Source: Clostridioides sp. ES-S-0054-01 (GTDB taxonomy: Bacteria > Bacillota > Clostridia > Peptostreptococcales > Peptostreptococcaceae). From it: a DNA stretch of 64,000 nucleotides. Positions 1 through 64,000 of the stretch are shown here, in pieces; position 1 is the first letter of the stretch, and each line of letters starts with the position of its first letter. A model generated the notes under the pieces. That model worked only from the letters and a program-made list of their open reading frames with translations, searched no databases and was not told the origin of the DNA. Location of the stretch: the NCBI GenBank assembly GCA_021561035.1, contig CP067346.1, positions 3,255,001-3,319,000 on the forward strand. Reading direction: 5' to 3'. The position numbers and the translations under genes were made by a program.

Positions 1-1076
1 ATAAATTCCCAACTTATACCCTTAGGATATCTAAAATCTATTTTCATATTCAACTCATTTTTTTCTAAGAATATACTCATTATACATATTGTAGAAACTC
101 CCATATCTACATCTTCTGTATATAGTCCTAATTTTTTTCCATGATTATCATCTGTAAAGTATGAATTTAAAATATCTTTTATTATGATTCCTTTATCATT
201 TAACTTTTTAATTTTCTCTAAATCTTTTGCTAAATTAAATGCACAGTTATATGACCTGTGTGGGTTTCTCGATAAAGCTCTTTCTCCTATATATCTTACT
301 AATACTTTCTCTTCTTCTAGTTCTTCTATCTCTGTATAATAATCTAATAATTCTACTAACTCTTTCTTGTCATTAGTTTTAAAAACAGCTTCGATTTTAT
401 CACATACAAATCCATCTTCTTTGTTTGACCTTATATCAACTAAATTGTGATTCCTAAGTTTATCTTTATCCATTTTCTTTCTTAGATTAAAGTATAAAAT
501 ACCTTTTTCTCCATTTACTATTGGGAAGTTTCCATCTGGAGAAAATGCAAATTTTGGCTGTTCATTGACACTAAAGTAATGCTCCATGCATTCCCAAGTC
601 GTCTCTTCAGCTCCACCTACTATCAATCTAATCTTTCTCTTTGGCTTTTCATTAAGTTCTCTTAAGAAAAGTAATGCATATAAAACCCCTATTAAAGGTC
701 CTTTGTTATCATTAACTCCTCTTCCGTAAAGATAGTTATCTCTTTGGTAGACTTTAAAAGGTTTACTCTTCCACAACTCTTTTGTATATATTGGCACCAC
801 ATCTATATGATTAAGCACCCCCACTACTTCTTCACCTTCTCCATATTCTATATGAATTGCATATCCATCAAAGTCTCTTACAACAAAATCTTTATCTTTT
901 GCTATTTGAATAAGCTTATCAAAGGCATTTCTTGTTTCTATCCCAAATGGTTGATTTACATCTACTGTACTCTCATCTCTAACTGAAGGTATCTCAACTA
1001 GACTCGCAATATCTTTTACTATGTTCTCTTGATTGGATTTTAAATAATCAATAATTAGCTCTTTATTTACTATCAT
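1..1076 (-). CDS. M20 family dipeptidase (PepV/Sapep-like), 3' end outside window
   Basis: I translated this reading frame by hand. It runs open from an ATG at 1076 to the window edge, giving about 358 residues without a stop. It carries M20 metallopeptidase signatures in order: HIDVVP (metal ligand His), GRGVNDNKGP (bridging Asp, in the position of the usual DDKGP), and the AEETTWE acid pair. The spacing resembles the PepV/Sapep dipeptidases, which are cytosolic zinc enzymes that hydrolyse Xaa-containing dipeptides. An in-frame TAA lies a few codons upstream, so no earlier start is possible; an AAAGGGGTG ribosome site sits about 15 bases upstream, a rather long spacing. The C-terminal catalytic lobe is not in the window. 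It is unrelated in sequence style to the two M20 amidohydrolases at 19-22 kb. Confidence 0.85.
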   Translation of the reverse strand, partial: MIVNKELIIDYLKSNQENIVKDIASLVEIPSVRDESTVDVNQPFGIETRNAFDKLIQIAKDKDFVVRDFDGYAIHIEYGEGEEVVGVLNHIDVVPIYTKELWKSKPFKVYQRDNYLYGRGVNDNKGPLIGVLYALLFLRELNEKPKRKIRLIVGGAEETTWECMEHYFSVNEQPKFAFSPDGNFPIVNGEKGILYFNLRKKMDKDKLRNHNLVDIRSNKEDGFVCDKIEAVFKTNDKKELVELLDYYTEIEELEEEKVLVRYIGERALSRNPHRSYNCAFNLAKDLEKIKKLNDKGIIIKDILNSYFTDDNHGKKLGLYTEDVDMGVSTICIMSIFLEKNELNMKIDFRYPKGISWEF

Positions 1077-1421
1077 CTTAATTATTTATCACCCCTTTAT
1101 ATTAGTTTTACAAAGCATTTCAGTTCATATCTACATTATAAATTTTGAATATTATTTTTTCAATATTTCAAATACTTCTCTAAATTACCATAATGATACG
1201 GTAAATAATCAACAGATTATGACAAAATTATACTATACTACTTATTAACATTTTAATTGACCTGTTTTATCTAGATTTAATATAATTTTATTCCAGTAAA
1301 ACTTATTAAAAAAAGAAGTTATCTCAAAATTGATTTTTTTCTAATCAAATTTTAAATTCAACTCCTTTCTTGAATTTTCATATTCTATTTTTTATTACTT
1401 CTTAAACTTTTATATAAAAAT

Positions 1422-1446
1422 AAAACCCTAATATTATTAGAGTTTT
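1422..1446 (-). terminator. Rho-independent terminator after the ABC ATPase gene
   Basis: An 11-bp stem (AAAACTCTAAT / ATTAGGGTTTT with one G-U pair) lies 18 bases past the stop codon at 1464 and is followed on the minus strand by a T-rich run. It ends the ABC permease-ATPase operon. Confidence 0.75.
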
Positions 1447-1463
1447 ATTTTTTATATATTAAA

Positions 1464-2129
1464 TTAATTCATTATTGTTCCATCTTGTATTTTTATACAA
1501 ATATCAGCTTCTTTAGCTATCATGTCATTATGAGTTATCATTATAAGTGTTTGATTATAATCATTCACACATTCTCTTAATATACTCATAACTTCTTTTG
1601 TTGACTTTGTATCTAGATTTCCTGTAGGCTCATCTGCAAATATAATTTTAGGTTTATTTATAAGCGCTCTAGCAATAGCCACCCTTTGTTGTTGACCTCC
1701 AGATAATTCATTAGGAAATTTTTTTATTTTATCCTTTATTTGTAGTCTCTCTAGTAATTTTTCTAGATAGTTCTTATCTATTTTTTTATTTTCTAATAAC
1801 GAAGGCATTATTATGTTGTCATACACATTAACAACTGGTACTAAGTTAAAATTTTGAAATACAAATCCAAAGTTATTTATCCTTATATCAGCCAGTTTTC
1901 CATCTGGCATATTACTTATTTCTTCATTGTTATAATAAATTTTTCCATCAGTTGGTTTATCAAGACCTGCCATGCAATTTAATAATGTACTTTTTCCAGA
2001 GCCACTAGCACCTACTACAGCAATGAATTTATTTTCTTCTATATTTAAATTTATACTCTTTAAAACATGTAACTCATTTTCGTTTTTACCATAAACTTTG
2101 TTTAAGTTTTCTACTTTTAATATCGTCAT
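1464..2129 (-). CDS. ABC transporter ATP-binding protein (MacB/LolD type)
   Basis: This 221-residue nucleotide-binding subunit has Walker A GASGSGKST, a Q-loop in FVFQNF, the signature LSGGQQQR, Walker B IIFADEP and the D-loop GNLDTKS, all typical of the MacB/LolD/BceA class that pairs with FtsX-type permeases. It is cytoplasmic and would power the 835-residue permease encoded 12 bases upstream in the same operon. Such pairs serve in antimicrobial-peptide sensing or resistance, lipoprotein handling or peptide export; the substrate cannot be read here. The AgrC/AgrA-like pair directly upstream suggests induction by a peptide or other extracellular signal. Confidence 0.93.
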   Translation of the reverse strand: MTILKVENLNKVYGKNENELHVLKSINLNIEENKFIAVVGASGSGKSTLLNCMAGLDKPTDGKIYYNNEEISNMPDGKLADIRINNFGFVFQNFNLVPVVNVYDNIIMPSLLENKKIDKNYLEKLLERLQIKDKIKKFPNELSGGQQQRVAIARALINKPKIIFADEPTGNLDTKSTKEVMSILRECVNDYNQTLIMITHNDMIAKEADICIKIQDGTIMN

Positions 2130-2141
2130 ACTAATTCCTCC

Positions 2142-4649
2142 TTATTCATCCTTATTAATTCCATCTGATATACTCATTTTTTCTAGTTTTTGTTTAGACA
2201 AATGTACTGATATAATGCAAACTACTATCACTAAAAAAGTAAATATTACTATTTCATTAAAAGGCACTTCAAATTTTTCTAGATTCTTAGCGCCAAATCC
2301 AACTTCCATAACCTCATTAACCATAGATACATCTTTGTATCCTTTATATATAGCATGAGCAGACCCTATTATACAGCTAAGAAATGCATAAATTAATGAT
2401 TCCTTAATAAGCATGCTTTTTATCTTTTTCATACTCATACCAATACTTCTCAAAGTGGATAGCTCCCTAGTTCTAATTAGTATTCCTGTTTTTATAGTGT
2501 AGTAAATATTTAATGAAGCTACTACAGACATAAGTAATAATAAAAACATACTTTGCATTTCAACAATTTCTTGTGATTTTTCATGTTCTACTTTGTATTT
2601 CGCTCTACTTTCTAGATTATTGTAATCTTTCCTTCCAATAATTTTTTCTATTTTATTTTCTACTTCCTTTTCTTTTCCACTAGAAGCTTTCACGCCTATT
2701 ACATTAACATCACTTATATTAGTCAATTTGGATAATTCTTCTATTGGCATTATTACCGTTATCATAATTCCATAGGAATTATTTAAAATCCACTTTCTAT
2801 CTAAGAAACCAGCAATTCTAACTTTTTCAACTTTATAACTTAACTTTCCATCATTTACTGATGGTATTTTTATTTCAATCAGCTCTCCAATTTTCAAATT
2901 CTTATCTATTGGTTTATTGGTTCCAAAAGTATGATTGTTAATCAAAACATTTATATACTCACTATTATTCTCATCACTTTTTTCCTCTATGTAGTTATCT
3001 AATTTTTTCAAATCTTTCTCTGTATAACCCCTAACTTCTAAATGTGATTCATTCTTATTCATAAACCCAGATAACACTAATTTTCCATCTACATCATCTA
3101 CATCGTCTATATTTTTAATTTTTTTTATATCACTCTTACTGTACATCCCTAAAGCATTTTCCACATTATAATTATCTTTAGTTAGTTTTATATCATACTC
3201 ACCAATATTTTGACTTGGTATATGCATTACACCCATATCACTTTTATTGTAATTTGATAATGCAGTTATATACATAGATCCAACTAATCCCATAGATAAT
3301 ATACAAAGAATAGTTCTTGTCCTAAATCTAAATGTATTTTTATATGCCATATCTCCAGTTATATTAAATACTTTTCTTATCCATTTATAATAAAATCTAT
3401 TTCTAGGTTTTCTAAAGTCATTATTTTTCATACCTTCTACAGGAGATACTCTGGACGCCTTATATATAGTAACTATATTTGAAATAGAAACCATAATTAC
3501 TGCTATTAATATTGGTATCAATATTGCTTCTTTGGTTATATAAAGACTTGGATTTTGAGGATAAACTTTAGATATATAATTATATACATAACCTCCTCCA
3601 ATTAAAAAACCAGATAATACACCAATTATTACCAGTATTAAACTCTGTATAAAAATTATAGAACATATTTGATGCCTTTTAGCACCTATCGCTCTCAACA
3701 TACCTATTGATTTTTTCATATCAAATAAAGTCATCATAAAAATATTACATATTAAAAGCGCTGATACAGCTATAGGTAATAGCATCTTCCTTATCTCATA
3801 GCTTATTGCCTCTTCACTAACACCAATAGAATTTAGTCCTTGAATTAAACCTACATTCACAGTAAAGTTATACTCTGTAAGACCGTATTTGTCCAACCTT
3901 TTATACAGATTCTCCTTTGTAGGCTTTTCATTTTCTACATTTAAAAAACCATCATTAGTAATAAGATTTTCTGATATTAAATTTGTATATCCACCTTTAG
4001 TAATAAGGTTTTCTGATATTAAATTTGTATATCCACCTGTAAAAGCTCTAAGTGTATATTCTTTATACTCCTGATAATAGTCTTTATGTCTACTGACTAT
4101 TCCAACTAACTTAAATTTATGATTTTTATTGTATATCTCTTGTTTTCCATCAGTGTTTTTATATTTTTTAACTATGTTAAAGTCTATTTCCTCACCTAAT
4201 TTATTTTCTAAATTCATTTCCTCTATAGCTCTATTATCTAAAACTATCTCATTTTCATTTTTTGGTGCTCTCCCTTTTATAAGTTCATACTTGCTTTCTT
4301 CTAAATAATATGGACTATATGTATTAAGAATACTCTTAACTCCATTTTTATAAACAATACTACCTAAATTGATTGTCTTAGAGACTCTATTTTTAAACCT
4401 ATATGTAATATCACTAGTATTGTCATTCAATATTTTTTGTAGTGCTTGATTATCAATATCATTGTATTCATAATTATAAGTTCCAAATATTTCATGTAAT
4501 TTTTCAGTTCCTAATTTTATATCTGTTTGTTTTTGAACTATATTAGAAAATGATATCAATGTAGCTAGCCCTATTGCTATTATTATAGAAAAACTTCTCC
4601 CTTTTTGCTTTCTCAGATAAGAAAAAGCTAATGTAAAAATACCTTTCAT
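2142..4649 (-). CDS. FtsX/MacB-type ABC transporter permease, 835 aa
   Basis: A large permease with an N-terminal membrane segment (around residues 20-37), a long extracytoplasmic region, a cluster of three membrane spans (around 290-400), a second N-terminal-like segment (around 445-465), another extracytoplasmic domain and three C-terminal spans. This is the duplicated FtsX organisation of two-domain permeases (DUF214 / BceB-MacB class). It is followed 12 bases later by its ATPase gene. The start is supported by an AAGGAGG site just upstream. Residues around 205-235 hold a 14-residue tandem duplication (GGYTNLISENLIT twice), caused by a 42-bp in-frame repeat. The gene lies behind AgrA-like direct repeats and a hairpin, so the two-component system next door probably controls it. 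Confidence 0.9.
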   Translation of the reverse strand: MKGIFTLAFSYLRKQKGRSFSIIIAIGLATLISFSNIVQKQTDIKLGTEKLHEIFGTYNYEYNDIDNQALQKILNDNTSDITYRFKNRVSKTINLGSIVYKNGVKSILNTYSPYYLEESKYELIKGRAPKNENEIVLDNRAIEEMNLENKLGEEIDFNIVKKYKNTDGKQEIYNKNHKFKLVGIVSRHKDYYQEYKEYTLRAFTGGYTNLISENLITKGGYTNLISENLITNDGFLNVENEKPTKENLYKRLDKYGLTEYNFTVNVGLIQGLNSIGVSEEAISYEIRKMLLPIAVSALLICNIFMMTLFDMKKSIGMLRAIGAKRHQICSIIFIQSLILVIIGVLSGFLIGGGYVYNYISKVYPQNPSLYITKEAILIPILIAVIMVSISNIVTIYKASRVSPVEGMKNNDFRKPRNRFYYKWIRKVFNITGDMAYKNTFRFRTRTILCILSMGLVGSMYITALSNYNKSDMGVMHIPSQNIGEYDIKLTKDNYNVENALGMYSKSDIKKIKNIDDVDDVDGKLVLSGFMNKNESHLEVRGYTEKDLKKLDNYIEEKSDENNSEYINVLINNHTFGTNKPIDKNLKIGELIEIKIPSVNDGKLSYKVEKVRIAGFLDRKWILNNSYGIMITVIMPIEELSKLTNISDVNVIGVKASSGKEKEVENKIEKIIGRKDYNNLESRAKYKVEHEKSQEIVEMQSMFLLLLMSVVASLNIYYTIKTGILIRTRELSTLRSIGMSMKKIKSMLIKESLIYAFLSCIIGSAHAIYKGYKDVSMVNEVMEVGFGAKNLEKFEVPFNEIVIFTFLVIVVCIISVHLSKQKLEKMSISDGINKDE
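3955..4038 (-). repeat. 42-bp in-frame tandem duplication inside the FtsX permease
   Basis: Copy one is 3955-3996 and copy two is 3997-4038. They differ at a single base (A/G at the eleventh position). Because the unit is a multiple of three, the frame is kept and 14 residues are duplicated in the extracytoplasmic domain. Confidence 0.95.
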
Positions 4650-4690
4650 AATTGCCTCCTTTTTGATTAATATATATTTATTTAATGCTA

Positions 4691-4710
4691 ATTAGTTCAC
4701 TTGAACTAAT
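4691..4710. promoter_or_regulatory. Palindrome upstream of the FtsX permease gene
   Basis: A perfect 9-bp inverted repeat with a 2-base centre (ATTAGTTCA-CT-TGAACTAAT) lies 42 bases before the permease start. It could be a regulator site or a leader hairpin; it lacks the T run of a terminator. Confidence 0.5.
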
Positions 4711-4774
4711 ATATCTACCTTTATTAACAACTTATTTTATCTTTTAATAAACAAAGATATACTTTTTATACGCA

Positions 4775-4821
4775 AAAAATAGATGCTATCCTTCTTTGAC
4801 TAAAGGATAGCATCTATTTTT
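4775..4821 (-). terminator. Strong hairpin between response regulator and FtsX permease genes
   Basis: A long stem built around GATGCTATCC(TT) / AAGGATAGCATC with A/T flanks on both sides is followed on the minus strand by TTTTTTG. It would end the kinase-regulator transcript. It could also act as an attenuator for the permease operon, because a possible promoter (TTGTAC, 17 bases, TATCCT) overlaps its upstream side. Confidence 0.8.
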
Positions 4822-4842
4822 TTTATGTACAATGAACCATGC

Positions 4843-4871
4843 ACAACTGTACATTTTAATGTTACAACTGT
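4843..4871 (-). promoter_or_regulatory. Tandem LytTR (AgrA-type) binding-site candidates
   Basis: On the minus strand ACAGTTGT occurs twice, at 4871-4864 and 4850-4843, exactly 21 bases apart. AgrA-family LytTR regulators bind direct ACAGTT repeats with this two-helical-turn spacing. The sites begin 14 bases after the stop codon of the LytTR regulator gene and precede the ABC transporter operon. Confidence 0.6.
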
Positions 4872-4884
4872 CATGTTTTAGTTT

Positions 4885-5598
4885 TTATAATACTGCTAAA
4901 AGGCTTTCAAGGTATACCTCTTTAAACTCTTTAAATCTATATCTACTTATAGGAACTTCTTCTTTATTCTCCATAGTAGCTACATATTGTTTTACATTTA
5001 CTACATAGTCCAAATTGACCAAATAACTTTTATGACATCTATGGAAATTTTTTTGGTTTATTTTGCTTTCTATATTATCCATAGTCATATTAATAGAGTG
5101 CTTGGATGTTTTTGTATGTATAGTTATTTCTCTTTTCAAAACTTCGATATAATAAATATCTGCTGTGTTTATCTTAAATATTTCGGTTTTAGAACTCAAA
5201 ATTAACTCTTTACCCTTGTTTCTCTCTATTTCATTGAAGCAAGAAATCAAATGCCTCTCTAGGTCACCTAACTTTATAGGCTTTAGCAAATACCTATAAG
5301 CTCTTACTTCATATCCTTCTTGTACATAGTCTATTAAAGATGTTGTAAATATAATTTCTACATTTTTATCATACATACTTCTTATTTTTCTAGCTAAAGT
5401 CATTCCATCAATTTCTTCTAATTGTATATCTAATAAAAATATATCTATATTCTTTGGATAATCTTCTATTAAACTTTCTCCATTTCTATAAATCAAAAGG
5501 TCATATTCTTCATTTCTGCTTTCGAAAATTTTTTCGATATACCCTTTTATCAACTTTTGTTGGCTTAATTCATCTTCACATAATACTATTTTTTTCAT
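4885..5598 (-). CDS. LytTR-family response regulator (AgrA-like)
   Basis: A 237-residue regulator with an N-terminal receiver domain (acidic pair E8/D9, phospho-acceptor D57 in FLLDIQL, a TSL segment near 92, K107 in YLLKPIKL) and a C-terminal LytTR DNA-binding domain (about residues 135-235, including the FHRCHKSYLVNLDYV core). LytTR regulators accept phosphate from HPK10-type kinases and activate promoters with paired direct repeats; such repeats are found right after this gene. Its start lies inside the 3' end of the kinase gene (23-base overlap), showing translational coupling. The likely target is the ABC transporter operon downstream. Confidence 0.93.
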   Translation of the reverse strand: MKKIVLCEDELSQQKLIKGYIEKIFESRNEEYDLLIYRNGESLIEDYPKNIDIFLLDIQLEEIDGMTLARKIRSMYDKNVEIIFTTSLIDYVQEGYEVRAYRYLLKPIKLGDLERHLISCFNEIERNKGKELILSSKTEIFKINTADIYYIEVLKREITIHTKTSKHSINMTMDNIESKINQKNFHRCHKSYLVNLDYVVNVKQYVATMENKEEVPISRYRFKEFKEVYLESLLAVL

Positions 5599-6994
5599 AG
5601 TCCAAATTCACTTCACTTTCTATTGGAATATAAATATCTAGCTCAAATTCATTACCAAAATCCTTAAATTTAAACTCTCCATTGTACTTATTCAATGAAT
5701 ATTCAACGCTTTTTAAACCTATTCCATGAAGATATTTATCTTTTTTACTACTTAGAATATTATTATCATCTGTTTTTATATCATTTATTTTTGAGTTCAC
5801 ACTCTTTAATACAAAATAATTTTTAACTATAGTTCCTCTTATATATATTTTTCTTTCATTATCTTTTATCTTTAAACATGCTTCTATTGCATTATCTAAT
5901 ATATTAGAAAAAATACTACACACATCAATCATTTGCATGAAGTTGCATTTTTCAAAATTTATATCTGCAAAAAAATCTATATTATTATCTATACAAATAT
6001 CATTTTTTTCTTTAAGTACAATGTCTAGTATATCATTTTTAGTATTATATATATACTCTATCTTCTCTATTTCTTTTTGAAGTTCCATGCTATATCTACT
6101 AGCATTTTCATTTGCATCAATATTATTGATACAGACCAAATGATTTTTTAAATCGTGATAAAGTCGTTTAGTTCTACCTTGATTTTCTTTTATTCTTTCA
6201 TAGTAATTGTATTGAGCTCTTATTTTTTCTTCTATCACTGCTTTTTCCTTTTCTAAAATTATGGATTCTTTCATCTTCTTAATTGTAAATATTAAAAGTA
6301 TAACAATCACAACCAATGATGGAATTATATTTTGATATAAAAAACTATCTATCGAACTCCATATATATTTATATGTTGAATTTTTAAATTTAACTACATA
6401 TACCAAAATATACTTATCTATAAAATTGTATATATACAAAAACATTACTAAAAATATAACAGTTAATATACTTATTATGTATTTTTTATCTTTAAAAATA
6501 TTTCTATATTTTTTTAATATTAAATTTAATACAAATAAAATGATAAAAACTAGTACTTCACGTAAAATTAAAACTAATACACTTGGATAGTTATCACTAC
6601 CAAAACCAATAACCATACAAAAAAATGTAATTCCCCAATAAATTATATTTCCAGTAATAAAAAGTATATTTCTATAAACTATAAAAAACATAAGTGTTTT
6701 CCAGAACTTCACTTCATAATTTTTTTTACAAAAATATATAATTATACAAATAAATGCAATTTGTAACAAACTTAATTCTATCGACCACAAACCTAATTTA
6801 ACTATTCTATTCAAATGAAAATGATTATTCAGACAAACTAAAACCACAACTAATATTATAAGTTTCCAAAGAGAGCTTCTTACTTCTTTATCTTCTCTTT
6901 TTTTATTTTGATAAATATCAAGGAAATTTTTAAATACTAAAATTTTAAATACAGTTAATAACGTCTGTGACATTTCCAATACAAATAATTCCAT
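5576..6994 (-). CDS. AgrC-like sensor histidine kinase, 472 aa
   Basis: The N-terminal half has about six to seven hydrophobic spans (from around residue 45 to 235). A short coiled segment follows, then the kinase core: His280 in RLYHDLKNHL, the N box in SNILDNAIEAC, and the glycine box HGIGLKSVEY near the end. This is the HPK10/AgrC arrangement of a polytopic sensor with a GHKL ATPase, typical of peptide-pheromone or peptide-antibiotic sensing in Firmicutes. There is no agrB or agrD-like gene nearby, so the ligand is not supplied by this locus. It forms an operon with the LytTR regulator. Confidence 0.92.
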   Translation of the reverse strand: MELFVLEMSQTLLTVFKILVFKNFLDIYQNKKREDKEVRSSLWKLIILVVVLVCLNNHFHLNRIVKLGLWSIELSLLQIAFICIIIYFCKKNYEVKFWKTLMFFIVYRNILFITGNIIYWGITFFCMVIGFGSDNYPSVLVLILREVLVFIILFVLNLILKKYRNIFKDKKYIISILTVIFLVMFLYIYNFIDKYILVYVVKFKNSTYKYIWSSIDSFLYQNIIPSLVVIVILLIFTIKKMKESIILEKEKAVIEEKIRAQYNYYERIKENQGRTKRLYHDLKNHLVCINNIDANENASRYSMELQKEIEKIEYIYNTKNDILDIVLKEKNDICIDNNIDFFADINFEKCNFMQMIDVCSIFSNILDNAIEACLKIKDNERKIYIRGTIVKNYFVLKSVNSKINDIKTDDNNILSSKKDKYLHGIGLKSVEYSLNKYNGEFKFKDFGNEFELDIYIPIESEVNLDYEKNSIM

Positions 6995-7185
6995 AAACTC
7001 CTCCCCTTACAATTCTACCACATAAAAAATATTTTTGTGTCATTTAGCAATCTCAAACTATTGTTTATATCTCATAAATAGAGTATCCTTTGAACTTTCT
7101 TTATTACCTCCAAGAAAGTTTGTAAACTGTGCAATTAAATTTTTACTTACTAGTAAAAAATAAATACAGTTCATGTTTGCATATA

Positions 7186-7341
7186 TTATAATTTTTCTAA
7201 ATTCATCTCCTCAATAATTTGACTTAATAACCTTACAGAATCATTTTTTGGAATCATGTAATCAATATTTAGTGGTAATTTAAATTGATAATTATCACCA
7301 TAAATAGTATAGTTGATATGTATAGTATTTTGTTTTAGCAT
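7186..7341 (-). pseudogene. N-terminal fragment of an IS1182-type transposase
   Basis: A 51-codon reading frame starts with ATG at 7341. Its residues 23-50 (LPLNIDYMIPKNDSVRLLSQ and following EEMNL) match the opening of IS1182-family transposases that I know from clostridia, where this stretch leads into several hundred further residues. Here it stops after EKL. No DDE region is seen nearby, so this is a relic, not a functional gene. Confidence 0.65.
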
Positions 7342-7397
7342 ACAATTATTATACAAGAATCTCGAGCTCTTTTGAATGTGGGATTTATTTTTTTAAA

Positions 7398-7437
7398 CAA
7401 AAAAAGGATGTAACATTATTTTCTAATGTGACAGCCC
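7398..7437 (-). terminator. Terminator after the solitary EIIA gene
   Basis: An imperfect stem (GGCTGTCACATTA / TAATGTTACATCC, two mismatches) is followed on the minus strand by seven T residues. It lies about 10 bases past the EIIA stop codon. Confidence 0.75.
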
Positions 7438-7448
7438 CTTTCTTATAT

Positions 7449-7940
7449 CTATTCAACTTCCATTATTACACTATTAGTATCTACATTTCCAGGTTCTAGT
7501 CTATCTTTTACTGTTCTCTTAACAGAATTAGCATCATCCATTATAACTACAGGAGTTATTATGTTTAAATCATTTGACCTTATAAAATCTAAATCTACTT
7601 CCATTATTAAATCTTTAGCTCTTACCTTATCTCCTGCCTTTACCTTAACATCAAACGGCTTTCCTTCTAGTGACATTGTCTCTAAACCTACATGTATCAA
7701 CATATTTGTATTATCGTTACTCTTAATCATTATTGCATGCTTTGTATCAAATACATTGACTATTTCACCATCAACAGGAGAATATAACTTACCTTCACTT
7801 GGTATTATTGCTACTCCATCTCCCATCATCTTTTGGGCAAAAACTGCATCTGGAACATCTTCTAAGTTAACTAAATTTCCCTTAAAAGGGCTGTATATTT
7901 TCTCAATTTTATTTTCTTTTTTCTTAAATATATTAAACAT
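7449..7940 (-). CDS. Stand-alone PTS EIIA, glucose family (Crr-like)
   Basis: A complete 163-residue EIIA-Glc domain. His83 in MLIHVGLET is the expected phosphorylation site and His68 in DTKHAI its partner; the opening SPFKGNLVNLEDVPD and the GDKVRAKDLI turn are typical. The protein passes phosphate from HPr to an EIIB domain and may serve permeases that lack their own A domain, such as the EIIBC at 58.6 kb (inference). It is the last gene of an operon with a HAD phosphatase and an iron-dependent alcohol dehydrogenase. Confidence 0.95.
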   Translation of the reverse strand: MFNIFKKKENKIEKIYSPFKGNLVNLEDVPDAVFAQKMMGDGVAIIPSEGKLYSPVDGEIVNVFDTKHAIMIKSNDNTNMLIHVGLETMSLEGKPFDVKVKAGDKVRAKDLIMEVDLDFIRSNDLNIITPVVIMDDANSVKRTVKDRLEPGNVDTNSVIMEVE

Positions 7941-7965
7941 AACACACTCTCCACATTATAAAATT

Positions 7966-8778
7966 TTATGATAATACTTTTCTTAAAGCTTTTGCTACAC
8001 CATTATTTGCATTAGTATCAGTTACAAAATCTGCCATAGATTTTACTTCATCTGTAGCATTTCCCATAGCGATACCAAGACCTGCAAATTCAATCATGGA
8101 TATATCATTTTCATTATCACCTATACATATAACTTCTTTGCTATCTATACCTAATATATCACAAAATTTTTTAACTGCAATACCTTTTGAAGTACCTTTA
8201 CTCATAACTTCAAAATTTAACTTTCCAGAACTTACCACTTCTAAATCTTTTTGCTTTTTAAACTCTTCCTTTGCTTCTCTTAAAGACTCTACGTTTTCTG
8301 AGAAAAGTATACACTTTAAAATCTCATCTTCAGCTCTTTCTAATAAAGTTTCACAGCTTGCATTTTCTATTATTTCAATTCTATCTTCTTCTTTATTTTT
8401 ACTATTTATTAGTCTATATGGATGTTCTTGACCTATTTCATTGTTGGATATGACTATTTTACATCCTTTAAAATGTTTATTTAAATTATATTTTTCACTT
8501 ATTGTATATATTTTTTTTAGAGACTCTTTACTTAACACCTTCTTATACTCGTATCCTAGTAATTTAAAATACGTCCCATTAGTTGATATAATATATATAT
8601 CATCACCTAAGACACTTGTAAAATATTTCATAACATTATAAGGTCTTCCTGTAACTAAGGCTACTTTAATCCCCTTTTCCATAGCTTCTTTTAATGCTTT
8701 AATATTTTCTTCTGATATTTCAAATCCCTTTCCCAATAAAGTACCATCCATATCAGTACAAATTAATTTATAATTCAT
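7966..8778 (-). CDS. Cof-type HAD phosphatase
   Basis: A sugar-phosphatase-like HAD hydrolase of the Cof/YbiV subfamily, about 270 residues. Motif I is DMDGTL near the N-terminus, motif II lies in VTGRPY, and motif IV is CIGDNENDISMIEFAG with the GIAMGNA tail typical of type IIB caps. The chosen ATG at 8778 fits the AGGA site upstream better than the GTG at 8787, which sits almost on it. The substrate is probably a phosphorylated sugar or sugar alcohol. It lies between the alcohol dehydrogenase and EIIA genes. Confidence 0.9.
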   Translation of the reverse strand: MNYKLICTDMDGTLLGKGFEISEENIKALKEAMEKGIKVALVTGRPYNVMKYFTSVLGDDIYIISTNGTYFKLLGYEYKKVLSKESLKKIYTISEKYNLNKHFKGCKIVISNNEIGQEHPYRLINSKNKEEDRIEIIENASCETLLERAEDEILKCILFSENVESLREAKEEFKKQKDLEVVSSGKLNFEVMSKGTSKGIAVKKFCDILGIDSKEVICIGDNENDISMIEFAGLGIAMGNATDEVKSMADFVTDTNANNGVAKALRKVLS

Positions 8779-8790
8779 TTGTATCACATC

Positions 8791-9942
8791 CTAGTAAGAT
8801 TTTTCTAATATTTCAACAAGGTCTTCTTTTTTTCCAAATGGTAAAAAACCTAAAACTGGATAGCCTACTATTTCTTCTAACTGTTCTTTTGTTACATTAA
8901 ACTCAGACATTTTTGTCTTAAGCCCTACACTCTTTAAAAAGCTTTCTATTTCATTTTTTAAAGCTTTAGCTGCTTCATTATCTTCTACTTTTTCTAATTC
9001 TCCGTTGAACATTCTTGCTACTTTAGCAAATTTAGCTACATTATTTTCACAGAACTTTTCCACAAACTTTGGAAACACTATAGCTAAAGCTTCACCATGA
9101 GGAATATGCGTAACTCCACCTATTATTTCACTTAGAGGATGTGGTGCTGCTGCTCCAGCATTTGCTAATGAACTTCCACCTAGTGTATCTGCCATTGCCA
9201 ATTTTGTTCTGTATACTATATTATTTCTTTCTTTCATTACTTTAGGTAAATAGTTAATAACTAATTCCATAGATTTTTCAGACATTATCTCTGTAAAATC
9301 ATTAGCATTTGGGTTTATGTAACTTTCAAATGCATGAGTAAAGGCATCAAATGCTGTTGATGCAGTAATTCTCTCTGGTAAAGTTAGCATAAGTTCTGGG
9401 TCTACTATACATTCTCTTGAGAAACAATTTTGATGGAATATTGTATTTTTCTCACTTCCTCTTGATATTACTGCTGCTTGTGTAACTTGGCTTCCCGTCC
9501 CAGAAGTAGTTGATACAGCAATTAATGGTAATTCTTTTTCACTTACTTTATCATATATTTTAAATGGATTTGTATATGTACTAAACATATAATCCCAATC
9601 TATTTTTTCTAGTCCAAAAGTTAAGGCTAATACTTTGGCAGTATCTATACTTGAACCTCCACCAACAGCTAAGATAACATCTACAGATTCTTTTTTAGCT
9701 AATTCAAATCCTTCATTTATTAGTTCTACAGTTGGATTTGGCTCTACCTTATCAAAGTGTACAACTTCTATACCTTTTCCCATTAAATCTAATCTAACTC
9801 TTTCATATAGCTTGTCTAATGGCTCTACATTTGGAGTAGTAACTAACAAACATTTCTTTCCATATTTTCCTATTATTCTAGGTAACTCGCTTAAAGTTCC
9901 TTGTCCAAAATTTATTCTTGATGGTTGATAAAAGTTAATCAT
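8791..9942 (-). CDS. Iron-containing alcohol dehydrogenase
   Basis: A 383-residue group III (iron-dependent) dehydrogenase. The nucleotide site is VGGGSSIDTAK (around residues 95-105). The metal-binding stretch includes DAFTHAFESYI and PHPLSEIIGGVTHIPHGEA, which carry the conserved Asp and His ligands. The family reduces aldehydes or oxidises alcohols and polyols with NAD(P)H. As first gene of the operon with HAD phosphatase and EIIA, facing an aldolase-like gene and a PRD regulator, it probably takes part in breakdown of a PTS-imported sugar or polyol; the exact substrate is unknown. Confidence 0.92.
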   Translation of the reverse strand: MINFYQPSRINFGQGTLSELPRIIGKYGKKCLLVTTPNVEPLDKLYERVRLDLMGKGIEVVHFDKVEPNPTVELINEGFELAKKESVDVILAVGGGSSIDTAKVLALTFGLEKIDWDYMFSTYTNPFKIYDKVSEKELPLIAVSTTSGTGSQVTQAAVISRGSEKNTIFHQNCFSRECIVDPELMLTLPERITASTAFDAFTHAFESYINPNANDFTEIMSEKSMELVINYLPKVMKERNNIVYRTKLAMADTLGGSSLANAGAAAPHPLSEIIGGVTHIPHGEALAIVFPKFVEKFCENNVAKFAKVARMFNGELEKVEDNEAAKALKNEIESFLKSVGLKTKMSEFNVTKEQLEEIVGYPVLGFLPFGKKEDLVEILEKSY

Positions 9943-9961
9943 ATTTTTCCTCCCTTAAATT

Positions 9962-10009
9962 ATTGCCTTCATATTCAAATTATACCTATCACAGGATTTT
10001 TAAGGCAAT
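9962..10009 (-). promoter_or_regulatory. Promoter of the dehydrogenase operon bracketed by an inverted repeat
   Basis: A TATAAT -10 box (9979-9984, minus strand) has a TTGCCT -35 element 18 bases upstream. The -35 lies in ATTGCCTT (10002-10009), and the inverted copy AAGGCAAT lies at 9962-9969 near the start of transcription. A third copy (ATTGCCTT, plus strand) is at 10173-10180 on the side of the divergent aldolase gene. The arrangement suggests an operator shared by both divergent units, but the regulator is not proven. Confidence 0.5.
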
Positions 10010-10248
10010 ACTTTAACTGTTAACTCTTATTTACTAAAGTTTATGGAAATTAATAAACAATCAACGTTTTATTATTACCATATCATTATGTAAATTTTAT
10101 TAAGTAGTCATGGGATAATTTTATAAACAATCTTATTGTATAATTAACTTAATATCTTAATAAATAAAAATTATTGCCTTCAGAAGAGGATTATGGCTAA
10201 TAAAAGAGTGCTTTTATTGTAATAAATAACTTAAAGGAGAATTAAATT

Positions 10249-10890
10249 ATGAAATATTTAATAGATAGTGCGAATCTTGATGAGATTCAAAAGTGTTTAA
10301 GGTATGGGTTTAAAGGAATAACAGCTAATCCATCTATGTATCTTAAAGAAAATGTAAATTTTTATGAATTCATTGAAACATGTACTAATTTAAATCCAGA
10401 AATATTAACTGCTGAAGTTATAGGAAATAATTTATATGAATTACTTGAGTCTTGTGATAATATATCAAATATAAACAATAACATTATAATAAAAATAAAT
10501 TTTTCTGAAATTGGCTTAGAACTTATAAACATATTGAATCGTAAAGGTGTAAAAACTGCATGTACTTTGATTTTCAATACAAATCAAGCATCATTGGCTG
10601 TAAACGCAGGTGCTGACTACCTATTCCCTTTTATAGGTAGAAATGATGAAAATGGGTACGATGGTATAAAAAATCTTACAGAAATATGTGACCTTATATC
10701 AATAAATGGATATAATACTAAGGTTGTTGCAGCTTCTATTAAAAATGTATTCCACTTAACTCAAGCATCTATTTGTGGATGTGATTATGCAGCTGTAACA
10801 TATGATTTATTTAAAAAAGCTTCTTTTAACCAGCTTACAGTAGATGGGACTAAAACTTTTGAAAAAGATTGGTCTAAAGTTAATAAATAG
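10249..10890 (+). CDS. Fructose-6-phosphate aldolase / transaldolase-like protein
   Basis: A 213-residue TalC/FSA-type protein. Asp6 in LIDSAN, the TANPSM motif (around residues 25-30) and the Schiff-base lysine in IIIKINFSEIG (around residue 84) match this small transaldolase subgroup, which is about 215 residues long. Members either cleave fructose-6-phosphate to dihydroxyacetone and glyceraldehyde-3-phosphate or act as transaldolases; sequence reading alone does not decide. A GGAGA site precedes the ATG. The next gene, 25 bases on, is a PRD regulator. Confidence 0.88.
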   Translation: MKYLIDSANLDEIQKCLRYGFKGITANPSMYLKENVNFYEFIETCTNLNPEILTAEVIGNNLYELLESCDNISNINNNIIIKINFSEIGLELINILNRKGVKTACTLIFNTNQASLAVNAGADYLFPFIGRNDENGYDGIKNLTEICDLISINGYNTKVVAASIKNVFHLTQASICGCDYAAVTYDLFKKASFNQLTVDGTKTFEKDWSKVNK

Positions 10891-10915
10891 CAACTAAGAT
10901 TTAGGAGGGTTTGCA

Positions 10916-12460
10916 TTGAACAAAAGATTATTAGATATTGCAGAATTATTACTAAATAGTTCAGACTATATTACTGTAGATACTATTGCCCAAGAATTAA
11001 ATGTTAGTAATAAAACTATTCGTAATGACCTTGTTATTTTAGATGAATGGTTTTTAGAGTTTAATTTATCTCTAGATAAAAAAACAGGTTCAGGAGTTAT
11101 TATTCTAGGTAATGAAGATATAAAACTTAAAGTTATTAGAGATATCAATGATAAATCAAATTGTATATATGCATATTCTCCTGAAGATAGAAAAAGATAT
11201 ATTCTGAGTAAATTATTCATTAAAAATTCGAAGTTTAGGATTCGTGACATTTGCAATGAACTACATGTTAGCAGAGCCACTGTGCATAAGGACTTGGTAG
11301 TTATTCAAAATTTTTTGCAAAACTTTAAAGTAACGCTAGTTAGAAAAACCAACAATGGTGTATATCTAGAAGGTAAAGAAAAAGATATTAGAAAAGCAGT
11401 TTTTGAACTTACTACTACTAATAAAAGTTATACTGAACTTAAAGAAATCTTATTCTCAACATCTGATAAATGTAATGACACTCCTTCAACAAAAATATTT
11501 AAGGAGTTATTCAACTATAATTTTGAGAAATTATCTAAAATCACTCTACACACTTTACAAGTAGAAAAAAGTAATCTTAGTGATGAGTATTATATAAATT
11601 TCTTAATACATATAGCTATATGTATTAAGAGAATTTCAATTAATAGATATATTAACTTATCTGAAAGTTTCTTTAGAGAATTATTAGAACATGAATGCTT
11701 TGAAAAATCAAAAACCTTATGCTCCAATCTAAGTGAAGCTTTTGATGTAGAATTTATTGATGAGGAAGTCTGTTATATCCTTCTTCATATAGAAGGATTA
11801 CTTAAATCCATAAAGAAAACTACTACTCTTGAACCTCTTAGAAATGAAGAGATTACAGAGTATAATCTATCTGAAGCAATAGCTACTCATTGGGGAGATA
11901 TACTAAATTTAAACTTAAAGGACGATTTAATATTAATAAAATCTCTTGCTAATCACCTTAAGTCAGTTCTACACCGAATAAACTATGGATTTACTATTAC
12001 AAATCCCATATTAAATGATATAAAGAGAACATTCCCTTATACGTACAAGGCTGCTAAAGAGTCTAATACTGTTATTAAACAGTTGATGAATTATGAAGTT
12101 AATGAGGATGAAATAGGACATCTTGCTTTATATTTAATATCAGCAATAGATAGAAGCAAGTCTCCCCTAAATACTATTTTAATATGTCATTGCAGTGATG
12201 GTGTATCTAACTTACTAGTACAAAAATTAAGTTTTGAGTTTAATCAAATTAATATAGTTAAATCTATACCTCTATCTTCTATTTCATTTACAAACTTTGA
12301 TGATGTGGATTTAATACTAACTACTGCTCCTGTAGACTTTGAACATCATGCTGAGCTGATAAATATAAATGCTCTTTTAAGTAAAAATGATATTTCTAGG
12401 CTTAGTACAATTATAAAAAAACTATATTCTGAAAAAAATAAAATATTATCTTATAAATAA
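10916..12460 (+). CDS. BglG/MtlR-type PRD transcriptional regulator
   Basis: A 514-residue activator. Two N-terminal helix-turn-helix regions (about residues 5-60 and 85-150) are followed by two PTS-regulation domains (about 185-285 and 290-400) with histidines such as in LHIEGLL and GHLALYL, and a C-terminal EIIB-like section (TILICHCSDGVSNLL, about 420-430). This layout is that of MtlR/LicR-type DNA-binding activators, not RNA-binding antiterminators. The start codon is TTG at 10916, fixed by the TTAGGAGGG site just upstream. It probably controls the aldolase gene and the divergent EIIA-HAD-dehydrogenase operon. Confidence 0.88.
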   Translation: MNKRLLDIAELLLNSSDYITVDTIAQELNVSNKTIRNDLVILDEWFLEFNLSLDKKTGSGVIILGNEDIKLKVIRDINDKSNCIYAYSPEDRKRYILSKLFIKNSKFRIRDICNELHVSRATVHKDLVVIQNFLQNFKVTLVRKTNNGVYLEGKEKDIRKAVFELTTTNKSYTELKEILFSTSDKCNDTPSTKIFKELFNYNFEKLSKITLHTLQVEKSNLSDEYYINFLIHIAICIKRISINRYINLSESFFRELLEHECFEKSKTLCSNLSEAFDVEFIDEEVCYILLHIEGLLKSIKKTTTLEPLRNEEITEYNLSEAIATHWGDILNLNLKDDLILIKSLANHLKSVLHRINYGFTITNPILNDIKRTFPYTYKAAKESNTVIKQLMNYEVNEDEIGHLALYLISAIDRSKSPLNTILICHCSDGVSNLLVQKLSFEFNQINIVKSIPLSSISFTNFDDVDLILTTAPVDFEHHAELININALLSKNDISRLSTIIKKLYSEKNKILSYK

Positions 12461-12569
12461 GTAAAAAATGGGTTTGTCTCAACATTAGTATAATCCCCTT
12501 ATAGTAGACATTTAAATAAAAGGCTATTATAATAGGTCTAAAAAGCGTATACTCTAAGGGGGTTTTTCT

Positions 12570-12887
12570 ATGTCTAAAAAACACAAAAAATATAGCAAAG
12601 AACTTAAACTAAAAGCTGTAAACTTATATATAAAAGAAGGATACTCATCATACAAAATTGCTGAGATGCTGAATATAAGAAGCAAAACACAAGTTCAAAA
12701 CTGGGTAAAAGATTATAAAAATAAAGGTAAAACTGCGTTTAATGATGAAACTAGGGGCAGATTTAAAAATATTAGTCTAGAAAATGATAATAGAAAATTT
12801 AAATCTGTTGAAGAAGAATTGAAGTACTTACGCATGGAGAATGAATTCTTAAAAAAGTTAAGTACCCTATTGGACAAGTCAAAGTAA
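12570..12887 (+). CDS. IS150-type transposase OrfA (helix-turn-helix protein)
   Basis: A 105-residue protein with an N-terminal helix-turn-helix (KYSKELKLKAVNLY, then SYKIAEML) and a C-terminal leucine-zipper-like tail (EELKYLRMENEFLKKL). It binds the element ends. An A6G run at 12851-12857 (codons TTA AAA AAG) fits the programmed -1 frameshift of this family; after the slip the frame stays open into OrfB, so a fused OrfAB transposase of about 390 residues can be made. Confidence 0.92.
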   Translation: MSKKHKKYSKELKLKAVNLYIKEGYSSYKIAEMLNIRSKTQVQNWVKDYKNKGKTAFNDETRGRFKNISLENDNRKFKSVEEELKYLRMENEFLKKLSTLLDKSK

Positions 12888-12913
12888 GCGATAAATTTAA
12901 AACAATTAAACTT

Positions 12914-13741
12914 ATGTCTAGGAAGTATAGTATTTCTAGTATGTGTAAGTTGATAGGTGTGTCAAGAAGCGGTTACTATAAATGGCTAAGTTATTCTAAA
13001 AAATCTTCCGATAGGGGTATCAAAGATAGAATTATTAAGGATTATATAATTGAAATACATAAAAAATATAGAGGAACTTACGGTAGAAAAAGAATTTGTA
13101 CTTATTTAAATAAAATACTTGATAGCCCTATTAATCATAAGAGAGTATATAGGTTGATGAAAGAACTAGGTATTAAATCTATTATTAGAAAGAAAGTATA
13201 TAGACGTAAGTTTAAATCATATGAGATATATGATAATATATTAAATCGTGAATTTAGAGCTAATCAACCATTAGAAAAAATTTGTATGGATATAACATAC
13301 ATACCTATCGGTAAAAAATTCTTATATATGAATGTAGCCAAAGATTTATTTAATGGTGAAATAGTGGCATATGAGATAAGTACAAAAATGGATACTAAAT
13401 TAGTTAATAATACAGTAAATCAACTAATAAATATGAATTTAGCTAAAGATTGTATTTTACATACAGATCAAGGTTCACAATATACAAGTAGATCTTACTC
13501 TAAAAGGCTTAAGGATAATGGTATTATACAATCAATGTCCCGAAAGGGCAACTGCTGGGATAATGCTCCTATAGAAAGTTTTTTCAGTCATTTTAAATCT
13601 GAATTAATATATTTAATTGATACTACAGATCCAAAGAAAATGATTAGTCTAATAAATGATTATATTTATTTTTATAATAATGAAAGAATACAATTAAAAA
13701 ACGGAATGAGTCCGATTGAATATCGAACTCATTGTGCGTAA
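12914..13741 (+). CDS. IS150-type transposase OrfB (DDE integrase core)
   Basis: A 275-residue catalytic part with an HTH_21-like start (KYRGTYGRKRICTYL) and the DDE triad: Asp in CMDITYIP, Asp in LHTDQGSQYTS, Glu in APIESFFSHFKSE, ending with YNNERIQLKNGMSPIEYR. It has no ribosome site of its own worth noting and its frame is entered by -1 frameshifting from orfA. All key residues are present. Confidence 0.94.
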   Translation: MSRKYSISSMCKLIGVSRSGYYKWLSYSKKSSDRGIKDRIIKDYIIEIHKKYRGTYGRKRICTYLNKILDSPINHKRVYRLMKELGIKSIIRKKVYRRKFKSYEIYDNILNREFRANQPLEKICMDITYIPIGKKFLYMNVAKDLFNGEIVAYEISTKMDTKLVNNTVNQLINMNLAKDCILHTDQGSQYTSRSYSKRLKDNGIIQSMSRKGNCWDNAPIESFFSHFKSELIYLIDTTDPKKMISLINDYIYFYNNERIQLKNGMSPIEYRTHCA

Positions 13742-13851
13742 AGATAGCCTTTTTTAAGTCTGTCTACTTGACAGGGACATATCCAACATAGAGATAAGCC
13801 TCTTTTTCATTGTTGAAATGATAAAAACATATTTGATTTCATACAAAAAAA

Positions 13852-13887
13852 GTGCCTCATGAACTAAAAAATTCATTTTGAGACACC
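13852..13887 (-). terminator. Terminator after the YitT-like gene
   Basis: A stem of GTGTCTCA(AAA)TGAA with TTCATGAGGCAC, one bulge, followed on the minus strand by seven T residues; about 60 bases past the stop codon. Between it and the gene lie three short AT-rich tandem copies of ATATTTAAACTT (around 13898-13935). Confidence 0.75.
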
Positions 13888-13949
13888 TCCTTTTTTTATA
13901 TTTAAACTTTATATTTAAACTTTTATATTTAAAGTAAGTTTTATTATTT

Positions 13950-14576
13950 TTATTGAGTACAAGTACTATTTATATTATTAGTTTCTTCAGTATTTTTATC
14001 AAACTTTGTAGTTACAAATCCTATTGTCTTTATTATGAGTAATAAAGATATTAATGAATATATAGATATCATAAAATTCTTACTTATTATTCCAGACGCG
14101 ACTATTATAAATCCATCTAGCATAAATAATATAACTGGCAACTTCAGAAATTTAATTATCTTATTAATAAGCATTGCAACTAAATCAGTTCCACCAGTAC
14201 TACAACCTCTTATTATGGCTATACCTATAGCAGTTCCCACCAATAATCCACCTATCACTCCTGCTACTAATAAGTTGTCAGTTATATGAATTTGTGGTAT
14301 TACTTTTAAGAATAATGGCCCCATAAGAGTTATATATAATGTTTTTATTCCAAATCCCTTACCTAAAAATAATACTCCCATTACTAAAAGTGGCATAGAT
14401 ATTCCTAAAGATATATTCTCAACAGGTATTGATAAAAATGTACTAAGTACAACTGATAATCCTGTTATTCCTCCTGGAGCTAGTGTATGTTCTGCAAAGA
14501 AAAAATTAACTGCTAATGCCATTAAAAATGCTGATATTGTTATCAATAAATAGTCTTTTATCATTTCTTTTTTCAT
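13950..14576 (-). CDS. YitT/DUF161-family membrane protein, short form
   Basis: A 208-residue polytopic protein with five or six hydrophobic spans. LAVNFFFAEHTLAPGGITGLS and GTAIGIAIIRGCSTGGTDLVAMLI are hallmark motifs of the YitT (DUF161) family. Usual members are about 280 residues with a cytoplasmic DUF2179 domain at the C-terminus; that domain is missing here and the protein ends soon after the last membrane span. The function of the family is not settled. It stands alone between two terminators. Confidence 0.85.
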   Translation of the reverse strand: MKKEMIKDYLLITISAFLMALAVNFFFAEHTLAPGGITGLSVVLSTFLSIPVENISLGISMPLLVMGVLFLGKGFGIKTLYITLMGPLFLKVIPQIHITDNLLVAGVIGGLLVGTAIGIAIIRGCSTGGTDLVAMLINKIIKFLKLPVILFMLDGFIIVASGIISKNFMISIYSLISLLLIIKTIGFVTTKFDKNTEETNNINSTCTQ

Positions 14577-14659
14577 TTAATAACCTCCTACTTATATCTC
14601 GTGTATTATTTCAGTATAAAAAATAAATTAAATTAGTCTAACCTCCTATAATTTTTCAT

Positions 14660-14701
14660 AAAAGAGATGCTTCCTTAAAACATTAAGAAAGCATCTCTTT
14701 T
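14660..14701 (-). terminator. Terminator after the epimerase-like gene
   Basis: A strong stem AAAAGAGATGCTT / AAGCATCTCTTTT (with further pairing inside) ends 17 bases beyond the stop codon and is followed by TTTTATG on the minus strand. Confidence 0.85.
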
Positions 14702-14717
14702 ATTATAGTTTATTATC

Positions 14718-15434
14718 TTATTCTAAACCAAACTTTGTAGCTGCTTCATCTATAGCTTTTCTACACTTCTTAACACCTGCTGTTATGCCATCTTTATCCT
14801 TGAATATTGCTGAAGATAATATTACAACATCTGGATTACATTCTATTAATGGCTCCATATTGTCTGCTCTTAGTCCGCCATCTATTGCCAATTCACACTT
14901 AGGATTCTTTTCGTCTATCATTTTTCTGGCTCTTTTAACTAAATCAACTGCACTCTTTCTCCATCCCCAGTTATCTTTTCCATCAGTTTCATCAACACCA
15001 TGAACGACTATTTGCAATCTATCTATATCATATATAGCTTCATCAACAAAGCATAGTGGCGTGTAACATCCAACTGTTAATCCTATTTTCATACCAAATT
15101 CTCTACAGTAATTTATTATGTATGCAAGAGGAGCTCCTAAGAAATGTTCAGCTGGTATTATCAACATGTTGCATCCTGCTGCTGCTATTTTTTCTATAAA
15201 TAATCTATCGCAATCTCTTGTGTATATATGACATTCTATTGGTTTATCTGTTACTGGTCTTATTGCTTCTATTATTTGATGACCACCCATAAGTTGCATA
15301 TTTTTCAAATCATGCATATCTGCTGCATCTGAATGCACGTAGTCTACACCTGCATCCATCGCTTCCTTAACTACGGCTGATATGTGACCGTAATTTACAT
15401 GTGCCAATCCTGCTGCTATTTTTATGTGTTTCAT
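14718..15434 (-). CDS. Ribulose-phosphate 3-epimerase-like protein
   Basis: A 238-residue TIM-barrel protein of the ribulose-phosphate-binding family. Signs are DYVHSDAADMHD (in place of the usual HVDIMDG), a substrate His in ECHIYTRD, and the phosphate-binding end ELAIDGGLRADN followed by VILSSAIFKDKD. It differs enough from standard pentose epimerases that a hexulose-6-phosphate or other ketose-phosphate substrate is possible. It is monocistronic and divergent from a phosphofructokinase gene, hinting at a shared sugar-phosphate pathway. Confidence 0.75.
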   Translation of the reverse strand: MKHIKIAAGLAHVNYGHISAVVKEAMDAGVDYVHSDAADMHDLKNMQLMGGHQIIEAIRPVTDKPIECHIYTRDCDRLFIEKIAAAGCNMLIIPAEHFLGAPLAYIINYCREFGMKIGLTVGCYTPLCFVDEAIYDIDRLQIVVHGVDETDGKDNWGWRKSAVDLVKRARKMIDEKNPKCELAIDGGLRADNMEPLIECNPDVVILSSAIFKDKDGITAGVKKCRKAIDEAATKFGLE

Positions 15435-15721
15435 ATTTATGTACCTCCATATTTTTCTTTAATTAGCATTAAATATTAGTTTTTGATATTTCTTAATCTA
15501 GTACTACTTTTATTGTTGTACGTATTTCTTATATGAACTTACTCTGCTTTTATGAACTGTGAACTTATTTTGCTTTGTAAATTAATATTACACTGATATA
15601 TTTTTTTTCACAACACTTTTACTACTCCTTAAAAGTACCTTTATATTGTGGCAAATTATAGACATTAATTATGTATAAAAAGTTAGTTTTTTACCACATT
15701 CTTATGGTATTTATTATCTAT

Positions 15722-15761
15722 ACTAGCTCAATTGATATAGCTAGTTCACTTAATATATAAT
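15722..15761 (+). promoter_or_regulatory. Promoter and inverted repeat before the phosphofructokinase gene
   Basis: TTGATA (15732-15737) and TATAAT (15756-15761) are spaced by 18 bases. The inverted repeat ACTAGCT (15722-15728) / AGCTAGT (15739-15745) brackets the -35 box and is a candidate operator. I saw nothing else clear in the 380-base gap. Confidence 0.5.
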
Positions 15762-15832
15762 CAGACTATAAATATAAATTTACTCAATAAAAAGTACCAT
15801 TCATAACAATATTAATGAAAGGGAGATGTAAA

Positions 15833-17047
15833 ATGAGAAACTGTATTATTGCCCAATCTGGAGGTCCTACAGCTGTTATCAATGCTTCTGCAATTGGTAT
15901 TTATGAAAAAAATTTAGAAACTAAATACTTTGACAAAGTGTATTTTGGTATCAATGGGATTGAAGGTATATTAAATAAAAATATAGTAGATTCAGAATGC
16001 TTAAATAAGGAAGACGTACTAAATTTAAAACAAACCCCTTCTTCTGGTCTTGGTTCATGTAGATATAAGCTTGCTGATTATAAGATAAATTCTTATGATT
16101 ATGATAGAGTTATAAATATACTATATGAATATGAAATAGATACATTATTTTACATAGGTGGAAATGACTCTATGGACACAGTCATGAAATTTTCCCAATA
16201 CTGCAAAAACACTACTTGTAAAATAAAATTTATAGGAATTCCTAAAACAATAGATAATGATTTATTGGGAACTGACAACTGCCCTGGATTTGGTTCTGCT
16301 GCAAAGCTTATTTCTACACTAATAATGGAAACGTACTTAGATTTTTCTATATATAAAAATAACGGAATATTTATAGTAGAAACTATGGGTAGAGATACTG
16401 GATGGTTAGCAGCTTCTTCTTCACTAGCTAGACTCAACGATACCCCACTAGTTGATTTAATATACCTTCCAGAAATTGATTTCTATGAAGATAAGTTTAT
16501 AGAAGATGTTAGAAAAATATTTAAAGAAAAAAATAAGGCTTATATAGTTGCATCAGAAGGTATAAGAGATAAAGACGGCAACTTTATATGTGAGCAAAAA
16601 ACATCTGCTCACGATAAGTTTGGTCATTCTCAATTAGGCGGAGTAAGTAACTATTTAAAGAACCTTATAGTATCCTCATCAATCACAACAAGAGTAAAGA
16701 CTTTAGAGCTCGGTGTAATACAAAGATGTGCTATACATCTAGCTTCAGAGACTGATTTAAAACAAGCATCTGAAGTTGGTGCATATGGACTAGAACTTTC
16801 TAAAAAAGGATATACAGGAGTTATGGCTACCATCAACAGAATAGGCAATACTCCTTATAAGTATGAAGTTAGTCATACTGATATTTCTAAAATAGCTAAT
16901 AAGACAAAGTATTTTCCTAGAAAGTGGATAAATAAAGAATGTAATTATGTGACTGACGAAGCTCTAGATTACCTATATCCACTTATTCAAGGTAACCCAG
17001 ATATTAAGTATAAAAATGGACTACCTTATTTTTCAACTCTTTACTAG
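15833..17047 (+). CDS. PPi-type 6-phosphofructokinase family protein
   Basis: A 404-residue PfkA-superfamily enzyme. It begins IIAQSGGPTAVINA, has the phosphate-donor loop YIGGNDSMDT, the catalytic GIPKTIDNDL, and the fructose-6-phosphate motif ETMGRDTGW. An Asp in place of the second Gly of the ATP-type GGDGS loop is characteristic of pyrophosphate-dependent enzymes, so PPi is the likelier donor. An ATG at 15815 is in frame, but the GGGAG ribosome site lies inside those extra codons, so the start is taken at 15833. The substrate could be fructose-6-phosphate or another sugar phosphate such as sedoheptulose-7-phosphate. Confidence 0.88.
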   Translation: MRNCIIAQSGGPTAVINASAIGIYEKNLETKYFDKVYFGINGIEGILNKNIVDSECLNKEDVLNLKQTPSSGLGSCRYKLADYKINSYDYDRVINILYEYEIDTLFYIGGNDSMDTVMKFSQYCKNTTCKIKFIGIPKTIDNDLLGTDNCPGFGSAAKLISTLIMETYLDFSIYKNNGIFIVETMGRDTGWLAASSSLARLNDTPLVDLIYLPEIDFYEDKFIEDVRKIFKEKNKAYIVASEGIRDKDGNFICEQKTSAHDKFGHSQLGGVSNYLKNLIVSSSITTRVKTLELGVIQRCAIHLASETDLKQASEVGAYGLELSKKGYTGVMATINRIGNTPYKYEVSHTDISKIANKTKYFPRKWINKECNYVTDEALDYLYPLIQGNPDIKYKNGLPYFSTLY

Positions 17048-17596
17048 GAAATTATTATAATTTGATATACACTAGGTTCCATTACTCTTAAGTACTTAAG
17101 TGGCTGTTAAATAAAATTATAAATTGTTATATGACAGTCACTTAATAGACTTTAATACTAATAAGATTTTCCGTAATAATGTCTCATACCCATTTTCATT
17201 TTGGATAGATTATAATTAGTTAGACAACAAATATTTTGTCATGATATTATTATATATAGTGATACAAATGAAAATACTTTTATCATGACTAGAAAAATAA
17301 AGATTAAGCAAAGGATTTAAAAACCAAATAACTTCAATTAAAATAAATAGTTAAAATAAATTCTAAATCAACGACATAAACAATAAAAGAACATAAAGTA
17401 GTTAAATCTACAATTATAAAATTAGTAAGATTATAATAACTTAAATCAAATTAAAGTTAATAAATACTACTCTATCTAAATAATTGTTTTTTTATAAAGA
17501 ACTCTTTATTTTAATTGAATATGATTTTAACTAACACAATAGATTAATGTAATATTTAATATAAAATAACTATAATAATTGAAAAGGAAGTAATCT
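17048..17596. other. Gene-free stretch with one stem-loop
   Basis: A 12-bp stem TTAAGTGGCTGT (17096-17107) / ACAGTCACTTAA (17134-17145) with a 26-base loop lies about 50 bases after the phosphofructokinase stop. It has no T run, so it is a poor terminator. The remaining 450 bases are very AT-rich; no gene, tRNA or riboswitch was recognised. Confidence 0.5.
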
Positions 17597-18925
17597 ATGA
17601 TGAAAATAGCAGTCATAACAACCGAATTTTTAAAAGAGTTTGTAGATAATTCTATAAAAAAGTTAAATATTAATGCAGAAATTGAAATATATATCTATAA
17701 AGATTTTTCTCATGTTGGAGATTTATATTTAGAAATAGAAGATAGGTTTGATGGATTTGCAGTTAGTGGTCCTATCCCCAAAAAAGCTATTACAAAAAAG
17801 GTTGGGACTATTAAAAAACCTTTAGTTGATTTTGGTACTGATTTACAAAGTTACTACGATATGTTTCTAAAACTTATCTTTAAATACAGTACATTAGATT
17901 TTTCTAGAGCATACTTTGACCTAATGGACTGGGCAGATAATCCAAAAGATATATCATATTATTTATCAAATGGCACATTTGGAGACTTAATGGATAGTAT
18001 TGATGAAAATGCATCTAAAATGAGTTTATCTGATATAGCAGAACTCGAAAAAAATATTGCAAAAAAACATATTAATTTATGGAATGAAGGTAAAATTGAT
18101 TTTTCTACTACTCGTTTCAGTAGTATTGTTCCTATGTTACAAGATGCAGGAGTAAATTTTCATTTCATATACCCTGACATAGATTTATTAAAAAGTACTT
18201 TTAACAACTTAATAAAAGATATTCATTTACATAGAATGAAGGGAAATCAACCAAGTGTAATATATATAACAGTTAAAGATACAAATTACAACGATTATAC
18301 TTTAGACCAAGTTTATAAAATATTAAATAGCATAAAAAAAGATAAATTAACCGATTTTATAATTGAAAAAAATAGTAGCTCTTTTAAAATCTTCACTAAA
18401 TGTGAAACTATTAAATCATTAACTAAAAATTTTACTACGTGTTATATAAAAGAATCTATTGAAAATAGTATAAATATTAAGGTATGTGTTGGATATGGAA
18501 TTGGTAATGATATAAAACAAGCTATGTCTAGTGCCATAAGTGCTAATAAGGAATCTAAAATAAACCCTTTAAATTACAGTTTCTTAGTTAATGAAAATTA
18601 TGAGACAATAGGCCCTTTATTATGTGATAAGTTACTTACTGTTTCAAATAAAGTAACTCCACACATAAATACAATCGCTAAAAATTCTAAATTGTCTACT
18701 CTTACTATTCAAAAGATTATATCCGTTACTGAAATTCTACAAAGAGATGAAGTTACTCCTAAGGAATTATCTTCATGTTTAAATGTAACAGTAAGAACTG
18801 CCAATAGATTTCTAAGTAGTCTCTTAAAGTCTGGAAATGCTACTATATTATATGAAAAACAAAACTCAACAAAAGGTAGACCTGAAAGGGTATACAAATT
18901 ATTTATATCAGAAAATAAATATTAA
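17597..18925 (+). CDS. Putative transcriptional regulator with unusual sensor region
   Basis: A 442-residue soluble protein that I cannot place in a named family. The first 200 residues look like a ligand-binding domain (FDGFAVSGPIPKKAI, then DFGTDLQSYYD). Residues about 240-345 resemble a degenerate cyclase-like fold seen in CdaR-type regulators (VCVGYGIGNDIKQAMSSAISAN). The C-terminus (about 365-435) is a winged helix: VTPKELSSCLNVTVRTANRFLSSLLKSGNA and a GRPERVYKL wing. It converges with the transporter/amidohydrolase operon at 19-23 kb and may regulate it (inference from position only). Confidence 0.6.
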   Translation: MMKIAVITTEFLKEFVDNSIKKLNINAEIEIYIYKDFSHVGDLYLEIEDRFDGFAVSGPIPKKAITKKVGTIKKPLVDFGTDLQSYYDMFLKLIFKYSTLDFSRAYFDLMDWADNPKDISYYLSNGTFGDLMDSIDENASKMSLSDIAELEKNIAKKHINLWNEGKIDFSTTRFSSIVPMLQDAGVNFHFIYPDIDLLKSTFNNLIKDIHLHRMKGNQPSVIYITVKDTNYNDYTLDQVYKILNSIKKDKLTDFIIEKNSSSFKIFTKCETIKSLTKNFTTCYIKESIENSINIKVCVGYGIGNDIKQAMSSAISANKESKINPLNYSFLVNENYETIGPLLCDKLLTVSNKVTPHINTIAKNSKLSTLTIQKIISVTEILQRDEVTPKELSSCLNVTVRTANRFLSSLLKSGNATILYEKQNSTKGRPERVYKLFISENKY

Positions 18926-18987
18926 AATCTAGAATACATAAAAATATTTTATCATCTGATGTAAAATAAAGTTATATATAATTTTTT

Positions 18988-19029
18988 AAAAGGTATATCT
19001 TAATATTTATTTTTTAAGATATACCTTTT
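18988..19029. terminator. Bidirectional terminator
   Basis: A 15-bp stem AAAGGTATATCTTAA / TTAAGATATACCTTT with T-rich flanks on both strands lies between the convergent regulator and amidohydrolase genes and can serve both. Confidence 0.85.
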
Positions 19030-19055
19030 GTGATATTTAACAATAATTTATGCTA

Positions 19056-20246
19056 TTATCTATTAAAATTATTTTCTAACCATTTTACTGCACAATGAGC
19101 AAATAAAGCTGAACCGTAAACTAATCCCTCTTCATTAAAAACTGCCTTGGGATTGTGCATACCAAAATTATATCCCTGGCTAATACTTCCCATTCCAATC
19201 CATAAAAGTACTCCTGGTACCCTTAGTAAAATCTCTGAAAAATCTTCTGAACCCATTGCAGCTGGAAAGTCTATTACATTTTCATATCCTATAACCTCTT
19301 TAACATAAGATACAATCTCATCTCCTATGTCTAAATCATTTATAACTGCAGGAGTACCCATTTTAAACTCTATCTTAGCACTTCCTCCAAATGATTTAGC
19401 TATTCCCGTAGATATTTCAATAATCCTATTTTTTAATTTCTCTCTAACAGATTGGTTAAACGTTCTTAAAGTTCCTGACATAGATGCTTTATTTGGTATA
19501 GCATTTGGTACACTTCCTGCATTGAACATTCCAATAGTTAAAACTACAGGCTCTTTCTGAGGTTTTTCTCTTGAGAGTATAGTATTTAATGCTATTTGTA
19601 TGTGTGACATTATATTTATTGGATCCACTCCAAATTCAGGGCTTGCTCCATGAGTTGCTTTTCCTTCTACTGTTATTTCAAATATATCTGCAGATGCCAT
19701 AGCTGGACCACGTGAGTAAGCCACTTGACCTGTGTTAAGAAATTTGCCCACCATACTGTGAAATGCCATAGCTGCATCGACATGAGGATTTTCTAATATC
19801 CCATCAGCAATCATTGATTTTGCACCTCTAGTAGTCTCTTCATCTGGTTCAAATACAAACTTTACTCTACCTTTAAGTAAGTGCTTATTATCCATAAGTA
19901 TTTTGGCTGCACCTAATAACATTGCTGTATGATTATCGTGTCCACAACTATGAGATGCACCTTTATTCTTACTTTTAAAAGGTAAATCCGTCTCCTCCAT
20001 AATAGGCAGAGCATCCATATCAGCCCTTAACAATAATGTTTTTCCATCATTATTACTGTCCAAAACAGCTACTATTCCATTATTAGACGTTAATTTTGGA
20101 GAATATCCCATTTCTTTTAAAGTACTGGTAACAAATGCAACTGTTATTGGTAGATTGCAACCAGTTTCAGGATTTTCATGTAAATATCTTCTCCATTTAA
20201 TAATCTCACCTTCTATTGACTTTGCTTCTCTAAAAAAATTTTTCAT
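19056..20246 (-). CDS. M20 family amidohydrolase (IAA-amino acid hydrolase type)
   Basis: About 396 residues. Metal-site motifs are LLRADMDALPI, SHSCGHDNHTAM, EPDEETTRGA, the AFHSM His, and AMGSEDFSEIL. This is the M20D class that removes N-acyl groups from amino acids or small peptides. The start is set at 20246, because a TAGGAGGAAGAGAT ribosome site lies directly before it and inside the upstream extension. It is the last gene of an operon with a second M20 enzyme and a membrane protein, suggesting import and hydrolysis of an acylated amino acid or aminobenzoyl-glutamate-like compound. Confidence 0.9.
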   Translation of the reverse strand: MKNFFREAKSIEGEIIKWRRYLHENPETGCNLPITVAFVTSTLKEMGYSPKLTSNNGIVAVLDSNNDGKTLLLRADMDALPIMEETDLPFKSKNKGASHSCGHDNHTAMLLGAAKILMDNKHLLKGRVKFVFEPDEETTRGAKSMIADGILENPHVDAAMAFHSMVGKFLNTGQVAYSRGPAMASADIFEITVEGKATHGASPEFGVDPINIMSHIQIALNTILSREKPQKEPVVLTIGMFNAGSVPNAIPNKASMSGTLRTFNQSVREKLKNRIIEISTGIAKSFGGSAKIEFKMGTPAVINDLDIGDEIVSYVKEVIGYENVIDFPAAMGSEDFSEILLRVPGVLLWIGMGSISQGYNFGMHNPKAVFNEEGLVYGSALFAHCAVKWLENNFNR

Positions 20247-20344
20247 ATCTCTTCCTCCTAATCGGATAGCCAGCAAAATCCCACTTTCTTTTGATAAGGA
20301 AACAATACTGGCATAAAAATTATAATTTAAACTTTATATCTCTT

Positions 20345-21724
20345 TTAAGGAGTCGGAATATCCTCTGGAATAGGGCATTTGTATGTTTTCCCATTCATAG
20401 ATTTCTCAAATTCTTCTTTTGCTTTTTTAGCTATCTCTGGATTGTTTAATATTTTAGCTCCAAACATAGCCATAATTTTCGCTGCATATATCATACCTTT
20501 TTCTCCTATGGAACTTCCTGCACAAGATGTAAACTGCCAACTATGACCTGGTGCACCTAGATTTGTGCATCCTGTAAAAAAGTATGCTGTAGGGACTATA
20601 TGCATTACATCTCCAATATCAGTAGAGCCATAACTATTAAAGTTTGTAACATTTCCTCCACCATAATATAGATGAGTTCCTTCTGGTAAATTATATTTAC
20701 TTATCATAGCCTTATATTGTTGTGGGCTTTGTCTATCTAACTTAGCTGCAAAATCCAATTCCTCTTGAGTCCAAGGCTCTTGTTTAATCTCATCCATACA
20801 TTCTGATACAAGATTTGCTAAAACATGATTGTTTAAAGTATTATAGCATCCTCCTAAAAACTCTACTTCAACCTCAGTTTCAGTCATCATTGCAGCTCCT
20901 TTTGCTACCTTTATAAGTCTTTCATATGTATTTTCTACAGCTTCTCTACTTAAAGCTCTTGTGTAATACCATACTGATGCTTTATCAGGAACTATGTTGG
21001 GTGCTACTCCTCCATCTGTAATTGTATAATGAATTCTTACATCAGAAGTAACATGCTCTCTCAAATAATTAGCTCCTACATTAGTAAGTTCTACGGCATC
21101 TAGTGCACTTCTTCCATTTTGAGGGTCTGAGCCTGCATGTGCAGTTTTTCCCTTAAAATGAAATTTTACAGAGTTAACAGCTGTTGAAATACCAATTGTA
21201 GCCTCACTAATTTTATTTGGATGAAAATTTATAGCCAAGTCTAAACCCTCAAACGCTCCACCTCTAGCCATAAATCCTTTACCTGTTAATTGCTCTTCTC
21301 CTGGACATGCATAAAATACTATAGTCCCACTTAAATTGTTTTCTATCATTTCTCTTTTAAGTCCTACTACCGCTCCTACATGTGCTGTACATAATAAATT
21401 ATGTCCACATCCATGACCATAAGCTCCTAATTCAAATGCTTCTTGCTTTGTTGAAACTTTTTGATTTAAACCAGGTAATGCGTCAAATTCTCCCATAAAA
21501 CCTATAACTGGTTTGCCTGAGCCAAAACTAGCCTTAATAGCTGTGGCTAAACCTCCTACACCTACTTCCACATCAAATCCTTCACTTCTTAGAAAATTTG
21601 CTGTATTTTCACACGCTTTAAATTCTTTAAATGATTTTTCAGGATTTTTCCATATTTTCTTACTCAAATCATCAAGTTTAAATCTTTTTTTATCTATCTC
21701 ATTTATAGATATATTTCCTATCAT
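20345..21724 (-). CDS. M20 family amidohydrolase (AbgB-like)
   Basis: A 459-residue M20D enzyme with GFMGEFDALPG, YGHGCGHNLLCTAH, YACPGEEQ, NFHPN, and the late TDIGDVMHIVPT and APGHSWQFTS motifs typical of the aminobenzoyl-glutamate-hydrolase subunit B group. The substrate is an amide-linked amino acid compound; p-aminobenzoyl-glutamate is one known substrate of relatives, not shown here. It differs clearly from the partner gene downstream, so the two may form a heteromer like AbgA/AbgB (inference). Confidence 0.88.
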   Translation of the reverse strand: MIGNISINEIDKKRFKLDDLSKKIWKNPEKSFKEFKACENTANFLRSEGFDVEVGVGGLATAIKASFGSGKPVIGFMGEFDALPGLNQKVSTKQEAFELGAYGHGCGHNLLCTAHVGAVVGLKREMIENNLSGTIVFYACPGEEQLTGKGFMARGGAFEGLDLAINFHPNKISEATIGISTAVNSVKFHFKGKTAHAGSDPQNGRSALDAVELTNVGANYLREHVTSDVRIHYTITDGGVAPNIVPDKASVWYYTRALSREAVENTYERLIKVAKGAAMMTETEVEVEFLGGCYNTLNNHVLANLVSECMDEIKQEPWTQEELDFAAKLDRQSPQQYKAMISKYNLPEGTHLYYGGGNVTNFNSYGSTDIGDVMHIVPTAYFFTGCTNLGAPGHSWQFTSCAGSSIGEKGMIYAAKIMAMFGAKILNNPEIAKKAKEEFEKSMNGKTYKCPIPEDIPTP

Positions 21725-21754
21725 TACCTCTACCCCCTATAAGTCTATTTCCTA

Positions 21755-22963
21755 TCAACCAAATATAATTGGACCTATTATACTAGCAAATGCCACTGAT
21801 GCAATAGTTACAGTAACAAATCCTCCTATAATCATCTTTGGTAACAAATAATCTGTTGCTCTTTGTTTTTCTTCTTCAGTTCCTTCCATAGCATCAATAC
21901 CTTCATTAGAAATTATCTGTGTTGCTGGATAAGCAAGCATACAAGTTACACCAATTGCAGCTGACATTCTTGGAGAGTATCCCAATAGTTTTCCTACAAT
22001 CGCAGTAAATAATATTATAAATACAGAACCTACAACAAGTATTCCTATAGTTGGAACAATCATTCCAAACAATGCTGTTGGAGTTACCTTAGCAAGTCCT
22101 CCAGGTAACATTAACATACAACCAAACATTATAATCCCATTAGATTGAGATTTATCTAAAATTCCTTTTTCTAAAAAACCTATTCTTGTAAAAATTAATC
22201 CTACTAACAAACATGCTATATTGGGATTTAAATAATAGTTTGCAGGAGTAAATCCTGGTATCAGAGTAGCTAATCCTACAAAATTACCAATCATAGCAAC
22301 AAATGAAAGTTTTGCAAGATATACTAGAGTAGATGATTTTTTACCTGAATCTTCTTTAAAAATTCTCATACTTGGAAGCTTAAAATTACTTTTTGATTCA
22401 TCTTTCAAAAAATCTCCACTATCTCTTTTAAATTTTAATTCTTTATTTATACAATATGTAGTTATTGGAATTCCAAAAAATTTTTGAAATGATAATACTA
22501 GAATTACAAATGCTGCAAGTTCAGGTCTATTTGCTGCTTCTGCAACAGTTGTTACAATAATACCAGCAACAGTAGAACCTGCTATTGGGGGAGCTGCTAT
22601 TAAAGCATACTCTCTACCAAACAACATACTACCCACTGTTAAACAACCAACCCCTATTCCTACAATACCTACTAATGCAATTACAACCGTTTTCCATTCA
22701 TGACATAAGTCTTCAAGATTTATAAGTGTTCCTAAATTAGTTATTAATAAAGCTATACCAAAGTTACTCATTGCAGCTAATATACCTGATGCTCCTGTAA
22801 TGTCTTTTGGTAGAATATTTGTCCAAAATCCTAGTAAAAATATAATACATACAAATAGCAATGTTGAAATTGCACCTTTTGTTTTCTTAGATAAAAACTC
22901 ACTAAAAGCATAAATCATTACACATACAGTAAAGCAAGTAAGTGGATTCCAAAAATTTTCCAT
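21755..22963 (-). CDS. Polytopic membrane protein, probable transporter
   Basis: A 402-residue protein with about ten hydrophobic spans separated by glycine-rich loops (IAAPPIAGSTVAGIIVTTVAEAA, and GCMLMLPGGLAKVTPTALFGM), and one cytoplasmic loop near residues 175-205 rich in Lys/Asp/Ser. I do not recognise the family; it is not AbgT-like. A clear AGGAGGAAACAACA site supports the start. As first gene of the operon with two M20 amidohydrolases, it most likely imports their substrate. Confidence 0.65.
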   Translation of the reverse strand: MENFWNPLTCFTVCVMIYAFSEFLSKKTKGAISTLLFVCIIFLLGFWTNILPKDITGASGILAAMSNFGIALLITNLGTLINLEDLCHEWKTVVIALVGIVGIGVGCLTVGSMLFGREYALIAAPPIAGSTVAGIIVTTVAEAANRPELAAFVILVLSFQKFFGIPITTYCINKELKFKRDSGDFLKDESKSNFKLPSMRIFKEDSGKKSSTLVYLAKLSFVAMIGNFVGLATLIPGFTPANYYLNPNIACLLVGLIFTRIGFLEKGILDKSQSNGIIMFGCMLMLPGGLAKVTPTALFGMIVPTIGILVVGSVFIILFTAIVGKLLGYSPRMSAAIGVTCMLAYPATQIISNEGIDAMEGTEEEKQRATDYLLPKMIIGGFVTVTIASVAFASIIGPIIFG

Positions 22964-23839
22964 TGTTGTTTCCTCCTAAATATAATAATTTTTTATCAAT
23001 AAAACAATAATTATAAAATGTATATTCTGTAGTTATTCTTAACTACATGTGGTATAGCTTGATTTTTTTGGTGACATTTTATACGTCTCAAATTATTCCT
23101 AAAATAGCTAAATAAATATAACTAGAGTTAACGCTTTAAATATTAACCATAATTATTAATTTACTAGATTTCTTTTTAATTTTTACTTTCTACATTATTT
23201 TATAAATGCAGGATTATATTACAACTATATTAAATTTTAATATACATGTTGGAAGACTTATATTTATTTAAATATTAAATATAGAATGTATATTTTATAA
23301 ACGTCTTAAATTATTCTCAAAATACTTAAAATAAAATAATAATACACCCATTAAATTAATATTATCAGAATACACTTAATTTTAAGTCTTCTCTATGTAC
23401 AAACTTTATCTACTAGTGCCTCCCCTCATTTGTAAATTAGATTATTTCTAAGTGAATTTAGATATCTTATTCCCAGAAACTATTCCCAGAAACAAAAATC
23501 ATTTATTATATTAAATCAATGATAAACTATACTTTAAAACTCTTTCTAGATAAGTATAACTTATCATATAATAACGTCTATACCTTTATCTTTATAGTAG
23601 TCCTAAATTATTCTTAAATTAACAATAAAAATAATTTTGCTACTTATAAAATCACTAGTTTTTATATTGTCGAACTATTCTTAACATAGATTATAATTTC
23701 AAACCTTTTCTTTGTCAATATATTCTGACATTTTTCCAGAAATTTTATAAATTTATATAGTGAGTAAATCATACTATTTTTATGTAATGAATAAATCATA
23801 CTATGAATGTGTCTAAATATTTACTTAAGTATAGACATA
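22964..23839. other. Gene-free AT-rich stretch with degenerate repeats
   Basis: No gene is seen in about 880 bases. A motif close to ACGTCTYAAATTATTCYYAAAATA occurs around 23085-23108 and 23300-23324, with shorter cousins near 23026, 23603 and 23679. Small tandem copies of TATTCCCAGAAAC (around 23468-23493) and of ATAAATCATACTAT (around 23760-23805) are also present. They may be decayed repeats or regulator sites for the flanking operons. Confidence 0.4.
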
Positions 23840-23907
23840 AAAAATGTGCATTCTCCTTTGTATAATAATTTTAATTGTCATTACTTTTAGGAAGAATACA
23901 CACTTTA
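23840..23907 (-). terminator. Long hairpin after the first bgl operon
   Basis: On the minus strand a GTGTGTATTCTTCCT arm pairs imperfectly with AGGAGAATGCACA, followed by TTTTTTATG. A closely similar hairpin ends the second bgl operon at 28486-28562, implying common descent of the two operon ends. Confidence 0.65.
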
Positions 23908-23982
23908 TTTTAAAAATCCTACACTTTATTTTAAATGCTTTGCTAGATACTAATTAGCATTAGTACCTAACTTTTATTTATC

Positions 23983-27359
<3,377 letters not shown>

Positions 27360-27423
27360 TCATCATACTTTTTTTACCTTATAATTTTCGATTTTTGGAA
27401 ACTTTATGATTATAAATAAAAAA

Positions 27424-27451
27424 ACGTGGTATAATATTTAGGTCACCACGT
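27424..27451 (-). terminator. Terminator overlapping the RpiR stop codon
   Basis: ACGTGGT / ACCACGT stem with A/T flanks and seven T residues. The RpiR gene's TGA lies inside the upstream arm, so the hairpin starts within the last codons. Confidence 0.8.
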
Positions 27452-28255
27452 TTTTTTGCTATTTATTAGTTCTTTGTATCTAGATACAATAATATCTGTA
27501 ATTACCTGATATATTATAGGATGTGTTTGAACACTTGACTTATGCCCAAAACAGATACATAAATCAACATATGGGCTTTTTTCTAGTTCTTTATTTGATG
27601 TAATTGCAACAATTTTAGCTTTTGTTTGTTTAAAAACTCCCTTATTTATATTCCCTCCTATCAACTGATATTTCTTTATATAATCACCAGAATTTGTGAA
27701 TATAATTATTAGAGTATCCTCTTTTGCATTTCTGATAAATTCATGTTGTTTTATATCATCCAATCTAGAAAAAATATATTTATTGTTATAAGCTAATTTA
27801 GTTTGAAAATCTATAGCTGCAGACTGAGAATAAAGCACACCAAATGCTGCAATGCTTTCATACTTGATTAAATCTTTAGCTAGTTCATCTATTTTATTAT
27901 ATTGAATATTTAACTTTAAATCTTCTAAATCTTTCATTATTGTATTTATATAATCTTCAACACTATGACCATCAAGATACCCTAGTATATTATCATTATA
28001 ATTTAATACATTTTGATTTTTATTACTTTTATATCCAGCTGCCGATTTTAAATCGGAAAAATCTTCAAATCCAACATATCTTGTAAATTTTGATATTGTT
28101 GACTTTGAAACAAAACATAATTCTGCTACTTCTGATATTGTCATATCTTTAATTTTGTCATAATTACATATTAAAATATTTGCTATATGATAGTATGTAG
28201 ATTCAGTTTTTCCATTATTTAAAATATTTAGCAACCTATTTAGTAGTACTCCCAT
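27443..28255 (-). CDS. RpiR/MurR-family transcriptional regulator
   Basis: A 270-residue regulator with an N-terminal helix-turn-helix (TISEVAELCFVSKSTISKFTRYVGF, about residues 38-63) and a C-terminal SIS sugar-phosphate-binding domain (about 105-260; IAAFGVLYSQSAAIDFQTKL and TLIIIFTNSGDY). RpiR proteins sense a phosphosugar. It has its own terminator and lies upstream of bglF/bglA in the same direction, so it probably represses or activates that operon. Start supported by a GGTGGTGG site and a TATAAT box about 40 bases upstream. Confidence 0.9.
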   Translation of the reverse strand: MGVLLNRLLNILNNGKTESTYYHIANILICNYDKIKDMTISEVAELCFVSKSTISKFTRYVGFEDFSDLKSAAGYKSNKNQNVLNYNDNILGYLDGHSVEDYINTIMKDLEDLKLNIQYNKIDELAKDLIKYESIAAFGVLYSQSAAIDFQTKLAYNNKYIFSRLDDIKQHEFIRNAKEDTLIIIFTNSGDYIKKYQLIGGNINKGVFKQTKAKIVAITSNKELEKSPYVDLCICFGHKSSVQTHPIIYQVITDIIVSRYKELINSKKTW

Positions 28256-28485
28256 TTATAAACCACCACCTTCAAATAAATCTTAAAATGATAGTTTATA
28301 TTATACTTTGTTTATATTTGTAGATAAAATCATTTTTAAACATCTACTTCAATATATTTTTTAATACTTCTTTTTCTAAATATAAAAAATATTCCTTATC
28401 ATTTGTATAGCAATATTTAAAATTCTAATTATCACCATTTATTATAGTTTAAATAATTATAGAATTAGACACTTTTACTATACAT

Positions 28486-28562
28486 AAAAAATGTGTACCT
28501 CCAATAGTAGTAATTAGACTTAACTTCTTTATTACCACCATTTTTAGGAGAGTACACATTTT
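28486..28562 (-). terminator. Long hairpin after the second bgl operon
   Basis: AAAATGTGTACTCTCC pairs with GGAGGTACACATTTTT, with an inner stem AATGGTGGTAAT / ATTACTACTATT (G-U pairs) and T6 at the end. It directly abuts the bglA stop codon. The similar hairpin at 23840-23907 ends the neighbouring bgl operon. Confidence 0.8.
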
Positions 28563-28565
28563 ATT

Positions 28566-30020
<1,455 letters not shown>

Positions 30021-30027
30021 CTAAAAT

Positions 30028-31872
30028 TTATACTATTACAGTTAATAGTTCGTCTGATTCATCATTTGATGAAATTACATCTAAATAATCACTAGTATTT
30101 GTAACTACAGTTATTATAGTCGAATCAAATCCTTCCTCTATAATTTTATCAGATTCAAATACTGCTAAAGTATCTCCTTTTTTAACTCTTTGATTTTGTG
30201 TTACAAGACTTTCAAAGAACTTTCCATCTAAGTTTACAGTATCTATCCCAATATGAATTAATATTTCTAATCCTTCGTCAGTCACTATACCATAGGCATG
30301 TTTAGTTGGAAATACTATAGTTATAGTTCCATCTACAGGAGACATAACAGTTGATTTTGATTCACTAGGTATAATTCCAATCCCTTTACCTAATGCTCCA
30401 GAGGAAAATGCCTTATCATTAACTTCCTCAAGTGCAATTACCTGACCTTTTGCAACATTTCCAATACTAATAGTTCTTGAATTATTTTCGTCGATTACTA
30501 GTTCTAATTCTTTTTCATTTGAAGGTATTCCTAATAAGTAAGAAGCTACTGTTGCTGCCACAAATGATACTACTACACCTATTATCATAAATGTAAAGTT
30601 AGATACCTCTCCTCCAACAAGATATGTTGGTAATGCTGCTAATCCCCAAACCATTCCATAGGTTTTAACTTGTGCTAAACCTGCTATTAAACCACCTAGA
30701 CCTCCACCTATCATTACTGCTACAAATGGTCTTCTATATTTCATAAACACACCAAACACTGAAGGCTCTGTAACTCCCATAAGTGCACTAAAACTTACTG
30801 TACCAAATAACTGCTTTTGCTCTTTATTTCTAGTTTTTAAGAAATATCCAAACATTGCACCACAAACTGCAATATCAGATATTGTTGCAGCCCCCATAAA
30901 AATTGGGTCATATCCTAATGTTGTCACGGAATTTAAAGCTATAGGCATAGTAAAATTTGCTGCACCAAAAACTATTAAGAGTGGTTGCAAAGCTGCATAT
31001 AGTGCAACAACGCTCCAATTACCCAATGTATCAATTAAAAACATACATGCATAGTTTAATCCATCACCAATCCACATACCGATAGGTCCAAATATAGTTA
31101 ATGTAACTGATAAAGTTATTATTAAAGATAATACTGGAACTAAAAAATAGTGTAGTGCTTTAGGTAATATTTTTTTCAAACCTCCAATTATAATTCCCAT
31201 TGCCCATACTCCTAAAAGTATTGGAATAAAGCTATTTGCATAAGTTGTAGCCTGCAAGTTTATACCAAATAGATTTAACCCTTCTACACCATCTATTGAT
31301 GAAGATAGTAGAGTAACTGCTAACACTACTGCTATATAGGGATTCACATTAAGTCTTTTTGCTGATGCTATTGCAATTAATACTGGTAAGAAGTGAAATG
31401 TAGCACTTCTTAATGTATCTAATATTTGATACGTAGGACTATCACTCTGAAGTATACCTGACATATTTAAAAGTGCTAATATACTTGCAAGTATACCGGC
31501 TGCAAGTAATACCTCAATTACTGAAGTCATAGTCTCTGAAACTACCACAAATATGGAATTAAATATACCTTTGATACCTCCAACTCCTTTTTTTCTTTCA
31601 CTCTTTGCACTTGATTCACTTGAACTTAAACCTATCATAGACATAAACTCGTTATATACATCTACAACATGAGTTCCTATTATAATTTGGTAAGCTACAT
31701 CATTAGAAACTACATCAATCACTCCGTTTAATTTTTTAATTTCTTCTGTTTTAGCTATACTTCTATCATTTAGCGTAAGTCTTAAACGAGTAACACAATG
31801 TGCTACCGATTTTATATTTTCTTTTCCGCCTATAAGTTTTATTATATTTTCATTTAAATCTTTATACTTCAT
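30028..31872 (-). CDS. bglF: Beta-glucoside PTS permease EIIBCA (second copy)
   Basis: 614 residues. EIIB Cys26 in AHCVTRLRLTL, EIIC about residues 100-455 with ALMGVTEPSVFGV, EIIA at the end with LEILIHIGIDTVNL carrying the phospho-His. Its start codon overlaps the last codons of the antiterminator gene by 11 bases and the ribosome site (GAGGT) lies inside that gene, so the two are translationally coupled. BglF-type permeases also phosphorylate the cognate BglG antiterminator to switch it off without substrate. Confidence 0.95.
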   Translation of the reverse strand: MKYKDLNENIIKLIGGKENIKSVAHCVTRLRLTLNDRSIAKTEEIKKLNGVIDVVSNDVAYQIIIGTHVVDVYNEFMSMIGLSSSESSAKSERKKGVGGIKGIFNSIFVVVSETMTSVIEVLLAAGILASILALLNMSGILQSDSPTYQILDTLRSATFHFLPVLIAIASAKRLNVNPYIAVVLAVTLLSSSIDGVEGLNLFGINLQATTYANSFIPILLGVWAMGIIIGGLKKILPKALHYFLVPVLSLIITLSVTLTIFGPIGMWIGDGLNYACMFLIDTLGNWSVVALYAALQPLLIVFGAANFTMPIALNSVTTLGYDPIFMGAATISDIAVCGAMFGYFLKTRNKEQKQLFGTVSFSALMGVTEPSVFGVFMKYRRPFVAVMIGGGLGGLIAGLAQVKTYGMVWGLAALPTYLVGGEVSNFTFMIIGVVVSFVAATVASYLLGIPSNEKELELVIDENNSRTISIGNVAKGQVIALEEVNDKAFSSGALGKGIGIIPSESKSTVMSPVDGTITIVFPTKHAYGIVTDEGLEILIHIGIDTVNLDGKFFESLVTQNQRVKKGDTLAVFESDKIIEEGFDSTIITVVTNTSDYLDVISSNDESDELLTVIV

Positions 31873-32722
31873 CTGATTTTACCTCCAGTCTTTGAGTCAC
31901 CCTATTTATGTGCAACATTAAATAGGTTTCTTCACTTATAGATATATCAACATTAAATTGTGATTTTATATATTTTCTTATTTTTTGAACACTTCCAAAT
32001 GACTTCGGATAAAGTTTACTTACTTGTTTATATAAATCTATTGAACCATCTTCATCTGTTGAAGCTTCATCTGACATAATTCTTTGTATAAAGTACTGTA
32101 GATGAGTTGTAAATCTCATATAGTTTGTTGAAGTTTCATCTAACTCTACATTAAAATGATATTTTATTATCGAAACTATGTCTCCTAAAGTCCTTAATTC
32201 CACAACTGTGTCATCATGAGATTCTTTATTTACTTCCATATTTACAAAATGAAGTGCTATTGATACTGCTTCATCATCAGGAAGATTAATTCCCTTACTA
32301 TCACCAATTAATTTTAGTGCATGCATGCCAATTTCAAAGTGCTTTGGATAAAACCTTTTAACATTCCATACTAAGGGGCTTTTTATAAACTGATTCTTTT
32401 CACATCTTTTTAGCAAAAATTCTAAATGGTCTAGTAAGGTTAAACTTAGATAATCACTTGACTTTATATTTAAAACTTTTTCACCATATTCAATTATTTC
32501 ATTAATAAGAACTATGTTGTTAGAATCTGAGTTTTGTAGTAGATAGCTAAAGTGTTCTAGCATATCGTATGAATCTAGTATATAAGTTCTCTCTATTTCA
32601 CTTTCACTTATTACTTGTCCCACTCTTTTTTTAAAGCCAATGCCCTTAACAAATATAATAATTTCGTTTTTACCTTTTTTTACTAAAGCTACATTATTAT
32701 TTAAAATCTGAATTATTTTCAT
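31862..32722 (-). CDS. bglG: BglG/LicT-family RNA-binding antiterminator
   Basis: 286 residues. The N-terminal CAT RNA-binding domain (about 1-58: IIQILNNNVALVKKGKNEI, GIGFKKRVGQVI) is followed by PRD1 (about 65-170, with LSLTLLDHLEF and EIGMHALKLI) and PRD2 (about 172-280, with NYMRFTTHLQYFIQR and YLMLHINRVTQRL). Conserved histidines receive phosphate from EII or HPr. It binds the RAT sequence found in its own leader to prevent termination. First gene of the operon. Confidence 0.95.
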   Translation of the reverse strand: MKIIQILNNNVALVKKGKNEIIIFVKGIGFKKRVGQVISESEIERTYILDSYDMLEHFSYLLQNSDSNNIVLINEIIEYGEKVLNIKSSDYLSLTLLDHLEFLLKRCEKNQFIKSPLVWNVKRFYPKHFEIGMHALKLIGDSKGINLPDDEAVSIALHFVNMEVNKESHDDTVVELRTLGDIVSIIKYHFNVELDETSTNYMRFTTHLQYFIQRIMSDEASTDEDGSIDLYKQVSKLYPKSFGSVQKIRKYIKSQFNVDISISEETYLMLHINRVTQRLEVKSDEV

Positions 32723-32743
32723 ATCTTCCTCCTTTCAATAAAA

Positions 32744-32798
32744 AGAACTCAAGTATATATGCATAGAGTATTCCTCTATACATATATACTTGAGTTCT
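32744..32798 (-). terminator. Leader terminator of the second bgl operon
   Basis: A 17-bp stem GAACTCAAGTATATATG / CATATATACTTGAGTTC with an inner TATAGAG/CTCTATG stem, then TTTTTATT. It lies just before bglG and overlaps the RAT by six bases, the standard antitermination layout. Confidence 0.92.
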
Positions 32799-32821
32799 GC
32801 CTGCTAATCAGTAACATACTC
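32792..32821 (-). promoter_or_regulatory. RAT (ribonucleic antiterminator) for BglG/LicT
   Basis: Minus-strand GTTACTGATTAGCAGGC, flanked by GAGTAT and AGAACTC, fits the LicT/SacY-type RAT (GTTACTG...GGCAGGCAAAAC pattern). Its 3' end is the 5' arm of the leader terminator, so binding of BglG excludes the terminator. Confidence 0.85.
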
Positions 32822-32881
32822 AAAATTATGACTACGTCGCCATAATTAGAATTCTTTTTCGTTTAATTTTATATTCTATAT

Positions 32882-32916
32882 ATTATACTATCTACGTAAA
32901 TCTGTCAACGATTTCC
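32882..32916 (-). promoter_or_regulatory. Promoter with overlapping cre site, second bgl operon
   Basis: Minus-strand -35 TTGACA (32908-32903) and TATAAT (32887-32882) are 15 bases apart; TAATAT two bases later gives 17. GGAAATCGTTGACA (32916-32903) matches the cre consensus except its first base and covers the -35 box, so CcpA would block RNA polymerase. Confidence 0.65.
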
Positions 32917-33155
32917 TAGATATTTTTTAAACTTGATAAGTATAAGCTTGTCAAACAATCTCCTTATAAGGTTTACATACTAAATTGATACTATTAAATG
33001 CTATATTATAGTCACTCTATAAATCCTTCGCCTCTCTTGTTTTAAAATTATATCTAGAATTCCTAATCATAGAAAAAATTAGTATTATTTTCAATGCAAA
33101 TTTTACTTTTTTCATAGAAAATCATATCTACAATTATTAATTTGTTAAAAAAGAG

Positions 33156-33191
33156 AATAGATAGATTTATTTTTGCAAAAATCTACCTATT
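33156..33191 (-). terminator. Terminator after the flavin reductase gene
   Basis: AATAGGTAGATTT / AAATCTATCTATT stem (G-U pair allowed) followed by CTCTTTTTT on the minus strand, 45 bases past the stop. Confidence 0.8.
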
Positions 33192-33236
33192 ACTCACTAT
33201 TCAAACTTTATTCTTATTTTATAAACTTCACATATA

Positions 33237-35192
33237 TTATATATCAAGTGCTGCATGATATCCTTGGTATACTGCAGTTGTTATAGTAGATGGACGTACA
33301 CAATCACCTATTTGTGCCACATATGGAGCACAATCTGTTAACTCATCTACTGTATTTCGATTAGCCCTTTGACCAAGCGCACATATAACATGTGTTCCTG
33401 AAACTAAAATTTCATTACCATTTTTATCAGCACAAAGAACACCCTCCTCTGACACTTTTAATCCTTTAAACTCTGTATGTACTTCAACACCTTGTTTTTC
33501 TATTTCACTTAAAAGTATTGGACGATGTCTTATATTTGCATCTGGAGCAAGTTCACCTCTCATTTCTACTAAATGAACTTTCTTACCTTCTTTAGCTAAA
33601 TGTATTGCTGTTTCACATCCAGCAAGACCTCCACCAAGTACTACTATTTCTTTTGCATCTTCTACCTTATTTTTTTCTAGATAATAATTGTTTACAACTA
33701 CTACATTATCACCATCAAGCCCTGAAATTGGTGGAACTAGTGGAGATGAACCTACTGCTATTATTAAGGCATCCACTTTTTCTTTTTCTACATACTCTTT
33801 AGTAACTTCTGTATTTAAGCGTATTTCTACACCTTCATCTTTTGCTAATTTACTAAGAGTATTTCCAAGTTCATACATTTCATATTTAAAAGGTATAGCT
33901 TTTTCCCCTTTTAATATTCCACCTAATGCATCTGATTTTTCGCAAAGTATTACTTTATGACCACGTTGTGCTGCTGTTATTGCTGCTTTTAATCCCCCTG
34001 GACCTCCACCTGCTACTAAAACTTTTTTAGGTTTTAATACTGGAGTTATTTCCATACCTTCTATTTCACGACCTATAAGTGGATTTACTGTGCATCTTCT
34101 AGTGGAAGTTGCAGCTCTTTCAGCCATACAAGTGAAACATCTTAAACACTTAACTATATCTTCATCTCTATTTGTCATTACCTTTCTTGGAAGTTCATGG
34201 TCTGCCAATAATGCTCTTGCCATTTCAACTACATCAGCTTTTCCACTTGCTATTATCTCTTCCATTTGAGCTGGGTCATTTAATCCACCAAGAGTTGCAA
34301 CTGGTACATTTACATGTTTTTTGATTTCTGCTGCAAGATAAACATTACATCCATGAGGTACAAACATAGATGGATGTGTTATTCCAAATCCTCTTTGATA
34401 TGTTCCTGCTGAAACATGAAGTAAGTCAATTCTTGACTCTAATAGCTTAGATATTTCAACACCCTCAGCTAAATCATATCCACCTTCAAATAATTCAGAA
34501 CCACTTAATCTAAACTCTATTGGGAATCCTGGACCTACAGCTTTACGAACACTATCTAATACTTCTTGTGCAAAGCGTACTCTATTTTCTAAAGTCCCTC
34601 CATATTTATCAGTTCTTTTATTAAAGTATGGTGATAAGAATTGATTGATTAACCATCCATGCCCTCCATGAATCATTATCATTTCAAATCCGGCTCTTTT
34701 AGCAAGACCTGCAACTTCACCATAAGATTTTACTATATCATCTATTAATTCTTGGGTTAATTCCTTTATTTCTAAACCATCAGCCCTTATACTTGGACTT
34801 ACTCCATATTGTGACAAACCTTGCTTCTTGTTTTTATCAACTAAGTAAGTCCCTGCATATTGACCAGAATGTGATAGTTCCACACTTGGTATTGCACCAT
34901 GACGTCTTATAGCATCTGCTGTATATGTAAAACTAGCTAAAGAATCAACTATTTTTAAATCTAAATGATACGCATGTGAACCATCAGTTTCTGGATGAAC
35001 CATACATTCACTTATAGTTACAGCCCCAGCTCCACCCTTTGCTCTTAATTCATAAAATGCTGTTGACTTTGGTCCTATTGTACAATCAGCTGTTATATCT
35101 GTTCCACCCATTGGTGCAGAAAACATTCTATTTCTGAATATTACATTTCCTATTTGAATTGGCTTACATAAATTTGGATATTTTCTTTTCAT
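33237..35192 (-). CDS. NADH:flavin oxidoreductase, Old Yellow Enzyme / dienoyl-CoA reductase type
   Basis: 651 residues from the ATG at 35192, chosen because GGAGGGA lies inside the longer reading. The N-terminal half is an OYE-type FMN barrel (FSAPMGG, HGGHGWLINQFLSPYFNKRTD, ELSHSGQY). A cysteine cluster CLRCFTC followed 11 residues later by RRC binds an iron-sulfur centre. The C-terminal half has two dinucleotide folds (LVAGGGPGGLKAA, VVLGGGLAGCETA). Relatives reduce enoate double bonds (2,4-dienoyl-CoA, bile-acid, cinnamate-type reductases). The CxxCxxC spacing is tighter than the common CxxCxxxC. Partner genes are an OFA transporter and a PadR regulator, pointing to an aromatic or other unsaturated carboxylic acid. 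Confidence 0.9.
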   Translation of the reverse strand: MKRKYPNLCKPIQIGNVIFRNRMFSAPMGGTDITADCTIGPKSTAFYELRAKGGAGAVTISECMVHPETDGSHAYHLDLKIVDSLASFTYTADAIRRHGAIPSVELSHSGQYAGTYLVDKNKKQGLSQYGVSPSIRADGLEIKELTQELIDDIVKSYGEVAGLAKRAGFEMIMIHGGHGWLINQFLSPYFNKRTDKYGGTLENRVRFAQEVLDSVRKAVGPGFPIEFRLSGSELFEGGYDLAEGVEISKLLESRIDLLHVSAGTYQRGFGITHPSMFVPHGCNVYLAAEIKKHVNVPVATLGGLNDPAQMEEIIASGKADVVEMARALLADHELPRKVMTNRDEDIVKCLRCFTCMAERAATSTRRCTVNPLIGREIEGMEITPVLKPKKVLVAGGGPGGLKAAITAAQRGHKVILCEKSDALGGILKGEKAIPFKYEMYELGNTLSKLAKDEGVEIRLNTEVTKEYVEKEKVDALIIAVGSSPLVPPISGLDGDNVVVVNNYYLEKNKVEDAKEIVVLGGGLAGCETAIHLAKEGKKVHLVEMRGELAPDANIRHRPILLSEIEKQGVEVHTEFKGLKVSEEGVLCADKNGNEILVSGTHVICALGQRANRNTVDELTDCAPYVAQIGDCVRPSTITTAVYQGYHAALDI

Positions 35193-35211
35193 AATACTAT
35201 TTCCCTCCATA

Positions 35212-36468
35212 TTAACTTATTTTTTTACTTTGATATTTGGATATTTCTTTATTATTTACAAATCTATAAACAAATGTTAATCCTAAGCCTATTATTGCCA
35301 TAACAATTCCTATTGTGAAGGCTCTTGTATAATTACCATCTACTGCATAAACATTTTTCATTACTGTAGGTCCAATATACCCTGCAAATGCAAATCCTAT
35401 AAACATGATTCCATAATTAACACTATTATTTTTAGGACCAAACTGGTCTACTGTAAAACCTGGGAATACACCCATAAATGACCCAAAACATACTCCTATA
35501 ATAGAAATTCCTATGTAAAACTTCACTATATCTCCTTGTACTGAAGTTGATAAACACAATAAACCTACAATTGAAATTATAAATGCCACTGATAAAGTAT
35601 TTATTCTACCTATCTTATCTGATATATAACCTGCTACAATACGACCTGCTGTATTGAATAAAGCTAAAACAGAAACTGCAATTGCAGCTGTCGCTGATGT
35701 CATTCCTATCATATTTTGTGCTAAAGCAGATGCCATTGATGTACACATCAATCCGTAAAATGCTCCACATGTTAATAAAATAATCATCACATAGAATATA
35801 GATGAAGAAAGCATCTCTTTCCAATCTTTATTTTTTAATTGTTTGCCTTTCATAACTGGTGGTGTCCATCCTTCTGGTACAAAATCATTTGGACATTTTT
35901 CAATAAAAAATGATGCTCCACATACAATTATAAGAAATACAATTCCTATTGATTTAAATGCTGTTGTAATACCAAAGCTAGTAGTTATACTATTTGCTAT
36001 TGGTGGTATAATTACAGAACTAAATCCATAAGCAGCAGTTGTTACTCCCCCTACTAAGCCACGTTTATCTGGGAAAAATTTAACAGAGTTACTTATTGTA
36101 CATCCATATACCATACCAACCCCAAGCCCTAGTATGATTCCATATGTTAATATTAACATTGGCAAGCTTTTTGAAAATCCAGATAAAATCATTCCAATAC
36201 CAAATATAAGACCGCCTACAAAAATAACTTTCTTGGGACCAAATTTATCATTTATTCTTCCTCCAGTAATCATAGTTATAGGTCCAACAGAATTAGTAAC
36301 TGTGAATACTATTGCTAAAGTTCCTGCAGTAAATACTGTTCCATTAATTCCACTTAAGTATTCTGCCATAGGTGTAGCAAATACACTCCATGCATAAATT
36401 GACCCAATGCACAAATTGATAAAACAACTTGCGATTAATATAATCCATCTTTTTTTAGTATAGTTCAT
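35212..36468 (-). CDS. Major facilitator transporter, OFA (oxalate/formate antiporter) family
   Basis: 418 residues with about twelve membrane spans. The N-terminus (ASCFINLCIGSIYAWSVFATPMAEYL) and the GRINDKFGPKKVIFVGG loop after span 2 are characteristic of OFA-family carriers for carboxylates. It lies 19 bases upstream of the flavin-reductase gene and probably imports its substrate or exchanges it for product. A GGAGGGGAGAAAGTA site fixes the start. Confidence 0.9.
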   Translation of the reverse strand: MNYTKKRWIILIASCFINLCIGSIYAWSVFATPMAEYLSGINGTVFTAGTLAIVFTVTNSVGPITMITGGRINDKFGPKKVIFVGGLIFGIGMILSGFSKSLPMLILTYGIILGLGVGMVYGCTISNSVKFFPDKRGLVGGVTTAAYGFSSVIIPPIANSITTSFGITTAFKSIGIVFLIIVCGASFFIEKCPNDFVPEGWTPPVMKGKQLKNKDWKEMLSSSIFYVMIILLTCGAFYGLMCTSMASALAQNMIGMTSATAAIAVSVLALFNTAGRIVAGYISDKIGRINTLSVAFIISIVGLLCLSTSVQGDIVKFYIGISIIGVCFGSFMGVFPGFTVDQFGPKNNSVNYGIMFIGFAFAGYIGPTVMKNVYAVDGNYTRAFTIGIVMAIIGLGLTFVYRFVNNKEISKYQSKKIS

Positions 36469-36542
36469 TACTTTCTCCCCTCCAAATAATTCAATCTATT
36501 CATTTTATTTATGTTAATATTATCATAATAATATTTTCATGT

Positions 36543-36578
36543 AAATACAAACATGTAACTATTTACATGTTTGTATTT
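36543..36578. promoter_or_regulatory. Perfect 16-bp palindrome, probable PadR operator
   Basis: AAATACAAACATGTAA (36543-36558), 4-base centre, then its exact inverse (36563-36578). An extra CATGTA half at 36539-36544 lies next to it. Known PadR operators contain ACATGT-type halves. The site lies between the divergent OFA transporter and padR-like genes; padR's TATAAT is at 36615-36620. Confidence 0.75.
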
Positions 36579-36658
36579 AGTTTTTTATTTAACCTATTTT
36601 TTTATAAATAATGATATAATAGACTTATTGATAGATAATAAAACTAAAGAGGTGAAAT

Positions 36659-37207
36659 ATGGGAACCCTTAAATATGCAATATTGGGACTATTAAATAGA
36701 AAGCCTATGACAGGATACGATTTAAGTAAAGAGTTTAATTTTCAATTAAATGAATTTTGGAGTGCAAAACATAGCCAAATTTATCCAGAGTTAAAAAAAT
36801 TAACTAATGAAGATTTAATAGTTCATGAAGTTGAAATTAGTGGTGATGTGTTAGAAAAAAAAGTTTACTACATAACCGAAAAAGGAAAAGATGAGTTTTT
36901 AACTTGGTTATCTAAAGACATGCCAATGGAACCTACTCCTAAAAATAAATTTAGATTGAGAGTATATTTTTATAATAATTTAGATTTAGAAAGTAGGATT
37001 GCTTTACTTAAAAATCAACGTATTCAGCACAGTAAACGACTTGAATTCCTAATAAGTCAAAAAGATGCTTATACTGAAATTCCCGCTTTTTATGATGATT
37101 ATTTTGGTGATTATCTTGTATTAGATGGAGCTATTATAAGAGAAGAAGGTCAAATTAAATGGCTAAATAACTGTATAGATATTTGTTTAAAGCAAAGCAA
37201 AAAATAA
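36659..37207 (+). CDS. PadR-family transcriptional regulator
   Basis: 182 residues. The N-terminal winged helix (YAILGLLNRKPMTGYDLSKEF, about 5-26, then HSQIYPELKKLTNEDLI and YYITEKGKDEFLTWL) is typical of PadR, and the C-terminal Vir_act_alpha_C region (about 95-180) forms a coiled dimer. Family members respond to phenolic or other small acids. It is divergent from the transporter-reductase operon across a palindromic operator and ends with its own terminator. Confidence 0.93.
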   Translation: MGTLKYAILGLLNRKPMTGYDLSKEFNFQLNEFWSAKHSQIYPELKKLTNEDLIVHEVEISGDVLEKKVYYITEKGKDEFLTWLSKDMPMEPTPKNKFRLRVYFYNNLDLESRIALLKNQRIQHSKRLEFLISQKDAYTEIPAFYDDYFGDYLVLDGAIIREEGQIKWLNNCIDICLKQSKK

Positions 37208-37255
37208 ATATTTTTTTAAAATCTATAAAATATTTAAAGCTATGCAACATTAAGT

Positions 37256-37291
37256 AGATGATTTCTGTTTTTAATAGAAATCATCTTTTTT
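37256..37291 (+). terminator. Terminator after the padR-like gene
   Basis: AGATGATTTCT / AGAAATCATCT 11-bp stem followed by TTTTTTATT on the plus strand, 49 bases past the stop. Confidence 0.9.
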
Positions 37292-37429
37292 ATTCCCATG
37301 GATTCCCTTAATTATTGTAATAATATATGTATCTATATAAGTTTTATTATTATATCAATTGCTATATTTATAATTACACTTTCTATTAAGTATTAACCCC
37401 TCCATTGTCTCCTTGATTATATACAAAAA

Positions 37430-37470
37430 TACCCTATAGGATGATTTTTAGGTATCTACTCTATAGGGTA
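37430..37470 (-). terminator. Terminator after the third bgl operon
   Basis: Perfect 10-bp stem TACCCTATAG / CTATAGGGTA with TTTTTG on the minus strand, 37 bases past the bglA stop. Confidence 0.85.
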
Positions 37471-37506
37471 CATTTTAAATTTAAAGCTATCTTTATAGTT
37501 TTTTAT

Positions 37507-38988
<1,482 letters not shown>

Positions 38989-39013
38989 CTTTTATTAATA
39001 CTTTAATCTCTTA

Positions 39014-40942
39014 CTAAAATATAACTGTAATCAGATTATCTTCTAATTCGACATTTTTACTTTCTGTTTCTACCACATCTAAAAATTGTGATGAATTTGT
39101 AATAACAATTGGAGTTACAACACTATATCCCGATTTCTTTATTATATCAATATCAAAGTTTAATATAGTTTGACCTTTTGTAATTCTATCACCTTGCTTT
39201 ATACATGCCTCAAAACCTCTTCCTTCTAACTGAATAGTATTTAATCCAATATGAATAAGCACTTCAACACCTTCATCTGAAAGAATTCCTATAGCATGTA
39301 GACTGGGGAATAAAGTTGTAACCAATCCATCTACTGGTGCAACTACTTTTCCATCACTAGGTACTATAGCTATACCTTGACCTAGTACACCAGATGCAAA
39401 TGCCGCATCTTCTATATCGCTTAAATTTAATACCTCACCTTTTATAGGGCTTGCTACTACTTCTCTTTCTAATTTAGTAGACTTAACTTCTTTTGTTTCT
39501 TCTTTTACTTTATTTTTTACTTCTTTAGCTTCTCCTACTTGCTCATCTTTATATAAAACCATAGTTAATACAAAAGCTACAATCATTGATATAGCTATAC
39601 CAGAAAGAGCTACTATTAAGTTACCCATTCCTCCATCTGGTTCAATCATTGCTGGAAGTTCGAATATGCCCATTCCTCCAGTTATAAACTTTCTAAGATT
39701 AAAGAATCCATAGAAAGCCCCCCCAATACCACTAGCAATACAACTTATTATAAATGGTTTCTTCAAAGGTAATAATATTCCATAAATTGCTGGCTCGGTA
39801 ACTCCAAATATACCAGATATAAAGTTTGGTATTGCCATCTCTCTTAACTTCTTATCTTTAGTCTTAAAAAATATAGCTAATACAACTGCCGAACTTGCAA
39901 ATGTACAAGCAAAGAATGGCATCATAACATTATCGTATCCTAAAGTCATAACATTATTTATATATACAGGAATGAATCCCCAGTGCATACCAAAAATAAC
40001 AAGAATTTGCCAAGTAAATCCTACTATAACACCTGCTAATAATGGACTAAAATCTCTTATCGAAATTACAACTTGTGAAATAAGTGTAGAACCAAATGTT
40101 GCTATAGGACCTATAACTATAAGTGCAACAGGTAATGTTACTAATAATGTAAGCATTGGTACAAAGAAAAACTTAACTAAATCTGGAATAAACTTGTTAA
40201 ATAATTTTTCACACTTAGATGCAAAGTACACTATAAATATAATTGGTACGACCGTTCCAGTGTAATCCATTGATATCATTGGTAGTCCAAAGAAGTCAAT
40301 GTATACTGGAGATGCAAACATTGTTCCTTTAAATAAAGTGTACATAACATCTGTACCTACTGATATACTGCTACCTTGTATAGCAGGATAACACATTGCA
40401 GCCCCTAGTGCTAATCCCAACATTGGTTTTAGACCAAATTTCTTAGCTGAAGTATATCCTAAAAATAAAGGAAGGAATGTAAACAATGCATCTCCCGCTG
40501 CATTTATTACCATATATCCACCAGATACATCACTATATAGCCCCATTGCTACAAATAAAGCATTAAAACCTTTTAACATACCACAGGCTGCCATTATTCC
40601 TAGTACTGGCTGGAAAATTCCTGATATTATATCGATACATTTATCTAGCATGCTACTTGATTTTTTAGTTTCTGAATTTGCACTTGAGTCATCTAAATCA
40701 ATTATTTCAATTACATCTTTATAGACAGCTTCAACATGATTTCCTATGACTACTTGATACTGTCCTCCACTTTTCATTATGGTAACAATACCTTCCATGT
40801 TTTTTAATATATTATCATTTGCTATACTTTCATCTTTTAATGTAAAACGTAATCTCGTAATACAGTGTACTAATCCACTAATATTTTCTTTTCCACCAAC
40901 ATTTTTTACTATTTCTTGTGCTAATTGTTTGTATTTTCCCAT
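39014..40942 (-). CDS. bglF: Beta-glucoside PTS permease EIIBCA (third copy)
   Basis: 642 residues from the ATG at 40942; the GGAGG site lies inside the four-codon upstream extension. EIIB Cys27 is in VHCITRLRFTL, EIIC about residues 100-465 with FGVTEPAIYG, then a charged Lys/Glu linker (VKNKVKEETKEVKSTK, about 478-500) longer than in the other two copies, then EIIA with EVLIHIGLNTIQL holding the phospho-His. It imports and phosphorylates a beta-glucoside. Confidence 0.95.
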   Translation of the reverse strand: MGKYKQLAQEIVKNVGGKENISGLVHCITRLRFTLKDESIANDNILKNMEGIVTIMKSGGQYQVVIGNHVEAVYKDVIEIIDLDDSSANSETKKSSSMLDKCIDIISGIFQPVLGIMAACGMLKGFNALFVAMGLYSDVSGGYMVINAAGDALFTFLPLFLGYTSAKKFGLKPMLGLALGAAMCYPAIQGSSISVGTDVMYTLFKGTMFASPVYIDFFGLPMISMDYTGTVVPIIFIVYFASKCEKLFNKFIPDLVKFFFVPMLTLLVTLPVALIVIGPIATFGSTLISQVVISIRDFSPLLAGVIVGFTWQILVIFGMHWGFIPVYINNVMTLGYDNVMMPFFACTFASSAVVLAIFFKTKDKKLREMAIPNFISGIFGVTEPAIYGILLPLKKPFIISCIASGIGGAFYGFFNLRKFITGGMGIFELPAMIEPDGGMGNLIVALSGIAISMIVAFVLTMVLYKDEQVGEAKEVKNKVKEETKEVKSTKLEREVVASPIKGEVLNLSDIEDAAFASGVLGQGIAIVPSDGKVVAPVDGLVTTLFPSLHAIGILSDEGVEVLIHIGLNTIQLEGRGFEACIKQGDRITKGQTILNFDIDIIKKSGYSVVTPIVITNSSQFLDVVETESKNVELEDNLITVIF

Positions 40943-41086
40943 TTTTTCCTCCATATTTCTTTAAATTAATTTTTTGAAATTTGAAGGTTTGGCCAACTCA
41001 ATGTTACCATCCAACCATAGGTATAGTTTTTTTAGTATCACTCCTTTCAATAGCTATTACTATATTACTACTAAAAATTATTCAGC

Positions 41087-41950
41087 TTACACATTTGAAT
41101 CTTTAACTACTTTAGCTAAATGTATAGTTAAATATATAAGCTCGTCATATGTTAATATGTAGTTATATTGTTTTTTAATAAAATTTTTAATCTTAGCTAC
41201 ACATTCAAATTCTTTATTATATTTAGATTTAATAATGTTTAATAATTCTTTGTCTGTCTCACCTTCATGTTCACTATCTAAAAGTAATCTCTGTGCAAAA
41301 AATTTAAGATGCATTATAAATCTATAATAAAATACTGATTCCTCATGAAACTCTATCCTAAAATGATATCTAACTATACTAAGTACTTCTTGTATTAACT
41401 TTGTGATATCAGATGCTAAGGTATGACCTTCACTTAACTGAGCGTTTACTATATGAAAGGCTATAAATCCAGCTTCATCTTCTGGTAATTTTACATGTGT
41501 TTTGCTTTCAATAATACCTAGTGCTTTCATCCCAATTTCAAACTCTTCTTTATAAAATCTTTTAATTTCCCAAAGTATTGCATTCTTTACGTTTATTCCT
41601 TCTTTCATTCTTTGAATCGCAGAATATGTATGGTCACTTAATGATATATAAATACTTTCATTTAACTTCTTATTTAGTTTTTTTTGGGCATACTCTATAA
41701 TTTCACTAGATAATTTCATGTGTTCTATAGGAATATTGTTAAGTAATTCTTGTAACTTATTCGATATTTCTTTATTTGATATTCTAAATACTTTATTTAC
41801 TTTAGTTTTATCTATCAAATCTCCTTTTGATTTTTGATAACCAATTCCTTTACCCATGACAATAATTTCTTCATCATTGTCATCTAATGTGATTACAACA
41901 TTATTATTTAATATCTTATTAATTATCATGATTATCCTCCTTTTAAGCAT
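41087..41950 (-). CDS. bglG: BglG/LicT-family RNA-binding antiterminator (second copy)
   Basis: 287 residues: CAT RNA-binding domain (about 8-62; INKILNNNVVITLDDNDEE, GKGIGYQKSKGDLI), PRD1 (about 70-175; YISLSDHTYSAIQR, EIGMKALGIIE) and PRD2 (about 180-285; RFIMHLKFFAQRL, IYLTIHLAKVV). The ATG is taken as given, though MIINKILNNNV seven codons on, after AAGGAGG, is an equally good start. A leader terminator lies directly upstream. A hairpin GGTTGG...CCAAACC resembling a RAT lies in the gap to bglF (about 40986-41020). Confidence 0.92.
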   Translation of the reverse strand: MLKRRIIMIINKILNNNVVITLDDNDEEIIVMGKGIGYQKSKGDLIDKTKVNKVFRISNKEISNKLQELLNNIPIEHMKLSSEIIEYAQKKLNKKLNESIYISLSDHTYSAIQRMKEGINVKNAILWEIKRFYKEEFEIGMKALGIIESKTHVKLPEDEAGFIAFHIVNAQLSEGHTLASDITKLIQEVLSIVRYHFRIEFHEESVFYYRFIMHLKFFAQRLLLDSEHEGETDKELLNIIKSKYNKEFECVAKIKNFIKKQYNYILTYDELIYLTIHLAKVVKDSNV

Positions 41951-41955
41951 AAAAA

Positions 41956-42019
41956 AAGCTTATCCATAATAATGGGCATACTCCTTCCTAGGATACTGCT
42001 ATTATTAATGAATAAGCTT
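41956..42019 (-). terminator. Leader terminator of the third bgl operon
   Basis: AAGCTTATTCATTAATAAT pairs with ATTATTATGGATAAGCTT (one bulge, one G-U), followed by TTTTTTT. It lies just before bglG as in antiterminated operons. A standard RAT core (GTTACTG...GCAGGC) is not visible beside it. Confidence 0.85.
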
Positions 42020-42058
42020 AGCTTGTACTTAAACAATTACTACCTAATTCCAATTAAT

Positions 42059-42087
42059 ATGATAAAACATCAGACATATTTTGTCAA
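42059..42087 (-). promoter_or_regulatory. Promoter of the third bgl operon
   Basis: Minus-strand TTGACA (42087-42082), 17-base spacer, TATCAT (42064-42059). No cre match was seen next to it, unlike the other two bgl operons. Confidence 0.75.
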
Positions 42088-42322
42088 CTTTTTATTTCCA
42101 TATACTGCATCAATCTTTTGTGTTGCTTTTTGTCAGTTATAATAATTATTCTCATTAATATTAATTTAATAGAGTTCATTTTTAATAGTTTTATTATAAT
42201 TTTTAAAATCAACAACATTAAATCCTTTATTTATTAGAAGATTATATGTTGTTATATGTTTTAAATTATATTTTCTTTCTGACCTCTAAACTATTCTCTA
42301 TCTCTTATTTATTTCTGTAATA

Positions 42323-42370
42323 AAAAACGACCTCCTTTAGTAATTTAATCTCTCACAAGAGGTCGTTTTT
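42323..42370 (-). terminator. Terminator of the RiPP cluster's transport genes
   Basis: AAAAACGACCTC / GAGGTCGTTTTT 12-bp stem with TTTTTTATT on the minus strand, about 70 bases past the permease stop. Confidence 0.9.
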
Positions 42371-42442
42371 CGATTTATAAATTCAATTATTAACCTCTTC
42401 ATTTGACTTAAAATCTATACTAGATTTGTATCAATAAAAAAT

Positions 42443-44944
42443 TTATAAGTCTAATTTAATATTTCTTTGAGCCAATATAAATATAAAACAATTTATAGAC
42501 AATACTACTAAAAATTCTATTAAAATCAATAAATAATTAATATTATAATCTCTCTGTAACAATGAAATTAGTAAGAATCTAAATAGTTCATAAAAAATTG
42601 CTATAAGAATACTTTGGATAATTGATACAATTATCATTTCTAATAAACCTATTTTTATCAATTTTCGTTTACTCATTCCTACTCTATACATAATTTGATA
42701 ATCTAGTACTCTCCTTATAAAAATAATTATTTGAGATGTTAGTATTAGAAGTATACTTGACAATGACACAGCAAATATAATATTCAAAAGTAATGACTTT
42801 TGATCATCAACATATGTTTTCATAGAATAAGCAAAATCATTATAGTCCTCTAAATTAGCATATTTATCATTATGTAATAATTTGCTAAGTAAAGTGTTAT
42901 CTAACTTTTCTTTAAAAAAATATATTACTGGTTGATTTTTAGATAAATCAAGGGTTTTAGGTGAAATATTTTCATTTATATTTATATATCCTAAATCTAC
43001 ACCTTTGTTCAATGATTTTGGACTTAAAAATCCTATTACTTTAAAGTCTATATCCTTTCCATTAATTCTTAACTTTACAGTATCACCTAGTTTATAATCT
43101 ATTAAGTATCTATGAAGATAATTATTTATAATTATACTATTTTCTTTATCATTTTCTTTGAACCAGTTTCCATACTCTAAATCACTTTTTAATATTGTCT
43201 GTTTAGTATTGAATAAATCAACACTTAAGTCATTTAAATCATTCATTACATCTTTTCTATTCTCATATGGAAATTTTTCAATATAATCATTAACAGAAAT
43301 ATTATTTACTGACTCTATACTATCTATTTTAATTGGATAATATTGAAAATAATCTATATCATTTTCGATAAGTTTTTTATCTGTAATTAATTTTCCTTCT
43401 AAAGTTGTTTGATATACAATTGAATTTTTTATACTATTATCAACTTCATAATTGCTAAACATAGCAAAGGTTATTTCAGATATCATAAACAACAACAAAA
43501 CAAATATTATTGTTATTGTTAATAGACTAGAGCTAAAAGCATTGGTTTTACAATCATTATTAAGATATATAAAAGTAATCGAGTATTTTCCTTTAATAAT
43601 TTTTTTAATTAAACATACCATTTTTAATAATGCATATATCAAACTGTATACCAATAAATCTAGTAGTATTAATCCTAAAATAAAAAAAATACCTAGAAAG
43701 GACTTCACATATATTGTAAAAGAAATACTTGTTAAAAATATTACAAGAATTATATCTGGAATAAAGTTAAATTTATATGAAGACAACATACTATTATCTC
43801 TATTTATTCCTTCATAAGGTATTTTTTTAACAAAACTTATAGGAATTAATGAGAATATTGATGTTTCAATTATTATAATAACTATTGAAATGAAAATATT
43901 TTTGATAATACTCAAAATAGAAATATTAAATAGATTAATATGTTGTAAGTTAATATAGAATATAGTTATAGGAATCCCCAAAATAATACCTATTATAATC
44001 CCCTTTATAGTAATTGACATAAGTTCAGTAAATACTAGAAAAGATAAACTTCTTTTTTTAATTCCTAAAGCCTTAAAAGTTGAAAAATCATGTATTCGAT
44101 TTAAAATAAATACAATAAATGTAGAACATAGACAAATTCCAGTGATTAATAATGAAATAGCTCCAATTAAATTTATTGAATCTAATTGCATAGATATTCT
44201 CTTTATTATTGACTGTTCTAGTTCATCAGTTGTTCTAACTTCAAAATGGTTTTTAAATACATTTTTTATTTCATTTTTAATATTTTTCACATTTTCTTTG
44301 TTTATTATATTTATATAAGCCACATTATATTTAGTTTCATTAGGCAAATATACATAACTTTCTCCAACTACCTCTTGGCCAACCTCTGCTTCTTTTTGAG
44401 CTGTACTTAATGAAAACCGTTTTGGTATTATATCACTAACTTTAAAATATGTATCATCATAAACTGAAGAATGTAGTTTTAAAAACACTTTATCTCCTAT
44501 ATTTACATTTAATTTATTAGCTGTTTTTTGGGATAAAACTATATCATTTTCATTTCTTAATTTTAAATATGTATTTTGCATTTTTATATTATTTACTACA
44601 GTCAATTCAGTACTTTCAATCATACCATTTGACAATATATTTGTATTCATACTACTTCCCAACTGAAAATCAATAGATTCTTTATCTTTTAATTCTTCTA
44701 ACTTACCTATTTGTTCACTTGTAAAGTAGTATTTATTATATTCTATATTTTGTATTTTTATATCTCCACCATTTGTTATAGCCATATTTCTCTTAACTTC
44801 ACTTGAATATGTATCCGTTAACACTCTTGTAAAAAGTAATATTGATGTGGCAAATACAATAGATATTATACAAGAGATTTTTAATAATTTATTATTCTTC
44901 AAACTATTCTTACTATATATTTTATAAACTTCATGAAATATCAA
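42443..44944 (-). CDS. FtsX-type ABC permease of the RiPP cluster, 833 aa
   Basis: A long permease with a first membrane span (about residues 22-42), a large extracytoplasmic domain, three spans (about 260-370), further spans around 395-445 and 470-495, a second extracytoplasmic domain and three C-terminal spans (about 715-825). This is the duplicated FtsX/MacB layout. It is the last gene of the cluster, 11 bases after its ATPase. In peptide-antibiotic loci such pairs often give self-protection or help export; which applies is not shown. It differs strongly from the FtsX permease at 2-4.6 kb and is poorer in recognisable motifs. Confidence 0.85.
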   Translation of the reverse strand: MIFHEVYKIYSKNSLKNNKLLKISCIISIVFATSILLFTRVLTDTYSSEVKRNMAITNGGDIKIQNIEYNKYYFTSEQIGKLEELKDKESIDFQLGSSMNTNILSNGMIESTELTVVNNIKMQNTYLKLRNENDIVLSQKTANKLNVNIGDKVFLKLHSSVYDDTYFKVSDIIPKRFSLSTAQKEAEVGQEVVGESYVYLPNETKYNVAYINIINKENVKNIKNEIKNVFKNHFEVRTTDELEQSIIKRISMQLDSINLIGAISLLITGICLCSTFIVFILNRIHDFSTFKALGIKKRSLSFLVFTELMSITIKGIIIGIILGIPITIFYINLQHINLFNISILSIIKNIFISIVIIIIETSIFSLIPISFVKKIPYEGINRDNSMLSSYKFNFIPDIILVIFLTSISFTIYVKSFLGIFFILGLILLDLLVYSLIYALLKMVCLIKKIIKGKYSITFIYLNNDCKTNAFSSSLLTITIIFVLLLFMISEITFAMFSNYEVDNSIKNSIVYQTTLEGKLITDKKLIENDIDYFQYYPIKIDSIESVNNISVNDYIEKFPYENRKDVMNDLNDLSVDLFNTKQTILKSDLEYGNWFKENDKENSIIINNYLHRYLIDYKLGDTVKLRINGKDIDFKVIGFLSPKSLNKGVDLGYININENISPKTLDLSKNQPVIYFFKEKLDNTLLSKLLHNDKYANLEDYNDFAYSMKTYVDDQKSLLLNIIFAVSLSSILLILTSQIIIFIRRVLDYQIMYRVGMSKRKLIKIGLLEMIIVSIIQSILIAIFYELFRFLLISLLQRDYNINYLLILIEFLVVLSINCFIFILAQRNIKLDL

Positions 44945-44955
44945 TGTATCACCAC

Positions 44956-45624
44956 CTATTTTATAATAGTTCCATCTTTAATACTTATAATCCTATCACT
45001 ATATTCTGCCATTTGAATATCATGAGTAACCATTACTATTGTAGTACCATATTCATTGTTTATATTCTTAAACAATTTCATTATAGCATGACTATTAGTA
45101 CTATCTAATGATCCAGTTGGTTCATCAGCAAAGAGTATATTTGGAGAACAAACTAGAGCTCTTGAAATAGCAACTCTTTGCTTCTCACCACCTGATAACT
45201 GTTTAATATTATTTTTTGTTTTGGATGTCAACCCAACCTTTTTAATCATCTTATCTACTATTTTATAATCTTTATTATCAGAAAAAATCAATGGCAATTT
45301 TATATTTTCTTCAACAGACATTGATGTAATTAAGTTAAATGATTGAAATACAATCCCTATCTTTCTATTTCTATATTCAGCAAGTTCATCATCAGTTAAT
45401 TTCGATAAATTCTCACCACAAACTTTCACGTTTCCAGTATAGTTTTTATCAAGACCACTTAATATACTTATTAGAGAGCTTTTCCCACTACCACTAGCAC
45501 CCATTATAGAAACAAATTCTCCTTCTTCTATGTATAAATCTATATTCCTTAGTATAGTAAGTTCTGTGTTTAACAAGTCTACAACTTTAGATAAGTTTGA
45601 AACTTCAATTATCATTTTTTTCAT
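44956..45624 (-). CDS. ABC transporter ATPase (MacB/LolD type) of the RiPP cluster
   Basis: 222 residues from the ATG at 45624 (AAAGGAAA site eight bases before; the longer reading includes this site). Walker A GASGSGKSS, FQSFNL Q-loop, LSGGEKQRVAISRAL signature, Walker B ILFADEP, GSLDSTN D-loop. It pairs with the FtsX permease downstream. 27 bases separate it from the exporter gene upstream. Confidence 0.92.
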   Translation of the reverse strand: MKKMIIEVSNLSKVVDLLNTELTILRNIDLYIEEGEFVSIMGASGSGKSSLISILSGLDKNYTGNVKVCGENLSKLTDDELAEYRNRKIGIVFQSFNLITSMSVEENIKLPLIFSDNKDYKIVDKMIKKVGLTSKTKNNIKQLSGGEKQRVAISRALVCSPNILFADEPTGSLDSTNSHAIMKLFKNINNEYGTTIVMVTHDIQMAEYSDRIISIKDGTIIK

Positions 45625-45651
45625 ACCATTATTTCCTTTCATACAAAACTT

Positions 45652-47370
45652 TTAAGATTGATTATTAATTAAAACAGAGTATATAGGACATCTCTTTAAT
45701 AAAGATTCATGGTCTCCTCTATCAACAATGTGACCATTATCTAAAACATAAATATTGGGTACATTGGTTATAGAAGTAATTCTATGAGAAATTATTATGA
45801 TTGTCTTCTCCTTTGATAACTCATCTAAAAGACACATAATTTCATTTTCATTTTTTCCATCTAAATCAGAAGTTATTTCATCCATTAATAATATCTTAGG
45901 ATCTTTTATTAATGCTCGAGCAATAGCTATTCTTTTCATTTGTCCACCTGATAATTCCTCCAAAATTGTATCAAATCTATCAGGTAGTTCTTCAATAAAT
46001 TTTGCTAAATCTACTTTTTCACAAACTTGATTTATTTTCTCTATCGTAGCATTAATATCTCCATATAATAAATTTTCCTTTATAGTACCGTTAATCATGA
46101 CAGGTCTTTGATGCACTATTGAAATATTCTTCCTTAAGTTATCTAAGTCAACATTTCGAATGTTATTGTTATCAATATATATATCACCATTGTTAGGCAA
46201 ATAAAATTGTTCAATCAATGAAAACAAGGTACTTTTTCCTGCTCCATTTAATCCCACAATAACTGATAATGATTTTGGTTCAAAAATAGCTGTAAAATCA
46301 CTTAATATTTTTTTATTCGTATTCGGATAAGTAAAATGAACTTTATCAAATAATATTCTTCCACTAATTTTGCTAATCATCAAATATCTATTACTATGAT
46401 CTATAGAAATATCAAAGAAGTTAGAAATTCTATCTATTGAGGCAATAACGGTTTGATAAACTAAGTTAATATTTAATATACTTTTGATTCCATCAAAAAA
46501 TGTTGCTAAAAAACCATTAAAGGCGACATACGAACCTATAGTAAATTTATTATATATTATTAACCAAGTCCCATAACCTATAATAATCCATTCTGTTAAT
46601 GAAGAAATAAATAAATTTAAAAAACCTACAATAATATCTAAAACTGCAATTTCCATATTTAATTCCCTATAACGTTTTATATAATTTTTAAATTTTTTGT
46701 ACATAATTTGCTCCATTGTATAAGCTTTCACATCTTTAATTCCATCTAAAGAATTATTAAGAAATGAATACAATTCATCACCTAGCTGTCTTAATAAACT
46801 AGTTTTTATGTTTATTTTCTTTCCACATATTACATAACCCAAAAATCCTATTGGAAATGATATTATTGCTATTATTGTTAATGGTATTGACAAATAAAGT
46901 AGAAAAAATAACGAAACAATAGACTTAATAATTGCAATAACTACTTCTATTATTTTAACCACAAAAAAATTAGATATGGTTTCACTATCTCCTTCAATTA
47001 GTGATATAATATGTCCTGATCCTAACATATTGAAATCAATTATAGATAACTCTATGCTCTTTTTATAAATATCAGCTTTTATATCTTGATTGATTCTAAA
47101 TATTAACCACTTAGTTAAATAAGTTTCAATAATACTAAAGAAAGAATTTATCATAAAAATAATAAATAGAAAACAAATTATTTTGACAATACCATCAAAC
47201 TTTCCTTCTGTTACATAATTTATAATCTTACCTAGAAAATAAATAGGAAAAAGATCTGCTACATTACTTAATATTGTGGCTAAATATAAAAATATAAATC
47301 TTAACTTATAAGGCTTTATGTATTTTATAAATATTTTATAATTTTTAATTTTCTTAATTTCAGAGACCAT
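45652..47370 (-). CDS. ABC exporter (fused membrane and ATPase domains), no peptidase domain
   Basis: 572 residues: six membrane spans (about 20-310) then an ATPase domain (about 345-565) with Walker A VGLNGAGKST, signature ELSGGQMKRIAIARAL, Walker B ILLMDEITSDLD and H-loop IIIISHR. This is the half-transporter layout used for peptides, lipids or drugs. The C39 leader peptidase common in bacteriocin exporters is absent: the protein starts directly with the membrane part. As it follows two cysteine-rich precursor genes, it likely exports the modified peptides; leader removal must come from elsewhere or not occur. Confidence 0.9.
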   Translation of the reverse strand: MVSEIKKIKNYKIFIKYIKPYKLRFIFLYLATILSNVADLFPIYFLGKIINYVTEGKFDGIVKIICFLFIIFMINSFFSIIETYLTKWLIFRINQDIKADIYKKSIELSIIDFNMLGSGHIISLIEGDSETISNFFVVKIIEVVIAIIKSIVSLFFLLYLSIPLTIIAIISFPIGFLGYVICGKKINIKTSLLRQLGDELYSFLNNSLDGIKDVKAYTMEQIMYKKFKNYIKRYRELNMEIAVLDIIVGFLNLFISSLTEWIIIGYGTWLIIYNKFTIGSYVAFNGFLATFFDGIKSILNINLVYQTVIASIDRISNFFDISIDHSNRYLMISKISGRILFDKVHFTYPNTNKKILSDFTAIFEPKSLSVIVGLNGAGKSTLFSLIEQFYLPNNGDIYIDNNNIRNVDLDNLRKNISIVHQRPVMINGTIKENLLYGDINATIEKINQVCEKVDLAKFIEELPDRFDTILEELSGGQMKRIAIARALIKDPKILLMDEITSDLDGKNENEIMCLLDELSKEKTIIIISHRITSITNVPNIYVLDNGHIVDRGDHESLLKRCPIYSVLINNQS

Positions 47371-47407
47371 ATATTTTCACCTCTAAGTAACATTTTTATA
47401 ACTTTGA

Positions 47408-47448
47408 AAAACTCCATGCTATGAATCTTCATAAAACATGGAGCTTTT
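47408..47448 (-). terminator. Terminator between precursor peptides and exporter
   Basis: AAAAGCTCCATG / CATGGAGTTTT stem with TTTTTC on the minus strand, 87 bases after the second peptide and 38 before the exporter. Partial readthrough would give more precursor than transporter mRNA. Confidence 0.8.
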
Positions 47449-47534
47449 TAAGTACTGTAATTTTATTAGACACATTGCTAAATTTAAAAGTATATTAAAA
47501 TTAGAATGCATAAGGTTATAAACATGTTTTGTTT

Positions 47535-47663
47535 TTATCTAGTGCCTACACATCCGTGACAACCTAGTATACAAGTTCCTTTACAACTCGCAACACAATT
47601 ACCCTTACATGGACACCATCTTGGATTTATGTTATCATTAACTATCTTACTGTCAAGCTTCAT
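47535..47663 (-). CDS. Cysteine-rich RiPP precursor peptide B, 42 aa
   Basis: Found by hand translation. It begins MKLDSKIVNDNINPRWCPCK, the same start pattern as peptide A, then runs GNCVASCKGTCILGCHGC and ends VGTR. Seven cysteines lie at 17, 19, 23, 27, 31, 35 and 38: from C19 to C35 they are exactly four residues apart, a CXXX repeat. The AAGGGGAG site nine bases before ATG is strong. The first 15 residues serve as a short leader and the cysteine-rich rest as core (inference). Radical SAM modification of CXXX peptides is the likely fate; the final structure is unknown. Confidence 0.85.
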   Translation of the reverse strand: MKLDSKIVNDNINPRWCPCKGNCVASCKGTCILGCHGCVGTR

Positions 47664-47706
47664 ATTTTAACACTCCCCTTTATACAAGTTTTATTAAAAT
47701 AAACAA

Positions 47707-47862
47707 TTATGGTTGAATAAGTACTTTTCCTTTACAACCTCCTTCACATGAACCCAAGCATCCTGTACATTTTTTCATGCAAGAAAACTGACAACCTGCA
47801 TTTTTACATGGACACCATCTTGGGTCAACTGAAGTTTCAATATTCTTTGAATCTAATTTCAT
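47707..47862 (-). CDS. Cysteine-rich RiPP precursor peptide A, 51 aa
   Basis: Found by hand translation. It opens MKLDSKNIETSVDPRWCPCK, continues NAGCQFSCMKKCTGCLGSC and EGGCKGK, and ends VLIQP. Eight cysteines are at 17, 19, 24, 28, 32, 35, 39 and 43, mostly four apart. The segment MKLDSK...PRWCPCK is shared with peptide B 43 bases downstream, marking them as paralogous precursors with a conserved leader and variable core. AGAGGGGG precedes the ATG. Transcribed right after the accessory protein and radical SAM genes, so expected to be their substrate. Confidence 0.85.
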   Translation of the reverse strand: MKLDSKNIETSVDPRWCPCKNAGCQFSCMKKCTGCLGSCEGGCKGKVLIQP

Positions 47863-47912
47863 ATAATATCCCCCTCTTTCTTTTTATATTTGTTTAATAT
47901 ACTTCATATTAT

Positions 47913-48248
47913 CTATATATTTTCACATTTATAACCTTCATCAGAAAACATTTGATCTTCATCAAACTCATTTAAATAGATACTACAATCAGAGAAATTA
48001 AGAGTATATTTATTAGCTAATTCTAAATTAAGATTGTACTTTTTGATTAACATTTCCCAATATAAAGTATATTTATGATTTGCTTCTTTGATATCTTCAG
48101 TTATCTGTTTATATAAATCACTGTTCTCTTTATAAAGATTATTTTCTTCAGTCAATGTAATCATAAGATTCCTTAAAGTATTAATTTCTTCAACTATATT
48201 TATTAAAGTTTCGTTATCTTCTTTAGAAATAGTTGTTATTAAATTCAT
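47913..48248 (-). CDS. Small accessory protein of the RiPP cluster, 111 aa
   Basis: An acidic, mostly helical, soluble protein (EETLINIVEEINTLRNL then TEENNLYKENSDLYKQI, coiled-coil-like) with two cysteines near the end (SDCSIY and YKCENI). I do not recognise its family from the sequence. By position, between the radical SAM gene and the two precursors, and by size it fits the CXXX-repeat peptide modification system protein that accompanies such maturases in TIGRFAM-type descriptions (recalled, not checked). It may bind the leader or act as a partner of the maturase. AGGGGG precedes the ATG. Confidence 0.65.
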   Translation of the reverse strand: MNLITTISKEDNETLINIVEEINTLRNLMITLTEENNLYKENSDLYKQITEDIKEANHKYTLYWEMLIKKYNLNLELANKYTLNFSDCSIYLNEFDEDQMFSDEGYKCENI

Positions 48249-48269
48249 TTTCTATATCCCCCTAAGTTT

Positions 48270-50423
48270 TTATTTTATGCTTGCATATGGATTAACATCT
48301 AATTCTCCAAGAATAAGTTCAATTGGATCAGAATAATCTAATGGTTTAATATCTTCCTCTAAATCTATAGGTAATTTATAATCTTTTATAAGTCTTTGTA
48401 GTATCATAGAGGTATTTCTTTCAATGTGGCTTTTTTCGCACTGCTTATGTCCAGGTATATTGTACTCTCCAGTACAGTTTATATTATGATATACACATCT
48501 ATTGCACTGATATGCATCACAAGCTAAGCAGACAGGAGAGTGATCCATATCACAATTAAATAATTTATCTTCTGTTATTCCTTCATCTATATTACCTATA
48601 AAATCTTCTGGATTATTAAAATAAAATGCTGGGCAAATATAAATATTCCCATTTGGAGCAATAGCATAATTATTCTCTCCACATTCACAATTGTCCATTT
48701 TATTCAAAAATATTCTATCTGTAATAACATTAACCTCTTTATATTGCTTTCGCTCATAAAGCTTGATTAATAAATCTTTAATTTTAAAAAGTTCACCTTC
48801 ATATAGTTTTAAGTCGATCTCATTAATATTACCTTTGAAAACTAAGTTAATTCTTTTTGACTTTTCCAATAATTTTTTAATGCTAATATATATTTGATTA
48901 ATTTGGGAAGAATAAATATTAAGAATGCAATTCCTTCCACCAATATATTCATCAATATCCTCTATATTTAAACATACAATTTCATTTGTATTTTTATATG
49001 TTGGCTTGATTTTTAAATCCCTTATTTCAATTCTTGATAATACCGAAAAACTATCTAAGTCAATAATATTCTCTTGGGTTTTTGAATTCAAAATAATTGG
49101 TTTGAAAAAATTCTTTTCACAGTAATTCAATGCCTTTTTTAACAATTCTTTGCTCATAATATTTTCTGAATTTGATTTACTAGAGTAGCTACAATGTTCT
49201 ACAGAGTCATCAGAAAGTATAAAATACATATTTTTCTTGAACTTTGGTTCAATCTTTCTGCGAATATTATGTTCTCTTTTTAACCTATCCCAGTAATAGT
49301 TATTTCCTCTAATTCTTGCCTTATGCATCTTACATATGTATGTAGCTCTATTATAAATTGATGAATTATCTGCACAATCATAATTAGAACCTTGGCACCA
49401 AGCACATCCTGATGCCACTTCACATTTTATACACTCTTCTTTGCTTATATTTTCAGTTGATAGGGCTAAAAATGGTCTAACTTTATCTAATATAATTCCT
49501 TCATTAACATTTCCTATTGATCTACCACATTTGTCATTTAATGAAAAATCAGAAAATCTTAAGCAAGGATAAAAATCTCCATTAGCATCAATAGCTAACA
49601 TCCTTCCAGTTCCACAAAAATTAGATTTTAGATTAAAATCAGTTATTGGACCACCTAAATTTTCATCAAATAATGTGCAATTCACCTCATTCCAAAGTTT
49701 ATTATCTATTACATAATCTGCTAAAGATATTAATTGATTTTCAAATACTTTATCATCTCCATCTTTCCATACATCTTCATAAACTACATTAGCTGGCACA
49801 TCTTTTAAACCTGAATTCCATAAGTGAATTATACTTTCTTTCAAATATATCAAATCTTCACTTCCAAAGGTTACTTTTGTAGTTGAGTCTGGCATATCTG
49901 ATAACCATTTGGGTATGTTTTTGAATACATCATTGTATGAACCTCTACCGTCTTCATATATTCTATGTAAATTATGTTTTCTCTCAGTTCCATCAATAGT
50001 CATACTTATAGAAAGTTTATCTTTATTTTTCCTAATATATTTACTAACCAGGGGTTGATTATAAAGCGTACCATTAGTTCCAATATTAAATCTATAATCG
50101 TTTAACCACTTATGTTTCTTTCGATAAGATTGAATCTTAATATAGTCACTAATTTTATCAATTAACTCAATCTCTAGAAGAGGTTCTCCACCAATAAAAT
50201 CCCATATTACAGCTGGAGCATCATACAATTCCTCATTATCCAATATATAATCGACACTTTTTTTTGCTATCTCAAATGACATACGTTTTTTATTATTTTT
50301 ATGAACTTCATAGCAATAACTACAACGTAAATTACAATCTTCAGTTACAATAAATGTAACTTCATATGCCTTTCCTTCCTTCCATTGCTCATTTCCACAT
50401 CCCATTAAATAATTTTTAGACAT
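48270..50423 (-). CDS. Radical SAM/SPASM peptide maturase, fused double protein, 717 aa
   Basis: The N-terminal part has the radical SAM cluster C30-x3-C34-x2-C37 (EDCNLRCSYCYE) and the GGEPLL motif at 79-84. A SPASM-type domain follows with C270, C287, C299, C331, C334, C340, C343, C350 and C364, which would hold auxiliary iron-sulfur clusters. A second section (about 395-717) lacks CxxxCxxC but ends in a second SPASM-like set: C579, C581, C597, C624, C632, C635, C640, C643, C650, C662, with IAPNGNIYICPAF mirroring IDANGDFYPCLRF of the first. So it appears to be two maturase units in one chain. SAM-derived radicals would form thioether or similar links on the cysteine-rich peptides encoded downstream. 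First gene of the cluster. Confidence 0.88.
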   Translation of the reverse strand: MSKNYLMGCGNEQWKEGKAYEVTFIVTEDCNLRCSYCYEVHKNNKKRMSFEIAKKSVDYILDNEELYDAPAVIWDFIGGEPLLEIELIDKISDYIKIQSYRKKHKWLNDYRFNIGTNGTLYNQPLVSKYIRKNKDKLSISMTIDGTERKHNLHRIYEDGRGSYNDVFKNIPKWLSDMPDSTTKVTFGSEDLIYLKESIIHLWNSGLKDVPANVVYEDVWKDGDDKVFENQLISLADYVIDNKLWNEVNCTLFDENLGGPITDFNLKSNFCGTGRMLAIDANGDFYPCLRFSDFSLNDKCGRSIGNVNEGIILDKVRPFLALSTENISKEECIKCEVASGCAWCQGSNYDCADNSSIYNRATYICKMHKARIRGNNYYWDRLKREHNIRRKIEPKFKKNMYFILSDDSVEHCSYSSKSNSENIMSKELLKKALNYCEKNFFKPIILNSKTQENIIDLDSFSVLSRIEIRDLKIKPTYKNTNEIVCLNIEDIDEYIGGRNCILNIYSSQINQIYISIKKLLEKSKRINLVFKGNINEIDLKLYEGELFKIKDLLIKLYERKQYKEVNVITDRIFLNKMDNCECGENNYAIAPNGNIYICPAFYFNNPEDFIGNIDEGITEDKLFNCDMDHSPVCLACDAYQCNRCVYHNINCTGEYNIPGHKQCEKSHIERNTSMILQRLIKDYKLPIDLEEDIKPLDYSDPIELILGELDVNPYASIK

Positions 50424-50737
50424 ACAATTTTCTCCTAATTCTTTAGATTATCATATGATTTTTGTTAAACTCATTCCTAGGATAACACTACTTAATTATT
50501 TTTTACGATATTTTAAATTATTAATAATATTATTCGTTAAATTTAACAGATTGATTTAAATCATTTTTTATATTATTGTCTATTATCGATAATTTTGCTA
50601 CAATTGATCATTTAAAAGTAACAGCTTAAATAAAAACTAAAATAGTCCAAATGCATAAAACCTTATAAAATTTATTGATGATTCATAGTAAACATACTTT
50701 ATTCTTACATAAATTTGTATTATCATGCGTTAATGTA
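50424..50737 (-). other. Long untranslated leader of the RiPP operon
   Basis: About 300 AT-rich bases between the promoter and the radical SAM gene. It holds a 12-base palindrome GTTAAATTTAAC (50536-50547) and a possible 14-codon reading frame (MHLDYFSFYLSCYF) after a weak AAGG. No known riboswitch was recognised. Whether the mini-frame is real is unclear. Confidence 0.35.
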
Positions 50738-50766
50738 ATCATATAATACCAATGCATTTATGTCAA
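50738..50766 (-). promoter_or_regulatory. Promoter of the RiPP operon
   Basis: Minus-strand TTGACA (50766-50761), 17-base spacer, TATGAT (50743-50738): a good vegetative-type promoter and the only strong one seen before the radical SAM gene. Confidence 0.65.
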
Positions 50767-50862
50767 TATAATTCCATAATTTTTATTATATCTAATTATT
50801 TTCACTAAATTCTTACTTTGAATTTCTAAAATGACTTTAAATTTTACTAATAAATACAAATT

Positions 50863-50915
50863 AAAAATAAGTGTAAATGTTTAGGCACTCTGCTCTAACA
50901 ATTACACTTATTTTT
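50863..50915 (-). terminator. Terminator after the BlaRI-like operon
   Basis: AAATAAGTGTAA / TTTACACTTATTT with further inner pairing (TTGTTAG... / ...CTAAACA), then TTTTTAA on the minus strand; it separates this operon from the RiPP promoter. Confidence 0.8.
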
Positions 50916-50995
50916 ACATAAAAACCCTTATTGGTATTTATTATATGTTAATCTCTTTTTACATAATTTTAAAATCAATACATTCTATAAATCAT

Positions 50996-51235
50996 CTACA
51001 CGTTAATCCAATTAGTTTTCCAATATCCATATGTAATTGACCAAAGACGTTTTTGCTTTTTACCATTATGGATTCTATAATACCATTTAAGCTGTTCTGC
51101 TTTTGTATCTACAGACTTATAAGAATCTGTTTTAATGGCAATACCTACTTCACTAGCATAAACCATATCTGTTCCAGCTACACACATAATTACCAGTAGT
51201 AATCCAAAAATGCCTTTTTTCATAGTACTTTTCAT
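50996..51235 (-). CDS. Small secreted protein of unknown function, 79 aa
   Basis: A clear signal peptide (KK, then GIFGLLLVIMCVAGTDMV, cleavage probably after VYA at residue 27) leaves a mature peptide of about 52 residues ending in WYYRIHNGKKQKRLWSITYG and YWKTNW, a basic, aromatic-rich tail. I do not recognise the family. AAGGAGG precedes the ATG. It is the last gene of an operon with a BlaR1-like sensor protease and a BlaI-like repressor, so its secretion is probably induced by cell-wall stress or another extracellular signal. A role as an effector, antimicrobial or envelope-protective peptide is possible. Confidence 0.8.
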   Translation of the reverse strand: MKSTMKKGIFGLLLVIMCVAGTDMVYASEVGIAIKTDSYKSVDTKAEQLKWYYRIHNGKKQKRLWSITYGYWKTNWINV

Positions 51236-51247
51236 ATTATAACCTCC

Positions 51248-52375
51248 TTAGTTTTCTTTTCTAATATTCTTTATATCTGAAATTGGCTGTGCTTCCAAGT
51301 CATCATTTGTTACTTTTCCAAAGAACTCTCCATTAACAAAAAGATCTATGCTTCCATCTTTCCGTATTAATAAATATGCATTTTCATTAGTAATTGCAAC
51401 TTCTGAAACAAGCTCCTCTTGAGGTGGATAAGAAACTGGTTGTAATATTATGAAATATGAAAATATGAATAAAAGCAATGCTAAACATATAGTAATTAAT
51501 TTTTCCTTAATATCTTTTTGAGATTCTTCATTAAGAACAACTTCAAATCTTTGTTTTATTAGCTGAGTATTTTTGTTTTTGCAAAAAGATGGTAATCTAA
51601 ATTTTTCTCTTTTATTTTTAGTTTGCTTTAAAACATTTAAAATAGTTTGTAAATATACCATTCTTCCATCATAATCCATATGTTTTGTAACTGCTAAATC
51701 ACACCTTAGTTCTAGTAAACTGTCAACTTCACTATTAAAAATATGAATAACTGGATTCCACCAAAGTATAGATCTTAGTAGAGTGTAGAAAAGTTTAATT
51801 AAGATATCTTTCCCCTTTACATGTTGTATTTCATGTTGAATTATATATCTTAATTTATTATCTCCTAAAGATAAAGGTGGTAGATATACATATGCTTTTA
51901 AAATACCTGTAACTCTAGGAGTATCAATATTTCGAGATACTTTAATAACAGAATTTTTTGCAAACTCTTCTTTCGCTATTTTCTCTACCTGTTCATCCTT
52001 TATTGTAAAGTCTATTTTTATTTTTCTATGCTCTGCTATATAAGATAACATTGATATCACAAAAAATATAATAGCTACTACAATCCATATAATCACTATC
52101 AATTCTCCAAAAGTTACATCATTAAATATAGTCTTCTCCAATACTGTCTGTATCCATGGAAGAAATGTATCAGATTCTATAAGCAATGTATTATATAAGT
52201 CTAGAGGAAGCAATAGCCGAACTATTGAAAGTACTAATAACAGTAATAGTAATGATGTTCTATTCTTTATTAAGAAAGAATTACGATTTCTTAATACTGC
52301 AATTAATAACAATCCAAAACTAGAAAATACAAGTGCACTCATAAATGAATATATACTAACTCCAGATATTAACAT
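51248..52375 (-). CDS. BlaR1/MecR1-like M56 membrane metalloprotease, no sensor domain
   Basis: 375 residues with four membrane spans (about 8-28, 40-58, 92-112, 290-310). The zinc motif HEIQH lies at 181-185 in a cytoplasmic loop, followed by VDSLLELRCD, as in the M56 peptidase family. Classical BlaR1 is about 585 residues with a C-terminal penicillin-binding sensor domain; here only about 65 residues follow the last span, so beta-lactam binding is not expected. It would cut or inactivate the BlaI-like repressor encoded 5 bases upstream when some signal is sensed. Confidence 0.9.
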   Translation of the reverse strand: MLISGVSIYSFMSALVFSSFGLLLIAVLRNRNSFLIKNRTSLLLLLLVLSIVRLLLPLDLYNTLLIESDTFLPWIQTVLEKTIFNDVTFGELIVIIWIVVAIIFFVISMLSYIAEHRKIKIDFTIKDEQVEKIAKEEFAKNSVIKVSRNIDTPRVTGILKAYVYLPPLSLGDNKLRYIIQHEIQHVKGKDILIKLFYTLLRSILWWNPVIHIFNSEVDSLLELRCDLAVTKHMDYDGRMVYLQTILNVLKQTKNKREKFRLPSFCKNKNTQLIKQRFEVVLNEESQKDIKEKLITICLALLLFIFSYFIILQPVSYPPQEELVSEVAITNENAYLLIRKDGSIDLFVNGEFFGKVTNDDLEAQPISDIKNIRKEN

Positions 52376-52380
52376 TTAGT

Positions 52381-52749
52381 CTATCCTCTTTTTTTCCTCA
52401 ATAATTCTTCAAGTTCTTCAATAGTTTCATCTGTAATATCCTCTGATTCAATAAGTTTAGAAAAAAGCATAGATATACTTGTTTTTCTCGCAATTTTTGC
52501 TAATATACCTGCATAATAACGTTCTCCTGATTTAGTAGGTTCAAACGTTCTGCCAAATCCTTTACCAGTTCGAACATATCCAGCCTCACGAATAGCATTT
52601 TTTTTCAATAAGCTGTTAAGTAAAATATGTATTGAACTATCTTTCCATGATTTATCAACCGATAAGTTCACTATTTCTGTTCTTGTAAGTGGACGTTGCT
52701 CACTCCATAATACTTCCATAATTTCAATTTCATTTTTTGTCAATTCCAT
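52381..52749 (-). CDS. BlaI/MecI-family repressor
   Basis: 122 residues, a winged-helix repressor beginning ELTKNEIEIMEVLWSEQRPLT, with SSIHILLNSLLKKNAI as recognition and the wing around YVRTGKGFGRTFEP; the rest is the helical dimer domain. BlaI proteins bind short dyads at their own promoter and are cut by the partner protease. First gene of the three-gene operon. Start supported by a GGAGATGAGTAG stretch. Confidence 0.92.
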   Translation of the reverse strand: MELTKNEIEIMEVLWSEQRPLTRTEIVNLSVDKSWKDSSIHILLNSLLKKNAIREAGYVRTGKGFGRTFEPTKSGERYYAGILAKIARKTSISMLFSKLIESEDITDETIEELEELLRKKRG

Positions 52750-52785
52750 CTACTCATCTCCATTTACTCATCTGTACTTAATTGA

Positions 52786-52822
52786 ATTATATTAATATTA
52801 TGTATAAATGTCAACCTTATAC
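52786..52822 (-). promoter_or_regulatory. Promoter and operator candidate of the BlaRI-like operon
   Basis: Minus-strand TTGACA (52814-52809), 17-base spacer, TATAAT (52791-52786). An inverted repeat GTATAA-9-TTATAC (52822-52802) brackets the -35 box, and the word ATATTAATATAATT occurs twice around the promoter. The usual TACAnnTGTA BlaI core is not present. Confidence 0.65.
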
Positions 52823-52878
52823 TGAATAAATTATATTAATATCAATGCAATTTAAATCTTGAAGAATTACTCAAATAA

Positions 52879-53037
52879 TATATTGAATCAATCAAGTTCA
52901 ATAATCTAAATCATACATATCTTACTAGATTATTTAAAACTGATACTATTCTTAAAATATTTCAACATTTGCTTTTACATTCTAATATTAATACAACTAT
53001 AGATATTTACACTCATTTTATTGAAAATAAAAAATAG
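52879..53037 (+). pseudogene. Decayed C-terminus of a tyrosine recombinase (integrase)
   Basis: A reading frame of 52 codons, opening right after a stop at 52876 and without a start, reads ...LNHTYLTRLFKTD...ILKIFQHLLLHSN then INTTIDIYTHFIENKK and stop at 53035. It matches the last 50 residues of phage/transposon integrases (HTFATRLFEAG, LLGHSN, TTxxIYTH). The catalytic tyrosine and box-II His are kept, but the box-II Arg is Asn and the Gly of LLGHS is Leu, so it is a relic. It lies directly beside the BlaRI-like promoter. Confidence 0.75.
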
Positions 53038-53720
53038 AAACTGTAGAGAAATTAAACTCTACACTCTCTTTATAAAGTAATTAAATTATTTAATTTCTTT
53101 TTTGTATTTAATTTATATACTTAATAAATAACTGATTTTTTATAAAGATATATCTCGCCAAAAAAAGTAATTCTAACTTTATATAATAGAGTAATTACAG
53201 TTTATTCATATATGTTCATTTAAAATTAGTAGATAAGGGTAAAGTATCTAAGTGTCTTTTTGATTGTTTTATTAGGTTTTGTAAATGTAGGTATATAGCT
53301 ATTAGTTATGATATTAGACTAATTTTTTGGTACGTTTTTTATTATTTATTTTGTATTTAAAATATTGTTGAGATATAATTTTCTACTTTCCAAAAATCTT
53401 ACTAATTCCATAATATAAATCAAACTTTTAGTTGAATTTTTAATGAATAGATAACTATTTATACTTATAATAATATCTTTTATATAATCTTATAGTCATA
53501 TTTTCTGTTATCTCTTCTTTATTTGCAAGAGACTGTAAATTAATTTGTGCTTTTAAAGATAATTTCTACTTTATAGCAACAATTATTTATTTACTATTAA
53601 TATTTCCTAATATATGAATTTTATTCTAATAAATTGTAAAAAATATATACTGGGATATTTCTAAATATTTTTAGAAAACATATATATTATGGAAAATTTT
53701 TAGAATGTGATTTTTTAAAA
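53038..53720. other. Gene-free AT-rich stretch
   Basis: No gene or remnant recognised between the integrase scrap and the transposase. It probably includes the downstream end of the IS256-type element, whose terminal repeat I could not find. Confidence 0.4.
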
Positions 53721-54926
53721 TTATATTCTATTATCAAAGAATATAGATAACTGATTATATATACTATCCCAGTTTCTATATCTCATAGTCCATTTTTTCA
53801 TCACATTTTCACTTGCCAAGAACAATATTTTTAATAGTGAATCGTCTGATGGAAAAGTGGACTTTGTTTTTGTGACTTTTCTAAACTGTCTATTAAGTCC
53901 TTCAATTATATTTGTAGTGTACATTATAGTCCTTATTTCTTCAGGAAAACTAAAAAATGGTGCTATAACATCCCAGTTATTTCTCCAAATTTTAATTGCC
54001 GAAGGATACTATTTACCCCATTTTTCATCTATTTTGTCTAAAGCCGATGAGGCTTCTTGTTCATTAACTGCTTTATATACAGATTTAAAATCACTTATTA
54101 ATGCTTTTGAATCTTTGTATGAAACATATTTAAAAGTATTTCTTATCTGATGGATTATACATTTTTGTATTATAGAATTAGGATAACTTGCGGCTATCGC
54201 CTCTTTGAAGCCATTTAATCCATCAACACTAAAAATTAGTATATCTTTAACACCTCTATTTTTTAAATCGGTTAAAACACTATACCAAAACTTTGAAGTT
54301 TCGTTTTCACCTATCCATATTCCTAAAATATCTTTGAAACCATCCTTATTTACTCCTAGAACTACATATGCAGCTTTATTTTTTATTTTTCCATCATCTC
54401 TTACTTTGTAATGAATTGCATCCATAAATACAAAAGGATAAACTTGTTCAAGAGGTCTATTTTGCCACTCTTTAGCTCTTTGAATTATAATATTTGTTAT
54501 ATTACTTACTTGATCAGCTGAAATTTCTATACCGTATAAATCTAATATCTGGTCATGTATATCTCTTGTTGACATACCTCTTGCATAAAGTGATATTATT
54601 TTTTCTTCGATTCCTGAAATATCTCTAATATTTTTAGGAACGACTACTGGGTTAAAGTCATTATCTCTGTCTCTTGGAACGTCTAGTTGTAAATCTCCAA
54701 ATTGTGATTTTACAGTTTTTTTGCTATATCCATTTCTTCTATTAGTTGTATTCTTGTTATGGCTGTCGCCCTTTTCATAACCTAGCTCTAATGCCATTTC
54801 TTGTTCTAACATCTCTTGTAGTATATCTTTGAACATATCTCTTAGATAGCTACTTATATCTCCAGATTTTATAAATTCTCCATCTGATATAATTTCTTTG
54901 ACTAATTGTTTTCTTAAAGTATTCAT
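53721..54926 (-). pseudogene. IS256-family transposase interrupted by one amber stop
   Basis: The frame is 402 codons, the normal length for the Mutator/IS256 family. It has QMALELGYEKGDSHN-type N-terminus (EQEMALELGYEKG), the VPRDRDNDFNPV region, the first Asp in VFMDAIHYKV, the second in FSVDGLNGFKEA, and the late MYTTNIIEGLNRQFRK with the catalytic Glu. A TAG at 54009-54011 stands between WGK and YPSAIKIW; the frame continues intact on both sides, so a single nonsense change explains the break. The gene would give a truncated 305-residue protein unless the stop is read through. AAAGGAG precedes the ATG. Confidence 0.92.
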
Positions 54927-55582
54927 AAAAAATCTCCTTTACGACATTTGATTATATTTAAATCATTGCCATAAAGAAGATTTTTATTAACCTTGAAGCA
55001 CAAATTATTTTACATTACCATTTGCCAACTAATTTAGTCTAATTTTAGCTTCGCCTTTACATGATATGTATAGCTAGTTCTTGCCTTTAGCAGTTAATAT
55101 TAGCTCCCACTTTTTATGACATAACCAATAAACTATTTACATTTTTTCTATTATATTCTTATGAAAGTACTTTTAGTGTTGATTCCTTAACTGACATACA
55201 ATCCATAACCACAACTTTTTTAATCATATCACTATTAGAAGCTTTTAATTTACTAGGTGACTGCTCTAAACGTTCTATTGTTTATTTAAATTTTTTGTCT
55301 AATATAAATTCTAAAACTTAGATAATATGTTTCTTATTTAATCTTACATTATATCTATAGTATCTATGTATTTATTTTTATTTTTTTGTATTTTTTATTC
55401 TTAGTATATTAAATTTTTAAAAATAAATATTACTTAAAACTTAGCCATTTTAATATATTAAAAAACTGCAAATGTATTTGTCCAAAAACAAACCTATCTA
55501 CAGTCCTTTAATTCACAAAATATGTATTTTTTTCTGCCCTAACAGTTATAGTTCAAATATACTATTCTAAATAAACTAAATA
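54927..55582. other. Gene-free stretch with a short coding-like fragment
   Basis: No complete gene. On the minus strand 55281-55159 is an open 40-codon fragment (IERLEQSPSKLK...VVVMDCMSVKES...) without start or recognised family, perhaps a relic related to the neighbouring ParB-like genes. The rest is AT-rich. Confidence 0.35.
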
Positions 55583-56632
55583 TTATTTCTTTATTGCATT
55601 TAATATCAACTCATGAGCTGTATCATTTGTACAAACAATTAGTGCTTTCACATGATTTATTCCTAATACCTCTATTGCAGCTTTAGCTACATCATTATCA
55701 TCTACAACCATTCTTATGTTAAAGTTAAACTTTCTTACCAAATGTTCTGTATCAGAGTAGCATACATAATGTTTTGTTCCTAGTCTAACAATACCATTTC
55801 CTTCATCTGCTATTTCTGATACATTTATTTTAGAGCCTTCCTTTTTTCCCTCTAATTTACTAACCCAATTATTCATATCTCTTGTAGTATTAATTTTTTT
55901 AAATTGATCTATTACATCTTCTTTTTTAAACATTTTTCTTAAATTCCATATTCTATTCTCAGATATATTAGAAGCTTCCATTTTTTTAGAGAAATTAGGC
56001 ATTATTTTGTCTAAACCATTTATAAATTGTATTTGCTTAGCCTTTACCTCTGAAAACCCTCTATCATCAATTAACCTTTGCAGAGGTGACTTAGTTTTTT
56101 CTTGTATTTGCTTAGCTTTTTCGATTTCTCTTTTGAAATATTCTTGTTCTTCTTTTGCTTTCCTACCTTTTAAAGATTCTTTTGCCATCTTTTCTCTTTT
56201 TCTTGCCCTTAAATATTCTTCCTCTGCAAATTTATTATCTGGGTTTATTTGTTCATATAACACTTGAAGCTCATCAAATATTTTAGATAATTGGTATATT
56301 GTGTGATGTTTTCTTATTCCATTTTCATGAAGGTTTTCTTGTCTATGATTCCTATAAGCATCTACTTCATTTTTATATTTTGTAGTATCAATAGTTACAC
56401 GTATTGTTTCTTTACCTAATATTTTGCATGCTGTTAATCTATGATATCCACTTATTAAATGGTAATTTCCATTGTGGTCTTCCCACACATTGATGGCATT
56501 TATCATTCCATGAAATTTTAGATTTTCAATTAAATTATCTAAGTTAGCTTTATCTTCTTCATCTTTAAATCTTTGTGCTACATAAATTTCTTTTATTTTT
56601 ATTTCTTTTTCTTTTCTTATTGTAGTTTTCAT
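55583..56632 (-). CDS. ParB-like nuclease-domain protein, 349 aa
   Basis: The N-terminal ParB/Srx-type domain (about residues 8-100) contains LIENLKFHGMINAINV and SGYHRLTACKILGKETI, the GxxR nucleotide-binding box of ParB proteins. A long charged helical middle (about 115-190, rich in Lys/Glu) and a C-terminal part of unknown type follow (RLGTKHYVCYSDTEHLVRKF). It sits 20 bases after a second ParB-like gene and lacks a ParA partner, so classical chromosome or plasmid partition is doubtful; plasmid- or phage-derived regulator is likelier. Confidence 0.8.
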   Translation of the reverse strand: MKTTIRKEKEIKIKEIYVAQRFKDEEDKANLDNLIENLKFHGMINAINVWEDHNGNYHLISGYHRLTACKILGKETIRVTIDTTKYKNEVDAYRNHRQENLHENGIRKHHTIYQLSKIFDELQVLYEQINPDNKFAEEEYLRARKREKMAKESLKGRKAKEEQEYFKREIEKAKQIQEKTKSPLQRLIDDRGFSEVKAKQIQFINGLDKIMPNFSKKMEASNISENRIWNLRKMFKKEDVIDQFKKINTTRDMNNWVSKLEGKKEGSKINVSEIADEGNGIVRLGTKHYVCYSDTEHLVRKFNFNIRMVVDDNDVAKAAIEVLGINHVKALIVCTNDTAHELILNAIKK

Positions 56633-56652
56633 ATTCTCTCCTAAATAATAAA

Positions 56653-57687
56653 TTATTTAATATATTTTGTAAACACAATTCTATCATCTACAATTATAGA
56701 CAGCTTTTCTGCGTTTTCTAGCAATGCTAGTGCTGTATTTATATGCTCCAAATCATTTTGAGTTAATTGAACTATTTTATTCTCTTTTTTCTTTTCTTCA
56801 ATATCTATTACTTCATGTATTTTCTTAGATACTCTTTCAGCAAACTCAACTGGATTATTTCTTTGAAAATACTTATCTTTTAACTCATCTTTGGTTTTCT
56901 TTATAGCCTTTTGATATAAAGTATTTATATTAGAATCTTCAGGAATTTTTATACTTTTTATTGTATCAAGATGTATTTCAGACGCTTTCTTAATCTCTTC
57001 TTCATTTATACCTACTACTATAGATGTTAGTGTTTTTGAACTTATATTATTTGCCTTTATTTCCTTAGCCTTTTCATTAGGTATTATTTTTGCAATTTTT
57101 AATTTTGAGTTTATATTACCTTCACTTCCGCCAGTACTGTCAATCGTATTCTGTGCAAATGTTTTTACATTAACTAAATCTTTTTCAAGAAAATCAAGTT
57201 CTTTTAATTCACTATCTGTTAATGGTGTTCTACTATTTAACAGTGATGTAACTTTACCTCCTATTTTTTTTTTATATTCTTCAGGTGTCAATCCACCTGT
57301 TTTATACCCAACTATTTTATCATAGGCTTCTTTTCTTTTAGTTAATATATGAGCTTCAGCTATAAAATCTGGGTACTTTCTTTTTAAATTTTCATCTGCT
57401 TCTAATATGGTAAGTCTTGCATTTTCTATTTCATTATCTTCATACTCTCTTTCTATTATTTGTGCTGGTATTGTCTCCCATCCCAACTGTTTACAAGCAG
57501 TAAGTCTATGTTCTCCTGCTATCAACTTATATTTACCACTTCTTTCTTGAACAGCTATTGGAGATATTAAACCTTCTTCCTTAATTGACTCTAATAGCGG
57601 TTTTAAATCCCTATCATATATTTTCCAAAGTCTATTATTATCAATATATATATCAGTAATTTTAACGTTATCGATCTTATTAGCCAT
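56653..57687 (-). CDS. ParB-like nuclease-domain protein, 344 aa
   Basis: ParB N-terminal domain in about residues 5-100: PLLESIKEEGLISPIAV and AGEHRLTACKQLGWETIP carry the conserved GEHR box. The middle (about 100-260) is helical and charged with a helix-turn-helix-like part unclear to me; the C-terminus ends LEHINTALALLENAEKL. It is related to the downstream protein only in the N-terminal domain. As first of a two-gene unit on a stretch with transposase and integrase relics, it is probably mobile-element derived. No ParA gene and no parS-like palindrome were noticed. Confidence 0.8.
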   Translation of the reverse strand: MANKIDNVKITDIYIDNNRLWKIYDRDLKPLLESIKEEGLISPIAVQERSGKYKLIAGEHRLTACKQLGWETIPAQIIEREYEDNEIENARLTILEADENLKRKYPDFIAEAHILTKRKEAYDKIVGYKTGGLTPEEYKKKIGGKVTSLLNSRTPLTDSELKELDFLEKDLVNVKTFAQNTIDSTGGSEGNINSKLKIAKIIPNEKAKEIKANNISSKTLTSIVVGINEEEIKKASEIHLDTIKSIKIPEDSNINTLYQKAIKKTKDELKDKYFQRNNPVEFAERVSKKIHEVIDIEEKKKENKIVQLTQNDLEHINTALALLENAEKLSIIVDDRIVFTKYIK

Positions 57688-58305
57688 TACTTCACATCCT
57701 TAGTTTTTGTATATTTTTCTATTTTCTTTTCTAGAATTTGAAATATATTAATTCCTAGAGATATTTTGTTCTACCCTTATTAGCTTAAGTTTAAATATAT
57801 AGCAATACTATTATTCCTTGAAATTTCTTACTAAAATTTAATATATTTATGTCAATGTTTAGAGAAATTAAACTTCACTTTTTTATCTTATATTGATAAC
57901 TAATTTAATACTCTATATTAATATAGTACTACGTACAACCTTATTTTTCAAATAATTATTCAATTAAAAACTTATATGTTGATTTGATTTACTTATTTTA
58001 TTTCATATACTTTAAAATACTTCTCAATCTTTAATATTATTTTGTCATTAAAAACTAAATATAATATTATATTGTATGTAGATATACCATAACTTTCTTA
58101 TACATAATGTACATCTATAAGTATCTCACATTTAGTATGTATTGTTAATTATAAGTACTGCATCATTATAAGACTATAAAATTTTATTATGTATTAGAAG
58201 TATATACATTAGTATCTCTATTTTACTAACTTCTATAAAAATATCTAAAGCTTTCATAAAAATATAATAATTATTCTAGTATTTATTTAATTTTATATAC
58301 ATTTA

Positions 58306-58348
58306 AAGTTATCTATTTATAATACCTTATATTATAAATAGATAACTT
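58306..58348. repeat. Perfect 18-bp inverted repeat
   Basis: AAGTTATCTATTTATAAT (58306-58323) and its exact inverse (58331-58348) with a 7-base loop ACCTTAT. No T run follows on either strand. It may be a transcript end structure or the relic of a small mobile element. Confidence 0.6.
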
Positions 58349-58465
58349 ATTCAAACAAATTACAATAGAATATTATAAATGTCCAATATTTCTTATGAAT
58401 ATACCCTCAAAACTCATCTTTTTTAGTAGTTAAATCATAATTGATGAATTTATTCACTAAAGTAA

Positions 58466-58495
58466 AAAATACCAGTAAATAAAGACTAGTATTTT
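58466..58495 (-). terminator. Terminator of the GH65 sugar operon
   Basis: AAAATACTAGT / ACTGGTATTTT stem (one G-U) followed by TTTACT on the minus strand, about 95 bases past the EIIBC stop. Confidence 0.75.
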
Positions 58496-58591
58496 ATCAT
58501 TATTTTTTTAAGTTTTAAATTGAGTTTATCTTAATTATTATATAACTATTATTTACTAAGTTTTATAGGTTAATCACTTTTATTATTCATA

Positions 58592-59995
58592 CTACTTAAC
58601 ACACTTCCTTAATTTATCTGTACTTTCCTTAACATTTTTTTCAACTCCAAAAACATATGTCATAATAAATGGAGCAACCAATGCTATAAATATAACTATA
58701 AGCCCATTTACTATATTTGAAGTCCCTTTTTCTCCTGATAGTCCAAGTACTGCCATTATACTATTTTGCGGAACATATAAGGTTACATGATTAATTCCTG
58801 CAAATAATCCTGCAATTCCTGCTCCTATAGATGCTAACATAGCAGGTTTTTTGAGTTTTAATGTAACTCCATAGAGAGCTGGTTCAGTTATACCCATAAT
58901 AGCTGATATCCATGCAGCTGATGCTAACTGTTTCATCTTACTATCTTTACTTTTTAGTGCTACAGCTAATGTCGCCCCACCTTGCGCTAAATTAGCACAA
59001 ACTTGTGCTATTAATATAAGTGATTCTTGCCCTGTAGTTGCAAATGCTGATATAAATATAGGAGTCAATGCATGATGCATTCCTGTCATAACAATAAATG
59101 GCATTAAAGCTGCTAATAAACAAACCATTACAAATCCTAACCTTCCTTGTAGTAAACTTATTATGCTAGCTAATCCTTCTCCTAAGAAATTTCCTATTGG
59201 TCCAATTACAATTAATGCTATTGGCGCACTTATTAATAATACTAAAGTTGGATTTAAAATCGTTTTTAACATACTAGGTATTAATTTATCAATAAATTTT
59301 TCTATATATGACATCATCCATACTGTTAAAAGTGCTGGAATAACAGATGCTGCATATATAACACCCTGAATTGGTACTCCTATAAATGATATAGGGTCCC
59401 CACTTGATACCCATGCTGAAAAATTTGGATGTAAAAATACACCTACTACTATAACTGCTATTGACGTATTAACATTAAATTTTTTAGCTGCGTTTATTGC
59501 AAGTATTATAGGCATAAAGTAAAATGCTACATCTCCTATTATATCTAATATTCTGTATGTACTTGAATTTGATGATAACCAATTAAAAGTAGTACAAAGA
59601 GATAATATAACCTTTATCATACCTGACGCTGTAAGAGCTGGTATCATAGGTGTCATACAACCAGTTATTGTATCTAATATATTATTTAAAATACTATTTT
59701 TCTTATTTTCATTTTTTATATCAGTTTTAATATCTCCATTAGTATTTATCCCCTCATTTACTAGTGCATTAAATACAACCCCTACCTCATTGCCTATTAT
59801 GACCTGGTATTGAGTTGAAGTTGAGTTTACTCCAACTACTTTATCTATAGATTTTAATTCATCTACATTCACTTTCTTTTTATCTTTTAATATAAACCTT
59901 AATCGTGTCATGCAATGAGTCAAGTCAATTATATTATCTTTTCCTCCAAGTCCATCGATTATCAATAAGGCTACATTTGCATATTTATTTTTCAT
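58592..59995 (-). CDS. PTS EIIBC permease, glucoside/trehalose type, without EIIA
   Basis: 467 residues: EIIB (about 1-85, phospho-Cys28 in THCMTRLRFIL) and EIIC (about 105-455, with GMHHALTPIF and IMGITEPALYGV). It ends directly after the membrane domain with a short Lys-rich tail, so the A domain must be supplied in trans. The partners in the operon (GH65 phosphorylase and beta-phosphoglucomutase) point to an alpha- or mixed-linked glucose disaccharide such as trehalose imported as its 6-phosphate; a GH1 enzyme is also present. Last gene of the operon. Confidence 0.93.
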   Translation of the reverse strand: MKNKYANVALLIIDGLGGKDNIIDLTHCMTRLRFILKDKKKVNVDELKSIDKVVGVNSTSTQYQVIIGNEVGVVFNALVNEGINTNGDIKTDIKNENKKNSILNNILDTITGCMTPMIPALTASGMIKVILSLCTTFNWLSSNSSTYRILDIIGDVAFYFMPIILAINAAKKFNVNTSIAVIVVGVFLHPNFSAWVSSGDPISFIGVPIQGVIYAASVIPALLTVWMMSYIEKFIDKLIPSMLKTILNPTLVLLISAPIALIVIGPIGNFLGEGLASIISLLQGRLGFVMVCLLAALMPFIVMTGMHHALTPIFISAFATTGQESLILIAQVCANLAQGGATLAVALKSKDSKMKQLASAAWISAIMGITEPALYGVTLKLKKPAMLASIGAGIAGLFAGINHVTLYVPQNSIMAVLGLSGEKGTSNIVNGLIVIFIALVAPFIMTYVFGVEKNVKESTDKLRKCVK

Positions 59996-60033
59996 GCTTT
60001 ATCCCCTCTTTTAAAATAATTTTTAATATAATC

Positions 60034-60705
60034 TTAAGCTAAACCGACCTTTTTACTCCAAACTTGTAATAGTGTATTGTAACTCAATAAACCAGTATCT
60101 TCTACAATATAGTCACATTTTCCTAGTACTTCTTTTTTTCCTACACCAATTGATGTCATATTGGCATCATTTATAGCTTTAATACCTGAATAAGAATCTT
60201 CTATTCCTATACAATCATGTTGTTCTAAATTTAGCATCTTACTCCCTTCAATAAAAATATCAGGATATGGTTTTCCTCTTTCTAATAGAGATGGGTTTAC
60301 TATACAGTCAAACTCATCTTTTATCCCCAAAGATTCCAATATTTTAGGTGCATTCTTACTGGCAGATGCTATTCCTAATTTTATATTATTTTCTCTAAGT
60401 TCTTTTATAAGTTTACTTATTCCTGGTAATATATCCTTAGATGTTAATGAACCTATTAACTTTATATACGTTTTATTTTTTTCTTCACACATCCTTAACT
60501 TTTCTTCTTTAGTATAACTATCTACTTTGTTAGCACATATTAATATTCTATCTAATGATTCTTCTCTGCTTATGCCTTTTAATTTTTCATTAAAAGTTTC
60601 ATCTATTTCTATATCTAAAGATTTTGCTATATCACGCCAAGCTTCAAAATGATACTTAGCAGTATCTGTTATAACTCCATCAAGATCAAATAAAACTGCT
60701 TTCAT
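60034..60705 (-). CDS. pgmB: Beta-phosphoglucomutase
   Basis: 223-residue HAD enzyme. Nucleophile motif FDLDGVITDTAKYHFEAW, cap loop GISREESLDRIL, ASASKN motif II, KPYPDIF motif III and GIEDSYSGIKA motif IV are all standard for beta-PGM. It converts beta-glucose-1-phosphate from the GH65 phosphorylase (stop codon one base upstream of its start) into glucose-6-phosphate for glycolysis. The close joining shows coupled translation. Confidence 0.94.
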   Translation of the reverse strand: MKAVLFDLDGVITDTAKYHFEAWRDIAKSLDIEIDETFNEKLKGISREESLDRILICANKVDSYTKEEKLRMCEEKNKTYIKLIGSLTSKDILPGISKLIKELRENNIKLGIASASKNAPKILESLGIKDEFDCIVNPSLLERGKPYPDIFIEGSKMLNLEQHDCIGIEDSYSGIKAINDANMTSIGVGKKEVLGKCDYIVEDTGLLSYNTLLQVWSKKVGLA

Positions 60706-60706
60706 A

Positions 60707-63097
60707 TTAATTACTCCTTTTAAAACAACTATTAACTTCTATTACATTTTTTGATAATTTTATTTCTTTATTATCATGTAATATGGTTATATTTCTACCC
60801 TTTATTACCTTATAACAAGATTTATTCTCTTCTATATTTACAGAAACTAGACTATCTCTAAATAATATATTAAATTTAATGCTTTTCCAATGTTTAGGAA
60901 TCCTTGGTTCAAAACTTAATTTATTATTTTTTATTTTCATTCCTGCAAATCCATATACTAAACTCATCCATGTTCCACCCATATTAGCAGCATGTATTCC
61001 ATCACTTGTATTTTTTTGTATGTTATTAATATCCATTAATGCCGTATCCATAAAGTAGCTATAAGCTTTTTCATGATTTCCAATTTCACTTGCCATCATT
61101 CCAAATATTGACCTTGACAAAGATGAATCATGAGTAGTTATTTTTTCATAGTATTCAAAATCTATCTTTTTTTGTTCTACACTAAACTCCTCAGGGAAAA
61201 GTAATGCTGCAAGTACAGTATCCGCTTGTTTATTTACTTGATATCTATATATTGTTAATGGATGATAATGAAGAAGTAATGGATATTTTTCTTTTGGTGT
61301 ATTTTTAAAATCCCACACTGATTTTTCTAAAAATGAATCATCCTGTTTGCTTATTTTCTTCTTTTCATCATATGGTAGATACATATTTTCAGCTGCCTTT
61401 ATCCAGTTTTTTACTTCATATTCTTGCAATTTAATTTTTCTAAACACTTCGTTTGAATATAAATTATGTTTAAATTTATCTACCATCTGTGCTGCATATG
61501 TCAAATTATATTTAGCCATTAAATTAGTATAGTAATTATTATTTACTATTGCTGTATATTCATCTGGACCTGTTACCCCATTTATACAGAATTTATTATT
61601 TTTTGTTTCTATATAATCTCCAAATTCGAACCAAAATCTCGCTGTTTCTATAAGAATTTCCAAGCCATTTTGCATCATGAATTCTTCATCATTAGTTGCT
61701 TCAAAATACGTTCTAATCCCATAAGCTATATCTGCATTTATATGAAATTGTGCTGTTCCTGCTGGATAATATGCACTACATTCATTCCCACTTATAGTTC
61801 TCCATGAATATAAGCAACCTTTATTTATTCCAAGCTCTCTAGCTCTTTCTCTTGATGCATCTAAAATTGAATATCTATAATCCAATAAAGCTCTAGCAAT
61901 AGATGGTTGAGTATATATAAAAAATGGTAATATGTACATCTCTGTATCCCAGAAATAGTGACCCTCATAGCCATCACCTGTAAGACCTTTAGCTGATATA
62001 TTAGTCTTTCCATCTCTTCCTGCCGATTGATAAATATGAAATAAATTAGTTTTTATTCCTAATTGAAGTCTTTTATCGCCTTCAATCTCTACATTAGAAG
62101 TTGTCCAAAATTCATTCATTTTCTCTCTCTGAATATTTTTAACTTTATCAAATCCAATGTTACGTGCCTCTCTTAAAACCAATTCTAATGATTTTAAACG
62201 CTCTCCTGATTGTAAATATTCTAATGAATCTAGATATTCTTCTGATTTTAAACATTCTTCATTTAGATTCAAATCAGAATATACTCTGCCATATCCTACA
62301 ACAATTTCTAAATTTAACCTTTCACCTTCTTTGGCATAAACTTCTATTTCTCGCTCTATACATTCATCTAAAACATTATAGGTCTCATTTATAATATTTC
62401 CACAAGTAATATATGAATCAAATCCACACCATAACCCTAATTTACTTGTTTCTGTAATTAAATTCATAAAATACTTATCATTATATTTTTTTATATCAAT
62501 TTTAAATTGATTCTTATTTATAGATGCCACCCTTGGGTCATATACTTTTTCACAATTAAATTTCTCCACATTATTTTCCATTTTATTTTTAAAGTTTATT
62601 TTTCCATTAAAATTTAATGGTGTTATTGTGTATGAAATCATCATTAATTCTTCTATGTCTTGAGATACTAGCCTTTCTATAGATACTTTAACTTTTTTCC
62701 CATGAGAATTTTCCCATATAAATGAACGTGTAAGAGTCCCTTCATTTAAATCTAGTATCCTAGTATGTTCACTTGTAATACCTTTTGATAAATCAAAGTA
62801 ATCTCCTTCAATAGAGAAGTTTACTATATGAGCATTAGGTAATTTACAGATAGTCTCATTTTGTTTTGCATAACCATAAGCAGTTTCTCCATATGTAATT
62901 GGAGATGATTCATAAAATCCATTTACATATGTACCTATATTATCTATATACTCATTATTAAAATCAGACTCTTCAATATTCCCTCTAATTCCTAAATGCC
63001 CATTAGCTAGTGTAAACAATGTTTCATTGGATTTTATTATATCTTTACTAAGCCCTTGCTCTATAAGTTGATTCTTAGTATTAAGTATTAAACTCAT
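60707..63097 (-). CDS. GH65 disaccharide (phosphate) phosphorylase
   Basis: 796 residues: N-terminal beta-sandwich (about 1-260), helical linker, catalytic (alpha/alpha)6 barrel (about 320-690) and C-terminal beta domain. The acid Glu is in GVTGPDEYTAIVNNNYYTN and the phosphate-site KQADTVL is present. GH65 members phosphorolyse maltose, trehalose, kojibiose, nigerose or trehalose-6-phosphate. Because a PTS permease is in the operon, a phosphorylated disaccharide such as trehalose-6-phosphate is the likely substrate, yielding beta-glucose-1-phosphate and glucose-6-phosphate. The exact linkage cannot be read. Confidence 0.92.
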   Translation of the reverse strand: MSLILNTKNQLIEQGLSKDIIKSNETLFTLANGHLGIRGNIEESDFNNEYIDNIGTYVNGFYESSPITYGETAYGYAKQNETICKLPNAHIVNFSIEGDYFDLSKGITSEHTRILDLNEGTLTRSFIWENSHGKKVKVSIERLVSQDIEELMMISYTITPLNFNGKINFKNKMENNVEKFNCEKVYDPRVASINKNQFKIDIKKYNDKYFMNLITETSKLGLWCGFDSYITCGNIINETYNVLDECIEREIEVYAKEGERLNLEIVVGYGRVYSDLNLNEECLKSEEYLDSLEYLQSGERLKSLELVLREARNIGFDKVKNIQREKMNEFWTTSNVEIEGDKRLQLGIKTNLFHIYQSAGRDGKTNISAKGLTGDGYEGHYFWDTEMYILPFFIYTQPSIARALLDYRYSILDASRERARELGINKGCLYSWRTISGNECSAYYPAGTAQFHINADIAYGIRTYFEATNDEEFMMQNGLEILIETARFWFEFGDYIETKNNKFCINGVTGPDEYTAIVNNNYYTNLMAKYNLTYAAQMVDKFKHNLYSNEVFRKIKLQEYEVKNWIKAAENMYLPYDEKKKISKQDDSFLEKSVWDFKNTPKEKYPLLLHYHPLTIYRYQVNKQADTVLAALLFPEEFSVEQKKIDFEYYEKITTHDSSLSRSIFGMMASEIGNHEKAYSYFMDTALMDINNIQKNTSDGIHAANMGGTWMSLVYGFAGMKIKNNKLSFEPRIPKHWKSIKFNILFRDSLVSVNIEENKSCYKVIKGRNITILHDNKEIKLSKNVIEVNSCFKRSN

Positions 63098-63121
63098 AAT
63101 AGCACTCCTTTCTTAAATGAA

Positions 63122-64000
<879 letters not shown>

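Follow-up and report, generated by a model that had tools for sequence, protein, structure and literature searches.

CXXX-repeat peptide systems form a family curated in NCBIfam, with models for the maturase (TIGR04115 and TIGR04119), a modification system protein (TIGR04116) and the precursors (TIGR04114, TIGR04117 and TIGR04118), and no characterised product was found for the family in the open-licence literature searched, including papers on C. difficile RiPPs and radical SAM enzymes. The described systems with which such loci can be compared are the PapB/PapA ranthipeptide system, in which the product of PapA is freyrasin, the SCIFF systems with their Cys-rich clostridial peptide, and thuricin CD. 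The last of these, in the partial account of it drawn on here, is a two-component sactibiotic in which two small peptides are matured by radical SAM chemistry, with two radical SAM enzymes.

The locus reported here lies in the genome of a Clostridioides strain, a gut bacterium closely related to C. difficile (16S 99.8% to C. difficile records), within a 64-kb stretch of DNA that we refer to as the window, and occupies positions 42323–50766 on the minus strand. At the level of sequence models it is confirmed as a CXXX-repeat RiPP cluster, a family already known bioinformatically. Three curated NCBIfam models score above cut-off, covering the maturase domains and the partner protein, and precursors with a Cys at every fourth position adjoin the maturase, as they do in the curated systems; Cys-repeat small frames also lie beside 16 of 17 relative maturases. 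The locus departs from the curated systems in that its two peptides score below the precursor-model cut-offs, and from the 17 relative loci in having an FtsX permease to which nothing matches there. As in thuricin CD there are two small peptides, but a single enzyme would serve both of them.

Gene content and transcription signals

The features of the locus, in order of transcription, are as follows.

42323–50766, minus strand: whole cluster, defined by gene content and open frames
50738–50766, minus strand: promoter-like site TTGACA-17-TATGAT; the maturase start lies about 315 nt downstream
48270–50423, minus strand: radical SAM/SPASM maturase, 717 aa (NCBIfam models, motif count, invariant cysteines)
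47913–48248, minus strand: CXXX repeat peptide modification system protein (partner), 111 aa (TIGR04116)
47707–47862, minus strand: precursor peptide A, 51 aa, 8 Cys (Cys spacing 2,5,4,4,3,4,4)
47535–47663, minus strand: precursor peptide B, 42 aa, 7 Cys (Cys spacing 2,4,4,4,4,3)
47407–47448, minus strand: terminator-like hairpin in the precursor B/exporter gap, -19.6 kcal/mol, z -5.85 (equalled by 0 of 200 shuffles)
45652–47370, minus strand: ABC exporter, 572 aa, membrane and ATPase domains (PF00664 and PF00005 above cut-off)
45652–45690, minus strand: last 39 nt of the exporter gene, kept by the orphan pair in two sister species (alignment breakpoint 45690)
44956–45642, minus strand: LolD/MacB-type ATPase, 222–228 aa (PF00005)
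42443–44944, minus strand: FtsX/MacB-type permease, 833 aa, TTG start (PF02687 and PF12704 above cut-off)
42322–42371, minus strand: final terminator-like hairpin, -20.5 kcal/mol, z -5.26 (equalled by 0 of 200 shuffles)

The sequence-only reading had named these genes, all of which are present in the cluster and on the minus strand, and had enclosed them between one promoter and one final terminator. The promoter part of that claim stands in part: the site at 50766–50738 matches 11 of 12 consensus bases, but the promoter scan itself gives it no significance, because the number of sites found in the region (80) equals the expectation from shuffled sequence (82.3). The terminator at the cluster end is supported by the hairpin at 42371–42322; it is not the only one, however, as a second terminator-like hairpin lies at 47448–47407, between the peptides and the exporter. 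This second hairpin was missed by a simple terminator scan and picked up by folding against shuffles, and is possibly a partial terminator that would keep the precursor message high. No match to a known riboswitch or other Rfam RNA was found at 36000–60000.

The exporter was correctly described as peptidase-less, with no peptidase family among the 10 Pfam families listed for it. Two other roles or origins were considered and rejected. An anti-phage role was rejected after PADLOC, run on five proteins, returned weak viperin matches for the maturase and mad3 as the best match for the exporter (8.6e-27), the exporter matches reading as generic ATPase ones. A plasmid origin was rejected as no near DNA match was found for 20000–44900. 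Relatives of the window maturase numbered zero in viral_contigs.

Precursor peptides and relative loci

Peptides A and B are the only two of 316 small frames (25–130 aa) in the window with at least three CxxxC steps, each of them having four, in agreement with the earlier description of two tiny Cys-rich peptides with a common start (both begin MKLDSK and both have PRWCPCK). A frame with at least three CxxxC steps arose in none of 200 dinucleotide shuffles of 45652–51000, and a frame of up to 60 aa with at least seven Cys in 2 of 200 shuffles of the same region. The Cys spacing of the two peptides is non-random: their eight joint CxxxC steps occur in about 2 per 100,000 core shuffles (p ~2e-5; A alone 0.0045, B alone 0.0025).

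Both peptides would fall outside the precursor subfamilies TIGR04114, TIGR04117 and TIGR04118 as the cut-offs of these models define them. Peptide A is below cut-off for TIGR04117 (13.5 bits, cut-off 50) and for TIGR04114 (12.7 bits, cut-off 20), peptide B is below cut-off for TIGR04114 (10.5 bits, cut-off 20), and neither has a TIGR04118 match at E up to 1. Among the 23 precursors collected, the window's two included, 16 match TIGR04117 and 9 match TIGR04118 at E up to 0.1. A search of the window's own genome with peptide A returned two matches, peptides A and B themselves, and in seven other Clostridioides genomes the only hit was one at E 0.34 that contains a stop. Conservation of the two small frames is thus divided: relatives share the Cys spacing and position, but none of the seven other Clostridioides genomes has a counterpart of peptide A apart from that one hit.

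Small frames with at least three CxxxC steps lie beside the maturase in 16 of the 17 relative loci (a set that is not independent, in that genome G902 contributes three loci and G934 two, L023 and L029 are near copies, and L027 and L042 are close relatives), and the remaining locus is on a contig of only 4 kb. Placed outside the 17 were two loci with short maturases of phage type (L025 and L026), two with TIGR04119 below cut-off (L032 and L033) and a further three below cut-off (L020–L022). Frames with at least three CxxxC steps account for 20 of 948 small frames near the maturase versus 0 of 1430 farther away. The objection that homologues of the maturase might lack a Cys-rich gene nearby therefore fails, because Cys-repeat frames adjoin 16 of 17.

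For 14 of the 17 relative maturases, an ABC protein that matches the exporter is encoded no more than 4 kb away, in a few cases matching over part of its length only. An S8-like gene is found beside the maturase in 7 of the 17 relatives, and no protease gene was seen in the window cluster. This lack of a leader protease gene, together with the very restricted distribution of the locus, would fit a cluster that had decayed and made no product. We consider decay highly improbable, as all of the cluster frames are open, the catalytic and auxiliary cysteines of the maturase are in place, and a nearby S8-like match is also missing in 10 of the 17 relatives.

The maturase, its partner and the proposed modification

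Checked against radical SAM RiPP profiles, the maturase matches TIGR04115 at 526.1 bits (cut-off 350) and TIGR04119, whose domain is fused in the same protein, at 236.2 bits (cut-off 150). The partner matches TIGR04116 at 56.8 bits (cut-off 50), as do all 15 aligned partner members at E up to 1, an alignment that leaves out the shorter partner frame of L043; in L023 and L006 no partner frame was found by script. Neither the maturase nor the partner has an RRE (PqqD-like) Pfam match at E up to 1.

The description of the enzyme as a double radical SAM maturase holds in one respect and not in another. There is a single CX3CX2C motif (C30, C34, C37), followed by a first SPASM domain (C270–C364) and by a second SPASM-like set (C579–C662) that has the full SPASM cysteine complement. 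The second half is homologous to the first (hhalign 96.9% probability, E 1.4e-10), with weak alignment of its barrel part (47.8%, E 1.9e-4), and it is a degenerate copy that keeps the full SPASM cysteine set. A second radical SAM centre was rejected: the motif occurs in the second half of none of the 16 aligned maturases, a count in which two rows short at the N-terminus show no CX3CX2C at all. The L029 maturase has a further CX3CX2C pattern match at 327, inside the first SPASM region.

The nearest characterised maturase model is PapB of the ranthipeptides, which scores 208 bits against a cut-off of 340, and the two systems share a repeated four-residue Cys motif. PapB joins Cys to Asp or Glu within CX3D/E, according to the portion of PMC9413430 drawn on here. 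Links of this kind were rejected for the window: the maturase is below the PapB cut-off and neither core contains a Cys-X3-Asp/Glu motif, the only acidic residue of core A being E40, with no Cys four positions before it, and core B having no Asp or Glu. The PapB chemistry is thus inapplicable unchanged because the cores are nearly devoid of Asp and Glu, and the +3 residues of the eight CxxxC gaps (S, K, S, G, N, S, T, G) show no recurring acceptor. The closest solved sequence is 5wgg (E 1.3e-41), which we take to be the SCIFF maturase CteB. The SCIFF model, in contrast, gives 122.5 bits against a cut-off of 425, and its match starts at position 101 of the model and residue 24 of the protein, so that the N-terminal part of the model has no counterpart in the window maturase.

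Taken as a whole, the locus is probably best explained by CXXX peptides that are modified and exported, with self-protection by the ATPase/FtsX pair. A short leader (about 16 residues, MKLDSK...PRW) would be bound by the TIGR04116 partner, by the degenerate second half of the maturase, or by both, and the single radical SAM centre would walk along the core, cross-linking most of the Cys thiols. Each thiol would be joined to a residue within the next three positions, presumably as a thioether, and these thioethers are probably non-alpha (ranthipeptide-like), giving a chain of small rings. Both products would be secreted by the peptidase-less exporter, and any leader cleavage would fall to a protease encoded elsewhere.

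The same account would hold in all other respects if the maturase made alpha-carbon thioethers of the sactipeptide type. The varied residues in the CxxxC gaps, with Gly at 2 of the 8 +3 positions, are consistent with this, since an alpha-H is available on any residue, and sactipeptide maturase models match too (RumMC, for example, at 76.8 bits, cut-off 720). However, the PapB, CcpM, SCIFF and quinohemoprotein (TIGR03906) models all outscore RumMC, and alpha linkage seems unlikely. For C-beta/C-gamma thioethers, a lack of ring-internal fragmentation under mild CID is given as the signature in PMC9413430. Beyond this locus, it is a doubtful proposition that CXXX peptides constitute a distinct chemical scaffold, in which thioether rings of four residues each, lacking acidic acceptors, form a ladder. 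On this view the enzyme that builds it would have one radical centre, two SPASM domains and thus up to five Fe-S clusters, and the scaffold would have served in Clostridioides as an interbacterial weapon whose FtsX immunity is separable, and in phage tail modules as a structural protein carrying many modifications.

The ATPase/FtsX pair in sister species

The ATPase/FtsX pair is present as had been claimed. LolD and FtsE come first among the NCBIfam matches of the ATPase, all 25 matches listed being below their cut-offs, and the start of this protein is likely to lie at the seventh codon, judging from a 1-nt gap in L068. What is new here is that the window maturase is found at E 1e-60 in none of seven other Clostridioides genomes, yet two of them keep the pair. 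In these two maturase-less sister species (G006 and G007) precursor A has no match at E 1, and alignment breaks off at 45690 in L067 and L068, where the rest of the exporter is missing. The orphan ATPase and FtsX frames are free of internal stops; omega between the two copies is 0.23 for FtsX and 0.11 for the ATPase (from the seventh codon; p < 1e-7 versus neutrality); the orphan pair is under purifying selection. Three further sister species have the flank and no pair.

The retained pair fits immunity that was kept after biosynthesis was lost, a pattern new in this analysis, and the sister-species transporter may protect against the peptides. In the window, the pair would protect the producer from its own product, and the product would therefore most likely be an antimicrobial directed against related bacteria.

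It is also conceivable that the pair is a mobile module in its own right, for resistance or export, and only happens to adjoin the cluster. No permease matching the window FtsX was found in the 17 relative loci at E 1e-6, so the pair is no constant component of clusters of this kind and may be an unconnected neighbour. Moreover, its DNA has recently moved between lineages, with dS of 0.014 to G006 versus 0.24–0.44 in the surrounding genes (a set without bglA of G003, locus L069, and GH65 of L068), and two species retain it while lacking the maturase. Set against this, the ATPase gene follows the exporter by 9 nt and the FtsX gene follows the ATPase by 11 nt, no terminator-like hairpin was noted between them, and the orphan copies still carry the 39 nt with which the exporter gene ends, all of which makes a merely adjoining module somewhat unlikely.

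A different function for the peptides, as signals or metal binders rather than antimicrobials, would have metal bound by the Cys repeats, or export used for communication, and the FtsX pair serve another purpose. Quorum sensing is named alongside SCIFF peptides in the part of PMC8326336 drawn on here, and SBP_bac_1 proteins in the neighbourhood in two relatives that were tested (L046 and L047) suggest uptake of something. Nonetheless, the patchy presence of the locus (0 of 7 sister genomes) and the selective retention of the pair suit a weapon with its immunity better, and we regard a signalling or metal-binding function as quite unlikely.

Under the preferred reading of modified, exported peptides with self-protection, a product acting on Clostridioides would be a narrow-spectrum lead. 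The locus is compact, combines two precursors with a single enzyme, and belongs to a genus that includes a major gut pathogen. Natural comparators are available in the two sister species that have the pair and lack the maturase, and in the three where the flank is present without the pair; the chemistry and the proposed immunity are therefore directly testable. In the relative locus L029, a second radical SAM gene has another ATPase (46% identical) and an FtsX-domain permease next to it, some 5 kb away from the CXXX maturase.

Layout and family of the cluster

The genes at 42443–50423 form what we judge to be a genuine, complete-looking additional CXXX-repeat RiPP system, in a host genome of 3.93 Mb (a single contig). 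The host's 16S shares 99.8% identity with plasmid-collection records of Clostridioides difficile, and 24 records reach ≥99%. All of the genes named in the sequence-only reading were located, and all lie on the minus strand.

Features of the cluster, in transcription order
50766–50738, minus: promoter-like site, 11/12 matches, best of the region
48270–50423, minus: maturase, 717 aa, first gene
47913–48248, minus: partner protein, 111 aa, second gene
47707–47862, minus: peptide A, small and Cys-rich, third gene
47535–47663, minus: peptide B, small and Cys-rich, fourth gene
47448–47407, minus: terminator-like hairpin between peptides and exporter, z −5.85
45652–47370, minus: ABC exporter, 572 aa, ABC membrane and ATPase domains
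44956–45642, minus: ATPase, 228 aa, between exporter and permease
42443–44944, minus: permease, 833 aa, matching FtsX and MacB_PCD, last gene
42371–42322, minus: final terminator-like hairpin, z −5.26

The promoter-like site is supported by position and not by statistics, because the scan total (80 sites) is no higher than in shuffles (82.3). A single promoter and a single final terminator had been proposed; the final hairpin stands but is not the only one, as a second lies in the gap between peptides and exporter. A simple terminator scan detected none, these two hairpins included. The second hairpin would suit a partial terminator, giving more precursor than exporter message.

The CXXX-type assignment holds up. 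The maturase scores 526.1 bits against the maturase model TIGR04115 (curated cut-off 350) and 236.2 bits against TIGR04119 (cut-off 150), and the partner 56.8 bits against TIGR04116 (cut-off 50). Neither peptide reaches the cut-off of TIGR04114 or TIGR04117, two precursor models; the latter is matched by 16 of 23 collected precursors (E up to 0.1), and by peptide A only at E 0.059, far below its cut-off. The system is thus a member of the CXXX-repeat family, with precursors of a divergent leader type, MKLDSK...PRWCPCK. The open-licence literature yielded no paper on CXXX-repeat radical SAM systems or naming their TIGR models ('CXXX' in PMC5682303 stands for a CxxxCxxC motif), and the kind is known but, as far as that literature goes, chemically unexplored. 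The precursor pair is divergent, and for immunity the locus provides a natural experiment.

There are several features that set the peptides apart. First, among 316 small frames of the window, only A and B contain at least three CxxxC steps. Second, none of 200 dinucleotide shuffles of 45652–51000 gave such a frame, and two gave a frame of up to 60 aa with at least seven Cys. Third, the Cys spacings are 2,5,4,4,3,4,4 in A and 2,4,4,4,4,3 in B, and about 2 of 100,000 core shuffles give as many CxxxC steps over both cores together. Finally, as had been expected of maturase homologues, 16 of 17 relative loci (not independent: three come from one genome and two from another) have a small frame with at least three CxxxC steps within 2.5 kb of the maturase, the sole exception being L031, a 4-kb contig; such frames make up 20 of 948 small frames within that distance versus 0 of 1430 at greater distance. 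Steps of four residues account for 143 of the 195 Cys-Cys steps in 23 pooled peptides, with Gly as second gap residue in 57 of the 143 and Ser or Thr as third in 73.

Maturase chemistry, leader recognition and export

The maturase had been called a double radical SAM enzyme, which is only half right: there is one CX3CX2C, at residue 30, and the second half contains none, here as in all 16 proteins of the alignment. The halves are nevertheless homologous by profile comparison (hhalign 96.9%, E 1.4e-10; barrel parts alone 47.8%, E 1.9e-4), a similarity that lies mainly in the SPASM part. Two SPASM sets of seven Cys each (270–364 and 579–662) are invariant in the alignments. Known SPASM enzymes bind two auxiliary clusters per set; if each set does so here, a total of five clusters would be possible in the maturase. 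Among solved sequences the nearest is 5wgg (E 1.3e-41), which we take to be the SCIFF enzyme CteB; among models of characterised maturases it is PapB, whose score of 208 bits is below the cut-off of 340.

PapB is described as joining Cys to an acidic residue, Asp or Glu, in CX3D/E motifs (PMC9413430), whereas the window cores are almost without acidic residues (one Glu in A, none in B), so other acceptors must be used here. For SCIFF peptides the described acceptor is Thr (PMC8326336 and PMC10352776), and position +3 is Ser or Thr in four of eight CxxxC gaps of the cores. On these grounds we favour, with clear uncertainty, thioethers from Cys to residues inside the following gap, non-alpha being likelier than alpha.

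The radical SAM domain starts near residue 20, which would leave too little space ahead of it for an RRE, and no Pfam RRE model matches maturase or partner at E up to 1. Since a partner frame lies downstream of the maturase in 14 of 17 relatives and all 15 partners (the window's included) match TIGR04116, the partner is the strongest candidate for binding the leader. In 14 of 17 relatives an ABC protein that matches the exporter is encoded within 4 kb of the maturase, a few over partial length only; a Pfam search found no peptidase domain in the exporter. In seven of the 17 (L027, L043, L024, L028, L042, L045, L048) a subtilase-like gene ends close upstream of the maturase or abuts it, PF00082 being confirmed in all three tested; it is a candidate leader protease for the family, and none was seen in the window cluster. 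Behind the clusters of L046 and L047 come an extracellular solute-binding protein (SBP_bac_1) and, by eye, ABC permease-like frames, with similar frames by eye in L024 and L048; uptake or sensing of the product is possible.

Distribution and phage-type relatives

TIGR04115 (E up to 1e-60) is matched in 4 of 147 relatives, the window genome counted, and in none of the seven other genomes of the genus. In overlapping samples, TIGR04119 is matched over cut-off in 6 of 391 genomes of the class (window genome counted), 1 of 398 in the phylum sample (the window genome), 5 of 11 of one other genus and 2 of 296 in the order of genome G121. Named relatives include Anaerococcus prevotii plasmid pAPRE01, a Prevotellaceae MAG, a Mollicutes MAG and a Lachnospiraceae isolate. 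Besides its CXXX maturase, the plasmid (L023:4632-14139) has within 14 kb both a class III lanthipeptide system and another radical SAM gene.

One of the three TIGR04115 matches besides the window genome, in G138 (L025:1507-4477), lies inside a phage tail module with tape measure, baseplate wedge, tail protein and endolysin neighbours by PHROGs (tail genes were tested in this locus only); that of G063 (L026), with five in-frame TAG, is probably also phage. Extremely Cys-rich proteins adjoin the L025 gene (e.g. 44 Cys in 183 aa), and Cys-rich frames occur in all six loci (L025, L026, L075–L078; about four distinct phages), which look as if they encode a CXXX-modified structural protein. The CX3CX2C region of L078 bears an apparent intein, by eye.

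The ATPase/FtsX pair in sister species

A new result of the analysis is the retention of the ATPase/FtsX pair in two sister species. Window region 37495–45690 is present in G006 and G007, which have no maturase (TIGR04115, E up to 1e-60) and no match to precursor A. Alignment breaks in both at 45690, 39 nt into the exporter gene, and resumes at 58305 in G007 and 58501 in G006 (with an additional 70-nt match at 58305–58374). The common breakpoint and exporter remnant suggest descent from a state with the pair adjoining an exporter. The left flank reaches only 42104–42111 in three other species (G003, G005 and G002), and is matched by short paralogous stretches only in two more (G001 and G004). 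Within 45690–58305, the segment missing from the corresponding locus of G006 and G007, also lie a BlaI/BlaR1-like pair and, with it, a small peptide that looks secreted (50996–52749), an IS256-type transposase (54009–54926) and two ParB_N-like proteins (55583–57687; one over the Pfam cut-off).

Between G006 and G007, dS is similar for the pair (FtsX 0.095, ATPase 0.154) and its neighbours (BglG 0.107, bglA 0.129, bPGM 0.063), which makes their joint descent probable. Omega is 0.23 for FtsX (p 1.4e-10 vs neutrality) and 0.11 for the ATPase (p 8.1e-8; compared from the seventh codon, before which G007 has a 1-nt gap), and neither frame has internal stops; the pair is thus selectively maintained without biosynthetic genes, as expected for immunity. 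It may instead be an independent module, as no match to the window FtsX occurs in the 17 relative loci; yet one relative, L029, encodes an ATPase (46% identical) and an FtsX-domain permease, albeit next to a second radical SAM gene, some 5 kb from the CXXX maturase. The pair DNA has also moved recently between lineages, since its dS between the window genome and G006 (0.014–0.015) is far below that of surrounding genes (0.24–0.44). A second ATPase/FtsX pair (permease 835 aa) lies at 1464–4649, its ATPase 41% identical to that of the cluster and its permease about 20% over 123 residues only.
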